From contig NZ_CP043568.1 of NCBI RefSeq assembly GCF_014076415.1, positions 4,216,001 to 4,280,000 of the forward strand: a stretch of DNA of 64,000 bases, given 5' to 3'. The stretch's first letter is position 1. Each line of letters begins with the position of its first letter. The DNA comes from Comamonas testosteroni. Its GTDB lineage: Bacteria > Pseudomonadota > Gammaproteobacteria > Burkholderiales > Burkholderiaceae_C. The position numbers were made by a program, and so were the translations under genes. This document shows positions 1 through 64,000 of the stretch, piece after piece. The notes beneath the pieces are model-generated. The model was not told the origin of the DNA, did not search any database, and worked only from the letters and a program-made list of their open reading frames with translations.

Positions 1-2
1 AG

Positions 3-122
3 CCGCCGCCCGAGCCCACGAGTTGCTGCGGGCGCGGCTGCAACGGTTGCGTCTGGGAAGGTTACTACGGTGCGCTGACTTTCTGGCTGGAGGATGCGGC
101 CCAAGCCCTGACCGCCGCCTGA
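3..122 (+). CDS. Oxidoreductase-like domain protein, C-terminal fragment
   Basis: This is the 3' end of a gene that begins left of the window; the open frame runs from base 3 to a TGA at 120-122. It reads Pro-Pro-Pro-Glu-Pro, then a cysteine cluster CCGRGCNGCVWEGYY and an ALTFWLEDA tail. That matches the short oxidoreductase-like N-terminal domain (PF09791 type), which is a compact Cys-rich module and often the whole of a small bacterial protein. The four cysteines suggest metal or Fe-S binding, but no reaction is established for the family. It converges on the chemoreceptor that ends at 140. The assignment rests on only 39 visible residues. Confidence 0.6.
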   Translation, partial: PPPEPTSCCGRGCNGCVWEGYYGALTFWLEDAAQALTAA

Positions 123-139
123 AACCGACTACTCGGGAT

Positions 140-1795
140 TTATGCCATTTCGGCTTCCAGCGCAGCCAGGCGAGGCACATGGACTTCTTTTTCCATGACA
201 TCTACCTCGATATCGGCGATCTCGTTATCCAGCGCTTGATAGTCGATACGGAAGCGCCCCGCCCCGGCCTCCAGCCTTTGCGCCTGATGGAATAGCTCGC
301 GCGCTGCCGCGCTGGACTCTGCCACCAGACCGGCGTTCTGGCTGGTCATGTGGTCCAGCGCCTGCACCGCCTCGCTGATCTGTGCGATACCCTGGTTCTG
401 CGCCTGAGCCGCCTCGGTGATCGATGCGATCAGACCGCTGACCGTGCGCACATCGCGCACGATATGCTCCATGCGCTGGCCGGCCTGCAGCGCCAATGTC
501 TGTCCCGACTTCATCTGCTTGGTGGAGTGTTCCATGAGATGGCGGATCTGCTTGGCCGCTTCGGCACTGCGCTGGGCCAGCTCGCGCACCTCGGCCGCCA
601 CCACGGCAAAGCCACGGCCCTGAGTGCCTGCCCGCGCCGCCTCCACGGCGGCATTCAGTGCCAGGATATTGGTCTGGAAGGCAATGCCGTCAATCACCCC
701 CACGATGGCCGCCACCTGCTGGCTGCTTTGCGCCATGTGCTCCATATTGCGAACCACCTCCTGCACCACGCTGCCTCCGCTGGCCGCCGCCTCGGCGGCG
801 CTGCGCGCGCTCTGGTCGGCATGGCGCGCACTGTCGGCCGAATGGGTGACCAGGGTGACCATGTTTTCTATGCTGCTGACCGTGGCCTTGAGTTGCTCTG
901 CAGCATGGGCTGTGCGATCGGAGAGATCGCTGTTGTCCTGTGCCATCTGGCTGGATGCGGCAGCCACTGCCTCCACGCCCCCCTGCACCTCGCCGACCAG
1001 GCCACGCAACTGCCGAGTCATCAGCGCCAGCGACTGCATGAGCCGACCCAGCTCGTCGCTACGCCCCGTTGCCGGCGGTGCATAGCTGAGATCGCCCGCA
1101 GCAATGGTCTGTGCCAGCTGCACCGCCTCGCTCAAGGGCGTGGTGATGGAGCGAATCGTCGTCAGCGACAGCAATGCCCCCACCAGGCCCATGAACAGGC
1201 CCACGCCCACGGCCATGCGCTTGGCGATGGCGGTTTGCTCGCGGCCATGCTGCTCGGCGTCCAGGCGCTGCTGCTGCTGGGCATCGATAAAGGCATCCTG
1301 CGCCTGGACATAGCGCCTGGAAGCGGGGATCAGTTGTTCGTCCACCAGCTTCTGCGCCTCCCAGGCCTTGCCCAGATCACGCGCCTGATAGGCCTGCTCG
1401 TAGATATCGAGCACTGCCTTGCGTTCCTGCTCCACCCTGGCCAGCCCGCTGCGATCGACGTCGCTCTGAGCCTCAGCCTGCACCTGTTGCTGCAGACCAC
1501 CGGCATGTTGCATCAGCCCACGCGCTTTCTGCGAGAGCTGAGCAATCAGATGCTCTTCCGAAGAGAGCACGCTGGCCAGCGCCGCCTCCACGCTCTGCAG
1601 CGTCAGCGCCTGCCAGCGCAGCGCAAGATTGATGCGCTTGTCCGTGGCCTGAACAGCGGCGCTGACCCGCTGCTCCACATTCTGCAGATAGCTGAACAGG
1701 CCGCCTGCCACCAGCACATTGCACAGCAACAGCCCCAGGAACAAGGCCCACATCTTGCGAGCCACCGATAGGTTCTGGAATTTCTTCAACAACAT
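140..1795 (-). CDS. Methyl-accepting chemotaxis protein
   Basis: Transmembrane chemoreceptor of 551 residues that would pass ligand signals to CheA/CheW. After a basic N-terminus there is a first membrane segment (about residues 15-35), a helical periplasmic sensor domain of the 4HB_MCP type with many Gln/Glu residues, a second membrane segment (about 195-215), a HAMP domain and a long signalling coiled coil. The hairpin tip reads GIAFQTNILALNAAVEAARAG, the hallmark of MCPs. I chose the ATG at 1795 because the in-frame TTG at 1813 adds six residues without a better ribosome site. No CheB/CheR pentapeptide is evident at the C-terminus (ends LEAEMA). The ligand cannot be inferred. No chemotaxis genes adjoin it, so it is a stand-alone receptor. 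Confidence 0.93.
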   Translation of the reverse strand: MLLKKFQNLSVARKMWALFLGLLLCNVLVAGGLFSYLQNVEQRVSAAVQATDKRINLALRWQALTLQSVEAALASVLSSEEHLIAQLSQKARGLMQHAGGLQQQVQAEAQSDVDRSGLARVEQERKAVLDIYEQAYQARDLGKAWEAQKLVDEQLIPASRRYVQAQDAFIDAQQQQRLDAEQHGREQTAIAKRMAVGVGLFMGLVGALLSLTTIRSITTPLSEAVQLAQTIAAGDLSYAPPATGRSDELGRLMQSLALMTRQLRGLVGEVQGGVEAVAAASSQMAQDNSDLSDRTAHAAEQLKATVSSIENMVTLVTHSADSARHADQSARSAAEAAASGGSVVQEVVRNMEHMAQSSQQVAAIVGVIDGIAFQTNILALNAAVEAARAGTQGRGFAVVAAEVRELAQRSAEAAKQIRHLMEHSTKQMKSGQTLALQAGQRMEHIVRDVRTVSGLIASITEAAQAQNQGIAQISEAVQALDHMTSQNAGLVAESSAAARELFHQAQRLEAGAGRFRIDYQALDNEIADIEVDVMEKEVHVPRLAALEAEMA

Positions 1796-1895
1796 GAGCA
1801 CACCGCCGATCAAGCGCGGAGCGCAGTGCTCCGCTGATCGTTACGATATGAAACACAGATGACAGTGACGTGACAGCCGCAGCACCGAATGCAAT

Positions 1896-1929
1896 AAAAA
1901 AGCGCCTGCAACCCAGAGATTGCAAGCGC
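1896..1929 (-). terminator. Rho-independent terminator downstream of gshA
   Basis: On the minus strand this reads as a 10-bp stem GCGCTTGCAA/TTGCAGGCGC (one G-U pair) with an 8-nt loop, followed by six Ts. It lies 24 bases past the gshA stop and ahead of the chemoreceptor start, so it separates the two minus-strand units. Confidence 0.8.
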
Positions 1930-1952
1930 CCCCAGCTATCAAATTCCAAGAA

Positions 1953-3479
1953 TTACAGCAGGCTGGCTGGATCCATATAGCGCTGGCGCCACTCTTCGAA
2001 CGTCATGGTGTCGGCAGCCTCGATGGCTTGCTGCGCGGTCACCGACTCCTGGCTCATCTGCTCGTAGCGTGTCTGCTGCTCGGCCGTCCAGGGCATGGCC
2101 AGCAAGGCATCGCGCGCCTTGGCGGACTGCATGGTCATGAAGTCTATGAAACGGTTGTCATAGGCGCCGGTAAGCTCCTGCAGCACATGGGCCGAGGGCG
2201 TGGACTGCGCATCCTGCACGCGAGCCAGGGCCTGATCCAGCGCAGCGCTGTAGTCGCTTGTGCCGTGCGCAGCATCCAGCGCCTGGGCATAGGGACGGCA
2301 TTGCTCGAGCACATCCTGTGCCCAGTCGGTCAGCAGCACCTGCTGGCCGTTGCGCACCAGCTTCAGGCCCGGCTCGCGGCCCTGCTCCGCGGCCAGATGC
2401 TGGTTGTGCTTGAGGTCGGCAATTTCCTGGGGCGTGTCGTCGGGGCTGTCGCTGTACAGGCAGTGCAGCAGAAAGACGTCGATCATGCGCATGGTGGCCG
2501 GGGCAATGCCCACGGTTTCATAGGGATCGATGTCCATGAGCCGCACTTCCACATATTCCACACCGCGCTCGCGCAGCGCGTGAAGCGGGCGCTCGCCGCT
2601 CTTGACAGTACGTTTGGGGCGGATGGTGCCGTAGAACTCGTTCTCGATCTGAAGCAGGCCCGTGCCCAGCTGGTTGTAGTCGCCACCGGGGTTCCTCACG
2701 CCCAGTTGCTCGTAGGCCGGGTAAGGACGGGTCAGCGCCTCATGCAGCGAGTCCGCATAGCCGTCGAGTCCGTTGTAGCTGACATTGATGCTGGACTGCG
2801 CGTCGCTCTGATAGCCCAGGCGTCCCATGCGCAGCGATGTGGCATAGGGCAGATACAGCGCATGCCTGCCATCGCCCAGCGGTTGCAGGCGATGCTCACG
2901 CCCTTCCACAAAGCAGGGACACAGCGCGGGAGAAGCGCCATACAGATACAGCAGCACAAAGGCGTTGCGGCGGAAGTTACGGATCAGCGCAAAGTACTGG
3001 TCGCTGCTCACCCCAGGCAGCGACCAGTTGTAATGAATCCCCGAGATGGTCTGCATGCGGCGGCCATAGCGGTGGCCCAGACCCATGCGGTACACACTCT
3101 TGGAACGGCCCGAGTGCGAGCTGCCATAGCGGCCCAGCGGAATCGTCTCGTCCGTAGGCAGGCGGCAGGGCATGCTGGAGTTCCACATCAACTCGCCGCT
3201 TTCGCTGAGGTTGCGCAGCACGAACTGATGGACTTCGGTCAGCTCGTCCAGACATTCCTCGACACCCAGGCGTGCGCCGGTGATGAGTTCCAGCTGGGAC
3301 TCGCTGTAATCGGTGGTGATGTGCGGGTGCGTGAGAGCCGAGCCCAGTTCCGCAGGGTGCGGCGTCAGGGCCAGCGAGCCCGTGGCCAGTGCCCGCAGCC
3401 CCTCTTTCTCGATGCCGCGACGAATGCCCAGCAGCCTTTCGGCGGTGGGCATATTCACGGCGGCCTGCGATGTCTTCAT
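1953..3479 (-). CDS. gshA: Glutamate-cysteine ligase
   Basis: Catalyses ATP-dependent joining of L-glutamate and L-cysteine to gamma-glutamylcysteine, the first step of glutathione synthesis in the cytosol. The 508 residues match the length of the proteobacterial GshA family (E. coli about 518). Family landmarks are LLGIRRGIEKEGLRA near the N-terminus (substrate/metal-binding Glu residues), TTDYSESQLELITG, SSMPCRLP, and MGLGHRYGRRMQTISGIHYNWS. Start is the ATG at 3479. It stands alone between two terminator-like hairpins; gshB is not in the window. No frameshift or missing motif was seen. Confidence 0.95.
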   Translation of the reverse strand: MKTSQAAVNMPTAERLLGIRRGIEKEGLRALATGSLALTPHPAELGSALTHPHITTDYSESQLELITGARLGVEECLDELTEVHQFVLRNLSESGELMWNSSMPCRLPTDETIPLGRYGSSHSGRSKSVYRMGLGHRYGRRMQTISGIHYNWSLPGVSSDQYFALIRNFRRNAFVLLYLYGASPALCPCFVEGREHRLQPLGDGRHALYLPYATSLRMGRLGYQSDAQSSINVSYNGLDGYADSLHEALTRPYPAYEQLGVRNPGGDYNQLGTGLLQIENEFYGTIRPKRTVKSGERPLHALRERGVEYVEVRLMDIDPYETVGIAPATMRMIDVFLLHCLYSDSPDDTPQEIADLKHNQHLAAEQGREPGLKLVRNGQQVLLTDWAQDVLEQCRPYAQALDAAHGTSDYSAALDQALARVQDAQSTPSAHVLQELTGAYDNRFIDFMTMQSAKARDALLAMPWTAEQQTRYEQMSQESVTAQQAIEAADTMTFEEWRQRYMDPASLL

Positions 3480-3694
3480 TGTTCTTACCTTCTTAGTGAA
3501 GACGCTGACGACAAACTTCGTCTGCCCAATCGCGCCCAGACGGCGAATGATAGAGAAACAAGACGCAACGCGATGGCGGCTGGCCGCTTAACCACGTTTT
3601 TCGGCCTGTTGAGCTGCCAAGAGCCAGGGCCTCTGCCAGAAGTTTGTCAGGTTAACAGCAACCCAAACATGAGCACATGCTCACTCCAAAACAG

Positions 3695-3721
3695 AAAAAG
3701 CCCTCGCGAGAGGGCTTTTTT
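3695..3721 (-). terminator. Bidirectional-looking terminator hairpin
   Basis: Stem GCCCTC with a short GCGA loop and GAGGGC, flanked by five As on one side and six Ts on the other, so it can act on either strand. On the minus strand it lies about 75 bases past the SDR stop and upstream of gshA, where it would stop read-through from the SDR gene. Confidence 0.75.
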
Positions 3722-3796
3722 CAGCTGTGCTAATCGCAACCGCCAGCCGCTCTTGCCGCTCGTACAGGGCCAAAAATGCGGCGACTTTGGCCTTGA

Positions 3797-4708
3797 TCAA
3801 TGTCCATGCGCTTTCATGGCCTTGCCCACTTCCACCTGTCCCTGGACGGCGCCGCTGGCCGGCACCTGCTGGCCCTCGCTGGCCGTGACCTCGGCCAGGC
3901 GCGCGGCCAGCTCCTCGGGGACGGTCTCGCCCATGCCCAGATAGATACCCTCGGTCATGGTGATGTGCGCCGCCTCGAAACCGCCGGCGCCGGCACAGAC
4001 AATGGTGCGCGTAGGCGCGCTCTCGTGCGCCAGCACCAGCATGGCGGGCACCACGGCCTCCGGCTTCAGGGCCTCCAGCACCGGCTCGGGCAGCAGGCCC
4101 GCCGTCATGCGTGTGGCCGCCGTGGGAGCCAGCGCATTGACCCGGATATTGTGCTTGGCCCCTTCGATGGCCAGCGTCTGCATCAGGCCCACCTGGGCCA
4201 GCTTGGCCGCGCCATAGTTGGCCTGGCCGAAATTGCCGTAGAGGCCCGTGGACGAAGTCGTCATCACGATGCGGCCATAGTTCTGCTCCTGCATATAGGG
4301 CCAGACGGCCTTGCAGCAATTGGCCGCGCCCATCAGGTGCACGTCGACGACCAGGCGGAAGTCCGCCATGTCCATCTTGGCAAAGCTCTTGTCGCGCAGA
4401 ATGCCGGCGTTGTTGACCAGAATATCCACGCGCCCCCAGGCCGTGATGGCCTGCTTGACCATGGCCTGCACGGCTTCGAAGTCGGTCACGGAGGCCGCGT
4501 TGGCAATCGCCTCGCCGCCCGCCGCACGGATTTCATCGACCACCTGCTGCGCCGCCGTGGCCGAGCCGCCCGAGCCGTCCACCGCGCCGCCCAGATCGTT
4601 GACCACCACCTTGGCGCCGCGCCTGGCCAGCGCCAGTGCATGCAGACGCCCCAGACCGCCGCCCGCCCCCGTCACGATGGCCACACGACCTTGAAAATCC
4701 ATTGCCAT
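3797..4708 (-). CDS. Short-chain dehydrogenase, HSD17B4/MFE-2-like
   Basis: NAD(P)-dependent dehydrogenase of 303 residues. The Rossmann motif TGAGGGLG is at residues 13-20, NNAG at 99-102, the catalytic Ser at 152/153, and Tyr165-x3-Lys169 in YGAAK. The long loop after strand 2 (LGGAVDGSGGSA) and the extended C-terminus resemble the (3R)-hydroxyacyl-CoA dehydrogenase unit of peroxisomal multifunctional enzyme type 2, so a beta-oxidation-like 3-hydroxyacyl-CoA substrate is likely but not proven. Start is the ATG at 4708, with AAGGAG upstream. It is monocistronic, and no hydratase partner adjoins it. Confidence 0.85.
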   Translation of the reverse strand: MAMDFQGRVAIVTGAGGGLGRLHALALARRGAKVVVNDLGGAVDGSGGSATAAQQVVDEIRAAGGEAIANAASVTDFEAVQAMVKQAITAWGRVDILVNNAGILRDKSFAKMDMADFRLVVDVHLMGAANCCKAVWPYMQEQNYGRIVMTTSSTGLYGNFGQANYGAAKLAQVGLMQTLAIEGAKHNIRVNALAPTAATRMTAGLLPEPVLEALKPEAVVPAMLVLAHESAPTRTIVCAGAGGFEAAHITMTEGIYLGMGETVPEELAARLAEVTASEGQQVPASGAVQGQVEVGKAMKAHGH

Positions 4709-5507
4709 GATGTCTTGCTCCTTGCTTGTGCATTGATGCGGCCACTTTAAGCGCCCATGCTGCAGCGCAACGTAGCGTTTGCGACTGCCTGCGGGTAAGT
4801 CAGGAGAATGCTACCAATATGAAAGCATCCACCGCAGGTTACAAATTGATTTCAATAAGAAAAGCATTCAAATTTCAACATTAACAATCGCTACAAGCTA
4901 TATCTCTAATAGCAAACATCGGTCATCCACAATCGCTGCTCTGGGTAATTAAAGTCGTAAACACAGGCCGAGCATCCATGCGCCTTCCAGAGCATCACTT
5001 GCGCAGCCCTGTCGAACTAAAGTCGTAAACACCCTCCAGAGTCCATAAAAACGGACACCTACAAAAGACCGCATTCGTCAAATTTTTTCAAGTTAACGCC
5101 TTCCAGGTGGTTCGCTGTCAAGAATTTGATAGTGCCAATCTCCCGGTTACCTGACCGCTGTGTCAGCCGATTGACTCTCCCTTGGCCAGAGACTGCTGCA
5201 AGCGCGATCGGCGTCTCGCAGATGGCCGGTCCACTCAGGACGGAGTGAACGGAGGTGTGCTCAGCCAGGCTGCTTGCCGATCTCGTGCATGCTATCGCCG
5301 ACTTTCAGCAATACCACATCAGTACTTTCTGAGCTTCAGCGGAGTCCCCCTGTCCTTGCTTCATGTCCCGCCGGAGGCAGTCGTTGCGTTGCATTGATCA
5401 GTTGAATCCACGCTCAACACCTTGAGGATGAAAGTGCCTGATTTATTCGGCAAGAACGTGCGCAATCAGCAGGGATCTGACAACCATCTAGAAACCGCTG
5501 GTCAGAA
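4709..5507. other. Gene-poor stretch of about 800 bases
   Basis: No convincing gene is seen. The left third is AT-rich and carries two copies of the 15-mer TAAAGTCGTAAACAC. From about 5050 to 5300 the minus strand has a stop-free run of roughly 80 codons without an ATG and without a family I recognise. The + strand 71-codon frame at 5182-5397 has no coding character that I can defend. The segment may be the eroded remains of a lost gene. Confidence 0.5.
4950..5032. repeat. 15-bp direct repeat pair
   Basis: TAAAGTCGTAAACAC occurs at 4950-4964 and again, identically, at 5018-5032, 68 bases apart start to start. No other copy was noticed in the window. It could be a paired protein-binding site or the remnant of a tandem duplication. 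Confidence 0.7.
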
Positions 5508-6488
5508 TCACACCTGATGCTCTAGTGCGCATCCAAACTGATAGCAAACATTGCAGAAGCAATGACCATCATTGCCCTCCTCGTTAAAGCGCGATCTTTT
5601 AAGACTTGTCCAACTCACCAATGCATCGCTGAACTTCTTTGCTGCAGGAGACAGTGAATGCGCGGAATGAAGCACCAGCACGACTTCTCGCTCCACTCGA
5701 GGTTGGGAAATGGGCTTAAGCACGAGCCCCATCGACTCCGAAAGGCGGCGGGTAGAGCCCGTCAGAACACCTACACCTAGTCCCCCTGCAACCATACCGA
5801 CAACGGTCAGCGGCAGTGCAACTTCATGCACGTATTTCAGCGACACGCCTTCACTAGCCAGAGAAAACTCCAGCGCCGTTCTTACCGGATTTCCCTTGCG
5901 AGACCCTATCAAGGGGTGTTTTTGCAATTCCTTCCAGGTCACGCTTCTTTTTTTCGCCAAAGCATGGTCATGCGGCATCACGGCAAAGAAAGGTTCTGAC
6001 CACAGTGTTTTCATAGACAGATCTCCATGGTCACCAAATGCCGTACCCACGCCAAAATCCACAGCACCGCCCTTGACCATCTGGATGACATCGTCCTGGG
6101 TAACATCGAGCAGCTCAATCTTGATGCCCGGATGCATCTCGCAGAAGAACTTGACCATTCGGGGAAGCACCAGAGCCGCCTGCATGGAAGAAGCCGCAAT
6201 CGAAACCCGCCCCCTCTCCAGCGTCTTGAGCTGCGCTGAGCCGTCGAGCATGGCCGCCAGATCTGCCAGTGTTTTGCGCGCCAGCGGCAGTATCTGCATG
6301 CCGCCCTCGGTCAGGCGCAGCATGCGCGTGTGACGATCAAAGAGCTTGAGGCCAAGCAACCCCTCCAGTTCCTTGAGTTGCGTGCTGATGCTGGACTGCG
6401 GCAATCCCAGCGATTCACCGGCTCTGGTGAGACTACCCTCCTCAGAAACCGCGACGAACACTTCCAGCTGACGTAGGGTAATCGACAT
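5508..6488 (-). CDS. LysR-family transcriptional regulator
   Basis: A 326-residue LTTR with an N-terminal winged HTH (LRQLEVFVAVSEEGSLTRAGESLGLPQSSIS) and a periplasmic-binding-like effector domain from about residue 90. It is the nearest regulator to the + strand heterocycle cluster at 7095-23586 and is transcribed away from it, so it is the likely activator; this is inference. The last 25 or so residues, after VSWTSLKRSR, form an unusual Cys-containing tail beyond the normal LTTR end. It abuts the gene-poor stretch, suggesting that the original stop was lost or the 3' end was rearranged. Confidence 0.9.
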   Translation of the reverse strand: MSITLRQLEVFVAVSEEGSLTRAGESLGLPQSSISTQLKELEGLLGLKLFDRHTRMLRLTEGGMQILPLARKTLADLAAMLDGSAQLKTLERGRVSIAASSMQAALVLPRMVKFFCEMHPGIKIELLDVTQDDVIQMVKGGAVDFGVGTAFGDHGDLSMKTLWSEPFFAVMPHDHALAKKRSVTWKELQKHPLIGSRKGNPVRTALEFSLASEGVSLKYVHEVALPLTVVGMVAGGLGVGVLTGSTRRLSESMGLVLKPISQPRVEREVVLVLHSAHSLSPAAKKFSDALVSWTSLKRSRFNEEGNDGHCFCNVCYQFGCALEHQV

Positions 6489-6666
6489 GTATTTATCGCC
6501 AAATCATATGAATCGGCAATGAATATATAAGCCCTCGATAGTTTTACAAAGCTTCACCTTCTGCCAGCATTAACTCATCCCCGTGACGAAAGGGCTTCGT
6601 CGGGCCGGTTTTCCTAAGCAGGAGGCCAGGATGCTGTGCTCTACCCTAATATTCTCAAGGGGAGCT
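6489..6666. promoter_or_regulatory. LysR promoter/operator region
   Basis: An AT-rich patch next to the LysR start contains CATATGAAT and ATGAATATAT elements, the kind of T-N11-A dyads bound by LysR proteins. It would drive the LysR gene itself. It could also reach the cluster at 7095, but the small gene at 6667-7077 lies between. Confidence 0.4.
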
Positions 6667-7077
6667 TCAGATCTTGCAGCCAGCGGCACTCGCCGCAGCA
6701 GATCGAGCCAGGTATTTATCGAGCCACTCACAGAGCATCCCCACTTGCACGCGTTCGGCTTGCAGCTCGGACGCTTGAATCCGGGCTCTGAGCTGCGCAG
6801 CATCGCTCACCCGCTCCATCATGGGCTTCAGCGCACGGCGAACCTGACGCAGTGGCTGCACCACCTGCGCACGCCAATCGCGCACGCAATCATCAGCCTC
6901 TTGCCTGTCCCGGGCATCGAGCCGGAATCCACGAGCCTGCAAGCATTCGCAGAAAAGCTCCAGAACCACATCCACCCCGCGCTCGTCCTGCTGCAGCAGC
7001 AGCTCAGCCGCACGACCGGGAACCGCATAGCGCTCACCGATTTCCTTCCAGGCCTGTTCCGGGGTCATGGCTTTCAT
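6667..7077 (-). CDS. TIGR02444-family protein (function unknown)
   Basis: A small soluble protein of 136 residues. The opening QAWKEIGERYAVPGRAAELLLQQ and then DERGVDVVLELFCECLQARGF match the pattern of TIGR02444/DUF2390 proteins, which read W-x-Y-x-x-PGVA-x-L-LQ-D-x-x-GxDVxLLLFxxWL. No reaction is known for the family, and no signal peptide or membrane segment is present. Its start is only 17 bases from the divergent ubiX start, so the promoter of the catabolic cluster must overlap this gene or lie inside it. A start at Met4 (7068) is possible. Confidence 0.7.
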   Translation of the reverse strand: MKAMTPEQAWKEIGERYAVPGRAAELLLQQDERGVDVVLELFCECLQARGFRLDARDRQEADDCVRDWRAQVVQPLRQVRRALKPMMERVSDAAQLRARIQASELQAERVQVGMLCEWLDKYLARSAAASAAGCKI

Positions 7078-7094
7078 ATGTCTTGGAGAGTTTC

Positions 7095-7703
7095 ATGAAG
7101 ATGCAGCAGCTCAACCGTCAGCGTCTGATCGTGGCCATCTCCGGAGCATCCGGATTCATCTATGGCCACAGGCTACTACAGCTTTTGCAGGGTACGGACA
7201 TTGATGTGCACCTGATCCTGAGCCGCGCCGCACTAATCACCATGGGCGCGGAAACCGATCTCAAGCTGTCTCAGGTCACCGCATTGACGGCACAGGTTCA
7301 CAAGAACGAAGACATCGGCGCCTGCGTTGCCAGCGGCTCCTGCAAATCACTGGGCATGGTGATTGCACCTTGCTCGATGAAAACGCTGGCCGAGATTGCC
7401 AACGGCATTGGCTCCACGCTGATTTCTCGCGCTGCCGACGTGATGCTCAAGGAGCGCCGCCGCCTGGTGCTGATGGCAAGAGAGACGCCGCTGACACTCA
7501 CCCACCTCAGAAACATGCTGGCCGTGACGGAAATGGGCGCCATCGTCACCCCTCCGGTGCCCGCCTTCTACACCCGCCCAGCCAATCTCGACGAGATGGT
7601 GGACCACTCGCTGGGCCGGGTTCTGGATCTTTTCGACATTGAAGTGAACACCGTTAAGCGCTGGCAAGGGCTTTCGGCCATCCGCCGCAGCGAAGTCTCA
7701 TGA
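7095..7703 (+). CDS. ubiX: UbiX/Pad1-type flavin prenyltransferase
   Basis: Makes prenylated FMN from FMNH2 and dimethylallyl phosphate, the cofactor of UbiD decarboxylases. The 202 residues show the flavoprotein signature: ISGASGFIYGHRLL at the N-terminus, the central SGSCKSLGMVIAPCSMKTLAEIA segment, RRRLVLMARETPL and MAPPVPAFY-like TPPVPAFYTRP. Start is the ATG at 7095, preceded by TTGGAGAG; longer frames reaching upstream overlap the divergent gene. It opens the catabolic cluster and probably supplies prFMN to the UbiD-like enzyme at 14512. It could also serve ubiquinone synthesis. Confidence 0.92.
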   Translation: MKMQQLNRQRLIVAISGASGFIYGHRLLQLLQGTDIDVHLILSRAALITMGAETDLKLSQVTALTAQVHKNEDIGACVASGSCKSLGMVIAPCSMKTLAEIANGIGSTLISRAADVMLKERRRLVLMARETPLTLTHLRNMLAVTEMGAIVTPPVPAFYTRPANLDEMVDHSLGRVLDLFDIEVNTVKRWQGLSAIRRSEVS

Positions 7704-7719
7704 AACAGGAGTCACGAGC

Positions 7720-8589
7720 ATGAAGTTCTTTGAGTATGCAGAACCCGCCAGCCTGCAGGAGACCGCAGAACTGCTGCAAAGCTGCGCAGGCACTGCCAGC
7801 CTGATGGCCGGAGGTACGGATTTGCTGGTGATGATGAAAGAGCATGCGCGAGCACCGTCGCATGTGGTCAACATCAAGAAGATTCCGGGCCTGGATGACT
7901 TCAGTTTCACTGCGGAAGGCGGTCTGTGCCTGGGCGCACTGGTGACCACCCGACAGATCGAGACCTCGGACATCACACTCAAGCACTACGCCAGTCTGGC
8001 CAAGGCCTGCACAGACTTCGCCTCCATCCAGGTCCGCAACCGCGCCACGCTGGTGGGCAATGTCTGCCGTGCCTCGCCTTCGGCAGACAGCCTGCCGCCA
8101 CTGATTGCCGACGATGCCGTGCTGCACATCTACGGCACGCAAGGGCGGCGCCAATGCCGGGTAGAAGATTTTCTGCAAGGCAGGGGGCGCACCACCTTGG
8201 CGACCAATGAAATTGTCACCCATATCCAGCTTCCCGCACCGGCTCAGCGCACCGGCAAGGTCTACATCAAACATGGCCGACGCAGCCAGATGGAACTAGC
8301 CACCGTCGGCGTGGCGGTCAGCGTGACGCTCAACGCAGCAGGAAAAGTGGATTCCATATCCATCGTTCTTGCCGCAGTGGGGCCCACGCCTTTGCGGGCT
8401 GCAGCCGCAGAGGCTCTGCTCAAGGGGCGCATACCTGATGAACAAGATATCGCAGCAGCAAGTCTGGCGGCAGCTATTGCAGCGACACCCATCAGCGATG
8501 TGCGCGCCAGCGCTGGCTACCGCCGGGACATGGTGCGCGTGCTGACTGCTCGCTCACTGACACAAGCCATCAAGGAGGCACAACAATGA
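7720..8589 (+). CDS. Xanthine dehydrogenase-family FAD subunit
   Basis: Medium (FAD) subunit of a molybdenum hydroxylase, 289 residues, CoxM/CutM/HcrB type. Near the N-terminus is the FAD-binding motif MAGGTDLL, then VNIKKIPGL, and NRATLVGNVCRASPSADSLP, which contacts the flavin. The C-terminal CO-dehydrogenase flavoprotein domain follows (from about residue 180). It passes electrons between the [2Fe-2S] subunit and the acceptor. The stop overlaps the next start (ATGA at 8586-8589), so translation is coupled. It starts 16 bases after ubiX. Confidence 0.93.
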   Translation: MKFFEYAEPASLQETAELLQSCAGTASLMAGGTDLLVMMKEHARAPSHVVNIKKIPGLDDFSFTAEGGLCLGALVTTRQIETSDITLKHYASLAKACTDFASIQVRNRATLVGNVCRASPSADSLPPLIADDAVLHIYGTQGRRQCRVEDFLQGRGRTTLATNEIVTHIQLPAPAQRTGKVYIKHGRRSQMELATVGVAVSVTLNAAGKVDSISIVLAAVGPTPLRAAAAEALLKGRIPDEQDIAAASLAAAIAATPISDVRASAGYRRDMVRVLTARSLTQAIKEAQQ

Positions 8590-9074
8590 ACAAGCTCAAT
8601 GTTTCCTGCACGGTCAATGGTGACCTGCTGGAGTTCGATGTCGCACCCAACCGCAGTCTGCTGGACGCGCTGCGCACCGAGATGGGCCTCACGGGCACCA
8701 AGAAAGGCTGCGATGTGGGCGAATGCGGCTCCTGCACCATCTTGTTCAATGGCCGCCCTGCCAACGCCTGCCTGATTCTGGCTGCAGAAGCCCAGGGCGC
8801 CGAAATCACCACCGTTGAAGGTCTGCAAGGTGCAGACGGCAAGCTCCATCCCTTGCAGGAATGCTTTATGCAATGCGGCGCGGCGCAATGCGGCTTCTGC
8901 ACACCCGGCATTCTGATTGCAGCCAAAGCCTTGCTGGACGAGAACCCCTGCCCCAGCACCGAAGACATCCGCTTTGCCATCGCCGGCAACATCTGTCGCT
9001 GCACGGGATACACCAAAATTCTGGACGCCATTGCCGCAGCCGCCCCCGTCGCACAGGAGGCCAGCGCATCATGA
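8586..9074 (+). CDS. Xanthine dehydrogenase-family [2Fe-2S] subunit
   Basis: Small iron-sulfur subunit of 162 residues. The plant-ferredoxin-like N-terminal cluster is ligated by the cysteines in GCDVGECGSCTILFNG plus the later Cys of ANAC; the second cluster uses CGAAQCGFCTPG and CRCTG. It relays electrons from the Mo centre to FAD. It overlaps both neighbours by four bases (ATGA), typical of coxMSL-like operons. Confidence 0.95.
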   Translation: MNKLNVSCTVNGDLLEFDVAPNRSLLDALRTEMGLTGTKKGCDVGECGSCTILFNGRPANACLILAAEAQGAEITTVEGLQGADGKLHPLQECFMQCGAAQCGFCTPGILIAAKALLDENPCPSTEDIRFAIAGNICRCTGYTKILDAIAAAAPVAQEASAS

Positions 9075-11365
9075 GCCAAAAATCCATCATCGGAACCAGC
9101 GTCAGGCGCAACGACTTGCTGGCCAAGGTCACAGGCGACGCCAAATATGTGGCTGACATGCATCTGCCCGGCCTGCTGTATGCCAGGACCAAGCGCAGCA
9201 ATGTCGCCCATGCCCGCATCGTGAAGATCGACACCAGCCGGGCTCTGGCCCTGCCGGGAGTGAAAGCCGTTCTGACCCATGAGAACGTACCCCGCGTGCT
9301 GCACGCAGGCTCACCACACCCACGCTCTGCATCGGTCACCTGCGATCAGTACATTCTGGACAGCAAGGTCAGGTACTGGGGTGAAAGTGTTGCCGTGGTC
9401 GCGGCAACAAGCGAAGAAATTGCAGAGCAGGCTCTTGATCTCATTGATATCGAGTATGAGCTACTTCCGGCTTTTTTCACCACCGAAGAAGCTCTGGCCG
9501 CACCAGCCTCCCAACGCATTCACGACCGAGAGCCTGGTGGCAACCTGGTACTGCCACCGGTTCGGGTACAGCGCGGGGATATCGTCAAAGGCTTTGAGGA
9601 AGCCGACTTTGTCCTCGAAGGCGAGTATGAAGGCGGCCGCCCTACTCCCGCCTATATGGAGCCCAACGCCTGCATGTGCCAGTGGGATGGCAACGGCAAT
9701 CTCACGGTCTGGATCTCCACGCAGACGGCTTTCATGGTGCGCGGCATCATGGCCGAAGTGCTGGGCCTGCCGCTGCACAAGGTGCGCGTGCTGGTTGACC
9801 ATATGGGCGGCGGTTTCGGTGCCAAGCAGGACTTGTTCCAGAGCGAGTTCCTCTGCGCACTGCTAGCCAAACAGACGCGCCGCCCTGTGCGCATGGAGTT
9901 CTCTCGGGAAGAAACCTTCCTCGGAGGCCGCACCCGACACCCCTTCAAGATCTGGCTCAAACAGGGTTTTCGCAAGGACGGCAGCATCACCGCGCGCCAG
10001 GCCCGCGTGGTCTTCAACTCAGGTGCCTACGGCTCACATGGCCCGGGCGTGACCAACGTGGGCACAGCATCCCTGACATCGCTGTACCGCTGCGAGAACG
10101 TGGACCTGGAAGGGTTATGCGTCTATACCAACAGCCCCATCGCTGGTGCGTTTCGCGGCTATGGCGTCGTTCAGACCTATTTTGCGCTGGACCTGCAGCT
10201 TGATGAAGCGGCGCAGGTCTTGGGCATGAACCCGGCAGAGCTCAAGCTGATGAATGCCGTCAGCCAGGGCGATCTGGCCCCTTCGGGCCACCCCATCGTA
10301 GGCCACGGCTTGCCCGACTGCATACGCCGCGGCATGGAAGAGGTGCACTGGCCGCGTGGCTCAAGCCCGAAAGAGGGCCCGGTACGCCGGGGCTGGGGCA
10401 TGGGCTGCGAAATGCATGGCAGCAGCGCCTACCCCGGCATCAAGGAGCAAGGCAATGCCATCGTCAAGATGAATGAAGACGGCACGGTAGTGCTGCTGAC
10501 GGGCACCGCTGGTCTGGGCACAGGCGCCCATACGGCGCTGGCACAAATCGTGGCCCAGGAGCTGGGCCTGTGCTTTGAAGCCGTCAGCGTCATGCATGGA
10601 GACACCGACGTCGTTCCCTGGGACATTGGCGCATTTGCCAGCCACACAACCTATATGGGTGGGCGAGCAGCCCAGATGGCGGCAGCGAAGGTCAAAGAGC
10701 AACTGCTGGAGCGCGCTGCAGGCTATCTTGACACTGCAGCCTCCAACCTCCAGGTGTCACAGGGCGTGATATGTGGCCCCGATGGCAAAAGCATGAGCGT
10801 GCGTGATGCCGTCGCAGCGCGCAAAGGCATTCCGGCTGCGCAACTGGTGGGCACAGCCACCTACCACCCGACCAAGGCCTATTCCTTCGCGGCCCACTTT
10901 GCCGAGGTCAGCGTGGACACCGAAACCGGCCAGATCACGGTACTGCAGGTTGTACCCGTGCATGAAATTGGCAAGGTTATCCATCCGATTGCCGCTGCCG
11001 GCCAGATCGAAGGCGGCATACAGCAGGGCATAGGTCACACGCTTTACGAGGACTACCAGATCGACATGAGTACCGGGCGCTCACTGAATGCCAACTTTGT
11101 CGACTACAAGATGCCGCTGTCCATGGACATGCCTCAGATACGCACCGTGCTGCTGGAGACCGCGCCCGATCCAGGCGGGCCGTATGGCGCCAAAGGCGTG
11201 GGTGAGGACCCCATCATCGCCATCGGTCCGGCCATCGTGAACGCCGTGTATGACGCCATCGGCGTGCGCTTTCGTCACTACCCCATCCGTCCCGAGCAAG
11301 TGCTGCAAGCGCTCAAAGCCCGGACTGCGCAAAGCCACCGTGTCACAGAAGGAGCTTACACATGA
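9071..11365 (+). CDS. Xanthine dehydrogenase-family molybdenum-binding subunit
   Basis: Catalytic large subunit of 764 residues that binds Mo-molybdopterin (probably the cytosine dinucleotide form) and hydroxylates an aromatic heterocycle with water as oxygen donor. [10 protein letters not shown] and AFRGYG are the Mo-cofactor loops, and GAKGVGED near the C-terminus holds the catalytic Glu of the family (GVGE). The 'a/b' hammerhead domain is at the N-terminus ([19 protein letters not shown]). Start is the ATG at 9071, overlapping the small-subunit stop. The substrate is not readable from sequence, but neighbouring nucleobase-type transporters and a purine/pterin-type deaminase point to an N-heteroaromatic. 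No XdhC-type maturation factor is present in the cluster. Confidence 0.95.
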
Positions 11366-12474
11366 CCTCGACCTCTCAACGCCCCATTCCCGTCACCATA
11401 CTCACTGGCTTTCTGGGGGCTGGCAAGACGACGCTGCTCAATCACATCCTCACGGAAAAGCATGGTCACCGCATCGCTGTGATCGAAAACGAGTTCGGCG
11501 AAATAGATGTGGACTCCGATCTGGTGATGGCCTCCGAAGAGGAAATCTTCCAGGTCGCCAATGGATGCATCTGCTGCGTGGTCGATGTGCGCAACGATCT
11601 GGTGCAGATTCTGCAGAAGCTGCTCGACCGCAAGGACCAGTTTGACCACATCCTGGTGGAGACCAGCGGACTGGCGGACCCCTCGCCCGTGGCCGCCACC
11701 TTCTTCATGGACAACGACGTGGCCAAGAAAGTGATGCTGGACGGCATCGTAACTCTGGTAGATGCCGTACACGTCCAGCCTCACCTGGACGATCCAGCCT
11801 TGGCCGAGTATGACAACCAGGCCGTCACGCAAATTGTGGTTGCAGACCGAATCCTGCTGAACAAGTCCGATCTGGTCGGCGAGTCCGAGCTCAAGGAGCT
11901 GGAGCGCCGCATCCGCACACTCAACAGCATTGCACCTGTGATGCGCACTGTGCAGGCCCAAGTGGACCTCTCCCAGATTCTGGGATTGCAGACATACGAG
12001 TCCGATGCCCTGTCCATGACAGACCCCGACTTTCTGCACAGGCCAGCCATTGGCGGCCATATCGGTGCCCATGCCTGCGATGAGCATTGCACGCACCAGG
12101 AACACGATCATCTGCCGGCCATTAGCCAGTCCGCTGACCATGCTCACACACACGACCCGTCCGTGAACTCCGTGTCGTTCACCTTTGACCGGCCCTTCGA
12201 TATCGATGCCCTGATGCCCACGCTCAATGCACTGCTGAGCGAACACGGCGACGACATCTACCGCGTCAAAGGAATTTTGCATGTGCAAGGCGATGACCGC
12301 CGCCATGTGCTGCAAGGGGTTCACCGCCTGCTCGAACTCAAGCCCGCCCTGCCCTGGTGGGATGAAACACCCGGCAGCAAGCTGGTCTTCATTGGTCGCC
12401 ATCTCAATGCCTCGCAACTGCGAAGCGCACTCACTCGCCACCTGGTTTCCATCGAGGCTCAGGAAGCCGCCTGA
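11362..12474 (+). CDS. CobW/G3E-family GTPase, putative metallochaperone
   Basis: A 370-residue COG0523 GTPase. It has Walker [10 protein letters not shown] (residues 16-24), the metal-binding CICC motif (Cys69, Cys71, Cys72), base-recognition NKSD, and a His-rich loop at about 235-265 ([14 protein letters not shown] and HAHTHD) before the CobW C-terminal domain. Such proteins deliver metals, often Zn or Fe, to a client enzyme. It overlaps the Mo-subunit stop by four bases and precedes two metal-dependent amidohydrolase homologues, so one or both may be the client; that is inference. Confidence 0.92.
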
Positions 12475-12508
12475 AGCGCTTCAACCGTCATCACAGAAGG
12501 AGAGACAC

Positions 12509-13444
12509 ATGATCATCGACATCAGTTGCTACCCCACCGACCAGGTTGACCTGGCTTGGTGGCACGACGGCAAACCCTATACCGTGGACCGGCTGCTCAA
12601 GACCATGGATGGCCCCTACTACGTCAATGGCAAACCCCGCCGTATCGACAAGGCCTTCATCCAGCCGCCCCAGGGCAACACCATCTACACATGGAGCGAC
12701 GGTGAGAAGTCGGGCCGCGAGTCCATCGACGATTACATGGCTTACACACTCAAATGCGTGCAGGAGCATCCCGACCGCTTCATTGGCTGCTTTGTCTACA
12801 ACCCTCGCTGCGGCGTCAAGAACGGCGTCGAAGCCATAGAGCGCTATGTCAAGGAGCATGGCTTCAAGATGGTTCAGATGCAGGCCAATATGCATGCCTA
12901 CCGGCCTGACCGCGCGCTGGACTGGGTGCGCCCGGCTTTCGAAAAATGCGCCGAGCTGGGTGTGCCGGTAAAGCTGCATACGGGCGACGGCCCCTACAGC
13001 ATCCCCTCCGAATGGATTCCCATGATTCAGGAGTTCCCCAAGGTGAACTTCATCATGGCCCACTTCGGCGTGCAGACCGGCGGTGTCTATTGCTTTGAAC
13101 CCTTTCAAGCCGCCATGGATCTGCCCAATGTCTATTGCGAATCCGGCTGGTGCCTGCAGTCGCGCATTGTGGAGTTTGCCAAGGTACTGCCCAAGCACAA
13201 GATCATTTTTGGCACCGACACCCCACCCAACGAGCCCGGCATGTGGCTGCGCCTGCTGGAAGTGCTGTGTACCAACCCCCCACAGGGCATGAACCTCGAC
13301 GAGGAAACGTTAGAGGACTACCTGGGCAACAACATCGCCCGAATGATCGGCATCGAACCCACGCCAGCCCCTCGAACCTTTGAGGAGGCTGAGCAGATGC
13401 TGGGCCACAAGGCCGAGCGCCAGCCCGTGATCGAACTGTATTAA
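12509..13444 (+). CDS. Amidohydrolase-2 family protein lacking the HxH motif
   Basis: A 311-residue COG2159 (ACMSD/LigW-type) TIM-barrel homologue. Start is the ATG at 12509, behind AAGGAGAGA. The barrel and several C-terminal ligands are kept (His157 in LHTGDG, His185 in MAHFG, Asp237 in FGTDTPP). However, the N-terminal HxH that binds the metal in the paralogue next door is Ser6-x-Tyr8 here, and the Lys121/His123 pair of the paralogue is Gln123/Gln125. It is otherwise strikingly similar to the next gene over its whole length. It may be a non-catalytic partner, bind metal differently, or have a new activity. Confidence 0.88.
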   Translation: MIIDISCYPTDQVDLAWWHDGKPYTVDRLLKTMDGPYYVNGKPRRIDKAFIQPPQGNTIYTWSDGEKSGRESIDDYMAYTLKCVQEHPDRFIGCFVYNPRCGVKNGVEAIERYVKEHGFKMVQMQANMHAYRPDRALDWVRPAFEKCAELGVPVKLHTGDGPYSIPSEWIPMIQEFPKVNFIMAHFGVQTGGVYCFEPFQAAMDLPNVYCESGWCLQSRIVEFAKVLPKHKIIFGTDTPPNEPGMWLRLLEVLCTNPPQGMNLDEETLEDYLGNNIARMIGIEPTPAPRTFEEAEQMLGHKAERQPVIELY

Positions 13445-13464
13445 TTCAAGCCAGGAGACACAAA

Positions 13465-14412
13465 ATGATTATCGACACTCACCTGCACCCCACCAATCTG
13501 GTGGACGAGGCGTGGCGCCACACAGGTACGCCCTTCAATGGCGAGCGCATGCTCAAGCTCATGGATGGTCCCTACATGATCAACGGCAAGCCGCGCCGCA
13601 TCGACATGGGCTTCATCCAGCCCCCGCCCGGTAATACCGGCTACCGTGATGGCAACCGCCGCGGCCGTGACGGTATCCGTGACTATATGTCTTACATTGC
13701 CGAGCTCACTCAGAAGTACCCTGACCGTTTCATCGGCAACTTCACCTACAACCCCCGCTGGGGGCCCGAAAACGGTGCTGCCGAAATCGAGTACCACCAT
13801 CTGGCCTATGGCTTCAAGATGATCAAGCTGCATGCCAATATGCATGGCTACCGGCCTGATCGCGCGCTGGAATGGCTGCGCCCGGCAATGAAGGTCTGCG
13901 CCAAGTACAACATCGTTGTGCTGATCCACACCGGTGACGGCCCGTTCACCATTCCCACGATGTTCTACCCGATCATTCGCGAGTTCCCCATGGTGAACTT
14001 CGTGATCGCGCACTTTGGCATTCAGACGGGTGGCAACTATTCGTTCGAGACCTTCTGGATGGCCATGGACACTCCCAATGTCTATGTCGAATCCGGCTGG
14101 TGCTTCCAGGCGCGCATTGCCGAGTTTGCCAAGGAACTACCGCGCAACAAGCTGGTGTTCGGCACGGACAGCCCTCCCAACGAGCCCGGCATGTGGCTTC
14201 GCGAGCTGGAAATGCTGTGCCGCCCCGCACCGCACGGAATCGACCTCGACGAAGACACGCTGGAAGACTACCTGGGCAACAACATTGCGCGACTGGTGGG
14301 CATTGAAACCACACCTCCGCCGAAAAGCCAGGAAGACGCAAAGGCCCGTCTGAAAGCCACCTACGCAGGTGTCGAAAGAAAAGAAGCCATGACCTTCGCC
14401 GCAGCCAAGTAG
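13465..14412 (+). CDS. Amidohydrolase-2 family metal-dependent enzyme (decarboxylase/hydrolase)
   Basis: A 315-residue COG2159 enzyme with the complete metal site: His6-x-His8 (DTHLHP), His155 (LIHTGDG), His183 (IAHFG) and Asp235 (FGTDSPP), plus Lys121 and His123. Relatives include ACMSD, 5-carboxyvanillate decarboxylase, gamma-resorcylate decarboxylase, iso-orotate decarboxylase and oxalomesaconate hydratase. Non-oxidative decarboxylation or hydration/ring hydrolysis of a carboxylated ring product is therefore plausible. It follows its degenerate paralogue by 20 bases with its own Shine-Dalgarno (CAGGAGACA), and the two are likely co-produced and may form a hetero-oligomer. Confidence 0.9.
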   Translation: MIIDTHLHPTNLVDEAWRHTGTPFNGERMLKLMDGPYMINGKPRRIDMGFIQPPPGNTGYRDGNRRGRDGIRDYMSYIAELTQKYPDRFIGNFTYNPRWGPENGAAEIEYHHLAYGFKMIKLHANMHGYRPDRALEWLRPAMKVCAKYNIVVLIHTGDGPFTIPTMFYPIIREFPMVNFVIAHFGIQTGGNYSFETFWMAMDTPNVYVESGWCFQARIAEFAKELPRNKLVFGTDSPPNEPGMWLRELEMLCRPAPHGIDLDEDTLEDYLGNNIARLVGIETTPPPKSQEDAKARLKATYAGVERKEAMTFAAAK

Positions 14413-14511
14413 TGCGGCTCTCGCCCATCGCCTACGGGCGGTGGGCATCCCATACAGAGAAAGTGCCAGCAATCACTGGCTCCCCGTTTCGCTTTGCCGA
14501 GGAGACACTCG

Positions 14512-15909
14512 ATGAATGCCAGAACAACAATGATGGACACCGGTCAGGATTTGCACGACTTCTATGCAGCCTATGCCGACAGCTGGCCGGAGGATGTTCT
14601 GTCCATCGACCACCCCGCCGGTCGGGACCAGGATGTCACTGCCATCGTCTGGTCCCTCGCCGCTCAAGGTCTTCACCCCTTGCTACGCTTCAACCAGATT
14701 GACGACCTGCAGCGCCCATTGATTACCAATCTGTTTGCCTCACGTGAACGCGTGGGCCGCATGCTGGGCGGAGTGGGCGCAGCAGGCCTGCACGCCGAAT
14801 ACCAAGCTCGCAGCAGAAACCTGCTGCAGCCGCAGTTGATTCAGGACGGCAAAGTCCTGCAGCAAGTCAAGACTAGCCAGATCAATCTGCATACCGATAT
14901 CCCGACCATCAAGCATTTCGCCAGTGATCGCGGCCCCTACATCACCAACTCCATTCTGATTTCCGAGTTCGATGGCATAAGCAATGTGAGCTATCACCGC
15001 TCCATGGTTCACTCAGAAACGGAGATCGCCACCAGCCTGCACTCGCGCGGTCACCTTTGGCGCATGTTGCGGGCCGCCGAAACCCAAGGCAAACCCCTGC
15101 CAGTGGCCATGGTCATCGGTGCACATCCGCTGTTCATGCTGGCCGCGGCTGCACGCCTGCCTTATGGCATCGATGAGCGCCACGTGGCGGGTGGGCTGAT
15201 CGGTGCGCCGCTGCAAGTCGTCAAAACGCCAAAGTACGGCATTTCCGTGCCTGCCCATGCTGAGTTCGTTCTTGAAGGCGTGATTGACCCCAGCATGCGC
15301 GCCGAAGAAGGGCCTTTCGGCGAATTCACCGGCTACTCCTCGGACCGCTCCACCAACAACGTCTTCAAGGTCGAGGCCCTGATGCAGCGCAGCGATGCCT
15401 GGCTGCTCGATGTGGTGGGAGGCAATTCGGCCGAGCACCTGAATCTGGGCCGTATCCCCAGAGAGTCCGAGATGGTGGAAAAGCTCAAGGAGCGCTTTCC
15501 AGGCGTGACTGCAGTGCACTACCCCAATTCCGGAACGCACTTCCACGCCTATATCGCGCTCAAGCAATCACGCCCCGGAGAAGCACGCCAGGTCATGCTG
15601 GGCCTGCTGGGCTGGGACCCATATCTGAAGACAGTGTTTGCCGTTGACGAGGATGTGGACATCACCCGCGATGAAGAAGTGCTCTGGGCCATGGCAACGC
15701 ATTTCCAGCCGCACCAAGATCTGTTCATGGTGGACGGACTACCTGGCAGCCCTCTGGACCCTTCCTCTTCCGCCGATGGAACTACCTCACGCCTTGGCAT
15801 CGATGCCACGCGGGGACCCAAGTTCGACGGCTTGCGGGCACGCATCAGCCCCGAAGCCATGCAGCGTGTTCAACCCTTGATTCTCTCCAGCCTGCGCAAC
15901 GAAACATGA
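14512..15909 (+). CDS. UbiD-family prFMN-dependent decarboxylase
   Basis: Reversible (de)carboxylase of 465 residues using prenyl-FMN. The catalytic triad of the family is visible: Arg163 in NVSYHRSM, and Glu266 and Glu271 in EGPFGEFTGY, with the same spacing as R173/E277/E282 of fungal Fdc1; Asn158 matches the metal/cofactor Asn. HMMs often call such genes 3-octaprenyl-4-hydroxybenzoate decarboxylase, but the catabolic setting argues for an aromatic or heteroaromatic carboxylate. I start it at the ATG 14512, seven bases after GAGGAGA; the TTG six codons earlier lies ahead of that ribosome site. Its cofactor supplier UbiX is the first gene of the cluster. Confidence 0.92.
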   Translation: MNARTTMMDTGQDLHDFYAAYADSWPEDVLSIDHPAGRDQDVTAIVWSLAAQGLHPLLRFNQIDDLQRPLITNLFASRERVGRMLGGVGAAGLHAEYQARSRNLLQPQLIQDGKVLQQVKTSQINLHTDIPTIKHFASDRGPYITNSILISEFDGISNVSYHRSMVHSETEIATSLHSRGHLWRMLRAAETQGKPLPVAMVIGAHPLFMLAAAARLPYGIDERHVAGGLIGAPLQVVKTPKYGISVPAHAEFVLEGVIDPSMRAEEGPFGEFTGYSSDRSTNNVFKVEALMQRSDAWLLDVVGGNSAEHLNLGRIPRESEMVEKLKERFPGVTAVHYPNSGTHFHAYIALKQSRPGEARQVMLGLLGWDPYLKTVFAVDEDVDITRDEEVLWAMATHFQPHQDLFMVDGLPGSPLDPSSSADGTTSRLGIDATRGPKFDGLRARISPEAMQRVQPLILSSLRNET

Positions 15910-15993
15910 GACAGCCATAAACCTTCTGGGACACACAGAGCTGAAAAAGCCAGGTGTTTCCAGACCGCTCGAAACCTGTTCAGGAGACAAACC

Positions 15994-17385
15994 ATGACGA
16001 CGAGCACCCCGAACCATAGTCCGCCCGCAGTACATCCAGTCGATGAAAAACTGCCTTTGCCCCAACTAGCAGCACTGGGACTGCAGCATGTGCTGGTTAT
16101 GTATGCGGGGGCGATTGCCGTTCCCCTCATCATTGGAAGCGCCCTCAAGCTCACCAAAGAAGACACAGCATTCCTGATCGCAGCAGACCTGTTCTGCTGC
16201 GGGCTGGTGACCATCATCCAGAGCATGGGCATTGGCAAGGTTGGCATACGCCTGCCCATGATGATGGGAGTGACCTTCACCGCAGTCGCTCCTATTATTG
16301 CAGCAGGCAGCACACCAGGGCTAGGTCTTAGAGCGGTTTTTGGCGGAGTCATCATAGCGGGCATATTCACGCTGCTAGTTGCTCCTTATGTCAGCCGTCT
16401 ACTGCGCTGGTTTCCACCCGTGGTCACCGGCTCCGTCGTTCTGATCATTGGCATTTCGCTGATGCGCGTGGGAATCAACTGGGCAGCGGGTGGAAACCCC
16501 ACCATCCCCGGCCCCAACGGCCCCATCAACAACCCAGCCTATGGCATTCCTTCGCACATAGCCATCTCCGGCATCGTGCTGATGACCATTCTCTTCATCA
16601 TCGCCTGGTGCAAGGGCTTTCTGTCAAACATTGCCGTCCTGATCGGCATCGCCGTTGGCTTTTTGATCACGCTGGCATCAGGCCAGGTCAACTTCGTGGG
16701 CATGCAAGCCACACAGTGGGTACGCATCATCACGCCGTTTCACTTCGGCATTCCCACCGTTGACGTAATGACCACGGTCACGCTGTGCGTGGTGATGATT
16801 GTCATCATGATCGAGGGCGTGGGCCAGTTCCTGGCACTTTCAGAAGTGGTGGAGCGTCCGTTGGAGAAAGACGATATCGCCCGCGGCCTCCGCGCCGATG
16901 GTGTTGGTGCCATCGTGGGTGGCATCTTCAACACCTTCACATACACCTCCTATGCGCAGAACATCGGACTGGTGCAGGTCACCGGGGTACGCAGCCGCTG
17001 GGTCTGCGTAACAGCCGGGGTAATGCTGATCGTGATCAGCAGCTTTCCCAAACTGTCTTTCATCGCCGCATCCATTCCCCAGTATGTTCTAGGCGGCGCA
17101 GCCATGGTGATGTTCGGCATGGTGGCTGCGACGGGCGTGCGCATCCTCAGCCATGTGGATTTTGTCGAAAACCGCAAGAACGCCTACATCGTGGCCATCA
17201 GCCTGGCCATGGGCATGATTCCTCTGGTCGCGGACCGCTTCTTCATGCGCCTGCCAGATCTGCTGGCCAAATTCTGCCAGAACGGGATTTTGCTGGGCAC
17301 CTTCACCGCCGTGCTGCTGAACGTTCTGTTTAACGCCAGCACCAGCCAGGAGCCATCCCTTCACGCTCTAGAAAAGGCGGCCTGA
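15994..17385 (+). CDS. NCS2-family nucleobase (uracil/xanthine) permease
   Basis: Proton- or cation-coupled nucleobase importer of 463 residues with about 14 hydrophobic segments. The NAT/NCS2 signature QNIGLVQVTGVRSR lies around residue 325, and ALGLQHVLVMYAGAIAVPLIIG marks TM1. Close relatives carry xanthine, uric acid or uracil. It sits directly before the ABC importer, one base from the ATPase start, so the cluster encodes two independent uptake routes for nucleobase-like compounds. Confidence 0.94.
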   Translation: MTTSTPNHSPPAVHPVDEKLPLPQLAALGLQHVLVMYAGAIAVPLIIGSALKLTKEDTAFLIAADLFCCGLVTIIQSMGIGKVGIRLPMMMGVTFTAVAPIIAAGSTPGLGLRAVFGGVIIAGIFTLLVAPYVSRLLRWFPPVVTGSVVLIIGISLMRVGINWAAGGNPTIPGPNGPINNPAYGIPSHIAISGIVLMTILFIIAWCKGFLSNIAVLIGIAVGFLITLASGQVNFVGMQATQWVRIITPFHFGIPTVDVMTTVTLCVVMIVIMIEGVGQFLALSEVVERPLEKDDIARGLRADGVGAIVGGIFNTFTYTSYAQNIGLVQVTGVRSRWVCVTAGVMLIVISSFPKLSFIAASIPQYVLGGAAMVMFGMVAATGVRILSHVDFVENRKNAYIVAISLAMGMIPLVADRFFMRLPDLLAKFCQNGILLGTFTAVLLNVLFNASTSQEPSLHALEKAA

Positions 17386-17386
17386 T

Positions 17387-19000
17387 ATGCCAAGCCTTAT
17401 CCCTTCTCAAGGCAAACCCCAGCTGGAGCTGCGAGGCATTCGCAAGGTCTATTCCTCCGTGGTTGCCAATGATGGCATCGACCTGGTCGTGGCACCCGGT
17501 GAAATTCAAGCCATCCTTGGCGAAAACGGCGCGGGAAAGTCCACGCTGATGAAAATCATCTATGGGGTGACTACTCCAACCGACGGAGAGATCTACTGGC
17601 AGGGCGAGCGCGTGCAGATGGGCAGCCCCGGCCTGGCTCGCGCACTGGGCATTGGCATGGTGTTTCAGCATTTTCAGCTGTTCGAGACACTGACCGTCGT
17701 GCAGAACGTGGCCCTCGCCTTGCCGGGTCGCCCCGACCTGGCTGACCTGTGTCAGCGCATTCATGCGGTCGGCCAGCGCTATGGCTTGCCCATAGACCCG
17801 CTGCGGCTGGTGCACACCCTCTCCGTCGGCGAGCGCCAGCGCGTGGAAATCATCCGCTGCCTGCTTCAAAATCCAAAGCTACTCATCATGGATGAGCCGA
17901 CCTCGGTACTCACGCCGCAGGCCGTGCGCAAGCTATTTGAAACCCTGCGCCAGCTGGCCGATGAAGGCTGCAGCATTCTCTACATCAGCCACAAGCTGGA
18001 TGAAGTTCAAGAGCTTTGCCACAGCGCTACTGTTCTGCGAAACGGCCGGGTGACGAGCCATTGCATTCCGGCCCAGGAGACACCAGCCTCCATGGCCCGC
18101 ATGATGATTGGCAAGGAGCTGGTGCCCTGCCAGCGCCCCAAGCCCATGGCAAATACGGCAGATACTGCCAGGTTACAGGTTCATTCTCTGTCCCGCGCTG
18201 CCAGCCACCCTTTCGGCACTGCGTTACAGGACATCAGCTTTAGCCTCAAGCCCGGTGAAATCCTGGGCATTGCCGGAGTGTCCGGCAACGGCCAGCAGGA
18301 GCTGCTGTTTGCCCTATCGGGAGAAGACCCGCTTCCGCCGCGCGATGCCGCCATGATTCATCTCAATGGCCAGCCAGTCGCGCACCTGAACAGCGCCAGC
18401 CGCCGCACACAAGGCTTGGGCTTTGTTCCGGAGGAACGTCTAGGACGTGGTGCGGTTCCAGCCATGAGCCTGGCCGAAAACACCTTGCTGACTGCCTATG
18501 ACCAAGGCCTGCTGCAGCGTGGTCTGATTCGCAAAGACGCGGTGACCCAGTTTGCGCAGAACTGTATAGCAGGCTTTCACGTCAAATGCTCAGGACCGCA
18601 AGCGCCTGCCAACTCGCTCTCGGGTGGCAATCTGCAAAAGTTCATCGTGGGAAGGGAGCTGATGCAGAAGCCTCAAGTACTCATCGCAGCCCAGCCCACC
18701 TGGGGCGTGGATGTGGGAGCGGCAGCTTTCATTCGCCAGTCGCTGATTGAGCTGAGAACCAGCGGCGCCAGCCTGCTGGTGGTCTCCGAAGAGCTGGACG
18801 AGCTATTCGAAATCTGCGACCGCATTGCCGTGATTGCTGATGGCCGCCTATCTCCCGTGGTTGCCATTGACCAGACCGATGTCGAGACCATAGGCCTGTG
18901 GATGAGCGGAATGTGGCCTCAAGAGAGTGCCCTCCTTCCCCAGGCCGCACCGCCCACTCTTCCTACAGAAAGAGAGGTCTACCGTGTGGCTCAAGCTTGA
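17387..19000 (+). CDS. ABC transporter ATPase, BMP/nucleoside-type importer
   Basis: A 537-residue protein with two fused nucleotide-binding domains, as in sugar/nucleoside importers (RnsB/NupA/YufO type). The first domain has GENGAGKSTL, signature LSVGERQR and Walker B LLIMDEPTSVL. The second has a degenerate Walker A (GVSGNGQQ), signature LSGGNLQKF and a Walker-B-like ILIAAQPTWGVD, so only the first site is likely to hydrolyse ATP well, as in the family. It overlaps the permease start by 17 bases. Confidence 0.94.
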   Translation: MPSLIPSQGKPQLELRGIRKVYSSVVANDGIDLVVAPGEIQAILGENGAGKSTLMKIIYGVTTPTDGEIYWQGERVQMGSPGLARALGIGMVFQHFQLFETLTVVQNVALALPGRPDLADLCQRIHAVGQRYGLPIDPLRLVHTLSVGERQRVEIIRCLLQNPKLLIMDEPTSVLTPQAVRKLFETLRQLADEGCSILYISHKLDEVQELCHSATVLRNGRVTSHCIPAQETPASMARMMIGKELVPCQRPKPMANTADTARLQVHSLSRAASHPFGTALQDISFSLKPGEILGIAGVSGNGQQELLFALSGEDPLPPRDAAMIHLNGQPVAHLNSASRRTQGLGFVPEERLGRGAVPAMSLAENTLLTAYDQGLLQRGLIRKDAVTQFAQNCIAGFHVKCSGPQAPANSLSGGNLQKFIVGRELMQKPQVLIAAQPTWGVDVGAAAFIRQSLIELRTSGASLLVVSEELDELFEICDRIAVIADGRLSPVVAIDQTDVETIGLWMSGMWPQESALLPQAAPPTLPTEREVYRVAQA

Positions 19001-20057
19001 AAAACGCCCCGAAGCCTCGCACTCCATGCGCTGGCTGTCGCCACTGCTGGCCGTGCTGCTAACCGTGCTCAGCGGAGCACTGCTTTTTGCTGCGCTGGGT
19101 CAAAAACCGCTGCAAGGCATTCATGCCTTCTTCATTCAGCCCATCAGTGACCTATATGGTCTAAGCGAGCTGCTGCTCAAGGCCACACCGCTCATGCTGA
19201 TCAGCATGGGGCTTGCCATCGGCTTTCGTGCTGGAGTCTGGAATATCGGCGCAGAAGGTCAGTTCATTCTTGGCGCCGTGTTTGCCAGCGGCATTGCGCT
19301 GATGGTGGGGGACCGAATCGCTTTCTGGGCCATGCCCGCAATGGTGCTGGCCGGCGCCTTGGGCGGGGCTCTGTGGGCTGCCATCCCAGCCTGGTTGCGC
19401 ACACGCTTTGGCACCAATGAGATCCTGGTGTCGCTGATGCTGGTCTATGTAGCCCAGTTGCTGGCATCTTGGCTGATCTATGGCCCATGGAAGGACCCTG
19501 ACGGCTACAACTTTCCCCAAACCCGCAGCTTTGGCGACAGTGCGCTATTGCCCGTGCTGATCGAAGGTACACGCCTGCATGCTGGCTTCATTCTGGCGTT
19601 GTTTGTGCTGCTGGCAGGCTATGTGTTTCTGCAATTGAGCATGCAGGGCTTTCGCATGCAGGTCGGTGGCCAGGCACCTGATGCCGCTCGCTATGCCGGT
19701 TTTTCGGGAAAGCAGGCCATCTGGGTCGGGCTACTGGCTGGCGGCGCGCTGGCCGGCGTGGCCGGGATGACCGAGGTTTCAGGTCCCATGGGCCAGTTGA
19801 CGGCGCAAATCTCCGCCGGCTATGGCTTTGCAGCCATCATCGTGGCCTTTGTCGGACGCCTGCACCCCGTGGGTATCCTGGCCAGCAGCCTGATCATGGC
19901 CTTGTTCTTTCTGGGCGGCGAGCAAGCCCAGCAGCAACTGAACCTGCCATCCTCCATCTCCAAGGTTTTCCAGGGAATGCTGCTGTTTTTCCTGCTGGCC
20001 TCGGATCTGTTCATTGCTTACCGTCTGCGCTGGCAAGGCGGTCTCCGGAGGGCCTGA
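18984..20057 (+). CDS. ABC transporter permease 1 (BMP/nucleoside type)
   Basis: Inner-membrane permease of 357 residues with 8-10 hydrophobic segments and the conserved family stretch IGFRAGVWNIGAEGQFILGA, as in RnsC/YufP/NupB proteins. I start it at the GTG 18984 because GAGAGG lies seven bases ahead; a longer reading from 18927 would run deep into the ATPase gene. It pairs with the second permease two bases downstream. Confidence 0.92.
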   Translation: MWLKLEKRPEASHSMRWLSPLLAVLLTVLSGALLFAALGQKPLQGIHAFFIQPISDLYGLSELLLKATPLMLISMGLAIGFRAGVWNIGAEGQFILGAVFASGIALMVGDRIAFWAMPAMVLAGALGGALWAAIPAWLRTRFGTNEILVSLMLVYVAQLLASWLIYGPWKDPDGYNFPQTRSFGDSALLPVLIEGTRLHAGFILALFVLLAGYVFLQLSMQGFRMQVGGQAPDAARYAGFSGKQAIWVGLLAGGALAGVAGMTEVSGPMGQLTAQISAGYGFAAIIVAFVGRLHPVGILASSLIMALFFLGGEQAQQQLNLPSSISKVFQGMLLFFLLASDLFIAYRLRWQGGLRRA

Positions 20058-20059
20058 CC

Positions 20060-20992
20060 ATGGATACCTCGCTGATTTCCTCCATCCTGGCGGCCACCTT
20101 GGTCGCAGGCACACCACTGATCATCGTCGCACTGGGCGAGCTGGTCGTCGAACGCTCTGGTGTGCTCAACCTTGGTGCAGAAGGCATGATGTCCGTGGGC
20201 GCGGTTGCGGCTTTTGCCGCTGCCTTTACAGGAGCTGGCCCCTGGGCCGCGGCCGCAGTGGGCATGCTTGCAGGTGCAGCACTGGCGCTAATCTTCGGCT
20301 ATCTGTGCCTGACCATGCAGGCCAACCAGGTCGCCAGCGGGCTGGCCCTGGCCATCTTCGGAGTGGGTCTGTCGGCCTTTTTGGGCAAGTCCTATGAATC
20401 AGCACCACTGACGGCCGTGCCCGTTCCCACCATTCCCATACTTGGGGACATACCTTTTCTGGGCACCGCATTGTTTCACCAGCACTGGCTAGTCTACGGT
20501 TCGTGGGTACTGGCAGCCGCAACAGCCTGGTTTCTGGATCGAAGCCGCGGAGGTCTGGTGCTGCGCGCCGTCGGAGAATCACCCACCGCAGCCCACGCCA
20601 TTGGCTACCCGGTGATCGCCATCCGCTACATGGCAGTGCTCTATGGCGGAGCCATGGCCGGTCTGGGCGGAGCGTTTCTGTCCGTGTTCTACACGCCACT
20701 GTGGGCGGACGGCATGGTCGCAGGCCGGGGCTGGATTGCGCTGGCACTGGTGGTTTTTGCCACCTGGCGCCCCCTGCGCATTCTGGTCGGCGCCTATCTG
20801 TTCGGCGGCGTGCTGGTCTCCCAGCTGTTCGTCCAAGGTTCAGGCCTGGCGCTGGAGCTCCCTTCACAATGGCTGTCCGCACTACCCTATATCGCCACCA
20901 TCGTCGTGCTGGTGCTGATATCGCGCAACAAGACCACGATCAAGCTGAACTCTCCCGCCTCGCTGGGACAGAGCTACAAGCCGGAAAGTTGA
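20060..20992 (+). CDS. ABC transporter permease 2 (BMP/nucleoside type)
   Basis: Partner permease of 310 residues with about eight hydrophobic segments. VVERSGVLNLGAEGMMSVGA is the family-specific counterpart of the NIGAEG loop in permease 1 (RnsD/YufQ/NupC type). It begins two bases after permease 1 and is followed 49 bases later by the binding protein, completing an ATPase-permease-permease-receptor set. Confidence 0.93.
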   Translation: MDTSLISSILAATLVAGTPLIIVALGELVVERSGVLNLGAEGMMSVGAVAAFAAAFTGAGPWAAAAVGMLAGAALALIFGYLCLTMQANQVASGLALAIFGVGLSAFLGKSYESAPLTAVPVPTIPILGDIPFLGTALFHQHWLVYGSWVLAAATAWFLDRSRGGLVLRAVGESPTAAHAIGYPVIAIRYMAVLYGGAMAGLGGAFLSVFYTPLWADGMVAGRGWIALALVVFATWRPLRILVGAYLFGGVLVSQLFVQGSGLALELPSQWLSALPYIATIVVLVLISRNKTTIKLNSPASLGQSYKPES

Positions 20993-21041
20993 AGTTTCAA
21001 AGCATCGCGTTCCCTACGACCAGAACCAAGGAGGCATGACC

Positions 21042-22157
21042 ATGAACAGCAACAACGTGCGCCACACGCATAGATCAACCGCATTTCCCTGTCTTGCAGC
21101 ATGGAGCGCAGCGTCGCTCTTTGTGCTGGGCCTGGGCAGCGCCTCAGCCGCCGAGCCACTCAAAGTCTGTTTTCTCTATTCCAACCCGATTGGAGAAAGC
21201 GGATGGACCTATCAGCATGAGCTGGCGCGCAATGAACTGGTCGCCGCCCTGGGCGACAAAATCAGTACCAAATACGTAGAAAACATAGCAGAGGGCCCAG
21301 ACGCAGAGCGCGTTGTACGCAATTTTGTGAAAGACGGCTGCAAACTAATCTTCACGCCCTCCTTTGGTTTCATGGAGCCCACGCTCAAGGTGGCGCGTAC
21401 CGCTCCCAAAATCATCTTCATGAACGGCACCGGCTACAAGACAGCCACCAATGTCGGCACCTACAACGCCCGCTGGTATGAGGGCCGTTATCTGGAAGGT
21501 GTGATCGCCGGTCATATGACCAAGAGCAATGTGGTCGGCTATGTGGGCGCCTTCCCTATTCCCGAGGTGCTGCAAGGCGTGAATGCTTTCGCACTAGGCA
21601 TGAAAAGCGCCAATCCAAAAGCTCAGTTGCGCCTGATCTGGGTAAATTCCTGGTATGACCCGGGCAAGGAGCGCGATGCCGCCAATGCTCTCATCAAGCT
21701 GGGTTCAGACACTCTTGCCTATGCCACCTCGGGCGTTTCCATCGTCACCACAGGCGAAGAGAAAAAGGTCTACACCCTGGGCTACTACTCGAACATGTCC
21801 AAGTTCGGCCCCACGACCAATCTCACCTCTATTACCCAAAACTGGGGCAACTTCTACATCAAGGTCGCCAACGAAGTACTAGCGGACAAATGGAAGCCCG
21901 AAAGCGTCATGGGCAGCCTCAGCGACGGCATCATCAAGCTGGCACCGCTGAACTCAGCCATTCCGGCCGAGGTGCGCAACCAGGTTGAAACCCTCACCAA
22001 GGAAATTGCTTCAGGTCAGCGCCAGATTTTCACCGGCCCTTTGGTCGATCAGCAAGGCACGACACGCGTTCCAGCGGGCCAGAATATCTCGCCCGGTGAT
22101 CTGGCCAATATGAACTATCTGGTTCAAGGCGTGGACGGCCTGATGCCCAAGAACTGA
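21042..22157 (+). CDS. BMP-family ABC substrate-binding protein
   Basis: Periplasmic receptor of 371 residues of the basic membrane protein (PF02608) family, which binds nucleosides, purines and similar ligands. An N-terminal signal peptide ends near SASA-AEP; the mature protein opens KVCFLYSNPIGESGWTYQHELARN, the usual BMP ligand-lobe start. AAGGAGG at 21028-21034 fits the ATG at 21042 (7-base spacing) better than the ATG at 21036 (one base). There is no lipobox cysteine at the cleavage site, so it is probably soluble in the periplasm rather than a lipoprotein. Confidence 0.93.
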   Translation: MNSNNVRHTHRSTAFPCLAAWSAASLFVLGLGSASAAEPLKVCFLYSNPIGESGWTYQHELARNELVAALGDKISTKYVENIAEGPDAERVVRNFVKDGCKLIFTPSFGFMEPTLKVARTAPKIIFMNGTGYKTATNVGTYNARWYEGRYLEGVIAGHMTKSNVVGYVGAFPIPEVLQGVNAFALGMKSANPKAQLRLIWVNSWYDPGKERDAANALIKLGSDTLAYATSGVSIVTTGEEKKVYTLGYYSNMSKFGPTTNLTSITQNWGNFYIKVANEVLADKWKPESVMGSLSDGIIKLAPLNSAIPAEVRNQVETLTKEIASGQRQIFTGPLVDQQGTTRVPAGQNISPGDLANMNYLVQGVDGLMPKN

Positions 22158-22164
22158 GAGCCCC

Positions 22165-23586
22165 ATGAAAAACAATATTCTGATCCGCAATGCGGCAGCC
22201 ATCATGACGGGGCTGTCAGGAAGCAAGGCCAGAAGCCCTGCCCGCGACATCCGCATAGAGAGCGGCGTCATCACCGAGATGGGCAACGGGCTACCGCCCC
22301 TGCCCGGCGAGGAGCAGCTCAATGCCAGCAACTGCGTCATCTACCCCGGCTGGGTCAATACCCACCACCACCTGTTCCAGTCTTTACTCAAAGGTGTGCC
22401 TGCAGGCATCAATCTGACGCTGAGCCCGTGGCTGCAGGCTGTGCCCTTCAGCTACCGGCGCAGCTTTGATGAAAAGCGTTTGCGCATAGCCGCACGCATT
22501 GGTCTGGTGGAGCTGCTACGCTCAGGCTGCACCACCGTAGCCGACCATCATTACCTGTTCCAGCCAGGACAGGACTTTGATGCAGCCGCCATTTTGTTCG
22601 AGGAAGCCAACGCGCTGGGCATGCGCTTCATGTTGCTGCGTGGCGGTGCCACCGTCACCCGCAAGCTGGAAGCCGATGAAAAGCTGCTACAGGCCACCGA
22701 AACACTGGATCAGATGCTGAGCTCGGTACAAACCACGGCCAAGTACTTCCACCAGACCACCCCCATGGCCATGAGCAAAGTGGCCATGGCCCCCACCTCT
22801 GTCCATGTCTCGCTGCCCAAACCGGAGCTCAAGGAAGTGGCCAGAGCCGCGCGCTCCATGGGCTTGCGACTGCACAGCCATATGTCGGAGTCCGTGGCCT
22901 ATATCGAGCATTGCCGTGAAAAATTCGGTTGCCTACCCATCGAATATCTTGCCCGCAATGAGTGGCTGGGGCCCGATGTATGGCTGGCCCACCTGGTACA
23001 CCTAAGCCCCGAGGAAATCAGGATGCTGGGAGAAAGCCGTACCGGTATTGCCCACTGTCCGCAGAGCAATGCCCGCCTGGCCGACGGAATCGCACCCGCA
23101 CCTGCGCTAGCCAAAATGGGCTCCCCCGTTACGATGGGCGTTGATGGCGCGGCCTCCAACGAAGCCGCAGACATGATCAGCGAGCTGCATTTTGCGTGGA
23201 TGCTACACCGCGCACAGGCTGGCGCGCTTTCCCGCGCCATACCCGAAGGGCTAGGCGAAGAAGGCGGTGACGCCACCACCGTGGAGCAAATCATCCACTG
23301 GGCCAGCCAGAGCGGCGCGCAGATGCTCGGCTTTGAAGGTGTCGGTCATCTATCCGCCGGTATGGCTGCCGATTTGGCCGTATATGCACTCGATGACCCC
23401 CGATATTTTGGACTGCACGACCCTGCCATCGGCCCCATCGCCAGCGGCGGGCGTCCCCACCTCAAGTGGGTGCTGTGTGCAGGCAAGGTCATACTCGAAG
23501 ACGACTTGCCAACAGGCCTTGATCTCGAGCGACTCGGGATACAGGCCAAGGCGGAAGTCCAAGCATTGCTGGTACTGCAGAACTGA
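22165..23586 (+). CDS. 8-oxoguanine/isoxanthopterin deaminase-like amidohydrolase
   Basis: COG0402 amidohydrolase of 473 residues that should replace a ring amino (or alkylamino/chloro) group by oxygen. Metal ligands and catalytic residues are visible: His67-x-His69 (NTHHHLFQ), HSHMSE (metal His and proton-shuttle Glu), the AHLVH region, and Asp in GVDGAASNE. The nearest family types are 8-oxoguanine deaminase, isoxanthopterin deaminase and the triazine hydrolases AtzB/TrzN. As last gene of the cluster, seven bases after the receptor, it probably deaminates an amino-purine or pterin produced by the Mo hydroxylase. Exact specificity cannot be read by eye. Confidence 0.88.
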   Translation: MKNNILIRNAAAIMTGLSGSKARSPARDIRIESGVITEMGNGLPPLPGEEQLNASNCVIYPGWVNTHHHLFQSLLKGVPAGINLTLSPWLQAVPFSYRRSFDEKRLRIAARIGLVELLRSGCTTVADHHYLFQPGQDFDAAAILFEEANALGMRFMLLRGGATVTRKLEADEKLLQATETLDQMLSSVQTTAKYFHQTTPMAMSKVAMAPTSVHVSLPKPELKEVARAARSMGLRLHSHMSESVAYIEHCREKFGCLPIEYLARNEWLGPDVWLAHLVHLSPEEIRMLGESRTGIAHCPQSNARLADGIAPAPALAKMGSPVTMGVDGAASNEAADMISELHFAWMLHRAQAGALSRAIPEGLGEEGGDATTVEQIIHWASQSGAQMLGFEGVGHLSAGMAADLAVYALDDPRYFGLHDPAIGPIASGGRPHLKWVLCAGKVILEDDLPTGLDLERLGIQAKAEVQALLVLQN

Positions 23587-24058
23587 GCCAAGCTCGTGCT
23601 GGCGTAGTGGTGGCGTTCCTATGAAGAGCCGCAGCAGGAGCGTCCGTTGAAGCAACCTCTACTTTTAGGGACGCGCAGGAAAACGAGGATGCTTCACCGT
23701 GTTTACGGCTTGAGTTACCCAGAACAACAAGCGCCAGGCTTTTCCCCAATTTTTCTCAACAAGCCTGTGGACAAGCCTGAATAGCTTTTGCAGCAATGTC
23801 TCAAGCACTTGATTTATCAGGAATTTCTCAAACTGCCTATTTTTTGATCAGCCCCTATCCGACAGACAGACACTTATCCCGTCCTACGCTGGACATCCTT
23901 GTGAACAACTGCACCGGTCCAATGAATAAGTCAGGCAAGTCATTGATTTCAAAAGGTTCATTTTTCAGCGCTGAAAAAACAGGCAATCCGCACCGGGCCC
24001 ACGGCCTTGGCAAACCGGCTACAACAACGGGTTTTGCAAAGAATCACTACAGCGCCTC
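23587..24058. other. Intergenic region with regulatory palindromes
   Basis: No gene was recognised in these 472 bases. The right half is AT-richer than its surroundings and holds the imperfect palindrome TTGTGAACAA (23899-23908), a TGTGGACAA at 23766-23774, and a perfect 18-bp palindrome at 23961-23978. It probably contains the ferredoxin promoter. Confidence 0.5.
23961..23978. promoter_or_regulatory. Perfect 18-bp palindrome upstream of ferredoxin gene
   Basis: TTTTTCAGC followed immediately by GCTGAAAAA, with no loop. It lies about 80 bases before the ferredoxin start. The absence of a loop makes a dimeric-protein operator more likely than a terminator. Confidence 0.5.
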
Positions 24059-24361
24059 ATGTCCAACGACTCTGCTTTTGCCCCTCCCTTCTTCATCGCC
24101 AAGTGCGAGCCCAGCGGCCAGCAGGTCGACGCCTGGACCGACCAGTCGCTGCTGGACTCGCTGGAGAGCGGCGGCGTGAACTGGCCCAGCTCCTGTCGCA
24201 ACGGCACCTGCCGCACCTGCATGGGACAGCTGGTATCGGGCAGCGTGCACTACGACATCGAGTGGCCGGGCGTGACGACAGAGGAACAGGCCGAAGGCTA
24301 TGTGCTGCCCTGCTGCGCCTATCCCGACAGCGATGTGGTGCTCAAGGATCACGAGTACTAA
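24059..24361 (+). CDS. [2Fe-2S] ferredoxin
   Basis: Small electron carrier of 100 residues, plant-type fold. The cluster ligands are in SSCRNGTCRTCMG (Cys-x4-Cys-x2-Cys) and the late Cys in VLPCCAYP, the normal C-x4-C-x2-C-xn-C arrangement. It is monocistronic: a palindrome-bearing intergenic region lies before it and a repeat element follows. The redox partner is unknown. It is not obviously part of the Mo-hydroxylase cluster, which ends 470 bases earlier. Confidence 0.9.
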   Translation: MSNDSAFAPPFFIAKCEPSGQQVDAWTDQSLLDSLESGGVNWPSSCRNGTCRTCMGQLVSGSVHYDIEWPGVTTEEQAEGYVLPCCAYPDSDVVLKDHEY

Positions 24362-24365
24362 AAAT

Positions 24366-24450
24366 CCCCCTGAGCGGCCTCGCCGCCCCTCCCAAGCAGG
24401 ACGGCATCATTGCTGGGCTGCGGGGCGGCCCTTGCTTGATGCTGCGCATT
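24366..24450. repeat. Dispersed intergenic repeat, copy 1
   Basis: Begins CCCCCTGAGCGGC and ends GCTGCGGGGCGGCCCTTGCT followed by GATGCTGCGC. The same ends occur at 29450-29560 and, decayed, at 62280-62358. GC-rich and partly self-complementary. It lies between the ferredoxin stop and ribBX. Confidence 0.7.
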
Positions 24451-24522
24451 GGAGCTGCGTCCCGTTCTTGCACTGCATCATGGTTTCAGGGTCGGCTCGC
24501 GCGCTCAAAGCTCGCTCTGCAA

Positions 24523-24528
24523 TAGAAT
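24523..24528 (+). promoter_or_regulatory. ribB: Candidate -10 element upstream of ribBX
   Basis: TAGAAT in a CAATAGAAT context, followed by an inverted repeat (GAGCGCTTTC at 24529-24538 with GAAAGCGGCTC at 24558-24568) that could form a leader hairpin. I looked for the conserved blocks of an FMN riboswitch in 24362-24713 and did not see them. Confidence 0.3.
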
Positions 24529-24713
24529 GAGCGCTTTCCGCAAGGCCTTACCCTGCAGAAAGCGGCTCCGCCCAGGCGGCCTCCCGCCTCACACGTTCTT
24601 TGGAAGTCCTGCCTGCGCCCATGGCGGCGTCGGCAATGCCTCACTGGTGCGTGTCATGCGCCAGCCGCCGACTGCAGTGCATCGCATCCAGTTCACGTCC
24701 AAGAAGGCATTCC

Positions 24714-25835
24714 ATGAACAGCTCCCTCCAACCTGTGCCCATCTCGCCCGTCGAAGAAATCGTGGCGGAAATGCGTGCCGGCCGCATGGTCGTTCTCGTT
24801 GACGAAGAAGACCGTGAGAACGAAGGCGATCTGGTTCTGGCATCCGACCATGTCACAGCGGAGGCCATCAACTTCATGGCCCGCTTCGGCCGTGGCCTGA
24901 TCTGCCTGACGCTGACCCGCGAGCGCTGCGAATTCCTCAAGCTGCCGCCCATGGCCGCGCGCAACGGCACCGTGTACAGCACGGCCTTCACGATCTCCAT
25001 CGAAGCCGCCGAAGGCGTGACCACCGGCATCTCGGCCGCCGACCGTGCGCGCACCATCCAGGTGGCCGTGAACAAGAACAGCCAGCCCAGCGATCTGGTA
25101 CAGCCCGGCCATGTCTTCCCGCTGCAGGCCGTGGACGGCGGCGTGCTCATGCGCGCCGGCCACACCGAGGCCGGTTGCGATCTGGCAGCGCTGGCAGGCT
25201 GCACGCCCTCGGCCGTCATCTGCGAGATCATGAAGGACGACGGCACCATGGCCCGCCTGCCCGATCTGCAGCTGTTCTGCGCCGAGCACGGCATCAAGAT
25301 CGGCACCATTGCCGACCTCATCGAATACCGCAGCCGCAACGAATCGCTGCTACAGAAAGTGGGCAGCCGCCCCATGCAGACGGCCCATGGCGAATTCATC
25401 GCCCATGCCTTCCGCGACGTACCCAGCGGCTCCGTGCACCTGGCACTGGTCAAGGGCGAATGGCAGCCAGACACCACCGTGCCCGTGCGCGTGCATGAGC
25501 CGCTGTCGGTGCTCGATGCGCTCGAAACCGGCCGCAACCAGCATTCCTGGTGCCTGGACGAGAGCCTCAAGTACATCAATGGCAATGGCCAGGGCGTGGC
25601 CGTGCTGCTCAACTGCAGCGAGTCCGGCGAGCAGCTGCTGACCCAATTCGAAGGCAAGGCCCGTTCGGCCCAGGCGCCCGAACGCGGCCGCATGGATCTG
25701 CGCACCTATGGCGTGGGCGCGCAGATCCTGCGCGAGCTGGGCGTGAGCAAGATGCACCTCATGGGCCAGCCCCGCCGCATGCCCAGCATGGCGGGCTACG
25801 GCCTGGAAATCACGGGTTACATCCCCAAAGAATAA
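24714..25835 (+). CDS. ribB: RibBX: DHBP synthase with degenerate GTP cyclohydrolase II domain
   Basis: A 373-residue riboflavin enzyme. Residues 1 to about 200 are 3,4-dihydroxy-2-butanone 4-phosphate synthase with all landmarks (VLVDEEDRENEGDLVLA, MRAGHTEAGCDLA). The C-terminal half resembles GTP cyclohydrolase II (HGEFIAHAF, DLRTYGVGAQILRELGV) but lacks the Zn-binding C-x10-C-x-C block: where ECLTGDxxxSxRCDCG is expected, the sequence reads HEPLSVLDALETGRNQHSW. It is thus the proteobacterial RibBX variant, whose second domain is not an active cyclohydrolase; a separate ribA is expected elsewhere. The ATG at 24714 is the first one compatible with the DHBP fold. It forms an operon with ribH and nusB. 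Confidence 0.93.
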   Translation: MNSSLQPVPISPVEEIVAEMRAGRMVVLVDEEDRENEGDLVLASDHVTAEAINFMARFGRGLICLTLTRERCEFLKLPPMAARNGTVYSTAFTISIEAAEGVTTGISAADRARTIQVAVNKNSQPSDLVQPGHVFPLQAVDGGVLMRAGHTEAGCDLAALAGCTPSAVICEIMKDDGTMARLPDLQLFCAEHGIKIGTIADLIEYRSRNESLLQKVGSRPMQTAHGEFIAHAFRDVPSGSVHLALVKGEWQPDTTVPVRVHEPLSVLDALETGRNQHSWCLDESLKYINGNGQGVAVLLNCSESGEQLLTQFEGKARSAQAPERGRMDLRTYGVGAQILRELGVSKMHLMGQPRRMPSMAGYGLEITGYIPKE

Positions 25836-25850
25836 AAGACGGAACACCAG

Positions 25851-26324
25851 ATGCAAAACGCAGAAAAAGGCCAAGGCCAGAACCTGAACGGCGCCGAGCT
25901 GAAGATCGGCATCGTGCAAGCACGCTTCAACGAAAGCATTACCAACACCCTGTTTGCCTCCTGCCGCGACGAGCTGCTGGCACTGGGTGTGAAGACCGAG
26001 AACATCGACCATGTCACCGTCCCCGGCGCACTCGAAGTGCCCGTGGCGCTGCAGACACTGGCCGACACCGATCAGTACGACGCCCTGGTGGCGCTGGGCT
26101 GCATCATCCGTGGGGAGACATACCACTTCGAGCTGGTAGCCAACGAATCGGGCGCAGGCGTGACACGTCTGAGCCTGGACTACCGACTGCCGATCGCCAA
26201 CGCGATCATCACCACAGAAAACATGGAGCAAGCCATTGCCCGCCAGGTCGAAAAGGGCCGCGACGCAGCCCGCGTCGCCGTGGAAATGGCCAATCTGCTC
26301 AACTCCTACGACGATCATGAGTGA
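25851..26324 (+). CDS. ribH: 6,7-dimethyl-8-ribityllumazine synthase
   Basis: Joins 5-amino-6-ribitylaminouracil and DHBP in the penultimate step of riboflavin synthesis; it usually assembles into icosahedral or decameric shells. The 157 residues contain the active-site segments [21 protein letters not shown] and [18 protein letters not shown], with the catalytic His in YHFE. It starts 15 bases after ribBX and overlaps nusB by eight bases. Confidence 0.96.
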
Positions 26325-26853
26325 AGAACAATCCAGCGAGTCCGGCTCGCGCCGCCCTCCCCAGAAGCGCACCGGCCTGACCAGCACCGGCGCACGCAAG
26401 GCGGGCTCCAAATCCAATCGCAGCCGCGCACGCGAGTTCGCACTGCAAGGCCTGTATCAGCACATCGTGGGCCGCAATGCGGTGCTCGACATCGACCGTT
26501 TCACGCGCGATCTGGCCGGCTTTCACAAGGCCGACGTGGTGCACTACGATGCACTGCTGCGCGGCTGCGTGGAAAACGAAGCTGCACTGGATGCACTGAT
26601 CACGCCCAAGCTCGATCGCGGCCTGACCGAAATCTCGCCTATCGAACATGCCTGCATGTGGATTGGCGTGTATGAATTCCAGAACTGCCCTGACGTACCC
26701 TGGCGCGTGGTGCTCAACGAGTGCATCGAGCTGGCCAAGGAATTTGGCGGCACCGACGGCCACAAGTATGTCAACGCCGTGCTCAACGGGCTGGCTCCCG
26801 AGCTGCGTGCCACCGAAGTGGCGCATGACCGCGCCAACAAGTCTGCCAGCTGA
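26317..26853 (+). CDS. nusB: Transcription antitermination factor NusB
   Basis: All-helical RNA-binding protein of 178 residues that works with NusE/S10 in rRNA antitermination. [13 protein letters not shown] and the C-terminal [42 protein letters not shown] are typical. A basic, Ser/Lys-rich N-terminal extension of about 35 residues precedes the domain, common in Burkholderiales. The ATG at 26317 overlaps the ribH stop, so the two are coupled. Confidence 0.95.
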
Positions 26854-26920
26854 AGCGCTTGACCTGCAGCGCCGCGCCTGCGCGGCCCTGCTGCCGCTGC
26901 ATGCATAGTCAAAGCAAACA

Positions 26921-26975
26921 CTGCAACAGGGCCGCTGGTGCTATCGTGCACCCGCTGGCTGGTTGCAGTTTTTTT
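26921..26975 (+). terminator. Rho-independent terminator after nusB
   Basis: CTGCAACAGG pairs with CTGGTTGCAG across a 28-base interior that can itself fold (GCTGGTG/CACCCGC), followed by seven Ts at 26969-26975. It lies 68 bases after the nusB stop and ends the riboflavin operon. Confidence 0.7.
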
Positions 26976-27059
26976 ATGGGCGCAAAGCTGCTGCAGCGTA
27001 CGCCCTGCAGTTGCCCGATTGCTCCCGAACGCTGATTGATTGAAAGAATAACGTCGTCC

Positions 27060-28253
27060 ATGTCCGTCATCGAGCTTTCCCGTCGCGCCCAACGCATCGA
27101 GCCTTTCTACGTCATGGAAATGGCCAAGCACGCGCAGGAAGTGGCCCGCCAGTCCAGCGCCAGCGGCACGCCCATGATCTATCTGAACATCGGCGAACCG
27201 GACTTCAGCGCCCCGCCTCTGGTGCAGGAAGCTGCAGAACGCGCCATCCGCGGCGGCCGCACGCAATACACCCAGGCACCGGGCCTGCCCGAGCTGCGCG
27301 AGCGCATCAGCGCCTGGTACGCCAGCCGCTTCGGCGTGAACGTACCGGCGCGCCGCATCATCATCACGGCCGGCGCCTCGGCCGCGCTGCAGCTGGCCTG
27401 CCTGGCGCTGATCGACGAGGGCGACGAGGTGCTGATGCCCGATCCCAGCTACCCCTGCAACCGGCACTTTGTCTCGGCGGCCGAGGGCAAGCCGGTGCTG
27501 ATTCCGTCCTCGGCGGCAGAGCGCTTCCAGCTCAGTGCCGCCAAGGTCGAAGCGGCCTGGGGCGAGCGCACGCGCGGCGTGATGCTGGCCTCGCCGTCCA
27601 ACCCCACGGGCACCTCGATTGCCCCCGACGAGCTGCGTCGCATCCACGACGTCGTGCGCGCCAAAGGCGGACTGACCATCGTCGACGAAATCTATCTGGG
27701 CCTGTCGCATGACGAAGCCTTCGGCCAATCGGCACTCCAGCTGGGCGATGACATCATCTCCATCAACAGCTTCAGCAAATACTTCAATATGACGGGCTGG
27801 CGCCTGGGCTGGATGGTGGTGCCCGAGTCCCTGGTCGCGCCCATCGAGATGCTGGCCCAGCATCTGTTCATCTGCGCCAGCACCGTGTCGCAATACGCGG
27901 CCCTGGCCTGCTTCGAGCCCGAAAGCCTTGCCGAATACGAACGCCGCCGCGCCGAGTTCAAGGCCCGCCGCGACTACTTCATCCCGGCTCTCGAATCGAT
28001 AGGCCTGCCCGTGCCCGTCAAGCCCGATGGTGCGTTCTACGCCTGGGCTGACTGCCGCGCTGCCGCCGAAAAGCTCGGCGTGAAGGGCAGCTGGGACTTT
28101 GCCTATGCGCTGATGAACCAGGCACACCTGGCCATCACCCCCGGCCGCGACTTCGGTCAGGCCGAGACGGCGAACTATGTGCGCTTTTCCACCGCCAACT
28201 CCATGGAGCAGTTGCAGGAAGCCATTGCTCGCATGAAAAAGCTCTTCTGCTGA
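27060..28253 (+). CDS. PLP-dependent class I/II aminotransferase
   Basis: Fold-type I aminotransferase of 397 residues. It has IYLNIGEPDFSAPP near the N-terminus, the ring-stacking and phosphate-binding residues in TAGASAALQLA, LASPSNPTG (substrate loop) and the PLP lysine in INSFSKYFNMTGWRLGW. Substrate is unspecified; relatives act on aspartate, alanine or branched-chain substrates. I start at the ATG 27060 because the extra eight residues of the longer frame lack homology. It is followed after a few bases by ybgC and the tol genes. Confidence 0.9.
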   Translation: MSVIELSRRAQRIEPFYVMEMAKHAQEVARQSSASGTPMIYLNIGEPDFSAPPLVQEAAERAIRGGRTQYTQAPGLPELRERISAWYASRFGVNVPARRIIITAGASAALQLACLALIDEGDEVLMPDPSYPCNRHFVSAAEGKPVLIPSSAAERFQLSAAKVEAAWGERTRGVMLASPSNPTGTSIAPDELRRIHDVVRAKGGLTIVDEIYLGLSHDEAFGQSALQLGDDIISINSFSKYFNMTGWRLGWMVVPESLVAPIEMLAQHLFICASTVSQYAALACFEPESLAEYERRRAEFKARRDYFIPALESIGLPVPVKPDGAFYAWADCRAAAEKLGVKGSWDFAYALMNQAHLAITPGRDFGQAETANYVRFSTANSMEQLQEAIARMKKLFC

Positions 28254-28260
28254 ATCCGTG

Positions 28261-28740
28261 ATGATGCAGAGCCAACCAGCGCCTTTGCCTGACGGGGCCG
28301 ATGCGATGCAAGCCGCCGCAGCCGGGGTGTTCACATTCCCGCTGCGCGTTTACTGGGAAGACACCGATGCCGGCGGCGTCGTGTTCTATGCCAACTATCT
28401 GAAGTTCTTCGAGCGCGCCCGCACCGAGTGGTTGCGCTCGCTGGGCATCGCCCAGCAAAAGCTGCGGGAACAAACCGGCGGCATCTTTGTCGTAACGTCT
28501 GCGCAGCTTGAATATCTGCACCCGGCGCGACTCGATGACCAACTCTTTGTTACCGCTAGCTTGAAAAGTGCCGGCCGCGCTTCGCTCACAATCGAGCAGC
28601 AGGCGCTGCTGGTCCATTCCAACAGTCAAGCCCAAGAGCCCACGCCACTGTGCACGGGCTCCATCCGAATTGGGTGGGTGGATGGCAAGACCATGCGCCC
28701 CGCGAGAATTCCGAACCATATCCTGGAGCAACTTTCATGA
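28261..28740 (+). CDS. ybgC: Tol-Pal system acyl-CoA thioesterase
   Basis: Hot-dog fold thioesterase of 159 residues. VYWEDTDAGGVVFYANYLKFFERARTEWLRSLG contains the catalytic Asp and the 4-hydroxybenzoyl-CoA-thioesterase signature. It is genetically tied to the Tol-Pal system, where it may act in phospholipid metabolism. ATG at 28261 is chosen over the GTG just before; a second ATG follows at 28264. The stop overlaps the tolQ start (ATGA). Confidence 0.93.
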   Translation: MMQSQPAPLPDGADAMQAAAAGVFTFPLRVYWEDTDAGGVVFYANYLKFFERARTEWLRSLGIAQQKLREQTGGIFVVTSAQLEYLHPARLDDQLFVTASLKSAGRASLTIEQQALLVHSNSQAQEPTPLCTGSIRIGWVDGKTMRPARIPNHILEQLS

Positions 28741-29441
28741 ACTCCCAAGACATGTCCATCCTCAGCCTCATCATGCAGGCCAGCTGGGTGGTGCAACTGG
28801 TCATGCTGATCCTGGTGATCGCATCCATAGCGAGCTGGGCCACCATTTTTCGCAAGGCCCAGACCTTGAAGCGCGTGCGCTCGCTCAACGACAGCTTCGA
28901 GCAGGACTTCTGGTCGGGCACCAGCCTTAACGACCTCTATGCCTCTGCCGCGCAGAACGCCAAGACCGGCGGCCCCATGGAGCGCATCTTTGCCAGCGGC
29001 ATGCGTGAATACCAGAAGCTGCGCGAGCGCCGCATCGGCGACGTCGCCACTCTGATGGACGGCACGCGCCGAGCCATGCGCGCGAGCTTTCAGCGCGAAC
29101 TCGACGAGATCGAATCCGGCCTGTCCTTTCTGGGCACCGTGGCCTCGGTCTCGCCCTACGTCGGCCTGTTCGGCACCGTATGGGGTGTGATGCACGCCTT
29201 CACCGGCTTTGCCAACATGGAGCAGATCACGCTGGCCACCGTGGCCCCGGGCATTGCCGAAGCCCTGGTGGCCACTGCCATGGGTCTGTTTGCAGCCATC
29301 CCCGCCGTGACGGCCTATAACCGCTACGCCCATCACATCGACCGCATCGCCAGCCAGGAAGAAACCTTCATCGAAGAGTTCTCCAATATCTTGCAGCGCA
29401 ATGTCGGCTCCACCGCCAGCGGCTCCGCCTCCGGCCATTGA
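28737..29441 (+). CDS. tolQ: TolQ, Tol-Pal motor subunit
   Basis: Inner-membrane proton-channel protein of 234 residues (MotA/TolQ/ExbB family). Three membrane segments are visible: about residues 15-37, about 135-160 (LGTVASVSPYVGLFGTVWGVM) and about 165-195 (TVAPGIAEALVATAMGLFAAIPAV). With TolR it energises TolA for outer-membrane constriction. It overlaps ybgC by four bases; the expected tight spacing to tolR is broken by a 152-base gap containing a repeat element. Confidence 0.95.
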   Translation: MNSQDMSILSLIMQASWVVQLVMLILVIASIASWATIFRKAQTLKRVRSLNDSFEQDFWSGTSLNDLYASAAQNAKTGGPMERIFASGMREYQKLRERRIGDVATLMDGTRRAMRASFQRELDEIESGLSFLGTVASVSPYVGLFGTVWGVMHAFTGFANMEQITLATVAPGIAEALVATAMGLFAAIPAVTAYNRYAHHIDRIASQEETFIEEFSNILQRNVGSTASGSASGH

Positions 29442-29449
29442 AATGAAGC

Positions 29450-29560
29450 ACCCCCTGAGCCGCTTCGCGCCTTTCCCCTCTCTCTTCGGGAGGAGGACGA
29501 CAGCTTCGCTGGGGCAGCCCCTGCTGCGGGGCGGCCCTTGCTCGGTGTCTTCAGCCTGCG
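29450..29560. repeat. Dispersed intergenic repeat, copy 2, inside the tol operon
   Basis: Begins CCCCCTGAGCCGCTTCGCGC, contains GAGGACGACAGCTTCGCTGGG and ends GCGGGGCGGCCCTTGCTCGG, the longest of three copies in the window. It fills most of the gap between tolQ and tolR. Internal inverted segments would fold in the tolQR mRNA. Confidence 0.75.
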
Positions 29561-29593
29561 CTATGCAGTCTATTTGTAAGGAGTGAGTGATCC

Positions 29594-30025
29594 ATGCCAG
29601 CCATGAGTTCACGCGGTCGCAATCGCCGCACCGTCAATGAAATCAATATGGTGCCCTTCATCGACGTGATGCTGGTGCTGCTCATCATCTTCATGGTGAC
29701 GGCCCCCATGCTCACGCCCGGCTCCATCAATGTACCCAGCGCCGGCAAGTCCTCGCGCCCGCCGACCAAGAACATTGCCTATGTGCTGCTCGACAAGGAC
29801 GGCAGCATCCAGTTCAAGAACGGCAGCAATACCCAGACCATCAAGCCTGGCGACCTCATGGGCCTGGCCCAGTCCTGGCAGCAAGGCCAGGGCGAGGACA
29901 GCGCCATCCAGATCATCGCCGACAAGGGTCTGCCCTTCGATGACGTCATGAAGGCGCATACCACGCTGTCCAAGGCTGGCGTCAAGCGCATAGCCTTCGG
30001 CGTTGTTTCCTCTTCCAGCAACTGA
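29594..30025 (+). CDS. tolR: TolR, Tol-Pal motor subunit
   Basis: A 143-residue ExbD/TolR protein with one membrane helix (about residues 18-38, MVPFIDVMLVLLIIFMVTAPM) holding the essential channel Asp, followed by the periplasmic domain. TAAGGAGTGAGTG precedes the ATG. It works with TolQ in proton-driven movement of TolA. Confidence 0.95.
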   Translation: MPAMSSRGRNRRTVNEINMVPFIDVMLVLLIIFMVTAPMLTPGSINVPSAGKSSRPPTKNIAYVLLDKDGSIQFKNGSNTQTIKPGDLMGLAQSWQQGQGEDSAIQIIADKGLPFDDVMKAHTTLSKAGVKRIAFGVVSSSSN

Positions 30026-30101
30026 CCCATACATGAAGCTCTGCCGCCAGCCGCGACTTTGATGCCTTGAAGCCGCAGCCCGCGCAGACCACCAATTCAC
30101 C

Positions 30102-31289
30102 ATGCCTAACCAGCAAGATCGCGATCAGTTTGCCCCGCCCCGCCCCAAAGGCCGGGCGCGCTCATGGTCGCTCGCCCTGGCCGCGCACGGGTTGCTGATC
30201 GCGGCCCTGCTGTGGACGGTGCGCCCCCCCAAGGAAGCCGAAGAAGCCATGGTCGAAGCCGAGGTCTGGAGCAGCTCCGCCCCGGCTTCCGCAGCCGCCG
30301 TGACACCACCGCCTCCCGCTCCGGAGCCCACGCCGGAGCCAGCCCCGGCTCCCGAGCCGCCACCTCCTCCGCCGGAGCCCGTGGCTGCACCGCTGCCTCC
30401 TCCTGCGCCGGCCCCCAAGGCTCAGGCCCATGACGATGATCATGAGGCCGAGATTGCCCTGGCCAAAAAGAAAAAGCAGGAGCAGCTGAAGAAGGAAAAG
30501 GCCGAGCAGGAAGCCCGCGAACAGCGCGAAAAAGAGCGCAAGGAAAAAGAGCGCAAGGAAAAAGCCGAGAAGGACAAGGCCGAAAAGGAAAAGGCTGAAA
30601 AGGCGCAGCTGGAAAAGCAAAAGGCCGAGAAGGCTGAAAAAGCGGAAAAGGAACGCAAGGAAAAGCTCGAGCACGAGAAAAAGGAAAAGGCCGAAAAGGC
30701 GGCCAAGGACAAGGCCGAGAAGGAAAAAGCGGAAAAGGCTGAGAAAGAGAAAGCTGAAAAAGCCGCCAAGGACAAGGCTGCCAGGGAAAAAGCCGAGAAG
30801 GACAAGGCTGAAAAGGAAAAAGCGGCCAGGGAAGCCAAGGAGAAGGCTGCCAAGGACGCCAGGGATGCCAAGGCAGCCGATGATCGCCGCAAGGCTGAGC
30901 TGGCACGCCTGCAAGGGCTGGCCGGCGGCTCCGGCAGTGCTGGCGGCAGCGGTGGCAGCGATCACAGCGGCGCTGGCGGCAGTCGCACCGGCGGTACGGG
31001 CAGCAGTGCCAGCGGCGGCCCATCGGCCGGCTACGGTGCCAAGGTGGCCGCACGCGTCAAGCCCAACATCGTCTACCCCGATGCGGTCAGCGGCAATCCG
31101 CGTGCCGAGGTTCGCGTGCGCACGGCACCGGACGGCACCATCACCAGTGCCACGATCTCCAAGTCCAGCGGCAACGCGGCCTGGGATGAGGCCGTGGTCC
31201 GCGCCCTGCACAAGACCGACAAGCTGCCGCGCGATATCGACGGCAAGGTACCGTCGGATCTGGTCATCGGCTTCAGGCCTCAGGACTGA
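30102..31289 (+). CDS. tolA: TolA, periplasm-spanning protein
   Basis: A 395-residue Tol-Pal protein. A short cytoplasmic start is followed by one membrane helix (about residues 23-40, SLALAAHGLLIAALLWTV), a Pro-rich linker, and a very long Lys/Glu/Ala helix (about 120-270) built of EKAEKEKAEKAAKDK-like units. A Gly/Ser hinge leads to the C-terminal domain that touches TolB/Pal (YGAKVAARVKPNIVYPD to VIGFRPQD). The low-complexity helix creates long meaningless open frames on the other strand. A strong hairpin follows, and tolB and pal are not in the window. Confidence 0.95.
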   Translation: MPNQQDRDQFAPPRPKGRARSWSLALAAHGLLIAALLWTVRPPKEAEEAMVEAEVWSSSAPASAAAVTPPPPAPEPTPEPAPAPEPPPPPPEPVAAPLPPPAPAPKAQAHDDDHEAEIALAKKKKQEQLKKEKAEQEAREQREKERKEKERKEKAEKDKAEKEKAEKAQLEKQKAEKAEKAEKERKEKLEHEKKEKAEKAAKDKAEKEKAEKAEKEKAEKAAKDKAAREKAEKDKAEKEKAAREAKEKAAKDARDAKAADDRRKAELARLQGLAGGSGSAGGSGGSDHSGAGGSRTGGTGSSASGGPSAGYGAKVAARVKPNIVYPDAVSGNPRAEVRVRTAPDGTITSATISKSSGNAAWDEAVVRALHKTDKLPRDIDGKVPSDLVIGFRPQD

Positions 31290-31316
31290 CGCAGGACTCC
31301 CCCCGCGCTGTCCCTC

Positions 31317-31347
31317 AAGCCCCGCAGGCATGGCCTGCGGGGCTTTT
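31317..31347 (+). terminator. Rho-independent terminator after tolA
   Basis: Perfect 13-bp stem AAGCCCCGCAGGC/GCCTGCGGGGCTT with a 3-base loop, then a T-run. It starts 27 bases after the tolA stop. Confidence 0.92.
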
Positions 31348-31482
31348 TCATATCTGTTGCCAATCCACAACGCATCGACCTGCACGGCTTGCGCCGCCGC
31401 TCGCCAGTCCATAGCATGCCTTTCTTTGCCGCAATCCACGAAGGGTTGCGCGCCTTCCCCCACTCACGCAAAGGAGAGAGAC

Positions 31483-31524
31483 ATGTCCCAGACGACAAAT
31501 CCCTTTGCAGTCGTGCACGCCTAA
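31483..31524 (+). other. Thirteen-codon ORF with strong Shine-Dalgarno
   Basis: AAAGGAGAGAG sits seven bases ahead of an ATG that opens MSQTTNPFAVVHA and then stops. It lies in the 330-base leader of the rtcB-prfH pair. It may be a regulatory leader peptide, or the start of a gene whose remainder was lost. No similarity is claimed. Confidence 0.35.
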
Positions 31525-31682
31525 AGCCTTCTAGCGCTTCCCGCCACGCTGCAGACCCTGGCCGACCCATGGAACGACATGGAGTCAGTCTTTGCGCTGC
31601 GCGTGAATTCCCGGATGCCTCTCGGCCGAGCATGTCGCGACTGCCCCATCGCTGATTTCATGCATTCGACCAAGGGCCATTC

Positions 31683-32837
31683 ATGGGCAATTCTTTTTCG
31701 GACACCTATGTCAAGGTGTTCGCCAACCGCAGCGTCTGGATCGAGGACGCTGCCATCCAGCAACTTCACACCACAGCCGCCAATCTGGACGGCATCCGCG
31801 CCGCCGTGGGTCTTCCCGACCTGCATCCGGGCCGGGGCTATCCCGTGGGCGCGGCCTTCTTCTCGACAGGACGCTTCTACCCGGCCCTGGTCGGCGGCGA
31901 CATAGGCTGCGGCATGTCCCTGTACGCAACCGAGCTGGCCGTGCACAAGACCTCGGCCACCAGGCTCGAAAAAGCCGTGGGAAATATCGACGGCCCTCTG
32001 CCTCAGGAGCTGCTGGAGACCGTGGACATGGAGCAGCTGCAGCAGATCGCGCAGACCAGCGGCGTCGCCGATCTGGCCTGTCTGCTGCAGAATCTGGGCA
32101 CCATCGGAGGCGGCAACCACTTTGCCGAACTGCAGCAGATCGAGACCCTCTACGAGGAAGGCGCGCTCGACAAAAAGCGCGTGCACCTCATGGTGCACAG
32201 CGGCTCGCGCGGCCTTGGCGGCTCCATACTGCGCGAGCATTTACAGCGCTTCAGCCACGACGGCCTGGCCGCCGGCAGCGAAGCCGCAAGGCAATACCTG
32301 CTGCAGCACGATGCAGCCATTGACTATGCGCGGCTCAACCGCCGCAGCATCGCCCAGCGCCTGCTGCGCGCGATCCGCACCCAGGCAGAAGCCGTGCTCG
32401 ACATCACGCACAACCATGTGCTGCCCCACCACTGGCAGGGCCAGGACGGCTTTCTGCACCGCAAGGGCGCCACGCCGGCAGACCGGGGGCTGGTCGTCAT
32501 TCCAGGCTCGCGCGGCGACTACAGCTATCTGGTGCGGCCCATCGCCGGCCGGCACGAGGCCCTGGATTCGCTGGCACACGGCGCCGGCCGCAAATGGGCG
32601 CGCACGGACTGCATGGGCCGGCTGCGGCCGCGCTTCACGCTGGACGAGCTGCTGCGCACGCGCTTCGGCAGCGCCGTGGTCTGCGCCGACCGCGAGCTGG
32701 TCTACGAGGAGGCTCCCCAGGCCTACAAGGACGTGGACTCCGTGGTCGCCAGCCTGCAGCAAGCCGGCCTGGTGGAGCTGGTCGCGCGCCTCAGGCCCCT
32801 GCTGACCTACAAGAAGGGAGCCCTGCAATGCTGCTGA
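31683..32837 (+). CDS. rtcB: RtcB-family RNA ligase (RtcB2 type)
   Basis: RNA 3'-phosphate/2',3'-cyclic phosphate ligase of 384 residues that uses GTP and Mn2+. Metal-site and nucleotide motifs are clear: GGDIGCGM (metal Cys), GTIGGGNHFAE, HSGSRGLGG, HNHVLPHHW, and LAHGAGRKW with the His that is guanylylated. It is shorter than canonical RtcB (about 408) and is fused in gene order to prfH, as in the RtcB2-PrfH module reported to re-seal 16S rRNA cut in the decoding centre. It overlaps prfH by 10 bases. No RtcR or RtcA lies nearby. Confidence 0.93.
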   Translation: MGNSFSDTYVKVFANRSVWIEDAAIQQLHTTAANLDGIRAAVGLPDLHPGRGYPVGAAFFSTGRFYPALVGGDIGCGMSLYATELAVHKTSATRLEKAVGNIDGPLPQELLETVDMEQLQQIAQTSGVADLACLLQNLGTIGGGNHFAELQQIETLYEEGALDKKRVHLMVHSGSRGLGGSILREHLQRFSHDGLAAGSEAARQYLLQHDAAIDYARLNRRSIAQRLLRAIRTQAEAVLDITHNHVLPHHWQGQDGFLHRKGATPADRGLVVIPGSRGDYSYLVRPIAGRHEALDSLAHGAGRKWARTDCMGRLRPRFTLDELLRTRFGSAVVCADRELVYEEAPQAYKDVDSVVASLQQAGLVELVARLRPLLTYKKGALQCC

Positions 32838-33415
32838 TGCAACTGAGCTCGGCCCACGGCCCCGCCGAATGCGAGTACGCACTGCAGCTGACCCTGCGCA
32901 AGCTGCTGCAGGCCTGCGCCGCCGAGGACCTGGCCGTCGAGGTGCTGGAGGAGTTCCGCACCCCGGCCGGCTACAGGTCGGTGCTGCTGCGCTGCGAGCG
33001 CGAGACGCCGGCACTGCGCGAATGGCAGGGCACCATCCAGTGGATCTTCGCCAGCCCCTTCCGACCCCGGCATCCGCGCAAGAACTGGTTCGTCGCCGTG
33101 CAGCGCTGCGAGCCGCCGCGCCAGCTGGCCATGGACGGCGAGATCCAGTTCCAGGCCTGCAAGGCTTCAGGCAAGGGCGGCCAGCATGTCAACACCACGG
33201 ACTCGGCCGTCCATGCCCTGCATGTGCCCAGCGGGATTGCCGTCAAGGTCATGAGCGAACGCAGCCAGCATGCCAACAAGCGGCTGGCACGCGAGCTGCT
33301 GGCCATCAAGCTGGCGCAGCACAATGCGCGCAGCCAGGGGCAGGCCCAGCGCCTGCGCAGCCAGCAGCACTGGGAAGTCGAGCGCGGCCAGGCCGTCAAG
33401 GTCTTCCGCCTGTAA
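32828..33415 (+). CDS. prfH: Peptide chain release factor H
   Basis: Release-factor-like protein of 195 residues. It carries the peptidyl-tRNA hydrolysis motif GGQ (residues 117-119, in ASGKGGQHVNTTDSAV) but lacks the stop-codon-recognition domain of RF1/RF2. It pairs with RtcB2: in the reported model, PrfH releases the stalled peptide from ribosomes with damaged decoding centres so that RtcB2 can repair them. Translationally coupled to rtcB by a 10-base overlap. Confidence 0.93.
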   Translation: MLLMQLSSAHGPAECEYALQLTLRKLLQACAAEDLAVEVLEEFRTPAGYRSVLLRCERETPALREWQGTIQWIFASPFRPRHPRKNWFVAVQRCEPPRQLAMDGEIQFQACKASGKGGQHVNTTDSAVHALHVPSGIAVKVMSERSQHANKRLARELLAIKLAQHNARSQGQAQRLRSQQHWEVERGQAVKVFRL

Positions 33416-33426
33416 CCGTCCCGGGA

Positions 33427-33472
33427 CGACATTGCCGCCTTCCTCCCGAACCCTGGGGTGGCGGCAATGTCG
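33427..33472. terminator. Long inverted repeat between convergent genes
   Basis: Perfect 13-bp arms CGACATTGCCGCC and GGCGGCAATGTCG with a 20-base loop, placed between the convergent prfH and TauE genes. There is no T-run on either side, so it is a hairpin terminator or transcript-end stabiliser rather than a classic intrinsic terminator. Confidence 0.55.
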
Positions 33473-33488
33473 CTGCGGCCCCTGCCAC

Positions 33489-34250
33489 TCAGAAGCACAG
33501 GTAGACACCCAGAGCCAGAAGACTGAGCATCAGCAGCTTCCGGAAAAGCTCGGGCGAGAGTTTTTCGCGCAGCAGCTCGCCCCAGTGCATGCCGGCCAGG
33601 GCCGGAATCAGCATCAGGGCCGAAGCCAGCAGTCCCAGCCCCATCTCCTGCGCCTGCGCGCCCAGTCCCTGGCCCTGCCAGAGCAAACCGGCCCCCAGGG
33701 CCAGCGTGGAGGTGGTAAAGCACAGGCCCATGGCCTGCATGAGCGCGGGGCGGGACAGGCCCAGCGACTGCAGAAAGGCCACGGCAGGCACGACAAAGAC
33801 ACCGGTCACCGCCGTGATGGCGCCCGTCAGCAGGCCGCATACTGCCCCCAGCCAGGCCTGGTGCGGCGCCGGCGTCTGCCAGCGCAGGCCCGACAGCCCC
33901 CACAGGGCGTACATCACCAGCGCCAGGCCCAGCGCCGGTCTGGCTGCGGACAGGCTGCCGACTCCACCCCAGAGGGCCACACCTCCCAGCGTGCCCAGCA
34001 CGATGCCCAGCTGCATCCAGCCCAGACGCTGCAGCAAGGGCCGCAAACCTGCCACGGGCCGCATCTGCACCAGATTCGTCACCAGCGATGGCAAAAGCAG
34101 CAGGGCCGCCGCCTGCGCGGGCGGCATGAACACCGCCAGCAAGGCCATGGAAACTGTGGGCAGGCCCAGACCCACCACGCCTTTGACACAACCCGCCAGT
34201 CCAAACACGGCAATGGCTGCCGCAGCCATCCAGCCTTCATTCCACATCAT
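33489..34250 (-). CDS. TauE/SafE-family (sulfite exporter-like) membrane permease
   Basis: A 253-residue inner-membrane protein with about eight hydrophobic segments and the repeated glycine-rich pattern of PF01925 (GLAGCVKGVVGLGLPTVSMALLA at the start, GLLTGAITAVTGVFVVPAVAFLQSLGL in the middle). The family exports or imports sulfur oxyanions and organic sulfonates; the substrate here is unknown. Start is the ATG at 34250 after GAAGGATTG. It is divergent from a LysR gene, which probably controls it. Confidence 0.9.
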   Translation of the reverse strand: MMWNEGWMAAAAIAVFGLAGCVKGVVGLGLPTVSMALLAVFMPPAQAAALLLLPSLVTNLVQMRPVAGLRPLLQRLGWMQLGIVLGTLGGVALWGGVGSLSAARPALGLALVMYALWGLSGLRWQTPAPHQAWLGAVCGLLTGAITAVTGVFVVPAVAFLQSLGLSRPALMQAMGLCFTTSTLALGAGLLWQGQGLGAQAQEMGLGLLASALMLIPALAGMHWGELLREKLSPELFRKLLMLSLLALGVYLCF

Positions 34251-34393
34251 CAATCCTTCGTATTATCCGAACTATCAAACCTCAGCAAAAATCATTGCTC
34301 TATTGCCTAGCATTGATAATCCAGCTATGGAAGATGCTTTACCAGCGGGATTTGCCAAAACCAGACTTCGTATAAACCTTAGGCTTGAACACC

Positions 34394-35299
34394 ATGCGCT
34401 TTGACCTGACCGACCTCCAGCTGTTTGTGCACATCCTCGACAGCGGCACGCTGACAGCGGCCGCACAGCGCAGCCATCTCACGCTGGCCTCGGCCAGCGA
34501 GCGCGTGCGCGGCATGGAGGCGCTTCTGGGCACGGCGCTGCTCATTCGCCAGGCACGCGGCGTGCAGCCCACGGCTGCAGGCCATACTCTGGGCCAGCAT
34601 GCGCGCCAGGTGCTCAGCCAGATGCAGCGCCTGCGCGGAGCCATGGGTGAATTCGGCGCTGGCCTGGCCGGGCAGATCCGGCTGCGCGGCAATACCTCGG
34701 CCGTGCGCGAGCATCTGCCGCTGGCCGTCAGCGGCTTTCTGCGCCAGCACCCGCAGATTGCGCTGGAGCTGCAGGAATGCCCCAGCAGCGAAGTGCTGGC
34801 CGGACTGCGCCAGGGCCTGTGTGATATCGGAGTGGCGGCCTGGGATGCCGAAGACAGCTGTGCCCTGGCAGGCCTGCACTGCCTGCCCTGGAGGCCGGAC
34901 CCGCTGGCCGCCGCCTTGCCGCTGGGCCATGCGCTGGCCGGGCGCCTGCAACTGCCGCTGGCCGAGCTGCTGCATGAGAACTGGGTCGGCCTGCCCCGTG
35001 ACTCCGCCTTGCAGCAGCTGCTGCAGAAACAGGCCTTGCGGATCAATGACAGGCTGCTGCGCATCCAGGTCCAGCTGCAGCATTTCGAGGGGCTGTGCCA
35101 GCTCGTGGGCCAGGGCGTGGGCATTGCCGTGCTGCCGCTGGCCGCCGTGCAGCGCCACGGCGCCGCCACCGGCGTGGTGGCCGTACCTCTTTCCGACGCC
35201 TGGGCACAGCGCAAGCTGCTGCTGTGCACGCCCGCCGCGACGGCCTCCCAGTCATTGCCTGCGCAGCAACTGCACGCGCAACTGCTACAGACCACGTAG
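34394..35299 (+). CDS. LysR-family transcriptional regulator
   Basis: A 301-residue LTTR: an HTH at residues 1-60 (LTDLQLFVHILDSGTLTAAAQRSHLTLASASERV) and a substrate-binding domain from about 90. The ATG at 34394 is preferred over the TTG three codons upstream. The 143-base divergent region (34251-34393) is AT-rich and contains ATTATCC and GATAATCC elements in inverted orientation, suitable for control of the TauE-type permease. Confidence 0.92.
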   Translation: MRFDLTDLQLFVHILDSGTLTAAAQRSHLTLASASERVRGMEALLGTALLIRQARGVQPTAAGHTLGQHARQVLSQMQRLRGAMGEFGAGLAGQIRLRGNTSAVREHLPLAVSGFLRQHPQIALELQECPSSEVLAGLRQGLCDIGVAAWDAEDSCALAGLHCLPWRPDPLAAALPLGHALAGRLQLPLAELLHENWVGLPRDSALQQLLQKQALRINDRLLRIQVQLQHFEGLCQLVGQGVGIAVLPLAAVQRHGAATGVVAVPLSDAWAQRKLLLCTPAATASQSLPAQQLHAQLLQTT

Positions 35300-35347
35300 C
35301 CTTAGCAAGCCACAGTGAAAAGCGCTATGCGGGACAATAGCGCCATC

Positions 35348-36715
35348 ATGACCCTCAAAGCCCCCGAACTGCTGCTGCCTGCCGGCTCGCTCGACAAGAT
35401 GCGCGCCGCCTACGACTTTGGTGCCGACGCCGTCTACGCCGGCCAGCCGCGCTACAGCTTGCGCGCGCGCAACAACGAATTCCGCCTGGAGCAGATCGGC
35501 CAGGGCATTGCCGAGGCCCATGCGCGCGGCAAGAAGTTCTTCCTGACCAGCAATCTGATTGCGCACAACGACAAGGTCCGCACCTATCTGCGCGACATCG
35601 AGCCCATCATCGCCATGAAGCCCGACGCCATGATCATGGCTGACCCCGGGCTCATCATGATGGTCAAGGAAAAGTGGCCCGAGCAGGAAATTCATCTGTC
35701 CGTGCAGGCCAACACCACCAACCACGCCACCGTGAAGTTCTGGCAGAAGATGGGCGTCTCGCGCATCATCCTGTCGCGCGAGCTGAGCCTGGACGAGATC
35801 GAGAAGATCCGCCAGGAATGCCCCGACATGGAGCTGGAAGTGTTTGTGCATGGCGCGCTGTGCATCGCCTACTCGGGTCGCTGCCTGCTGTCTGGCTACT
35901 TCAACCGCCGCGATCCCAACCAGGGCACCTGCACCAACGCCTGCCGCTGGGACTACAAGACGCATGACGCGGCCGTGGACCCCAACACCGGCGAGGCACT
36001 GGGCCAGACCATGGAGAACGGCTTCAACTTCGAAGAAGCCAAGAACGATCTGGACAACCAGTTCACCAGCACCTGCGGCGACCAGCAGCGCCATCCCAAG
36101 GCCGATGCCATCTATCTGCTCGAGGAAAAAGGCCGCCCTGGCGAGATGATGCCCATCATGGAAGATGAGCATGGCACCTACATCATGAACTCCAAGGACC
36201 TGCGCGCCGTGGAGCATGTGGAGCGTCTGACCAGGATCGGCGTGGACTCGCTCAAGATCGAAGGCCGCACCAAGAGCCTGTACTACGTGGCCCGCACGGC
36301 CCAGACCTACCGCCGCGCCATCGACGACGCCGTGGCCGGACGCCCGTTCAACCCCGAGCTGATCACCGAACTCGAAGGTCTGGCCAACCGCGGCTATACC
36401 GGCGGCCTGCTGGAGCGCCGCCCTGCCAACGACTACCAGAACTACGAAACCGGCCACAGCGTGCTGCAGCGCAGCCACTTCGTGGGCGCGGTGCGCGGCT
36501 GGGCCGACGGCATGGCCGAGATTGAAACCATGAACCGTTTCGCCGTGGGCGACACCATCGAAGTGATTCATCCCCAGGGCAACCGGCGGGTTTTGCTGGA
36601 GAAGATGTTCAACCTCGAAGGCCAGCCCGTGGAAGTCGCACAGGGCAACCCCGTGCGCGTGCGCATTCCGCTGGAAGGCCCTGTGGAAGGTGCGCTGATT
36701 TCGCGACTGCTGTAA
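35348..36715 (+). CDS. trhP: U32-family protein YegQ/TrhP (tRNA U34 hydroxylation)
   Basis: A 455-residue U32 'peptidase'-family protein matching E. coli YegQ (453 residues). It has LLLPAGSLDKMRAAYDFGADAVYAG at the N-terminus, QANTTNHATVKFWQ, and the Cys-rich Fe-S segment GALCIAYSGRCLLSGYF with CTNACRW, plus the GRTKSLYYVARTA region. TrhP takes part in prephenate-dependent 5-hydroxyuridine formation at tRNA position 34. The ATG at 35348 is chosen over a GTG at 35315, with GACAAT (35333-35338) in the gap as a possible -10. Confidence 0.92.
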   Translation: MTLKAPELLLPAGSLDKMRAAYDFGADAVYAGQPRYSLRARNNEFRLEQIGQGIAEAHARGKKFFLTSNLIAHNDKVRTYLRDIEPIIAMKPDAMIMADPGLIMMVKEKWPEQEIHLSVQANTTNHATVKFWQKMGVSRIILSRELSLDEIEKIRQECPDMELEVFVHGALCIAYSGRCLLSGYFNRRDPNQGTCTNACRWDYKTHDAAVDPNTGEALGQTMENGFNFEEAKNDLDNQFTSTCGDQQRHPKADAIYLLEEKGRPGEMMPIMEDEHGTYIMNSKDLRAVEHVERLTRIGVDSLKIEGRTKSLYYVARTAQTYRRAIDDAVAGRPFNPELITELEGLANRGYTGGLLERRPANDYQNYETGHSVLQRSHFVGAVRGWADGMAEIETMNRFAVGDTIEVIHPQGNRRVLLEKMFNLEGQPVEVAQGNPVRVRIPLEGPVEGALISRLL

Positions 36716-36737
36716 GCTCGACCGGCTTTGCTTTTCC

Positions 36738-36760
36738 AACGCCCCATACGCTGGGGCGTT
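36738..36760 (+). terminator. Rho-independent terminator after trhP
   Basis: Perfect 9-bp stem AACGCCCCA/TGGGGCGTT with a 5-base loop, followed by GCTCTTTTG. It starts 22 bases after the stop. Confidence 0.8.
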
Positions 36761-36870
36761 GCTCTTTTGTCTATAGCTGCTTCCGCTCGCCCTCTCTTGA
36801 ATTCACATTGATTTCATGCTGAAAACGAATACGAACAAGCGCAAGCAGCTCCTCAATTTAAAGAACACAC

Positions 36871-37731
36871 ATGGAACTGAAGATTGACGAAGGCCTGAAG
36901 GCCTATATCGACCCTCTGACCCCGGACGAGCACGAATCGCTGGAGCGCAGCATCCTCGCCGAAGGCTGCCGCGACTCCCTGGTGGTCTGGGGCGATCTGC
37001 TCATCGACGGCCACAACCGCTACGGCATCTGCCGCAAGCACGGCCTGCCCTTCAACACCGTGCAGGCCACGCAGTTCAAGAACATGGATGACGTGCATCT
37101 GTGGATGATCGACCAGCATCTGGGCCGCCGCTCGGTCTCCGACTTCCAGCGCGGCGTGCTGGCGCTGCGCAAGCGCGAGATCATTGCCGAGCGACGCGCT
37201 GCCGCTGCAGCTGCCGTGAACGCTGCCAAGGCCGCACAGCCGGCCAGCGAGGAAGCCCCCTGGGAAGGCGAGACCGACCCCGTGGTGGCCCAGGCCCTGG
37301 CCAGCGTGGCCAAGGTGCCCGACGAAGCGCTGGACACGCGTGAAGCCCTGGCACGCGCCGCCCGCCTGTCGGCCGGCCAGGTCAAGATGATCGAGACCAT
37401 CCAGGAAAAGGCAGCGCCCGAAGTCGTGGCTGCGGTCAAGGCCGGCGAACTCTCGCTCAACGCCGCTGCCGTGGTCGCCACCCTCCCCGAGGAAGAGCAG
37501 CAAGCCGTGGCCGCCGAAGGTGCCGACGCGCTCAAGCAGGCCGCCAAGCGCGTGCGCGATGCCAAGAAAAAGCCCAAGGCCGCCAAGTCCGAAACCGAAG
37601 AATCGGCAGAAGCCGCGCCAGCTGCCAGCCCCGAAGAGCTGCAGGCCCGCGTCACCGAGCTGGAAGCCGAGAACGAGCGCCTGCGCCTGCAGGTCAAGAC
37701 CTTGCAGGACCTGCTGGCAGAACAGGGTTAA
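36871..37731 (+). CDS. ParB N-terminal-like domain protein
   Basis: A 286-residue protein with a ParB/Sulfiredoxin-like N-terminal domain (PLTPDEHESLERSILAEGCRDSLVVW, then LIDGHNRYGIC), the arrangement seen in chromosomal 'plasmid replication/partition-related' proteins of Burkholderiales. An Ala/Glu/Lys-rich middle (about 150-240) precedes a C-terminal leucine-zipper-like coiled coil (about 250-284). There is no ParA gene nearby, no parS-like palindrome was noticed, and no canonical ParB HTH is clear, so a true segregation role is doubtful. It is monocistronic, after a terminator, and converges on IclR. Confidence 0.75.
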   Translation: MELKIDEGLKAYIDPLTPDEHESLERSILAEGCRDSLVVWGDLLIDGHNRYGICRKHGLPFNTVQATQFKNMDDVHLWMIDQHLGRRSVSDFQRGVLALRKREIIAERRAAAAAAVNAAKAAQPASEEAPWEGETDPVVAQALASVAKVPDEALDTREALARAARLSAGQVKMIETIQEKAAPEVVAAVKAGELSLNAAAVVATLPEEEQQAVAAEGADALKQAAKRVRDAKKKPKAAKSETEESAEAAPAASPEELQARVTELEAENERLRLQVKTLQDLLAEQG

Positions 37732-37764
37732 GCCGCTACAGCTGCGATGACCCCTGTCTGCAGC

Positions 37765-38568
37765 TCAGAACGCGTCGAAGCCATGGGCGCGCAGGCTTTT
37801 GCGCATGAGCTGCACGACCCGGCGCTGGCGCTCGCGCGGCATGCGATTTTCGGAGGCAGCCACGCTGATTCCTGCCAGCACATCGCCGCTGGCATCGCAC
37901 ACCGGCATGCCCACCGCCAGCACATTCTGGGTCGCATGGTTGCCCACCAGTGACCAGCCTCGCTCCCGCGTTGCCTGCACCAGCAGTCTCAGGCGCTGCT
38001 GGGTCATGCCGCCGTACAACGCGAGCGCTGGCGCGTTGACGTCGAGCACCGCTTCCACCTCTCGGTCTGCCAGTGCCGAGAGCAGCGCCAGTCCGGCGGC
38101 CCCGACCCCTAGGGGCTGGCGCGTACCCACCTGTATCACCAGAATCTGGATGGGGTAGTTGCCCACGTGCCGCGCAATGCAGTGGGACAGACCACCATCG
38201 CGTACCACGGCAAATGCAGCATCCCCACACCCTTCGCTGATGGCTGCAAGAACAGGCGCAAGCCGCTGCGCCAGATCCTCGCGTTGCTTGCTGCTGGGCA
38301 CCAGCGCCTGCCAGCGCTCGCCGGGCCCGTAGCGATAACGTGAGACCAGCGTCACATAGCGAGCCTCCTGCAATGCCGCCAGCAGACGATAGATGGTGGC
38401 CCGCTCAAGACCTGTCTGTCGACACAGCTCGACCACACGCATCCCCTCCTGCGGCCCGGCAAGCACGGCATCCATAACCGCCAGGCCACGACTCAAAGTC
38501 TTGCTCTCCTCTCCTGCAGAGGGTTTTCGCCTAGTGATTTCGTCCGGCAGGCAGACGTTTTCATTCAT
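37765..38568 (-). CDS. IclR-family transcriptional regulator
   Basis: A 267-residue regulator. The winged HTH is at about residues 22-85 (LSRGLAVMDAVLAG, VVELCRQTGLERATIYRLLAALQ), followed by the GAF-like IclR effector domain (VGTRQPLGVGAAGLALLSAL; LAVGMPVCDASGDVLAGISV). It is divergent from the Bug-ligase-lyase-SDR operon, and a dyad in the shared promoter region is its likely operator. Confidence 0.93.
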   Translation of the reverse strand: MNENVCLPDEITRRKPSAGEESKTLSRGLAVMDAVLAGPQEGMRVVELCRQTGLERATIYRLLAALQEARYVTLVSRYRYGPGERWQALVPSSKQREDLAQRLAPVLAAISEGCGDAAFAVVRDGGLSHCIARHVGNYPIQILVIQVGTRQPLGVGAAGLALLSALADREVEAVLDVNAPALALYGGMTQQRLRLLVQATRERGWSLVGNHATQNVLAVGMPVCDASGDVLAGISVAASENRMPRERQRRVVQLMRKSLRAHGFDAF

Positions 38569-38618
38569 TCATTTCCCCGCTCATTGAAACAATCGCCGAC
38601 AAGCCATGGCTCTCGGCA

Positions 38619-38651
38619 TATGGGGTTCGACAGCGCTGAAGAACCCCCATA
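38619..38651. promoter_or_regulatory. Candidate IclR operator dyad
   Basis: TATGGGGTTC and GAACCCCCATA form an inverted repeat around a 12-base spacer containing AGCGCT. It lies in the 103-base region between the divergent IclR and Bug genes, ending 8 bases before the AAGGAGA ribosome site. One extra C makes the right arm slightly longer. Confidence 0.55.
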
Positions 38652-38671
38652 ACCCTTTCAAGGAGACAATC

Positions 38672-39661
38672 ATGAAGCAGGAAAGGCATCGCAGAAACAT
38701 CTGCATCGCCATCGCCGCAACGCTGGGCCCATGCCTGGCATCAGCGGCACCGGCCGTGGAAACCAGCTGGCCCACCAAGCCCATCAAACTTGTCGTCGGC
38801 TATGCGGCCGGCGGCGCTACCGATATCGTTGCGCGCCTTGTGGCCAACCGGATGGGCATGGAGCTGGGGCAGTCCATCATCGTGGACAACCGTACCGGCG
38901 CCAACAGCAACGTGGGCGCAGAAATCGTCGCCCGCGCTCCTGCCGACGGATACAGCCTGTATGTCTACACGATCGCCAACACCATCAACGCATCGCTGTA
39001 CAACAAGCTGGGCTACGACCCCGTCAAGGACTTCGAGCCGGTAGGCCTGATCGCCAAGATTCCCAATCTGCTGGTGGTCAATCCGGGCCTGCCGATCCAC
39101 TCGGTGCAGGACTACGTCAGGTTCGCGAAGAATTCCAGTGACGGCCTGACATTCGCCTCCTCGGGCAGCGGCTCCTCCATCCATCTCTCCGGCGAGATGT
39201 TCAAGATGAAGACCGGGCTGAACATGCTGCATGTTCCCTACCGGGGCAGTGCGCCAGCCGTCTCCGACCTGCTTGGCGGGCAGGTGCAGTCCATGTTCGA
39301 CAACTCGCCCTCGTCCATGCCGCATGTGAAGGCAGGAAAGCTGCGCGCACTGGCCATTACCAGCAAGGAGCGCTCCCCCTTGCTGCCCGATGTGCCGACC
39401 TTGGCCGAATCCGGCTTCCCCGGCTTCGAAGTGCAGTCCTGGTTTGGCATTTCCGCTCCGGCTGGCACGCCGCAAGCCGTCATCAAGCGTCTGAACACCG
39501 CACTCAACCAGACGCTGAAAGACCCCGGCATCAAGCAAAGACTGGATGAACTGGTCGCAACCACGGCACCGGGAACGCCCGACGACATGCGCAAATTCGT
39601 CACCAGCGAACTCAAGAGCTGGAGCGAGGTCGTGAAGGCATCGGGCGCCAAGGCGAACTAA
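38672..39661 (+). CDS. Bug-family (TctC-like) periplasmic solute receptor
   Basis: A 329-residue extracytoplasmic receptor of the tripartite tricarboxylate transporter type. A signal peptide (ICIAIAATLGPCLASAAPA) precedes WPTKPIKLVVGYAAGGATDIVARLVANRM, the ligand-binding loop 1, then ADGYSLYV and LTFASSGSGSSIHLSGEMF. These proteins bind carboxylated compounds. Start is the ATG at 38672 after AAGGAGA. First gene of an IclR-controlled operon; no TctA/TctB membrane subunits lie in the window. Confidence 0.93.
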   Translation: MKQERHRRNICIAIAATLGPCLASAAPAVETSWPTKPIKLVVGYAAGGATDIVARLVANRMGMELGQSIIVDNRTGANSNVGAEIVARAPADGYSLYVYTIANTINASLYNKLGYDPVKDFEPVGLIAKIPNLLVVNPGLPIHSVQDYVRFAKNSSDGLTFASSGSGSSIHLSGEMFKMKTGLNMLHVPYRGSAPAVSDLLGGQVQSMFDNSPSSMPHVKAGKLRALAITSKERSPLLPDVPTLAESGFPGFEVQSWFGISAPAGTPQAVIKRLNTALNQTLKDPGIKQRLDELVATTAPGTPDDMRKFVTSELKSWSEVVKASGAKAN

Positions 39662-39680
39662 CTCACCAGGACAAGGCTTT

Positions 39681-41195
39681 ATGTATCCCATCGATTTCTT
39701 CTGGCGCGCGGTGCAGCGCTGGCCGCAGCGCATCGCCATCGACACGCCGCGTGAGCAGTTGAGCTTCGAACAGCTGGCACAGCAGGTCTGTGCCACGGCC
39801 AGCGGATTGCTGGCGCTGGACCCCAGGCCGCAATCGCGCGTGGCCATCTGCGCCACCAACAGCGCCGAGCATATCGTTGCACTTCTGGCTGTGCTGGCCT
39901 GCGGCAAGGTGTGGGTGCCTCTGAACCCCAAGAGCACGCAATCCGAGATCCGCCGCATCACGGACATCGTCGACGCCAGCATTCTGATCGTAGAAGCTGG
40001 CTACGAGGATCTGGTCAGCGACGCACGGGCTCGGCGCATCCTGATCGGCACGGCCGAGGCAGAGCAGCCCACTCTGGCACAGCTGATATCCCGGCACGCA
40101 GGTGCACCGATTCCAAGCTTCGATCTGCACGAAGACGCAACGCAAGCCATCAAGTTCACGGGAGGCACCACCGGAGCGCCCAAAGGGGTGATGCAGCCCT
40201 ACCGGGCGTGGATGGCCAACATCGTCAACCAGATCCATGCCTGGTCATTCGATGAACAGGACCGCTATGTCATGGCCGCCCCCATCACCCACGGCACCTC
40301 GACCTATGTGCTTCCTATTCTTGCGCAGGGCGGCTGCCACGTGATCATGGACGGTTCCGGCGCGCAGGCGGTGCGCGACACGTTCAAGCACCGTGGCGGC
40401 ACGGTGTGCTTCATGCCGCCAACCCTGGTGTACATGCTGATGGGACTGCAAGGCACGACGCGCGCCGACTTCCCTCACCTCAAGCGCCTGATCTACGGCG
40501 GCGCACCGATGCCCCCGGAAAAGATTCGCGAAGTCCGGAATTTCTTCGGCCCCGTGCTCGGCACCACCTACGGACAGACCGAAGCCCCCCAGATTCTGAC
40601 CGTGATGCGACCCGAGGACTTCGAGCACGAAGCCAACTGGGCCGCCGTCGGACGACGCACCTGGTACAGCGACGTGGCCATCATGTCTCCCGAAGGCCGC
40701 TTGCTTGAAACCGGCGAGGTGGGCGAGGTCGTCGCGCGCGGGCCGCTGGTGATGACCGGGTACTGGAACTTGCCCGAGAAGACGGCAGAGACGCTGGTCG
40801 ACGGCTGGTTGCACACCGGCGACCGCGGCATGTTCGACGAACGCGGCTACCTCTATCTGAAGGATCGCCTGAAGGACATGGTGATCACGGGCGGCTTCAA
40901 CGTCTACCCGATCGAGGTCGAGAACGCCCTCGCCCAGCACCCGGCCGTGCATGAATGCGCCGTCTTCGGCATTCCTGACGACAAATGGGGCGAAAGCGTC
41001 CAGGCGGCAGTGCAGCTGCGGCCTCACCAACAGGCCACCGAGGCCGATCTCGCGGCCTTTCTACGCGAACGGATCGGCCCTGTCCAAACCCCGAAACGCA
41101 TCCACTTCATGAGCGAACTGCCGCGCTCTCCCGTGGGCAAGGTTCTCAAGAATGCCGTGCGCGACCTGGCCATTGCCAACGGCAGCAACACCTGA
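39681..41195 (+). CDS. AMP-forming acyl-CoA synthetase
   Basis: A 504-residue ANL-superfamily ligase that would activate a carboxylate to its CoA thioester via an acyl-AMP. It shows the P-loop FTGGTTGAPKGVM, GTTYGQTEAPQ (A5), HTGDRG (A7) and LKDRLKDMVITGGFNVYPIEVE (A8 hinge), with the C-terminal catalytic Lys in PVGKVLKN. In the operon it follows the receptor and precedes a citrate-synthase-like lyase, so it probably activates the imported acid. Confidence 0.92.
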   Translation: MYPIDFFWRAVQRWPQRIAIDTPREQLSFEQLAQQVCATASGLLALDPRPQSRVAICATNSAEHIVALLAVLACGKVWVPLNPKSTQSEIRRITDIVDASILIVEAGYEDLVSDARARRILIGTAEAEQPTLAQLISRHAGAPIPSFDLHEDATQAIKFTGGTTGAPKGVMQPYRAWMANIVNQIHAWSFDEQDRYVMAAPITHGTSTYVLPILAQGGCHVIMDGSGAQAVRDTFKHRGGTVCFMPPTLVYMLMGLQGTTRADFPHLKRLIYGGAPMPPEKIREVRNFFGPVLGTTYGQTEAPQILTVMRPEDFEHEANWAAVGRRTWYSDVAIMSPEGRLLETGEVGEVVARGPLVMTGYWNLPEKTAETLVDGWLHTGDRGMFDERGYLYLKDRLKDMVITGGFNVYPIEVENALAQHPAVHECAVFGIPDDKWGESVQAAVQLRPHQQATEADLAAFLRERIGPVQTPKRIHFMSELPRSPVGKVLKNAVRDLAIANGSNT

Positions 41196-41207
41196 AGAAA
41201 GCAAGCC

Positions 41208-41993
41208 ATGAACCCAAGGAAAAAGCCCCCCACCACCAGCCTGTGCACGCATACGCTCACCAGCCTGACTTACGGCGATGCCGATCTCGTGCAGGACCTC
41301 ATGGGCAAGAAGACCTTCACGGAGGTGATGCTCATGCAGATCCTCGGACGCAGCCCACGCCCCGTGGACCTGCGCATCACCGATGTGGTGCTGATCGTGC
41401 TGATGGAGCATGGACTCACTCCAAGTGCCATTGCCACCCGCGTCGTCTACATGAGCGCACCGGAGAATCTGCAGGGAGCCGTCTCTGCGGGCCTGCTGGC
41501 CGTGGGCAGCTCGTTTGTCGGCACCATGGAGAACTGCTCGGGACTGCTCGACCGCATCATCGCAGCCTCCAGCCCCATGGAGGAAGCCCGCAGCATCGCC
41601 AGCCACTACCAGTCGCAGAAGTCGCCCGTCCCCGGATTCGGACACCATCTTCACAAGCCGGTCGACCCCCGCGCCTACAAGCTGCTGGAGATGGGACGCG
41701 AGGAGGCGGATCTGAAAGGTGACAGGATTCGCGCCCTGGAGATGCTGTCCAAGGCCGTGGACGAAAGTGCCGGCCGCGCGATCACCATCAATGCCACGGG
41801 CGCCGTGGCTGCCCTGCTGGGGGAGATCGGTGTACCCACCCGCATCATGCGCGGGTTCGCCGTGATCTCGCGCGCGGCAGGACTGGTTGCGCATATCGCC
41901 GAAGAGCAGCAGAACCCTTCGGGCCGATTCATCTGGGAAACCGTCGAGCATGCCATTGCATACGTAAGCCCTGGTGCGGCAGGGGAGCAGTGA
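41208..41993 (+). CDS. Citrate synthase-like lyase (citryl-CoA lyase type)
   Basis: A 261-residue citrate-synthase-fold protein without the N-terminal half of normal citrate synthase, the size of stand-alone citryl-CoA lyases. TDVVLIVLMEHGLTPSAIATR and the family signature GFGHHLHKPVDPRAYKLLE hold the active-site His and Asp-Pro-Arg; GENL-like APENLQGAVSAGLLAVG is also present. By analogy with citryl-CoA lyase it would split a 3-hydroxy-3-carboxyacyl-CoA into acetyl-CoA (or an acyl-CoA) and an oxo acid. The CoA ligase just upstream would supply that thioester. Confidence 0.85.
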   Translation: MNPRKKPPTTSLCTHTLTSLTYGDADLVQDLMGKKTFTEVMLMQILGRSPRPVDLRITDVVLIVLMEHGLTPSAIATRVVYMSAPENLQGAVSAGLLAVGSSFVGTMENCSGLLDRIIAASSPMEEARSIASHYQSQKSPVPGFGHHLHKPVDPRAYKLLEMGREEADLKGDRIRALEMLSKAVDESAGRAITINATGAVAALLGEIGVPTRIMRGFAVISRAAGLVAHIAEEQQNPSGRFIWETVEHAIAYVSPGAAGEQ

Positions 41994-41994
41994 A

Positions 41995-42831
41995 ATGTCC
42001 GGCACCACTCCCGATGCTGCGCCACCTTTGCGCGCACTGCTTGATCTGACTGGCCGCACGGTCGCCGTCGCCGGTGGCGGCTCCATCGCTCCTGGCTGGA
42101 GCATCGGTCGCGCATCGTGCATCACCTATGCACGACAGGGAGCGACGGTATGCGTGATGGACCGCGATCTTGACTCTGCCAAGGAGACCGTGCAACTGAT
42201 CGAGGCCGAAGGTGGCAGCGCCTTTGCCTATCAGGCCGACATGGCGCGCGAAGAGGACATCTTCTCGGCCTTCAGAGACATGGCTGCCAGGCACCAGGCC
42301 ATCGACGTGCTCCATCACAACGTGGGCATAGGCAAGACGGGTGGACCGCTGGAAACCAGCGCAGAGGACCTGGACCGCATTCACAGCGTGAACGTGAAAA
42401 GCCTCATGCTGAGCTGCCAGGCCGTGCTGCCTGCGATGGTGCAGCGCGGCTGCGGCAGCATCATCTCGATCGCATCGGTTGCGGGACTGCGCTATCTCGG
42501 CTATCCGCATCTGGCCTATTGCACAACCAAGGCCGCTGTCATCCAGATGACGCGCATGATTGCGCAGCAGTATGCGCCGCACGGAATTCGGGCCAACACG
42601 GTCGTGCCCGGCCTGATCGATACGCCGCGCGTGAGCGCCAATGTGGCACATATGTTCTCCGACAGCCTGGACGAGGCCAAGGCTGAGCGGGCACGGCAGG
42701 TGCCGCTGCAGCGCATGGGGACTGCGTGGGAAGTGGCGAACGTCTGCGCCTTCCTGGCTTCGGATGCCGCCAGCTACATCACGGGCACGGAAATCGTCGC
42801 CGACGGCGGCTTGACCGGAAAGTACGTCTGA
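41995..42831 (+). CDS. Short-chain dehydrogenase/reductase
   Basis: A 278-residue SDR. The cofactor motif is the variant GGGSIAPGWSIGRA; NVGIG stands in the NNAG position, the catalytic Ser lies in IISIASVAG, and Tyr-x3-Lys in YCTTKAA. ITGTEIVADGGLTGKYV is a normal SDR C-terminus. The ATG at 41995, after GGGGAGCAG, almost abuts the lyase stop. As last gene of the operon it may oxidise or reduce the oxo/hydroxy acid before or after cleavage. Confidence 0.9.
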   Translation: MSGTTPDAAPPLRALLDLTGRTVAVAGGGSIAPGWSIGRASCITYARQGATVCVMDRDLDSAKETVQLIEAEGGSAFAYQADMAREEDIFSAFRDMAARHQAIDVLHHNVGIGKTGGPLETSAEDLDRIHSVNVKSLMLSCQAVLPAMVQRGCGSIISIASVAGLRYLGYPHLAYCTTKAAVIQMTRMIAQQYAPHGIRANTVVPGLIDTPRVSANVAHMFSDSLDEAKAERARQVPLQRMGTAWEVANVCAFLASDAASYITGTEIVADGGLTGKYV

Positions 42832-42851
42832 GCCCCTGCCAGGTGATGCAA

Positions 42852-42890
42852 CGGGGCCGCGCCGGCCGCCAGGCAGGCGGCACGGCCCCG
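42852..42890. terminator. GC-rich hairpin between convergent operons
   Basis: CGGGGCCG and CGGCCCCG arms with an inner GCCGCC/GGCGG pairing, lying between the convergent SDR and Bug genes. There is no U-tract, so factor-independent termination is uncertain. Confidence 0.5.
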
Positions 42891-42910
42891 AGACCGCCGG
42901 ACAAGGTTGA

Positions 42911-43906
42911 TCAGGCCTCGGCCGTGAAACCCACCTGCTTGACGATGGGCGCCCACTTGGCCAGATCTTCCTTGATCAGCGTCGCCAGCTCGGCGGGTGA
43001 GGACGACATGGCTTCCAGGCCGAACACGGCCAGGCTGTCGACCACATCGGGGCTGGCCAGGGCCTGGCGCATCTGTGCGTTGAGCCGCTCCACCTGATCG
43101 GGCTTGGCCCTGGCTGGCAGGAAGAAGCCGAACCACTCGCTGTGGGCCATGTTCTTGTAGCCCTGCTCGGTATAGGTGGGCACCTTGGGCATGAAGCGGT
43201 TGCGCTTGGCACCGCTCACGCCCAGCAGGCGCATCTTGCCGCTGGCCGCGTGCTGCATGGCGTCGCCCACGGGGCAGCTCACTGCAGCGATGTTGCCGCC
43301 CATCATGTCCATGAGCGCAGGCTGCGAGCCGCGATAGCCCACGTGCTTGAAGTCCACGCCCGCCTGCTGGCCCAGCAGGGCGCCGACGAAGTGCGGCGTG
43401 GAGCCCGCGGCAGGCGAGCCGAAACTGGCACCGTCGGGATGGGTCTTGGCCCAGGCGAAGAACTCGGGCACGGTGGTCACGCTGGCCGGCACCATGGGGC
43501 CGACGGCAAAGCCGAAGTCGAAGATGCAGCCCACGGTGACGGGCGTGAGATCGGCCACGGGGTCGTAGCCCAGCTTCTTGTAGATATGCGGGTAGATGGT
43601 GAGCATGGAGGTGGGCGTCTGCAGCATCACCGAGCCATCGGCCGGACGGCCCTTGACGTAGTTGATGGCGATCTGCCCGCCCGCGCCCGTACGGTTCTCC
43701 ACCACCACTGCCTTGGCATAGGCGGCGAGCTTGGTGCCCACGCGGCGGCAGATGGCGTCCGAGGTACCACCGGCCGCGAAGCCGGTGATGATGTTCAGAT
43801 TCTCGAGCGGCGCCTGGGCCAGCGCGGGCAGGCCAAGGCCCGAAAGCAGCGCTCCCGCGCTGCCCGCACCTGCGGCCTGCAGCCATTCACGGCGGTTGAA
43901 GTTCAT
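42911..43906 (-). CDS. Bug-family periplasmic solute receptor
   Basis: A 331-residue TctC-like receptor. The N-terminus MNFNRREWLQAAGAGSAGALLSG has a twin-arginine-like start followed by a signal segment ending in ALA-QA. Ligand-loop motifs are ITGFAAGGTSDAICRRVG and FGSPAAGSTPHFVGALL. AAGGAGACC precedes the ATG. It lies 97 bases downstream of an IlvD/Edd-type dehydratase on the same strand; the pair may handle a sugar acid or hydroxy acid. Confidence 0.93.
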   Translation of the reverse strand: MNFNRREWLQAAGAGSAGALLSGLGLPALAQAPLENLNIITGFAAGGTSDAICRRVGTKLAAYAKAVVVENRTGAGGQIAINYVKGRPADGSVMLQTPTSMLTIYPHIYKKLGYDPVADLTPVTVGCIFDFGFAVGPMVPASVTTVPEFFAWAKTHPDGASFGSPAAGSTPHFVGALLGQQAGVDFKHVGYRGSQPALMDMMGGNIAAVSCPVGDAMQHAASGKMRLLGVSGAKRNRFMPKVPTYTEQGYKNMAHSEWFGFFLPARAKPDQVERLNAQMRQALASPDVVDSLAVFGLEAMSSSPAELATLIKEDLAKWAPIVKQVGFTAEA

Positions 43907-44003
43907 ATTGGTCTCCTTGGTGTTTTGAGTCGTCGTTGGCTCGGTTCGTCAGCCCCAGGAGTGGTTTCATGCTCCCGGGTCGCCGCTTTTGCAACTGTGC
44001 GCA

Positions 44004-45818
44004 TCACTTGCTGTCGCGCAGCCAGGTCACCGCCCCCGAATGCGTGACCGCGCCCTGGTGGGCGGGGCGCACGGTCAGCGCGTATTTCTCCAGCAGACCG
44101 CCCAAGGGTCGCTGGCGCGCGCGGCTGACCCGGGCGGCTTCCAGCCGTGCGGTGATGACAGCGGGCTCCAGCTCCACCGTGATGCTGCGCGCGCCGGCCC
44201 GCGCATCGATGGCGATGATGTCGCCGTCCTGCAGCGCGGCGATCGGCCCACCGTCAGCGGCCTCCGGCCCCGCATAGCCTATGCACAGGCCCCGCGTGGC
44301 GCCCGAGAAGCGCCCGTCGGTAAGCAGTGCCACCTTGTCGCCCATGCCCTGGCCATAGAGCAAGGCAGTGATGCCCAGCATCTCCCGCATGCCGGGGCTG
44401 CCCTTGGGACCTTCGTTGCGTATCACCAGCACATCACCGCTCTCGTAGGCCATGGCCTGCACGGCGTCCTGCGCCTGCTCCTCGGAGTCGAAGACGCGGG
44501 CCGGACCGCGGTGTACCAGGGTCTTGAGCCCTGCGGTCTTGAGCAGGGCACCGTCCGGGCACAGATTGCCCTTGAGCACCGTGAGCCCGCCGTCGGCCGA
44601 GATCGGGTTGCCGGCCTTGCGCACCACTTCGCCGTCGGGCTCGGCGGCATCGGCCACTTCCTCGGCCAGCGTGCGGCCCGTGAAGGTGAGCGCGTCGCCA
44701 TGCAGCAGGCCCTGCTCCAGCAGGGTGTGCAGGATGACGGCCGCACCGCCGATGTAGTAGACATCGCGTGCCAGGAAGCGGCCACCGGGCTTGAGGTCGG
44801 CGATCAGCGGCGTGCGCGCGAAGATCTCGGCCACGTCGTCGAGGTGAAAGCGTATGCCGGCCTCATGCGCGATCGCCGGCAGATGCAGGGCCGCATTCGT
44901 GGAGCCCCCCGTGGCACAGACCACGGCGCAGGCGTTCTCCAGGGCCTTGCGCGTGACGATGTCGCGCGGCAGCACGGCCTCGCCCCTGGCGCTGGCCCAG
45001 ACCATTTCCATCAGCTGGCGGCCCGCGCGGCGCATCAGCGGCGCGCGTTCGCTGAACACGGCCGGCACCATGCTGGAGCCTATGGGCGCCAGGCCCAGGG
45101 CCTCGCTGACCATGCCCATGGTGTTCGCCGTGAACTGCCCGGCGCAGGCCCCGGCCGAGGGCAGGCAGGAGCGCGTGACAGTGTTCAGCTCCTGCAGGGT
45201 GGAGGTGCCGGCCAGCACCTTGCCTATGGTCTCGTAGGTATCGACCACGTTGAGATCGCGCCCCGAGACGCTGCCCGGCATCTGCCCGGGCAGGGCCGAG
45301 CCGCCATGCACGAAGACGCTGGGCACATTGCAGCGCACCATGGCCATCATCAGTCCCGGCAGGTTCTTGTCGCAGGCGCCCACGGCAAAGATGCCGTCCC
45401 ACTGGTGGCCGCGCACCGAGGCCTCCACGCTGTCGGCGATCAACTCGCGCGAGATCAGCGAAAAGCGCATGCCCGAATGCGCCATGGTCAGGCCGTCGCT
45501 GACCGAGACCACAGGGCACTCGTGCGGCATGCCGCCGCCCGCATAGATGCCGGTCTTGGCATGCTGGGCCTGGTCGCGGAGATTCATATTGCAGGGACTC
45601 ATCTCCCCGCCCGTATGGAACACGCCCACATGCGGGCGTGCGATCTCCTCATCGTCCTGGCCCAGCGCATGCAGAAAGCTGCGCGCGCTGGCGCGCAAGG
45701 TGCCGCGGTGCACGATGGCCGAGCGCAGGCCCGGGGCGGAGGATGGCACGGAGGAGTCGGAGGGTTCAGCGGGGCCGCTGGCAGCGGCCTGGGGATCGGT
45801 GGAGCGGGAATCAATCAT
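44004..45818 (-). CDS. IlvD/Edd-family dehydratase
   Basis: An Fe-S dehydratase of 604 residues. Cluster cysteines are visible in [21 protein letters not shown] and [18 protein letters not shown], as in dihydroxy-acid dehydratase; [14 protein letters not shown] and [16 protein letters not shown] complete the signature. An N-terminal extension rich in Ser/Pro/Ala (about 28 residues) is unusual, and a later start is conceivable. Pairing with a Bug receptor, rather than with ilv genes, suggests a catabolic role on a sugar acid or dihydroxy acid. Confidence 0.9.
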
Positions 45819-46118
45819 GGGGCGCGAGCGGAAGCGGGATGAAGTCCAGCGGCTGCAGGAATGTGCCGGAACTTCGCCGCATGTTTATGAACGATAACGG
45901 TCAGCCCCGGTCCTGAACATTGGCGTTTCACCTTGCCGCAGCCCGGCTTGCCGCAAGAAAAGCCCGCTGGCGCAGCATTGCGCAGGGGCTTGGGTCAGAC
46001 GCCCGCAGACCGCAGGCGCCGCTGAGACCTGCCGGGTCAGGCCGGCAACTGCGCGCCCTGGCCGGACGAAGAGGCTGCTTTTTTGTATCTCAAGATAACC
46101 ACATACAGCCAAATGACA

Positions 46119-46137
46119 GCAATTCTCATTAATATTC
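46119..46137. promoter_or_regulatory. Candidate Fur box
   Basis: GCAATTCTCATTAATATTC; on the other strand GAATATTAATGAGAATTGC, close to the GATAATGAGAATxATTATC-type Fur consensus. It lies 130 bases before the TonB receptor start in the AT-rich part of the intergenic region. Confidence 0.65.
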
Positions 46138-46266
46138 GCGCCTGCCAATAAACGCCACATAGCCCCCTCCGGCCCCGACTGAAGACAAGAGATGCCGCCA
46201 GCGCAAGGCTGGCGCAGCGCGCTGTTCATGCCAGCCAGGTGCTGTGTGCCCTCCTCTACAACACCT

Positions 46267-48483
46267 ATGGCCAAGCTCCCTCTTTCCGTCCCCCCCGCTT
46301 TTCGCCTGAGCAGCGCCGCCGCTGCCGTTGCCGCAGCCCTTGGCGTGCTCGCCAGCCCCGTTCATGCACAGACGGCCAGCGCCGCAGCTGCCGAAGTCGC
46401 CCTGGACTCGGTCACCGTCACCGGCAACTGGCTGGATGGCGATATGTCCAGCGCCGAGAAGGTGCTGGAGCATCCCGGCGCCCGCACCATCGTAGAGCGC
46501 GAGCGCATTCAGGAAAGCGGTGCGGCCACCTTGCGCGAAGCACTGCGTCTGGTGCCCGGTGTCCAGGTTCAGGACAGCAACGGCACGGGCGGCAGCGATA
46601 TCTCTCTGAACCTGAGCGTGCGCGGTCTGACCGCGCGCCTCTCGCCACGCTCCTATGTGCTGCAGGACGGCGTGCCCGTCTCCTACGCACCCTACGGTCA
46701 GCCTCAGCTGTCGCTGGCGCCCGTGGCGCTGGGCAATCTGGACTCCATCGATGTGGTGCGCGGTGCAGGCTCGGTGCGCTACGGCCCGCAGAACGTGGGC
46801 GGCATCATCAACTTCACGACGCGCGCCATTCCCAAGACCTTTGCGGCCGAAGCCTCCATCGGCACCGAGATCTACAGCCACGGCGGCAACGTGAAGACCA
46901 CGCCCAGCTTCTTTGTGGGCGGCACCAACGAGTCGGGCCTGGGCCTGGCCGTGCTGTATTCGGGCACGCACGGCAAGGGCTGGCGCAGCAGCAACGACAA
47001 GACCGACATCGACGATCTGCTGGTCAAGGGCAGCTACAGGCTCAGCAACAACAGCAGCATCTCCGCTTCGCTGCACCACTTCGAGGGCAAGGGCCAGATG
47101 CCCGGCGGCCTGACCACGGCCCAGTACGCAGCCGACCCGTTCCAGAGCACGCGCAGCTATGACCAGTTCACGGGCCGCCGCACCGACGGCTCGCTCAAGT
47201 ACAGCTACAAGGACGGCCGCAACAACTTCGAAGTACTCAGCTACTACGTGGACTCCTTCCGCGGCAGCTATATCGAACGCGACGCCACCGGCGCCAATGC
47301 CGGCAAGCGCAGCCTCACGGCCGCGCCGCGCGACTACAGCTACTACGGCGTGGAGCCGCGCTACTCGCGCATTTTCGAGACCGGCTCCGTGGTGCAGGAA
47401 GTCAGCGTGGGCTATCGCTACCTGAAGGAAAAGAGCTCCGAAACGGCGCTGGCCACTTCCGGCTTCTATGTGCCCGGCCAGGTCGATGCCATGGCCCTGC
47501 CGCTGAACACCACCCAGACCAGCCAGGGCGGCACCACGGCCAATGCCTTCTATATCGACAACCGCATCGATGTGGGCAACTGGACCATCACGCCCGGCGT
47601 GCGCTACGAGCGCATCCGCTCCTTCAACAATGTGGTGGACTACAAGGGCGCGACCGCAGCGGCCATCTACCCGACGGCGGCAGCCAACGAACTGCTGCCC
47701 ACGCTGTCGGTGCTCTACCGCGTCGACGGCCACTGGTCGGTGTTCGCCAATGCCGGCAAGTCCTTCGGGCCCCAGCAGTATGCACAGCTGGCGCAGTCGT
47801 CCAACAACCAGCTCTATCCCGAATCAGCCAAGACCTATGAGCTGGGCACGCACTACAAGAGCGACACCTGGAATGGCGAGCTGACGCTGTTCAACATCGA
47901 CTTCAACAAGGAGCTGTTCCTGGACCGCCCGGGCGACGGCACCGGCAACGGCATCTGGACCGATCTGGGTGCCACGCGCCACCGTGGTCTGGAATCGGCG
48001 CTGCGCTATGACTTCGGCAAGAACTACCCGGCACTCAAGGGCCTGTCGCTGGGCATGAGCTATACCTTCACCCAGGCCACCAGCCAGGCCGGCCCCTTCG
48101 CAGGCCGTGACCTGCCGCTTTATTCGCGCCACACGGCCGGACTGTCGGCACGTTATGCGATGGAGCGCTGGACCTTCAATGCCGATCTGAACGCCCAGTC
48201 CAAGCAGCGCTCGCCCGGCACGCCCGGCACCAGCGCCAAGCCCAATTCCTACATCACGCAGGAAGACGCCAACGGCAACCTCGGCGATATTCCCGGCTTT
48301 GCCATTCTGGGCCTGCGCACCAGCTACCAGGCGGGCAAGGAGCTGAACAATCTGCGCCTGACCGTGGGCATGAAGAACGTGTTTGACCGCCGCTACTTCA
48401 CCCGCTCCACCGACAACAACGGCGGCGGCAAATACGTGGGCATGCCACGCACCCTGTACGTCCAGGCCACCCTGCCGTTCTAA
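46267..48483 (+). CDS. TonB-dependent siderophore receptor, FecA-like
   Basis: Outer-membrane transporter of 738 residues. A signal peptide ends near PVHAQ; a TonB-box-like LDSVTVTG follows, then the plug domain (GARTIVERERIQESGAATLREALRLVPGVQVQ; VVRGAGSVRYGPQNVGGIINF) and a 22-strand barrel ending in VQATLPF with the terminal Phe. The plug resembles FecA, the ferric dicitrate receptor, but lacks an obvious extra N-terminal signalling domain. The ATG at 46267 begins the signal peptide; longer readings add unlikely residues. With the upstream Fur box and downstream PepSY protein it forms an iron-uptake pair. Confidence 0.92.
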   Translation: MAKLPLSVPPAFRLSSAAAAVAAALGVLASPVHAQTASAAAAEVALDSVTVTGNWLDGDMSSAEKVLEHPGARTIVERERIQESGAATLREALRLVPGVQVQDSNGTGGSDISLNLSVRGLTARLSPRSYVLQDGVPVSYAPYGQPQLSLAPVALGNLDSIDVVRGAGSVRYGPQNVGGIINFTTRAIPKTFAAEASIGTEIYSHGGNVKTTPSFFVGGTNESGLGLAVLYSGTHGKGWRSSNDKTDIDDLLVKGSYRLSNNSSISASLHHFEGKGQMPGGLTTAQYAADPFQSTRSYDQFTGRRTDGSLKYSYKDGRNNFEVLSYYVDSFRGSYIERDATGANAGKRSLTAAPRDYSYYGVEPRYSRIFETGSVVQEVSVGYRYLKEKSSETALATSGFYVPGQVDAMALPLNTTQTSQGGTTANAFYIDNRIDVGNWTITPGVRYERIRSFNNVVDYKGATAAAIYPTAAANELLPTLSVLYRVDGHWSVFANAGKSFGPQQYAQLAQSSNNQLYPESAKTYELGTHYKSDTWNGELTLFNIDFNKELFLDRPGDGTGNGIWTDLGATRHRGLESALRYDFGKNYPALKGLSLGMSYTFTQATSQAGPFAGRDLPLYSRHTAGLSARYAMERWTFNADLNAQSKQRSPGTPGTSAKPNSYITQEDANGNLGDIPGFAILGLRTSYQAGKELNNLRLTVGMKNVFDRRYFTRSTDNNGGGKYVGMPRTLYVQATLPF

Positions 48484-48545
48484 GCGGCGGCCCCGCGAGT
48501 CCACCCTCAAGGCCGGTCTCGTGGGGCATCACACCATCAAGCGCA

Positions 48546-49661
48546 ATGACTTCGCTCCGTTCTCTGTGGCTGCGGCTGCATCGCTGGTTTGCCCTGGGCC
48601 TGGGCTGGATCCTGATTCTGGCCGGGCTCACCGGCACCCTGCTCATCATCGGCCAGCCGCTGGACCGCATGTCGCACCCCGAACTGTTCCAGGCCCGCAC
48701 GACGCATGCGCAGCAGGCCCGGCAGGCCGCAGCGCTGACGCCGATACTGGCAAGAGCCCATGAGGAGTTCGGCAGCAAAGCCACTTTGCGCTTCAGGCTG
48801 CCGCAGCAGGCACAGGACAGCCTGTGGCTGCGCGTGCAGGCGGCCAACTGGCGCGGCACCATTTACCTGGACCCCGTCACCGGACAGGAGCAGGGCCGGC
48901 GCGGCGAGACCGAGGGCTTTGTCAACACGCTGTTCAAGCTGCACAGCACCTTGCTGCTCGACGCCAATGGCAAGGCCATACTGGCCTGGACCACGCTGGC
49001 CTATGTGCTGCTGCTGCTGACGGGCGTCATTCTCTGGTGGCCCAAGCGCTGGCCGGGCAACTGGCGCATAGAACTCAACAAAAGCCTGGTGCGCGCACTG
49101 TTCGACATGCACCGCATCGGCGGCGTGATCATGGGCCTGCTGATCGCGGTCTCGGTCGTCACCGGTGCCTATATGGCATGGCGGCCGCTGGGCGACTGGC
49201 TCAATGTGCTCAGCAGCAGCACGGCAATCAAGCCGCCCAAGCTGCCCGCACTGGCTGCGCAAGACGCCGCCCAGCCGCTGCCCGCCAATGTGGACGCCAT
49301 GCTGGCCTCCGCCCGCGCGGCCATGCCCGATACCCAGGCCAGCTTCGTGCAGCTGCCGCCCAATGCCAAACAGGCCGTACGCATCCGCTTTCGCGCCCCG
49401 GGCGAGCCGCACCCCAACGGCATCAGCTCGGTATGGCTGGACCCGCGCAATGGTGCCGTGCTGGACGTCAGGCACTGGAATGAACTCGACCCTGGCGCTG
49501 CGGCGGTGGCCGTGGCCTATCCGCTGCACACGGGCGAGCTGGGTGGCGTGCTGATGGAAATCCTGGCCGGCCTCAACGGTCTGGTGCTTGGCGGCTTGGG
49601 AATCAGCGGAATCTGGCTCTGGTGGCACCGCCGCAAGGCCAGAAAGCTTGCGAAGCCCTGA
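48546..49661 (+). CDS. PepSY-associated TM protein (iron-regulated, FoxB/PiuB-like)
   Basis: A 371-residue inner-membrane protein with about four membrane helices. The first (LRLHRWFALGLGWILILAGLTGTLL) has the His-rich start of PF03929; two lie in the middle (LAWTTLAYVLLLLTGVILWW; HRIGGVIMGLLIAVSVVTGAYMAW) and one at the C-terminus (ILAGLNGLVLGGLGISGIWLWWHRRK). Periplasmic PepSY-like segments lie between. Relatives reduce or process ferric siderophores in the periplasm. It starts 62 bases after the receptor and is probably Fur-controlled with it. Confidence 0.9.
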   Translation: MTSLRSLWLRLHRWFALGLGWILILAGLTGTLLIIGQPLDRMSHPELFQARTTHAQQARQAAALTPILARAHEEFGSKATLRFRLPQQAQDSLWLRVQAANWRGTIYLDPVTGQEQGRRGETEGFVNTLFKLHSTLLLDANGKAILAWTTLAYVLLLLTGVILWWPKRWPGNWRIELNKSLVRALFDMHRIGGVIMGLLIAVSVVTGAYMAWRPLGDWLNVLSSSTAIKPPKLPALAAQDAAQPLPANVDAMLASARAAMPDTQASFVQLPPNAKQAVRIRFRAPGEPHPNGISSVWLDPRNGAVLDVRHWNELDPGAAAVAVAYPLHTGELGGVLMEILAGLNGLVLGGLGISGIWLWWHRRKARKLAKP

Positions 49662-49797
49662 GAGCGCGGACCGGAGCCCGGCCCTTGCCGAACGTTCCAG
49701 GCTAGGATACCCCTGTTCAGGGCCGAGCCTGCTTCTATCACAGTCTCTGCGGCCTCTGCATCTGGACTTTCACCGATAAGCATACAAGGAGCTGAAG

Positions 49798-50187
49798 ATG
49801 GCCATGAATCCCGTTGGCTGGTTCGAGATCTACGTGCAGGACATGTCGCGCGCCAGAAGCTTCTACGAAGCCGTGCTGGGCTGTCAGCTGCAAGCACTGG
49901 CCATGCCGGAAGGCGGCGAGCACCCCGATATGGAAATGTGGACCTTTCCCGGGCAACCGGATAGCGCCGGCGCCACCGGGGCGCTGGTCCGCATGCCGGA
50001 ATGCCCCTCTGGCGGCGGCGGCACGCTGGTCTATTTCGTCTGTGAAGACTGCGCCGAGCAGGCCGCCCGCGTCGCACGCAACGGCGGCAGCCTGCACCGC
50101 GACAAGGTCTCCATAGGCCCTTATGGCTTTATTGCCCTGGCCATCGACACCGAAGGCAATATGTTTGGCCTGCACTCGATGAAATAG
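49798..50187 (+). CDS. VOC-family protein (glyoxalase/bleomycin-resistance fold)
   Basis: A 129-residue single-domain protein with paired beta-alpha-beta-beta-beta units: VGWFEIYVQDMSRARSFYEAVLGCQL opens the first and GTLVYFVCEDCAEQAARVARNGGSL the second. It ends IALAIDTEGNMFGLHSMK, with the usual late Glu/His metal positions (DTEGN). Substrate unknown; many such proteins resemble PhnB. AAGGAGCTGAAG precedes the ATG. Confidence 0.88.
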   Translation: MAMNPVGWFEIYVQDMSRARSFYEAVLGCQLQALAMPEGGEHPDMEMWTFPGQPDSAGATGALVRMPECPSGGGGTLVYFVCEDCAEQAARVARNGGSLHRDKVSIGPYGFIALAIDTEGNMFGLHSMK

Positions 50188-50206
50188 GACTGGCGCCAAT
50201 CCACGA

Positions 50207-50239
50207 AAAAGGCCTGCCTCCAAGGAGAGCAGGCCTTTT
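50207..50239. terminator. Bidirectional terminator between VOC gene and acnA
   Basis: An 11-bp perfect stem AAAAGGCCTGC/GCAGGCCTTTT with an 11-base loop. T-runs occur on both strands, serving both convergent genes. Confidence 0.88.
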
Positions 50240-50259
50240 GACTTGGCAAGCGGGCGCAA

Positions 50260-53181
50260 TCAGGCCAGCAGTTGCCTCAGCACATAGGGCAGGATGCCGC
50301 CATGGCGGTAGTAGTCCACCTCAATGGGAGTATCGATGCGCAGCTTCACGGTCACGGTTTTCTTGCTGCCATCGGGCCTGTTGATCACCAGCTGGGCATC
50401 GCTTTGCGGCGCCAGGTCGGCGGCAGGGATCACATCAATGAACTCCTCGCCCGTCAGGCCCAGGCTTTGCCAGCTGTCATTGCCCTTGAACTGCAGCGGC
50501 AACACGCCCATGCCCACCAGATTGGAGCGGTGAATGCGCTCGAAACTGCGCGCCACCACGGCCTTGATGCCCAGCAGCTGCGTGCCCTTGGCCGCCCAGT
50601 CGCGGCTGGAGCCCGTGCCGTATTCCTCGCCGGCCAGCACCACCGTGGCGCGGCCTGCGGCCTGGTATTTCATGGCCGCGTCGTAAATGGCCATCTTCTC
50701 GGCCCGGCCATGGTCGTCGCGGAACAAGGTGACACCGCCCTCCTCGCGCGAGCCGTCGGCTGCGGCAGGAATCATCAGGTTCTTGATACGCACATTGGCA
50801 AAAGTGCCGCGCATCATCACCTCGTGGTTGCCCCGGCGCGAGCCATAGCTGTTGAAGTCGGCCTTCTGCACGCCATGCTCGAGCAACCACTTGCCTGCCG
50901 GCGAAGACTCCTTGATGGAGCCTGCAGGCGAGATATGGTCGGTGGTGATGGAGTCACCGAACAAGGCCATGATGCGAGCACCGTGCACCGCGCTGGAGTT
51001 TGAGCCTTTTTGACCTGCAGTGCTTTCCCCGCCTGCGGATGGCGCTTTCAAATCCAGAGCAAAGTCGGCGAAGAACGGCGGCTCGGCGATATAGGTGCTC
51101 TCGGGCCAGGTGTAGGTGGAGCCCGTCACCCCCCGAATCTTTTCCCAGAGCTTGCCCGGCTCGCTGGCCACCTGCTCGTAATTGCTGCGGAAGGCCTTGC
51201 CGTTCATGGCGAACTTGAGCAGCTCCTGAATCTCCTCGCTGCTGGGCCAGATGTCGCCCAGATACACGTCCTTGCCGCCCTTGCCCTTGCCCACGGGCTC
51301 GGTCATCAGGTCCTTGCGCACCGTACCGGCAATCGCGTAAGCCACCACCAGCGGAGGGCTGGCCAGGAAGTTGGCCTTGATATTGGGGTGAATGCGGGCC
51401 TCGAAATTGCGGTTGCCCGAGAGTACGGCCGCGCAGACCAGATTGTTCTGCGTGATGACGGCATTGATCTCGGGGGTGAGATCGCCGGCATTGCCGATGC
51501 AGGTGGTACAGCCGTAGCCGGCCAGCGCAAAGCCCAGTTTTTCCAGATAGGGCAGCAAGCCCGCCTCGGTCAGATAGCGGGTGACCAGGCGGGAGCCCGG
51601 GGCCAGCGAGGTCTTGATATGCGGCTTGACCTTGAGGCCTGCCTGCACCGCCTTCTTGGCCAGCAGGCCTGCCGCCAGCATGACGCTGGGGTTGGAGGTA
51701 TTGGTGCAGCTGGTGATGGCGGCAATCAGCACATCGCCGCTGCCGATATCGAAGCTCTTTTCCGGTGCTGCAACCGCATGGCTGGCATCAACAGCAATCG
51801 CACTGGCCTCGACCTTGCCGGTCTCTGGCGTGTTGCTCACCATCTCGGCCTTGTTGCGCTCCGCACCGGCCGACAGGGGCTTGCTCTCGGGCTTCAAGGC
51901 CTCGGGACCGTCGGGACTCACCAGATGACGGCGCACCAGCTGATCGGCGGGGAGATTGAAACCATTCTGGGCCACGGGAGCACTGAACAGCTCGTCGAAC
52001 TGCCCAGCCACATGGCCGATCTCGATGCGGTCCTGCGGACGCTTGGGCCCGGCCAGGCTCGGAGCCACCTTGCCCAGATCCAGCTTGACAACATGCGAGT
52101 AGTCGATTTCGCCGGCCTTGGGCACGCCGAACAGCTGCTGGGCCTTGAAGTAGGCTTCGAAGGCCTGGATCTCGCTCTTGGTACGTCCCGTTCCCTTGAA
52201 GTACTCGATGGTCTTTTCGTCGACCGGGAAGAAACCCATGGTCGCCCCATATTCAGGAGCCATATTGCCGATGGTGGCGCGATCCGGCAGGGACAGGCTG
52301 CGCGTGCCTTCACCAAAGAACTCGACGAACTTCCCGACCACTTTTTCCTTTCGCAGCAGCTCCGTGACAGTGAGCACCAGATCGGTGGCCGTCACACCCT
52401 CACGCAGCTGGCCGGTCAGCTCGAAGCCCACCACATCAGGTGTGAGGAAGTACACGGGCTGGCCCAGCATGGCCGCCTCGGCCTCGATGCCGCCCACGCC
52501 CCAGGCCACCACGCCGATGCCGTTGATCATGGTGGTATGACTGTCGGTACCGACCAGGGTGTCGGGGTAGTACACCGCATCACCCTTGCCGATCCTGGCC
52601 TTGTGCACGCCGCGCGCCAGGTATTCCAGATTGACCTGGTGCACGATGCCAAAGCCCGGCGGCACGACACCGAAGGTGTCGAAGGCCTGCATGCCCCATT
52701 TCATGAACTGGTAGCGCTCCTGGTTGCGCTGGAACTCCAGCTTCATGTTCAGGTCCAGCGCCTTCTTGGTACCGAAGTAGTCCACCATGATGGAGTGGTC
52801 CACCACCAGGTCCACGGGCACCAGCGGCTCGATGGACTTGGGCTTCTTGCCTAGCTTGGCAGCCGTGCTGCGCATGGCGGCCAGGTCGGCCAGCAAGGGC
52901 ACGCCGGTGAAGTCCTGCAGCACCACGCGCGCGACGACAAACGGAATCTCGTCGACACGCTCGGCCTTGGGTTGCCAGCGCGCCAGCTGCGCCACATGCT
53001 CCTCGGTGATCTTGTTGCCGTCACAGTTGCGCAGCACCGATTCGAGCACGATACGAATCGAGACCGGCAGGCGCTTGATCTCCGGGAACTGCTTGGCCAG
53101 GGCCGGCAAGGAATAGAACTTGCCTTTCTTGCCCTCGGCCAGTTCAAAGGACTTCAGGGTTTTGGCAAAAGCATGCGACAT
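50260..53181 (-). CDS. acnA: Aconitate hydratase
   Basis: Citrate/isocitrate isomerase of the TCA cycle, 973 residues, AcnA/IRP type. [4Fe-4S] ligands lie in SCTNTSNP and [48 protein letters not shown] and, in the swivel domain, [16 protein letters not shown] are all intact. It carries a longer loop at about residues 440-480 ([17 protein letters not shown]) than E. coli AcnA (891). The ATG at 53181, after GGAGAG, is chosen; the frame stays open for 40 codons further upstream. An IS3-family element lies 138 bases upstream, pointing the same way. Confidence 0.96.
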
Positions 53182-53316
53182 CGTGAGACTCTCCATGGAC
53201 AGAACACAGGGAAAACGCTTTTGCATTCCATTGTGCACACAACTCCCGGGAAAAGGGTGGGACAGGGCGCCGGCAACGCAAACCGGCTCACATGAGCGCA
53301 AAAAAGAAAGCCCGCA

Positions 53317-53319
53317 CAG
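53317..53319. repeat. IS target-site duplication, left copy
   Basis: CAG directly before the left inverted repeat, matched by CAG at 54781-54783 directly after the right inverted repeat. Three bases is usual for IS3-family insertion. Confidence 0.8.
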
Positions 53320-53350
53320 TGAACTGACCCCTTAAAGTTGGACAGTTAAA

Positions 53351-54187
53351 TTACGGGCACATGGCCTGAGTTCGGTATTGCACCGGGCTCAGGCCTTTTA
53401 ACTTCATCTTGATTCGATGATGGTTGTAGTAACGGATGTAGTTCACCAACTCACCGCGCAGATGCTCGGCGCTTGTGAACTTCTGCATGTAAAACAACTC
53501 CGTCTTCACTGTCGCAAAGAAGCTCTCCATCGCAGCGTTGTCCAGGCAATTGCCCTTGCGTGACATGCTTTGGACCACACCTTTGGTGGCCAGGTGGCGG
53601 CGATAGGCCGGCATCTGGTATTGCCATCCCTGATCGGAATGCAGCACAGGCGCAGTCTGGCCTTTGAGTTTGCCAAGCGCCTTTTTCAGCATGTTGCCCA
53701 CCAGTTGGAAGTCTGGCTTGTCACGCATCTCATAGGCCACGATCTCGCCGTTGTACAGGTCCATGACCGGCGACAGGTAAAGCTTGCTGCCACGAACATT
53801 GAACTCCGTCACATCCGTCACCCACTTCTGCTGCGGCGCATCCGCCTGGAATTGGCGCTGCAGCAGATGAGGCGCCTGAGCATTGACTGGGCCTCGGTAG
53901 GCACGGTACTTCTTGGGTCTGACCAGAGACTTCAAACCTTGCACCTGCATCAAGCGCTGGACGGCTTTGTGATTGATGACGCATCCCGCTTGGCGCAGAT
54001 GCGCTGTGATGCGGCGATAGCCATACCGCCCCTTGTGCTTGTCGAAGATGCCTTGGATCTGGGCCTTTAGGCCCGCACAGGAGTCACCGCAGCGAAGCAC
54101 CTGGCACTGGTAATAGAACGTGCTGCGAGCCAGCCTTGCAGCCTTGAGCAATTGCGCCACAGAGTATTCATGCCTCAGTTCAGTCAC
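53351..54187 (-). CDS. IS3-family transposase OrfB (DDE integrase domain)
   Basis: A 278-residue catalytic half. HTH_21-like N-terminal region (LLKAARLARSTFYYQ, RYGYRRITAHLRQAG), then the rve core with Asp in WVTDVTEF, Asp in LHSDQGWQYQ and Glu in DNAAMESFFATVKTE with the family Lys seven residues later. The GTG at 54187 overlaps the OrfA stop (GTGA), and the frame is also reached by -1 frameshifting from OrfA at the A7 run 54241-54247. That would give the OrfAB transposase. Confidence 0.93.
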   Translation of the reverse strand: MTELRHEYSVAQLLKAARLARSTFYYQCQVLRCGDSCAGLKAQIQGIFDKHKGRYGYRRITAHLRQAGCVINHKAVQRLMQVQGLKSLVRPKKYRAYRGPVNAQAPHLLQRQFQADAPQQKWVTDVTEFNVRGSKLYLSPVMDLYNGEIVAYEMRDKPDFQLVGNMLKKALGKLKGQTAPVLHSDQGWQYQMPAYRRHLATKGVVQSMSRKGNCLDNAAMESFFATVKTELFYMQKFTSAEHLRGELVNYIRYYNHHRIKMKLKGLSPVQYRTQAMCP

Positions 54188-54729
54188 GGCTTGCGCTTTG
54201 TCAGCATTGCCTGTTGCTTTGCCCGAACCAAGGCATCCAATTTTTTTAGGTACGCCACCTCCGCGCGCAGGTATTCGTTTTCTTTGCGCAGTGCTTGCAG
54301 CGCTTTGGACTCGTCTACGGATGTGGACGAAGACTTGAGTGGCTTGGGAGGTTTGGGGGCGGGCATCTTCTTGGGGCGGCCACGGCGCTGGGGTTCAAGC
54401 GCCTCTGGGCCGCCCTCATGATACTGACGCTCCCACCTGGCAAGGATGCCTGTGCCGCCGCGCAGATTGAGTAAAGCGACTACCTGTCGGTACGTCAGGG
54501 CCTCACGCCACATGCGCTTGAGTGCTTGGAGCTTGAATTGAGCGCTGTAGTGCGCGCCCTGTCCTTTGCGGCACAGACCATCATCTCCATGCCACCGATA
54601 GACATCTACCCATTGGCGCACGGTGGAGCGGTCTATCCCATGCTTGGTTGCAAGCACTCTGAATCCACCAGTGCCATCCAAATATTCCCGGACTACGGTC
54701 CTTTTGAAATCTAAATCATGCCTCGCCAT
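54184..54729 (-). CDS. IS3-family OrfA (helix-turn-helix protein)
   Basis: A 181-residue DNA-binding protein. Two HTH units (TKHGIDRSTVRQWVDVYRWHG; YRQVVALLNLRGGTGILARWERQY) are followed by a basic, Pro-rich linker (RRGRPKKMPAPKPPKPLK) and a leucine-zipper-like stretch (LQALRKENEYLRAEVAYLKKL) of the IS150 group. The ATG at 54729 is preferred to a TTG 11 codons upstream. The codons CTA AAA AAA near the 3' end (A7 at 54241-54247) form a -1 slippery heptamer in the correct phase. Confidence 0.92.
   Translation of the reverse strand: MARHDLDFKRTVVREYLDGTGGFRVLATKHGIDRSTVRQWVDVYRWHGDDGLCRKGQGAHYSAQFKLQALKRMWREALTYRQVVALLNLRGGTGILARWERQYHEGGPEALEPQRRGRPKKMPAPKPPKPLKSSSTSVDESKALQALRKENEYLRAEVAYLKKLDALVRAKQQAMLTKRKP
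54241..54247 (-). promoter_or_regulatory. Programmed -1 frameshift site (A7) in the IS
   Basis: On the minus strand the orfA frame reads CTA AAA AAA TTG. Slipping back one base continues as ATT GGA TGC and stays open through the orfB GTG, giving an OrfAB fusion. Confidence 0.75.
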
Positions 54730-54811
54730 GAACAACACCTCTTCGGTTGGATCAGTGTCCAACTTTTGGGGTGCAGTTCACAGGGCGGGCTGGAGCTACG
54801 GAGAAACAAGC

Positions 54812-55951
54812 TCAGGCGCCGGCGTCCGGCAGAAACTCCTCTCCTTCGCTCAAGGGCGCAAAGCGGTAGCTGGCTGGCGTGCGGCTGAGCTTGACCGGGG
54901 CGCCCAGTCCCTGATACTGGCCCATGGTCACCACCATCTCGCGGTGCGCCGTATGCGGATGCTCAAGCGCCTGGGCGACGTCCAGCACCGGCGCGGCAGG
55001 CACGCCTATGGCCATCAGCTCGTCGGCCAGTTTCAGGCCGTCAAGCGGCGCAAACGCCTGCTGCAGCAAGGGCTTGAGCTCGGCACGATGAACGGAACGC
55101 TGGCCTGCGGTGGCAAAGCGCTCGTCCTGCGCCAGCCCCTCCTGCCCGACATGGTTGCACAGCAACCGGAACTGCCTGTCGTTGCCCACGGCCAGAAAGA
55201 TGGGGGCACCACCCGTGCTGAGCACGTCGTAGGGATAGATATTGGGATGGGCATTGCCCGAGCGCTGCGGCACCTTGCGTCCCATGAACCAGTTGGCGGC
55301 ATGGGGGTGGAGCAGCGACAGACCGGAGTCATAGAGCGAGGCATCCACCAACTGGCCCTGCCCACTGCGCCCCCGCTCGTGCAGGGCCAGCAGCACGCCT
55401 ATGGTGGCATTCAGCCCCGTCACCATGTCCACCACCGGCAGGCCCACGCGCAGCGGATCACCGTCAGCCTCGCCGTTGATGCTCATGATGCCGGCCATGG
55501 CCTGGATGGCGGCGTCGTAGCCGGGCAGGCTGCCCAGAGGGCCGTCGGCGCCGAAGCCCGTGACGCGGCACCAGATCAGATGCGGCAGCTCTTCTCGCAT
55601 CTGTTCAAAGCCTATGCCCCATTTCTCCATGGTGCCGACCTTGAAGTTCTCCACCACCACATCGGCCTGGGCCATCAGCTCGCGCACACGCTGCTGGCCT
55701 TCGGGCACGGACAGATCGAGAAACTGGAGGCGCTTGTTGCGGTTCAAGCCGAAGTAGTAGGAGGCCACGCCGTCGCGAAACGGAGGCCCCCAGGTGCGCG
55801 TGTCGTCTCCCTGCGGCGGCTCCACCTTGAGCACATCGGCGCCATGGTCGCCCAGTATCTGGCCACAGAACGGACCACCCAGAATGCGTGACAGATCAAG
55901 CACCTTGACGCCCTGCAGGGCTCCGGCGCCAACCGTGGCTGGATTGTGCAT
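54812..55951 (-). CDS. CaiB/BaiF-family CoA-transferase
   Basis: A family III CoA-transferase of 379 residues, moving CoA between carboxylic acids. LQGVKVLDLSRILGGPFCGQILGDHGADVLKVEPP is the classic opening, and the catalytic Asp is in LPGYDAAIQAMAG; VVENFKVGTMEKWG and LVDASLYDSG are also present. It is the last gene of a minus-strand operon with three Bug receptors, an M20 amidohydrolase and an acyl-CoA dehydrogenase, and probably activates the imported acid. The IS sits 31 bases past its stop. Confidence 0.93.
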   Translation of the reverse strand: MHNPATVGAGALQGVKVLDLSRILGGPFCGQILGDHGADVLKVEPPQGDDTRTWGPPFRDGVASYYFGLNRNKRLQFLDLSVPEGQQRVRELMAQADVVVENFKVGTMEKWGIGFEQMREELPHLIWCRVTGFGADGPLGSLPGYDAAIQAMAGIMSINGEADGDPLRVGLPVVDMVTGLNATIGVLLALHERGRSGQGQLVDASLYDSGLSLLHPHAANWFMGRKVPQRSGNAHPNIYPYDVLSTGGAPIFLAVGNDRQFRLLCNHVGQEGLAQDERFATAGQRSVHRAELKPLLQQAFAPLDGLKLADELMAIGVPAAPVLDVAQALEHPHTAHREMVVTMGQYQGLGAPVKLSRTPASYRFAPLSEGEEFLPDAGA

Positions 55952-56043
55952 GTTTCACTTTCCGACAGAATGCGGGCCCATGGCCCGCGTGTTGATCAAA
56001 GATTGCTCGAAGGCTTGCGCCGCCAATCGCAGTAGCCCATGCC

Positions 56044-57051
56044 TCAGGCCAGAGGCTTTCGGCCCACGCCGCGCACCAGCGCGCTCAGGCGCTGATGGAT
56101 CGCATGGAAGCTCTGGTCCGCCTCTACCTGCGAGGCAACGGGCTGGCGCAGGTGCTTGCCCTCCAGCTCGAGCTTGGCGCGGATTTCCGGATTCACCAGC
56201 GCCTGCCCTATGGCGCTGCGCAGCGCGGCCACGCGGTCGGCGGGTGTGCCCTTCTTCACGAAGTAACCCGCACTGACCGTGTATTCGAAATCCGGGCTGA
56301 GGCGGCTTTGCGATATCAGCGGCACATGGGCCAGCTCCTTGGGCAGGGTCTTGGAGAAACTGGTCAGAATTTTCAGGCGCCCCTGCTTGGCCATGCCTTC
56401 GAAGCTTGCCTGATAAGGCAGGATGGCGAAGTCCACCTGCCCTCCTGCCAGGTCCTGCAGGGCCGGCGCGCCGCCCTTGTAGGGCACATGCAGAAACGGC
56501 AGCTTCAGTCTGGCTGCCAGGGCGTCGCCCATGAGGTTGTACATGGAGTCCACGCCCACCGTTCCATAGGTCAGCGGGCCGCTTTTGCTGGCGCGTGCAT
56601 ATTCGATGAACTCGTCATAGCTGTCGACAGGCAGCCCGCTCTTGACCATGAGCACGATGGGCGACTCCGTCGTGGGAGCCGCCAGCGTGAAGTCGCCTGG
56701 CTTGTAGCGCGCTGCCGTATTGAGCATGGGCGCCAGGAAGATCTCGTTGGCCGAACCATGGAAGAACATATAGCCGTCTGCAGGGGCGTTGAGCACCTTG
56801 GCCGCGGCAATCAGTCCCGTGCCACCACCCAGGTTCTCCACCACCACCGGCTGCCTGATGCTGCGGCCTATGGATTCCGCAAAGATTCGCGCCGCCACAT
56901 CGCTGGCCCCGCCGGCGGGAAAAGGCACCATGAGAATCAGTGGCTTGGCCGGAAAGCTTTCTGCAGCCCGGACCCCGGCCGAAGCTGCCGCCAAGGCTGC
57001 CGTCTGCCACAGCGTGTGCCGCATAAAGCCGCGGCGGTTCCATGTGTTCAT
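56044..57051 (-). CDS. Bug-family periplasmic solute receptor
   Basis: A 335-residue TctC-like receptor. The signal region NRRGFMRHTLWQTAALAAASAGVRA has a twin-arginine-like NRRGFM motif. Ligand loops MVPFPAGGASDVAARIFAES and LTYGTVGVDSMYNLMGDAL. The ATG at 57051 after GGGAGAG fixes the start; the open frame extends upstream without homology. It lies between the M20 amidohydrolase and CoA-transferase genes. Confidence 0.93.
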   Translation of the reverse strand: MNTWNRRGFMRHTLWQTAALAAASAGVRAAESFPAKPLILMVPFPAGGASDVAARIFAESIGRSIRQPVVVENLGGGTGLIAAAKVLNAPADGYMFFHGSANEIFLAPMLNTAARYKPGDFTLAAPTTESPIVLMVKSGLPVDSYDEFIEYARASKSGPLTYGTVGVDSMYNLMGDALAARLKLPFLHVPYKGGAPALQDLAGGQVDFAILPYQASFEGMAKQGRLKILTSFSKTLPKELAHVPLISQSRLSPDFEYTVSAGYFVKKGTPADRVAALRSAIGQALVNPEIRAKLELEGKHLRQPVASQVEADQSFHAIHQRLSALVRGVGRKPLA

Positions 57052-57080
57052 CTTTTCTCTCCCGTTCAGGGGCTGACCGC

Positions 57081-58259
57081 TCAAGCCAGATAGCTTTGCA
57101 CCAAGTGCGTCCAGAAGGCTGCTCCTATGGGCAGAGCCTTGTCGTTGAAGTCGTACAGGGGGTTGTGCACCATGCAGCCTCCATCCTCGCCCACGCCGTT
57201 GCCCAGCCGGATATAGGCGCCGGGGCGCTTTTGCAGCATGTAGGCAAAGTCTTCGCTGCCCATGGTGGGCGTGCGCTCGCCCACCTTGTCCTCGCCCAGC
57301 AGGCGTATGGCCACCTGTCGCGCGTATTCGGTCTGGGCTGCGCAATTCACGAGCACCGGGTACTTGTGCACGTAGTCGATCTCGCAGCTGAGCTGATAGC
57401 TCTCGGCCTGGGCTTGCACAAAGACCTTGATGCGCTTTTCCACCCAGCTGCGCACGTCCGGGTGCAGGGCGCGCACGCCGATCTTGAGCACGGCGCTCTC
57501 GGGCACGATGTTGAAGACCTCGCCGGCCTGGATGGAGCCCACCGTGATCACGGCCGCATGCTGGGCATCGATCTCGCGCGTGACGATGGACTGCAGCCCC
57601 AGCACGATGCTGGCCGCGCACTGCATGCTGTCTATGCCGTGGTGCGGCATGGCGCCATGGGCGCTGCGCCCGCGCAGCGTAACGGTCACGCGGTCGAACG
57701 AGGCCATGGCCGGTCCCTGGCTGATGGCCATCTGACCCACGGGCAGACCTGGTGCGTTGTGAAGCGCATAGATCTCGTCACAGGGAAACAGCTCGAACAG
57801 GCCCTCGTCCACCATGCGCATGGCGCCGCCTTCGTTCTCCTCGGCCGGCTGGAAGATCAGGTTCAGCGTACCGTTGAAATCGAGCGTCTCGGCGACGTAC
57901 TTTGCCGCGCACAGCAGGATGGCGGTATGTCCGTCATGGCCGCAGGCATGCATTTTCCCGGGCAGGCGGCTGGCGTAGTCCAGGCCTGTTCTTTCATGGA
58001 TAGGCAGGGCATCCATGTCCGCGCGTATGCCCAGCGACTTGCTTCCCGAGCCCTTTTTGAGCACGCCTACCACCCCGGTGACACCCAGGCCGCGGTGCAC
58101 GACATAGCCCCAGCGAGCCAGGGATGCGGCCACCATGTCGCTGGTGCGCGTCTCTTCAAAGGCAAGTTCGGGATGAGCATGAATGCTGCGGCGGATCTCC
58201 ACGAACTCGGCAGCCACGGACTGCAGTTGGGCGAGCAGAAGGGAAGTTGAAGATGTCAT
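57081..58259 (-). CDS. M20-family metal-dependent amidohydrolase (hippurate hydrolase-like)
   Basis: A 392-residue peptidase-family M20D enzyme hydrolysing N-acyl amino acids or aromatic amides. Metal-site motifs: GIRADMDALPIHE, GKMHACGHDGHTA (Cys/His), PAEENEGGA (Glu) and GSEDFAYML. HAHPELAFEE at the N-terminus and HNPLYDFNDKALPIG at the C-terminus match the family. With adjacent Bug receptors and a CoA-transferase it suggests uptake, deacylation and CoA activation of an amide-bound acid. Confidence 0.92.
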   Translation of the reverse strand: MTSSTSLLLAQLQSVAAEFVEIRRSIHAHPELAFEETRTSDMVAASLARWGYVVHRGLGVTGVVGVLKKGSGSKSLGIRADMDALPIHERTGLDYASRLPGKMHACGHDGHTAILLCAAKYVAETLDFNGTLNLIFQPAEENEGGAMRMVDEGLFELFPCDEIYALHNAPGLPVGQMAISQGPAMASFDRVTVTLRGRSAHGAMPHHGIDSMQCAASIVLGLQSIVTREIDAQHAAVITVGSIQAGEVFNIVPESAVLKIGVRALHPDVRSWVEKRIKVFVQAQAESYQLSCEIDYVHKYPVLVNCAAQTEYARQVAIRLLGEDKVGERTPTMGSEDFAYMLQKRPGAYIRLGNGVGEDGGCMVHNPLYDFNDKALPIGAAFWTHLVQSYLA

Positions 58260-58337
58260 GGCTATGGATAGGTGAAATACCCCGGCTCATGCCTTGCATG
58301 GGCTCTCGGGCAGTGGCAGGCAGTGCGAAACAGTGTC

Positions 58338-58360
58338 CTCCTCGCGGCCTAGGCGAGGAG
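58338..58360. other. Hairpin in the intergenic gap between amidohydrolase and Bug genes
   Basis: CTCCTCGC and GCGAGGAG arms with a 7-base loop in the 169-base gap 58260-58428. No T-run follows. It might be a processing or attenuation element within the operon. Confidence 0.35.
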
Positions 58361-58428
58361 TTTCGAAAAGTTCTAACACGTCCAACCTTTGATGGCATGC
58401 CTGCGCTTGCACCCAAGCGACAGGGCCA

Positions 58429-59412
58429 TCAGTCAAGCTTCACGCCAGCCTTTTGGACCACCTCGCTCCATTTGTCGAGTTCGCTCTTCACGAAGCCGGC
58501 CAAGTAGGCAGGCTTGGCATCCGTGCCGCGCTCCAGGCCCTGGGCCGCAAAGGCTTTCTTCACATTCTCGGAATCCAGCGCTTTGGCATAGGCCTGATTG
58601 AGCAGCTCCACCCGCTCTACCGGCATGCTCTTGGGGCCGACCACGCCGAAGAACACGCTCACGTCGTAGCCAGCCAGTCCCTGCTCGGCGATCGTGGGGA
58701 TCTGGGGCATGGCACTGGAGCGTTTGGCCGTGGCGACGCCCAGGGCCTTGACCTTGCCGGCCTTGATATAGGGCATGGCCGTGAGGATGTCGGTGAAAGT
58801 CATGTCCACCTGACCGGCCAGCAGGTCGTTAAGTGCCGGCCCCGTTCCCCTGTAGGGCACATGCTGCAGCTGGGTCCCGGCCAGGCCGTTGAACAGCACA
58901 CCCGCCAGATGGGATGAAGCGCCATTGCCCGAAGACGCGAAATTGAGCTTGCCGGGCTTGCTCTTGTCCAGCGCGATCAGCTCCTTGACGTTGCCGACGC
59001 CCAAATCCGGCCGAACCACCAGCACATTGGGCAGATAACCAACGTAGATGATGGGCGTGAAGCTGGTGCGCGGGTCGTAGCTGATGGACTTGTACAGCGG
59101 TTTGTTGATGGCCAGCGGACCCGAAGTCCCGAACATCAGCGTATAGCCGTCAGGCTTGGCACGTGCCACGAAGTCCGCTCCGATATTGCCGCCGGCGCCG
59201 GACTTGTTCTCCACGATCACGCTCTGGCCCAGCTCCTTGGTCAGCTCGGTCGCCAGAATGCGCGCCATGGCGTCGGTAGGGCCGCCAGGCGGAAACGGCA
59301 CGATGAACGTGATGGGGCGCGTCGGGTATTTTTCCTGGGCAAGTGCGGGCAATGCTGCCGACAGGGCGGCGGATGCCATCAGGCCCAGCGCTGCGCGTCT
59401 GGCTTTATGCAT
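58429..59412 (-). CDS. Bug-family periplasmic solute receptor
   Basis: A 327-residue TctC-like receptor. Signal peptide ending ALPALAQ-EKYP; YPTRPITFIVPFPPGGPTDAMARILA and LNFASSGNGASSHLAGVLF are the ligand loops. CAAGGAGACAGAC precedes the ATG. It is 41 bases after another Bug gene on the same strand, so two receptors are encoded back to back. Confidence 0.94.
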   Translation of the reverse strand: MHKARRAALGLMASAALSAALPALAQEKYPTRPITFIVPFPPGGPTDAMARILATELTKELGQSVIVENKSGAGGNIGADFVARAKPDGYTLMFGTSGPLAINKPLYKSISYDPRTSFTPIIYVGYLPNVLVVRPDLGVGNVKELIALDKSKPGKLNFASSGNGASSHLAGVLFNGLAGTQLQHVPYRGTGPALNDLLAGQVDMTFTDILTAMPYIKAGKVKALGVATAKRSSAMPQIPTIAEQGLAGYDVSVFFGVVGPKSMPVERVELLNQAYAKALDSENVKKAFAAQGLERGTDAKPAYLAGFVKSELDKWSEVVQKAGVKLD

Positions 59413-59453
59413 GTCTGTCTCCTTGGAAGGGTGTTGCCGATGAATCGGTCAAA

Positions 59454-60449
59454 TCACTGCGGGGTGCCGCCGGCAACGGCCTTGAAGTGCTCCATGCGCG
59501 TCTTCTCGCGTGCGTAGGCGCTCCTCGCGTACTGCTCGAACTCTTGCGGGCTGCGGTAGTTCAGCGGCTGATTGAGTTGTTCGAGGATCTTGCGCCCCTG
59601 TGCCGACTCCAGCCCCGCCTTGAAGGCGTCATGAATGATGCGCAACCGCGCCAGCGCCAGGCCGGCAGGGGCGGCAATCCCATAGGGCGACTCGATCACC
59701 GCGTCCACGCCCAACTCTCTCAAAGTGGGCACCTGAGGGAACTGCGGAACACGGCTGGACGTGAACATTGCCAGGTAGCGCAATCGACCCCACTGGATAT
59801 GCAGGGAGGCTACGCCGGAGAGCACGCCCGCATCGATGTGACCACCCAACAGGTCGCTGGCCTGCTCCGCGTCTCCCTTGTAGGGCACTCGATTGAGCTG
59901 CAGGCCCGTGGACTGCACCAGCTCGCTGAGCACGATGCTGGGCGTTTGCACCGGGCCGGCCGCACCGATGGATATCTGGCCGGGACGCCTGCTCGCATCT
60001 TCGGCAAACTCCTTCCAGCTCTTCCACGGCGCTTCCCGACGCACGGCCAGCCCGAAGGTGTAGTCGGTCATGCCGATCACGTAGCTCAGCTTCAAGGGGT
60101 CGAAGCTCACCCGGTTCAGATACGGTTCTCGATAGACACTGGCAGGCAGCACCGCCAGGGTGTAGCCATCCGGCTGAGCCCGCGCCAGCTCCACAGCTCC
60201 AAACGTTCCATTGGCGCCTGGCTTGTTCTCTATGACCACCAGTTGCCCCAGCAGCTGCGAGGCTTGCTGTGCCACCACCCGCAAATGCGCGTCCGTCGGT
60301 CCGCCGGCGCCATAGGGCACGACCAGGCGTATCGGCCGAGCCGGATAGGGGTCGCCCTGGGCCTGCGCGGCAGAATGGACTGCCGCCAGCAGCACTGCTC
60401 CCGAGGCTGCGGCCAGCAGCCTTCGGCGCTCTCTTGCGTGATTGCGCAT
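59454..60449 (-). CDS. Bug-family periplasmic solute receptor
   Basis: A 331-residue TctC-like receptor. The start ATG at 60449 follows CAAGGAGACAAAT; MRNHARERRRLLAAASGAVLLAAVHSAAQAQG is the signal peptide. Ligand loops YPARPIRLVVPYGAGGPTDAHLRVVA and ISIGAAGPVQTPSIVLSEL. Its loops differ clearly from those of the neighbouring receptor, so the two likely bind different ligands. Confidence 0.93.
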   Translation of the reverse strand: MRNHARERRRLLAAASGAVLLAAVHSAAQAQGDPYPARPIRLVVPYGAGGPTDAHLRVVAQQASQLLGQLVVIENKPGANGTFGAVELARAQPDGYTLAVLPASVYREPYLNRVSFDPLKLSYVIGMTDYTFGLAVRREAPWKSWKEFAEDASRRPGQISIGAAGPVQTPSIVLSELVQSTGLQLNRVPYKGDAEQASDLLGGHIDAGVLSGVASLHIQWGRLRYLAMFTSSRVPQFPQVPTLRELGVDAVIESPYGIAAPAGLALARLRIIHDAFKAGLESAQGRKILEQLNQPLNYRSPQEFEQYARSAYAREKTRMEHFKAVAGGTPQ

Positions 60450-60543
60450 ATTTGTCTCCTTGCAGAAATAATCCGGGAGCCGATAACGCCTTTTCATGAA
60501 GCGCTTCAGCCGTTTCTTCTACTTATTTCAAGGCCGCCGGCAA

Positions 60544-62253
60544 TCACTCCAGCCACTGCACCGGCACGGCAGCCGCATCGACCAGCGGATCGCGCGGCAG
60601 CACACGGTGCAGCAGCACCAGTTGCGACAGGCGCAGGCGCTCGGCCGAGCCGGTCTGTGCGGCTTCCCAGGCCATGGCGATGGCCGTGGTGCAGTTGTAC
60701 AGAGCTGTGGCGGCCTGACGGGCCAGCACTTCGCCGCCGTCCTGAGCGGCCCTATGGGCCAGGGTGCTGGCACGGGCCAATGCATCTTCCAGCGCCTGGC
60801 GGTAACCGGGCACCAGACGGGCATGCTCGAGAAGGCCATGCAGATACTGCTGCAGCACAGGCAACGAGCCTTCGCGCCTGATGGCGCGGATCACGTCCAG
60901 CGCGACGATATTGCTTGTACCTTCCCAGATGGAGCCCAGGTGGGCATCGCGCACCAGGCGCGGATCGCTCCACTCCTCGATATAGCCGCAGCCGCCGCGC
61001 ACTTCCATCGCATCGCCAGTGACCTTGCGTGCATCGCGGCAGGCGCGGAACTTGATCAACGGCGTCAGGATGCGTAGCAAGGCATAGGCATCCGGCTGGC
61101 CCGCGTCGGAGCGCATCAGCGTCTGCGCGGTCTGGAACACCATGGTGCGCGCCTGCTCGGCGGGCACGCGCAGCTTGTCCAACTGGCGCTGCATCAGCGG
61201 CATCTGCTCCAGACGCTTGCCAAAGGCAATGCGTTCATGGGCGATGAATTCGGCCTCGGCCACAGCGCGGCGCATCATGCCGGCGGAGCGCACACCGTTG
61301 GACAAACGCGAGTTGTTGACCATGTCGGCCATCTGCACAAAGCCCCTGCCCTGCTCGCCCACGAGATAGGCCACGGCGCCGTCCATACGGATCTCGCCGC
61401 TGGCCATGGACTTGGTGCCCAGCTTGTCCTTGAGACGGATGATGCGGTAGCGGTTGGTGCTGCCATCGTCCAGGGAACGCGGCAGCAGAAACAGCGAGAT
61501 GCCCTTCATTCCCGGCGCCCCGCCCTCCACACGAGCCAGCACCATGGCGAACTCGGCATCGGGGTTGGAGCAGAACCACTTGTCGCCGGAGAGAAGCCAG
61601 GAGCCGTCGGCCTGCGGGGCCGCCATAGTCAGCGTGTTGGCGATGTCCGAGCCTGCGGCCTGCTCGGTCATGAACATCGCGCCCTGGGCCTGGCTTTCCC
61701 AATCCAGCGAGAGCAGCTGAGGCAAATACTTGTCCACCAGCTCGGGGGTACCGTACTTCTTGAGCGTGCGCGTCAGCGAGTCGGTCATGGACAACGGGCA
61801 GCACAGGCCGAACTCGGACTGCACAAACAGAAAGGTCAGTGCGTACTTGACGATGGGCGGCATCTTGCCGCTCCAGCCCAGCATGTCTTCCCGGTGCGAG
61901 ATGGCCTGCAGGCCGAACTCTCCGTAGGCGATGCGCTCAAGCTCTTCATAGGCTGGATGCTTGATGATGCGCTGGCTGTCCTGGCCGGCGCGGCTGCGGT
62001 GTTCGAGCGTGGGCGGATTCCTGTCGGCAATGCCGGCCAGCTCGTCGATGCGCCCACCGGCCAGCTCACCCATTCGCTGCAGATAGGGCTGCAGATGGGC
62101 CAGCAGATCGGCTGGCAGATAAAGCGCCAGCAGCGACTGCAACTCAGGATCGGTGGCGTAGAAATTGGCACCGTGGCGATCAGGCACGGGATGTGCCGCA
62201 GCGCGGACAGCCTGGGCCAAGGCGTGCATCTGACTCTTATCGTTGGCGGACAT
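60544..62253 (-). CDS. Acyl-CoA dehydrogenase family protein (AidB-like)
   Basis: A 569-residue flavoprotein, longer than typical acyl-CoA dehydrogenases (about 380) and of the AidB/DszC-like extended type. MFMTEQAAGSDIANTLTMA and WFCSNPDAEF mark the FAD/substrate region, GGCGYIEEW and LGSIWEGTSNIVALDVIRA the C-terminal helical domain. It likely desaturates an acyl-CoA formed by the CoA-transferase encoded at the end of the same operon. It is the promoter-proximal gene, divergent from a LysR regulator. Confidence 0.9.
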   Translation of the reverse strand: MSANDKSQMHALAQAVRAAAHPVPDRHGANFYATDPELQSLLALYLPADLLAHLQPYLQRMGELAGGRIDELAGIADRNPPTLEHRSRAGQDSQRIIKHPAYEELERIAYGEFGLQAISHREDMLGWSGKMPPIVKYALTFLFVQSEFGLCCPLSMTDSLTRTLKKYGTPELVDKYLPQLLSLDWESQAQGAMFMTEQAAGSDIANTLTMAAPQADGSWLLSGDKWFCSNPDAEFAMVLARVEGGAPGMKGISLFLLPRSLDDGSTNRYRIIRLKDKLGTKSMASGEIRMDGAVAYLVGEQGRGFVQMADMVNNSRLSNGVRSAGMMRRAVAEAEFIAHERIAFGKRLEQMPLMQRQLDKLRVPAEQARTMVFQTAQTLMRSDAGQPDAYALLRILTPLIKFRACRDARKVTGDAMEVRGGCGYIEEWSDPRLVRDAHLGSIWEGTSNIVALDVIRAIRREGSLPVLQQYLHGLLEHARLVPGYRQALEDALARASTLAHRAAQDGGEVLARQAATALYNCTTAIAMAWEAAQTGSAERLRLSQLVLLHRVLPRDPLVDAAAVPVQWLE

Positions 62254-62279
62254 GAACGTCTCCTGCTGAATTCGAATAT

Positions 62280-62358
62280 CCCCTGAAGCGCTGCGCGCCC
62301 TCTCAACGAAAAGAGGACGACAACCTCGCTACAGGGCTTAGCTTGCTTGCCGTCTCTG
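62280..62358. repeat. Dispersed intergenic repeat, copy 3 (degenerate)
   Basis: Starts CCCCTGAAGCGCTGCGCGCC, contains GAGGACGACAACCTCGCT and ends GCTTGCTTGCCGTCT. It aligns in order with the blocks of copy 2 at 29450 but lacks the central GC-rich stretch. It lies just upstream of the acyl-CoA dehydrogenase, in the divergent promoter region. Confidence 0.6.
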
Positions 62359-62480
62359 GTTTGGGCCGTGATGAATTCAGGCGATATGTACCGCACACAA
62401 AGCCAGCAATGGAGGCAAGGACTGCCACGAATTTCAGCACCCTCATCTATTCACGTCAAATATTATTAAAATCTTTCTCA

Positions 62481-62495
62481 ATATTTTTTAAATAT
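62481..62495. promoter_or_regulatory. Candidate LysR operator
   Basis: ATATTT-TTT-AAATAT inverted repeat in an AT-rich patch, ending nine bases before the LysR start and about 230 bases before the divergent operon. It fits an autoregulatory LysR site. Confidence 0.45.
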
Positions 62496-62504
62496 CATGA
62501 AATC

Positions 62505-63392
62505 ATGGAACTGAGGCTGCTGCACTACTTCGTCACCCTCGCCGAAGAGCTTCATTTCAGCCGTGCGGCCCAGCGGCTGTCGATCTCCCAGCCCCCGCTG
62601 TCCGTGGCCATCAAGCAGTTGGAGCAGGAGCTGCAGGCCCAGTTGTTCGAGCGCAGCAGCAAGGGCGTACGGCTGACTGCGGCCGGTGAACATCTGCTGG
62701 ACAAGGCGCGCCAGCTATTGGCTCTGAGTCAGCAGGCCGCACAGGAAACGCGCGACGTGGCCCAGGGCACGCGCGGCCATCTGCGCCTGGGCTTTGTGGG
62801 ATCGAGCCTGTACCGCGGCTTGCCACAGGCGCTGGAGCGGTTCCAGCACGACCACCCCCTGGTGCGCGTTGACATGCTGGAGGCCAACAGCGCAGAGCAA
62901 GTCCTGGACCTGCAGCAAATGCGGCTGGACATGGCCCTGGTCCACTCCATACAACCTCCCGAAGGCATTGCCAGCCGGCTGCTGATGGAAGAGCCTTTCG
63001 TGGTCTGCCTGCCCGACCACCACCCGCTGCACGCCAGCGCCGCCATCGATCTGGCCGAACTCAAAAACGACCGCCTGATCCTGTTCTCCAGCCTGGTCTC
63101 GCCCACCTATCACCAGCGCATCTACGAGATGTGCCTGGCCCATGGCTTTGCACCCGAAGTACGCCACGAGGTACGACACTGGCTGTCGGTGATCTCGCTG
63201 GTTTCGCTGGGTCAGGGCGTGGCCCTGGTGCCCCAGGCGCTGACGCGCGTTGGCATGCCGCGCCTGGTGTTTCGTCCGCTCAGAGGCTCGCACCCATCTT
63301 CGGAGATGCTGGCCATGTGGCGTCGTACGCCGGCCAATCCGCTGGTGCAGGCATTGCTGGCCTGCCTTCAGCAGGCGGTGATAGAACTATGA
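62505..63392 (+). CDS. LysR-family transcriptional regulator
   Basis: A 295-residue LTTR of the CatR/BenM-like type. The winged HTH is at residues 1-60 (MELRLLHYFVTLAEELHFSRAAQRLSISQPPLSVAIKQLE), with the effector domain from about 90 (LRLGFVGSSLYRGLPQAL). The ATG at 62505 is where homology begins. It is divergent from the six-gene minus-strand operon 54812-62253 and is its probable activator. Confidence 0.94.
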   Translation: MELRLLHYFVTLAEELHFSRAAQRLSISQPPLSVAIKQLEQELQAQLFERSSKGVRLTAAGEHLLDKARQLLALSQQAAQETRDVAQGTRGHLRLGFVGSSLYRGLPQALERFQHDHPLVRVDMLEANSAEQVLDLQQMRLDMALVHSIQPPEGIASRLLMEEPFVVCLPDHHPLHASAAIDLAELKNDRLILFSSLVSPTYHQRIYEMCLAHGFAPEVRHEVRHWLSVISLVSLGQGVALVPQALTRVGMPRLVFRPLRGSHPSSEMLAMWRRTPANPLVQALLACLQQAVIEL

Positions 63393-63548
63393 TGCCGGTC
63401 AGGACTGATCATCGCCGACCGGCAGCCCTGCCCGGATCTACTTCAACGCTTCACTGCCGAATTCTTCGAGACAGCATTGACTGCCCACAAGAAACTCTCG
63501 TCTGAATGGAAATAAGAGGCCAGGACGATTGACACAACTCCGGGCAAT

Positions 63549-64000
63549 TCATCCTGCGACTTGGCTAGCGAATGGGAAGCCGGTCACGCGCTTGGCCCGG
63601 GGGGGAGCGTAGGTACGGACCTTGGAGGTGCTCAGGCCCAGGCGCACGAGCGACTCGGCAATGGTCACGGCCGCAGCTACTCCATCGACCACTGGTACAC
63701 CGGTCAGTTCACGGATCTTGGCATCCAGTTCGGCCATGCCTCCACAGCCGAGGCAAATGACTTCAGCATGGTCTTCGCTGACGGCAAGGCCCGCTTGACG
63801 AACAATCGCTTCAACCGCGCGCTCGGGTTGAGTTTCCAACTCCAACACAGCCATGCCGCTGGCGCGAACCGATGCACAGCGCTCGTCCAGGCCAGCAAGC
63901 TTGAGTCGGTCCTCGATCAATGGCACAGCGCGATCCAGCGTCGTGACCACCGAGTATTTGTGGCCCAGGAACATGGCCGCAGTGGCCGCCGCCTCGGTGA
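63549..64000 (-). CDS. Asp/Glu/hydantoin racemase family protein, partial at window edge
   Basis: The C-terminal 149 residues are visible; the frame is open to the right edge, so the true start lies beyond 64000. GHKYSVVTTLDRAVPLIEDRL and VICLGCGGM (with the second catalytic Cys of the racemase pair) followed by GVPVVDGVAAAVTIAESLVRLG match hydantoin/Asp/Glu racemases (PF01177). It converges on the LysR gene. Substrate unassigned. Confidence 0.85.
   Translation of the reverse strand, partial: TEAAATAAMFLGHKYSVVTTLDRAVPLIEDRLKLAGLDERCASVRASGMAVLELETQPERAVEAIVRQAGLAVSEDHAEVICLGCGGMAELDAKIRELTGVPVVDGVAAAVTIAESLVRLGLSTSKVRTYAPPRAKRVTGFPFASQVAG

Follow-up and report, generated by a model that had tools for sequence, protein, structure and literature searches.

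A conserved gene cluster of Comamonas testosteroni, probably for pteridine catabolism, with an amidohydrolase pair as tentative candidate for tetrahydroxypteridine cycloisomerase

Within the window, the whole stretch of 64,000 nucleotides that was analysed, 14 genes on the + strand between positions 7095 and 23586 form a conserved cluster which, judged from the families of its products, probably serves pteridine catabolism, pteridine being the ring system of folate and of insect pigments. For the individual steps we put at slightly less than even the chance that the Mo-hydroxylase XdhMSL and the deaminase lead to tetrahydroxypteridine, the amidohydrolase pair AH2a/AH2b from there to xanthine-8-carboxylate and the UbiD-family decarboxylase to xanthine. 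A little more tentative still is the proposal that AH2a and AH2b form a hetero-oligomer and supply the genes so far lacking for tetrahydroxypteridine cycloisomerase (EC 5.5.1.3), with UbiD acting on the purine product. Each of the 14 genes belongs to a named family and all 13 junctions between them are overlaps or gaps of less than 100 bases, the co-directional and closely spaced arrangement described in the earlier note. The features are as follows.

5508..6488, - strand: LysR-type regulator, divergent from the cluster (best LysR model 149.6 bits, cut-off 250)
7095..7703, + strand: UbiX flavin prenyltransferase (NF004685, 261.9 bits, cut-off 188)
7720..8589, + strand: Mo-hydroxylase FAD subunit XdhM (PF00941, PF03450)
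8586..9074, + strand: Mo-hydroxylase [2Fe-2S] subunit XdhS (PF01799, PF00111)
9071..11365, + strand: Mo-hydroxylase large subunit XdhL, XdhA-like (NF043082, 650 bits, cut-off 780)
11362..12474, + strand: G3E GTPase (PF02492, PF07683) with a His-rich stretch in its sequence
12509..13444, + strand: AH2a, amidohydrolase-2 paralogue without HxH, reading DISCYPT (PF04909)
13465..14412, + strand: AH2b, amidohydrolase-2 with HxH, beta5 His, beta6 His and beta8 Asp (PF04909)
14512..15909, + strand: UbiD-family decarboxylase with conserved Arg and Glu motifs (TIGR00148, 275 bits, cut-off 245)
15994..17385, + strand: NCS2 permease, xanthine-permease subfamily (TIGR03173, 516 bits, cut-off 414)
17387..19000, + strand: ABC importer ATPase (NF047930, 424 bits, cut-off 670)
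19026..20057, + strand: ABC importer permease 1, from the ATG at 19026 (longest frame from 18927; NF047929, 193 bits for the longest frame, cut-off 400)
20060..20992, + strand: ABC importer permease 2 (NF047928, 191 bits, cut-off 465)
21036..22157, + strand: BMP-type substrate-binding protein (NF047927, 56 bits, cut-off 400)
22165..23586, + strand: deaminase of the isoxanthopterin deaminase type (2paj, 551 bits; NF009059, 673 bits, cut-off 543)

From its position, the LysR-type gene is likely the regulator of the cluster; no family exceeded its own cut-off among the best 25 of the 52 matches listed for it, and a LysR-like gene was tagged by tblastn in 46 of the 85 loci compared below. The importer stayed under the cut-offs of all four B6-type ABC importer models (NF047927-NF047930).

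The 85 loci were selected by their match to AH2b and comprise the best 80 of 394 matches and five plasmid loci from 117 matching records; as top-scoring matches were chosen, close relatives (Cupriavidus, Burkholderia) are over-represented. UbiD accompanied AH2b in 84 of them, AH2a in 83, the G3E GTPase in 78, UbiX in 68, the NCS2 permease in 61 and the deaminase in 47, and AH2a, AH2b and UbiD were contiguous in 80. A count restricted to the 63 loci whose flanks reach 9 kb or more on either side found both amidohydrolase-2 genes and UbiD in every one; 61 had the G3E GTPase, 55 had UbiX and only 42 a deaminase. Two Mo-hydroxylases, distantly related to each other, alternate: 58 of the 63 loci had one or the other, and none had both. 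The association is beyond chance and the cluster a genuine unit kept by selection, and this conserved co-occurrence of UbiD, the amidohydrolase pair and the Mo-hydroxylase backs the single catabolic unit that had been proposed.

A pterin-type substrate, as suggested before, is supported by the kinship of the deaminase and by the NCS2 permease, which passes the xanthine permease cut-off. The best solved match of the deaminase is 2paj, which we take to be an isoxanthopterin deaminase, with an alignment over residues 4-469 of 473, whereas 3hpa, presumably an 8-oxoguanine deaminase, gave 228 bits. The Burkholderia form likewise resembles 2paj more than it does the 8-oxoguanine deaminases (474 vs 310 bits), and the deaminase exceeds the cut-off of the curated family PRK12393/NF009059. 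Thr was present in the APT[TS] motif of 47 of 47 relatives and, by alignment, in 2paj, with Cys at this place in 3hpa; the residue presumably has a role in the enzyme. An activity of the isoxanthopterin type is predicted, and of the former description as 8-oxoguanine/isoxanthopterin-deaminase-like only the second half is retained, the 8-oxoguanine deaminase model NF006055 having reached 367 bits against a cut-off of 532. The gene itself is less constant than its neighbours. A CodA-like deaminase takes its place in several alphaproteobacterial clusters; by locus, it does so in four of the 85 (L003, L006, L070, L087) and in the four annotated plasmid loci L102-L105; the deaminase lies beyond the 9-kb flank in a Cupriavidus plasmid locus (L005) and in genome G481 (L106), and neither type was seen in four of the seven alphaproteobacterial loci of the 85 (L024, L077, L081, L084). 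Conversely, 8 of 11 genomes had deaminase-like genes but no AH2b, and in the four of these eight that were looked at, two of them on short contigs, no UbiD or amidohydrolase-2 gene was found near the deaminase-like gene.

UbiX makes the prenylated flavin (prFMN) for UbiD, and both members of this system exceed their family cut-offs. The motifs N-x-S-x-x-R and E-x-GP-x-GE, presumably the catalytic ones, were conserved in 84 of 84 cluster UbiD proteins. The closest solved relatives of UbiD are AnInD and 6h6v (211 bits), which we take to be HmfF, a furan-dicarboxylate decarboxylase; 6h6v serves another pathway, and its substrate is not transferable. XdhL was rejected as a housekeeping xanthine dehydrogenase, being below the cut-offs of NF043082 and TIGR02965 (300.6 vs 849.5 bits); the genome encodes the housekeeping enzyme at another locus (TIGR02965, 1328 bits).

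In the 1960s-70s McNutt, and Rappold and Bacher, reportedly described a bacterial catabolism of pteridines and folate in which tetrahydroxypteridine is converted to xanthine-8-carboxylate (EC 5.5.1.3) and then to xanthine. To our knowledge, no gene is known for the ring contraction or the decarboxylation of this route, and no sequence for EC 5.5.1.3. This EC number ranks as 'difficult' in a 2007 list of orphan activities (PMC1940265). On our preferred reading, pterin, isoxanthopterin, leucopterin and lumazines from folate and pigments would be imported by an inducible system, and XdhMSL would hydroxylate C7 and C6 of the pyrazine ring; xanthine oxidase is stated to convert lumazine to violapterin (PMC9966888). 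Together with the loss of the 2-amino group through the deaminase, this would give 2,4,6,7-tetrahydroxypteridine. AH2a and AH2b, as a putative complex that receives its metal from the G3E GTPase (a probable metal chaperone), would hydrolyse one of the two amides in the 6,7-dioxo ring, and the freed amine would close on the other carbonyl, so that the six-membered ring becomes the imidazole of xanthine-8-carboxylate. This product has the formula of tetrahydroxypteridine (C6H4N4O4), and both compounds share an m/z row in PMC5941619. UbiD with prFMN would finally remove the 8-carboxylate, and the xanthine would enter ordinary purine breakdown. It could be taken up by the separate xanthine dehydrogenase and OHCU decarboxylase which, with further genes of aerobic urate breakdown, are present in the genome; as these two were found in 18 of 20 non-cluster genomes as well as in 6 of 6 cluster genomes, they have no discriminating value.

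The two amidohydrolases differ in their metal site. HxH is kept in AH2b of all 85 loci, together with the beta5 His, the beta6 His and beta8 D-x-P-P, and is missing from AH2a in 83 of 83; the two share 58-61% identity. Rows without HxH (38 of 97, including six SACH rows) made up one side of a single branch with support of 100/99. Relatives with HxH also occur in actinobacteria. This loss makes a pair of ring-opening hydrolases, as assumed in the earlier note, doubtful; AH2b may rather hold the metal and carry out the hydrolysis, with AH2a completing the site or aiding ring closure. A profile search with the pair gave no solved relative at 1e-5, and the best solved match of a single sequence was 4inf at 2.7e-5. 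The predicted structure of AH2b (pLDDT 84.4) suggests a fold matched about equally by decarboxylases, a hydratase and an oxygenase, many matches lying within a few Z.

The order proposed before, in which pterin-6-carboxylate is decarboxylated first and the ring opened last, was weakened by the gene arrangement. In its general form a folate-derived 6-carboxylate (pterin- or lumazine-6-carboxylate) would be imported and decarboxylated by UbiD, and lumazine then hydroxylated and opened by the AH2 pair. Hall et al. (2010) are said to have found pterin-6-carboxylate to be a further substrate of the isoxanthopterin deaminase 2paj. Lumazine-6-carboxylic acid has been reported from folate-degrading isolates and as a candidate folate intermediate (PMC5919439 and PMC9513972, respectively). 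However, UbiD would be needed for 6-carboxylated substrates only, whereas no other gene accompanies the amidohydrolase pair as constantly, hydroxylase and deaminase included, which made us regard this order as unlikely. AH2a, AH2b and UbiD adjoin one another, while hydroxylase and deaminase vary in placement and are replaced by distant relatives; this agrees with a UbiD reaction adjacent to that of the amidohydrolases. Marginally less likely again is the degradation of a carboxylated N-heteroaromatic other than a pteridine, with AH2 as a second non-oxidative decarboxylase or a hydratase; this leaves the isoxanthopterin-type deaminase unexplained. Our first idea had been a route like the clostridial one reportedly worked out by Rabinowitz and Barker, with the AH2 proteins opening the pyrimidine ring of xanthine, UbiD acting on an aminoimidazole carboxylate and the deaminase removing the amine. 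The xanthine-type permease and the sequence of two amidohydrolases followed by a decarboxylase agree with it, but it was ranked low, and is improbable, once the deaminase had turned out to resemble isoxanthopterin deaminase (guanine deaminase 102 bits, cut-off 375; formimidoylglutamate deiminase 184, cut-off 362); moreover, no cluster gene scored high enough for an imidazolone-cleaving or formimino family, and aerobic urate breakdown is already encoded. Very improbable is the view that AH2a/AH2b hydroxylates with O2 in the manner of AibH1H2, at a two-metal site that the G3E GTPase would load. The six dinuclear-site ligands of the AibH2, PtmU3 and SfbO group (in AibH2 Asp25, His27, His211, Glu265, Asp337 and His340; PMC7782822), read by motif, were not all present in AH2b at the 85 loci, and a Rieske pattern in an ORF of less than 250 aa, which about 90% of AibH2-like neighbourhoods should show (PMC10401708), was found at one locus only (L081).

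If AH2a and AH2b are indeed the cycloisomerase, no complete set of genes leading from folate-type rings to purines would have been described before this cluster, and the recycling of folate, cofactor pterins and insect pigments by soil bacteria would be accounted for. UbiD would enter purine chemistry, and an amidohydrolase pair would include one member which has lost the usual metal motif and is nearly always kept. The cluster also provides concrete candidate genes for a pathway known to us only as enzyme activities, and makes an orphan EC number testable in a bacterium that grows in the laboratory.

Among the known systems, the 2paj enzyme is a single enzyme from sea-water DNA, not known to be attached to a pathway. 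Arad3529, a pterin deaminase, has a counterpart in Variovorax F1, and in this soil Variovorax the pterin rings of pteroic and folic acid are deaminated (PMC9513972); none of the terms xanthine dehydrogenase, UbiD or gene cluster is used in that paper. AibH1H2 likewise comprises two adjacent amidohydrolase-2 genes, of which one subunit is catalytic (PMC7782822); its subunits share 28% identity, against 58-61% for AH2a and AH2b. The earlier note knew of no pathway with this combination of functions. For the genes this stands, no paper describing them together having been found in searches of an open-access library, but not for the chemistry. Deamination, Mo-type hydroxylation, contraction and decarboxylation of the McNutt and Rappold-Bacher route would map one to one on the cluster families, the route being known as activities and the cluster from its genes.

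The earlier note's reading of fourteen co-directional genes with short spacings was confirmed, as all lie on the + strand and 13 of 13 junctions overlap or span less than 100 bases, with gene families taken from NCBIfam and Pfam assignments. The region comprises:

5508-6488, divergent from the cluster: LysR gene
7095-23586, + strand: fourteen-gene cluster

G+C content is 58-59% in the three 4 kb blocks of 12001-24000, which hold most of the cluster, and 61-67% in every window block from 24001 onward. AH2a, the amidohydrolase-2 (PF04909) paralogue without an HxH metal motif, is absent from two other genomes of the genus (G128, G353). Because of the lower G+C than downstream and the missing AH2a in these congeners, 5508-23586 looks like an acquired catabolic cluster. 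The source genome has 5.95 Mb, and Comamonas testosteroni ATCC 11996 matches at 96-100% across the cluster genes.

The gene set is rare. AH2b, the paralogue with HxH, was detected in 3 of 160 family genomes and AH2a in 4 of 398 phylum genomes, the two matches in each representing both paralogues; of the 117 plasmid records with a match, 91 have a best AH2b hit of at least 60% identity and 26 a lower one. HxH relatives of AH2b (P0036, P0039, P0086 and related) occur in Streptomyces, Nocardia, Humibacter and metagenomes. L087 lies on a contig that bears the label of the actinobacterium Enemella evansiae; its cluster order and neighbouring gene groups are the same as those of Ponticoccus (L006), reflecting either contamination or very recent transfer. 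A single TAA interrupts one AH2a copy (G481:C1:3313717-3314628), within a cluster that otherwise looks complete.

Scanning an AH2 alignment against named genomes gave 394 relatives, and the best 80 of these plus five plasmid loci were compared. The 85 loci contain AH2b (85, by selection), UbiD (84), AH2a (83), the G3E GTPase (78), UbiX (68), the NCS2 permease (61) and the deaminase Deam (47). When only the 63 loci with at least 9 kb on each side were counted, the suggested co-occurrence of UbiD, the amidohydrolase-2 pair and XDH-type genes held, with the pair and UbiD in all 63 and a Mo-hydroxylase large subunit in 58, along with G3E in 61, UbiX in 55, NCS2 in 48 and any listed transporter in 60. 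The large subunit is XdhL in 34 and a distant second type, sharing Pfam cofactor domains with XdhL, in 24, never both together. In 80 of the 85 loci UbiD is a direct neighbour of the AH2 pair. Over the full set of 85, the tagged genes form 33 distinct arrangements, some of which differ solely through contig ends. The cluster is thus one unit, and the filling of one position by non-orthologous genes, in clusters whose order is shuffled, points to selection for function.

Apart from the second Mo-hydroxylase and the families present in the window, only four gene groups turn up in ten or more loci: a pair of LysR groups (30 and 25 loci), an arylmalonate decarboxylase/Asp-Glu racemase-like gene (16; after the deaminase at L004:22031-22756) and an ABC ATPase (11). 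In several clusters the BMP importer is joined or replaced by an ABC importer of another type, which has an NMT1/THI5-type binding protein where scanned (L006, L011, L070); L015 and L017 have an ATPase and permease from the same groups. L083 is the sole locus with AH2a and AH2b and no tagged UbiD, followed by a 266 aa ORF, XdhM, XdhS and the contig end. In Rhodoplanes (L024, L077) the UbiD beside the pair is a different one (39-40% identity); XdhMSL and G3E are also present, and neither deaminase nor NCS2 was tagged within the flanks.

The window deaminase scores 228 bits against 3hpa, presumably an 8-oxoguanine deaminase, and 551 against 2paj; for the Burkholderia form these values are 310 and 474. 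2paj is presumably the isoxanthopterin deaminase that Hall et al. described in 2010, in a study whose title is cited in PMC11121863. APT[TS] is found in 47/47 cluster deaminases, at the place of APCS in the 3hpa alignment. By sequence, the deaminase points to pteridines as substrate class. A CodA-like amidohydrolase, from a different branch of its superfamily, replaces Deam beside the same core in 4 of 85 loci (L003, L006, L070, L087), and also adjoins this core in four annotated plasmid loci (L102-L105; Sinorhizobium, Shinella, Ensifer, Paracoccus). The 85 include seven alphaproteobacterial loci, and in four of them (L024, L077, L081, L084) neither gene was detected within the flanks. Many Cupriavidus loci seemingly lack a deaminase within the usual flank; outside it, the gene is present in Cupriavidus sp. 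EM10 (L005) and G481 (L106), at distances downstream from AH2b of about 13 and 14 kb, respectively. In a set of four regions, Deam was present in three, and the cluster extended to the contig end in the fourth. Counter-evidence to the pteridine link comes from Deam-like genes, which occur in 11 of 160 family genomes, eight without AH2b; four of these eight (two on short contigs) showed no core gene nearby except distant ABC, permease and CodA-like matches; the deaminase family is therefore broader than this pathway.

A separate housekeeping xanthine dehydrogenase is encoded in the genome (TIGR02965, 1328 bits vs 301 for the cluster enzyme), so the cluster Mo-hydroxylase, judged by these scores, probably serves another purpose. 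Two OHCU decarboxylases lie elsewhere, and together with the housekeeping enzyme they mean that xanthine, if formed, could be used. Conversion of lumazine to violapterin by xanthine oxidase appears in passages of PMC9966888. The motifs GGGFGAKQ, A[FY]RG[FY]G and G[VI]GEDP are present in 41/41 XdhL.

In the pteridine route known as enzyme activities, isoxanthopterin is deaminated to violapterin and oxidised to 2,4,6,7-tetrahydroxypteridine; this isomerises (EC 5.5.1.3, tetrahydroxypteridine cycloisomerase) to xanthine-8-carboxylate, whose decarboxylation gives xanthine. Leucopterin joins one step ahead of tetrahydroxypteridine. On paper, the isomerisation amounts to hydrolysis of an amide and closure of an imidazole ring, chemistry that an amidohydrolase could perform. 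The cluster would offer one enzyme family per step from isoxanthopterin to xanthine. We consider pteridine catabolism the likely function, and tentatively assign the enzymes to the steps from isoxanthopterin via tetrahydroxypteridine and xanthine-8-carboxylate to xanthine. The main rival, proposed in the earlier note, has UbiD acting first, on a 6-carboxylate, and passages of PMC5919439 report lumazine-6-carboxylic acid from folate-degrading isolates. For the isoxanthopterin-to-xanthine assignment, EC 5.5.1.3 is ranked 'difficult' in an entry of the 2007 orphan-enzyme survey (PMC1940265). No paper describing the cluster turned up in searches of the open-access literature.

N-x-S-x-x-R and E-x-GP-x-GE are kept in 84/84 cluster UbiD, the second motif in only 52 under a stricter pattern. 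The nearest solved chain is 6h6v, followed by AnInD. These presumably act on furan and indole carboxylates, respectively, whose ring systems include a five-membered heterocycle, as does that of xanthine-8-carboxylate.
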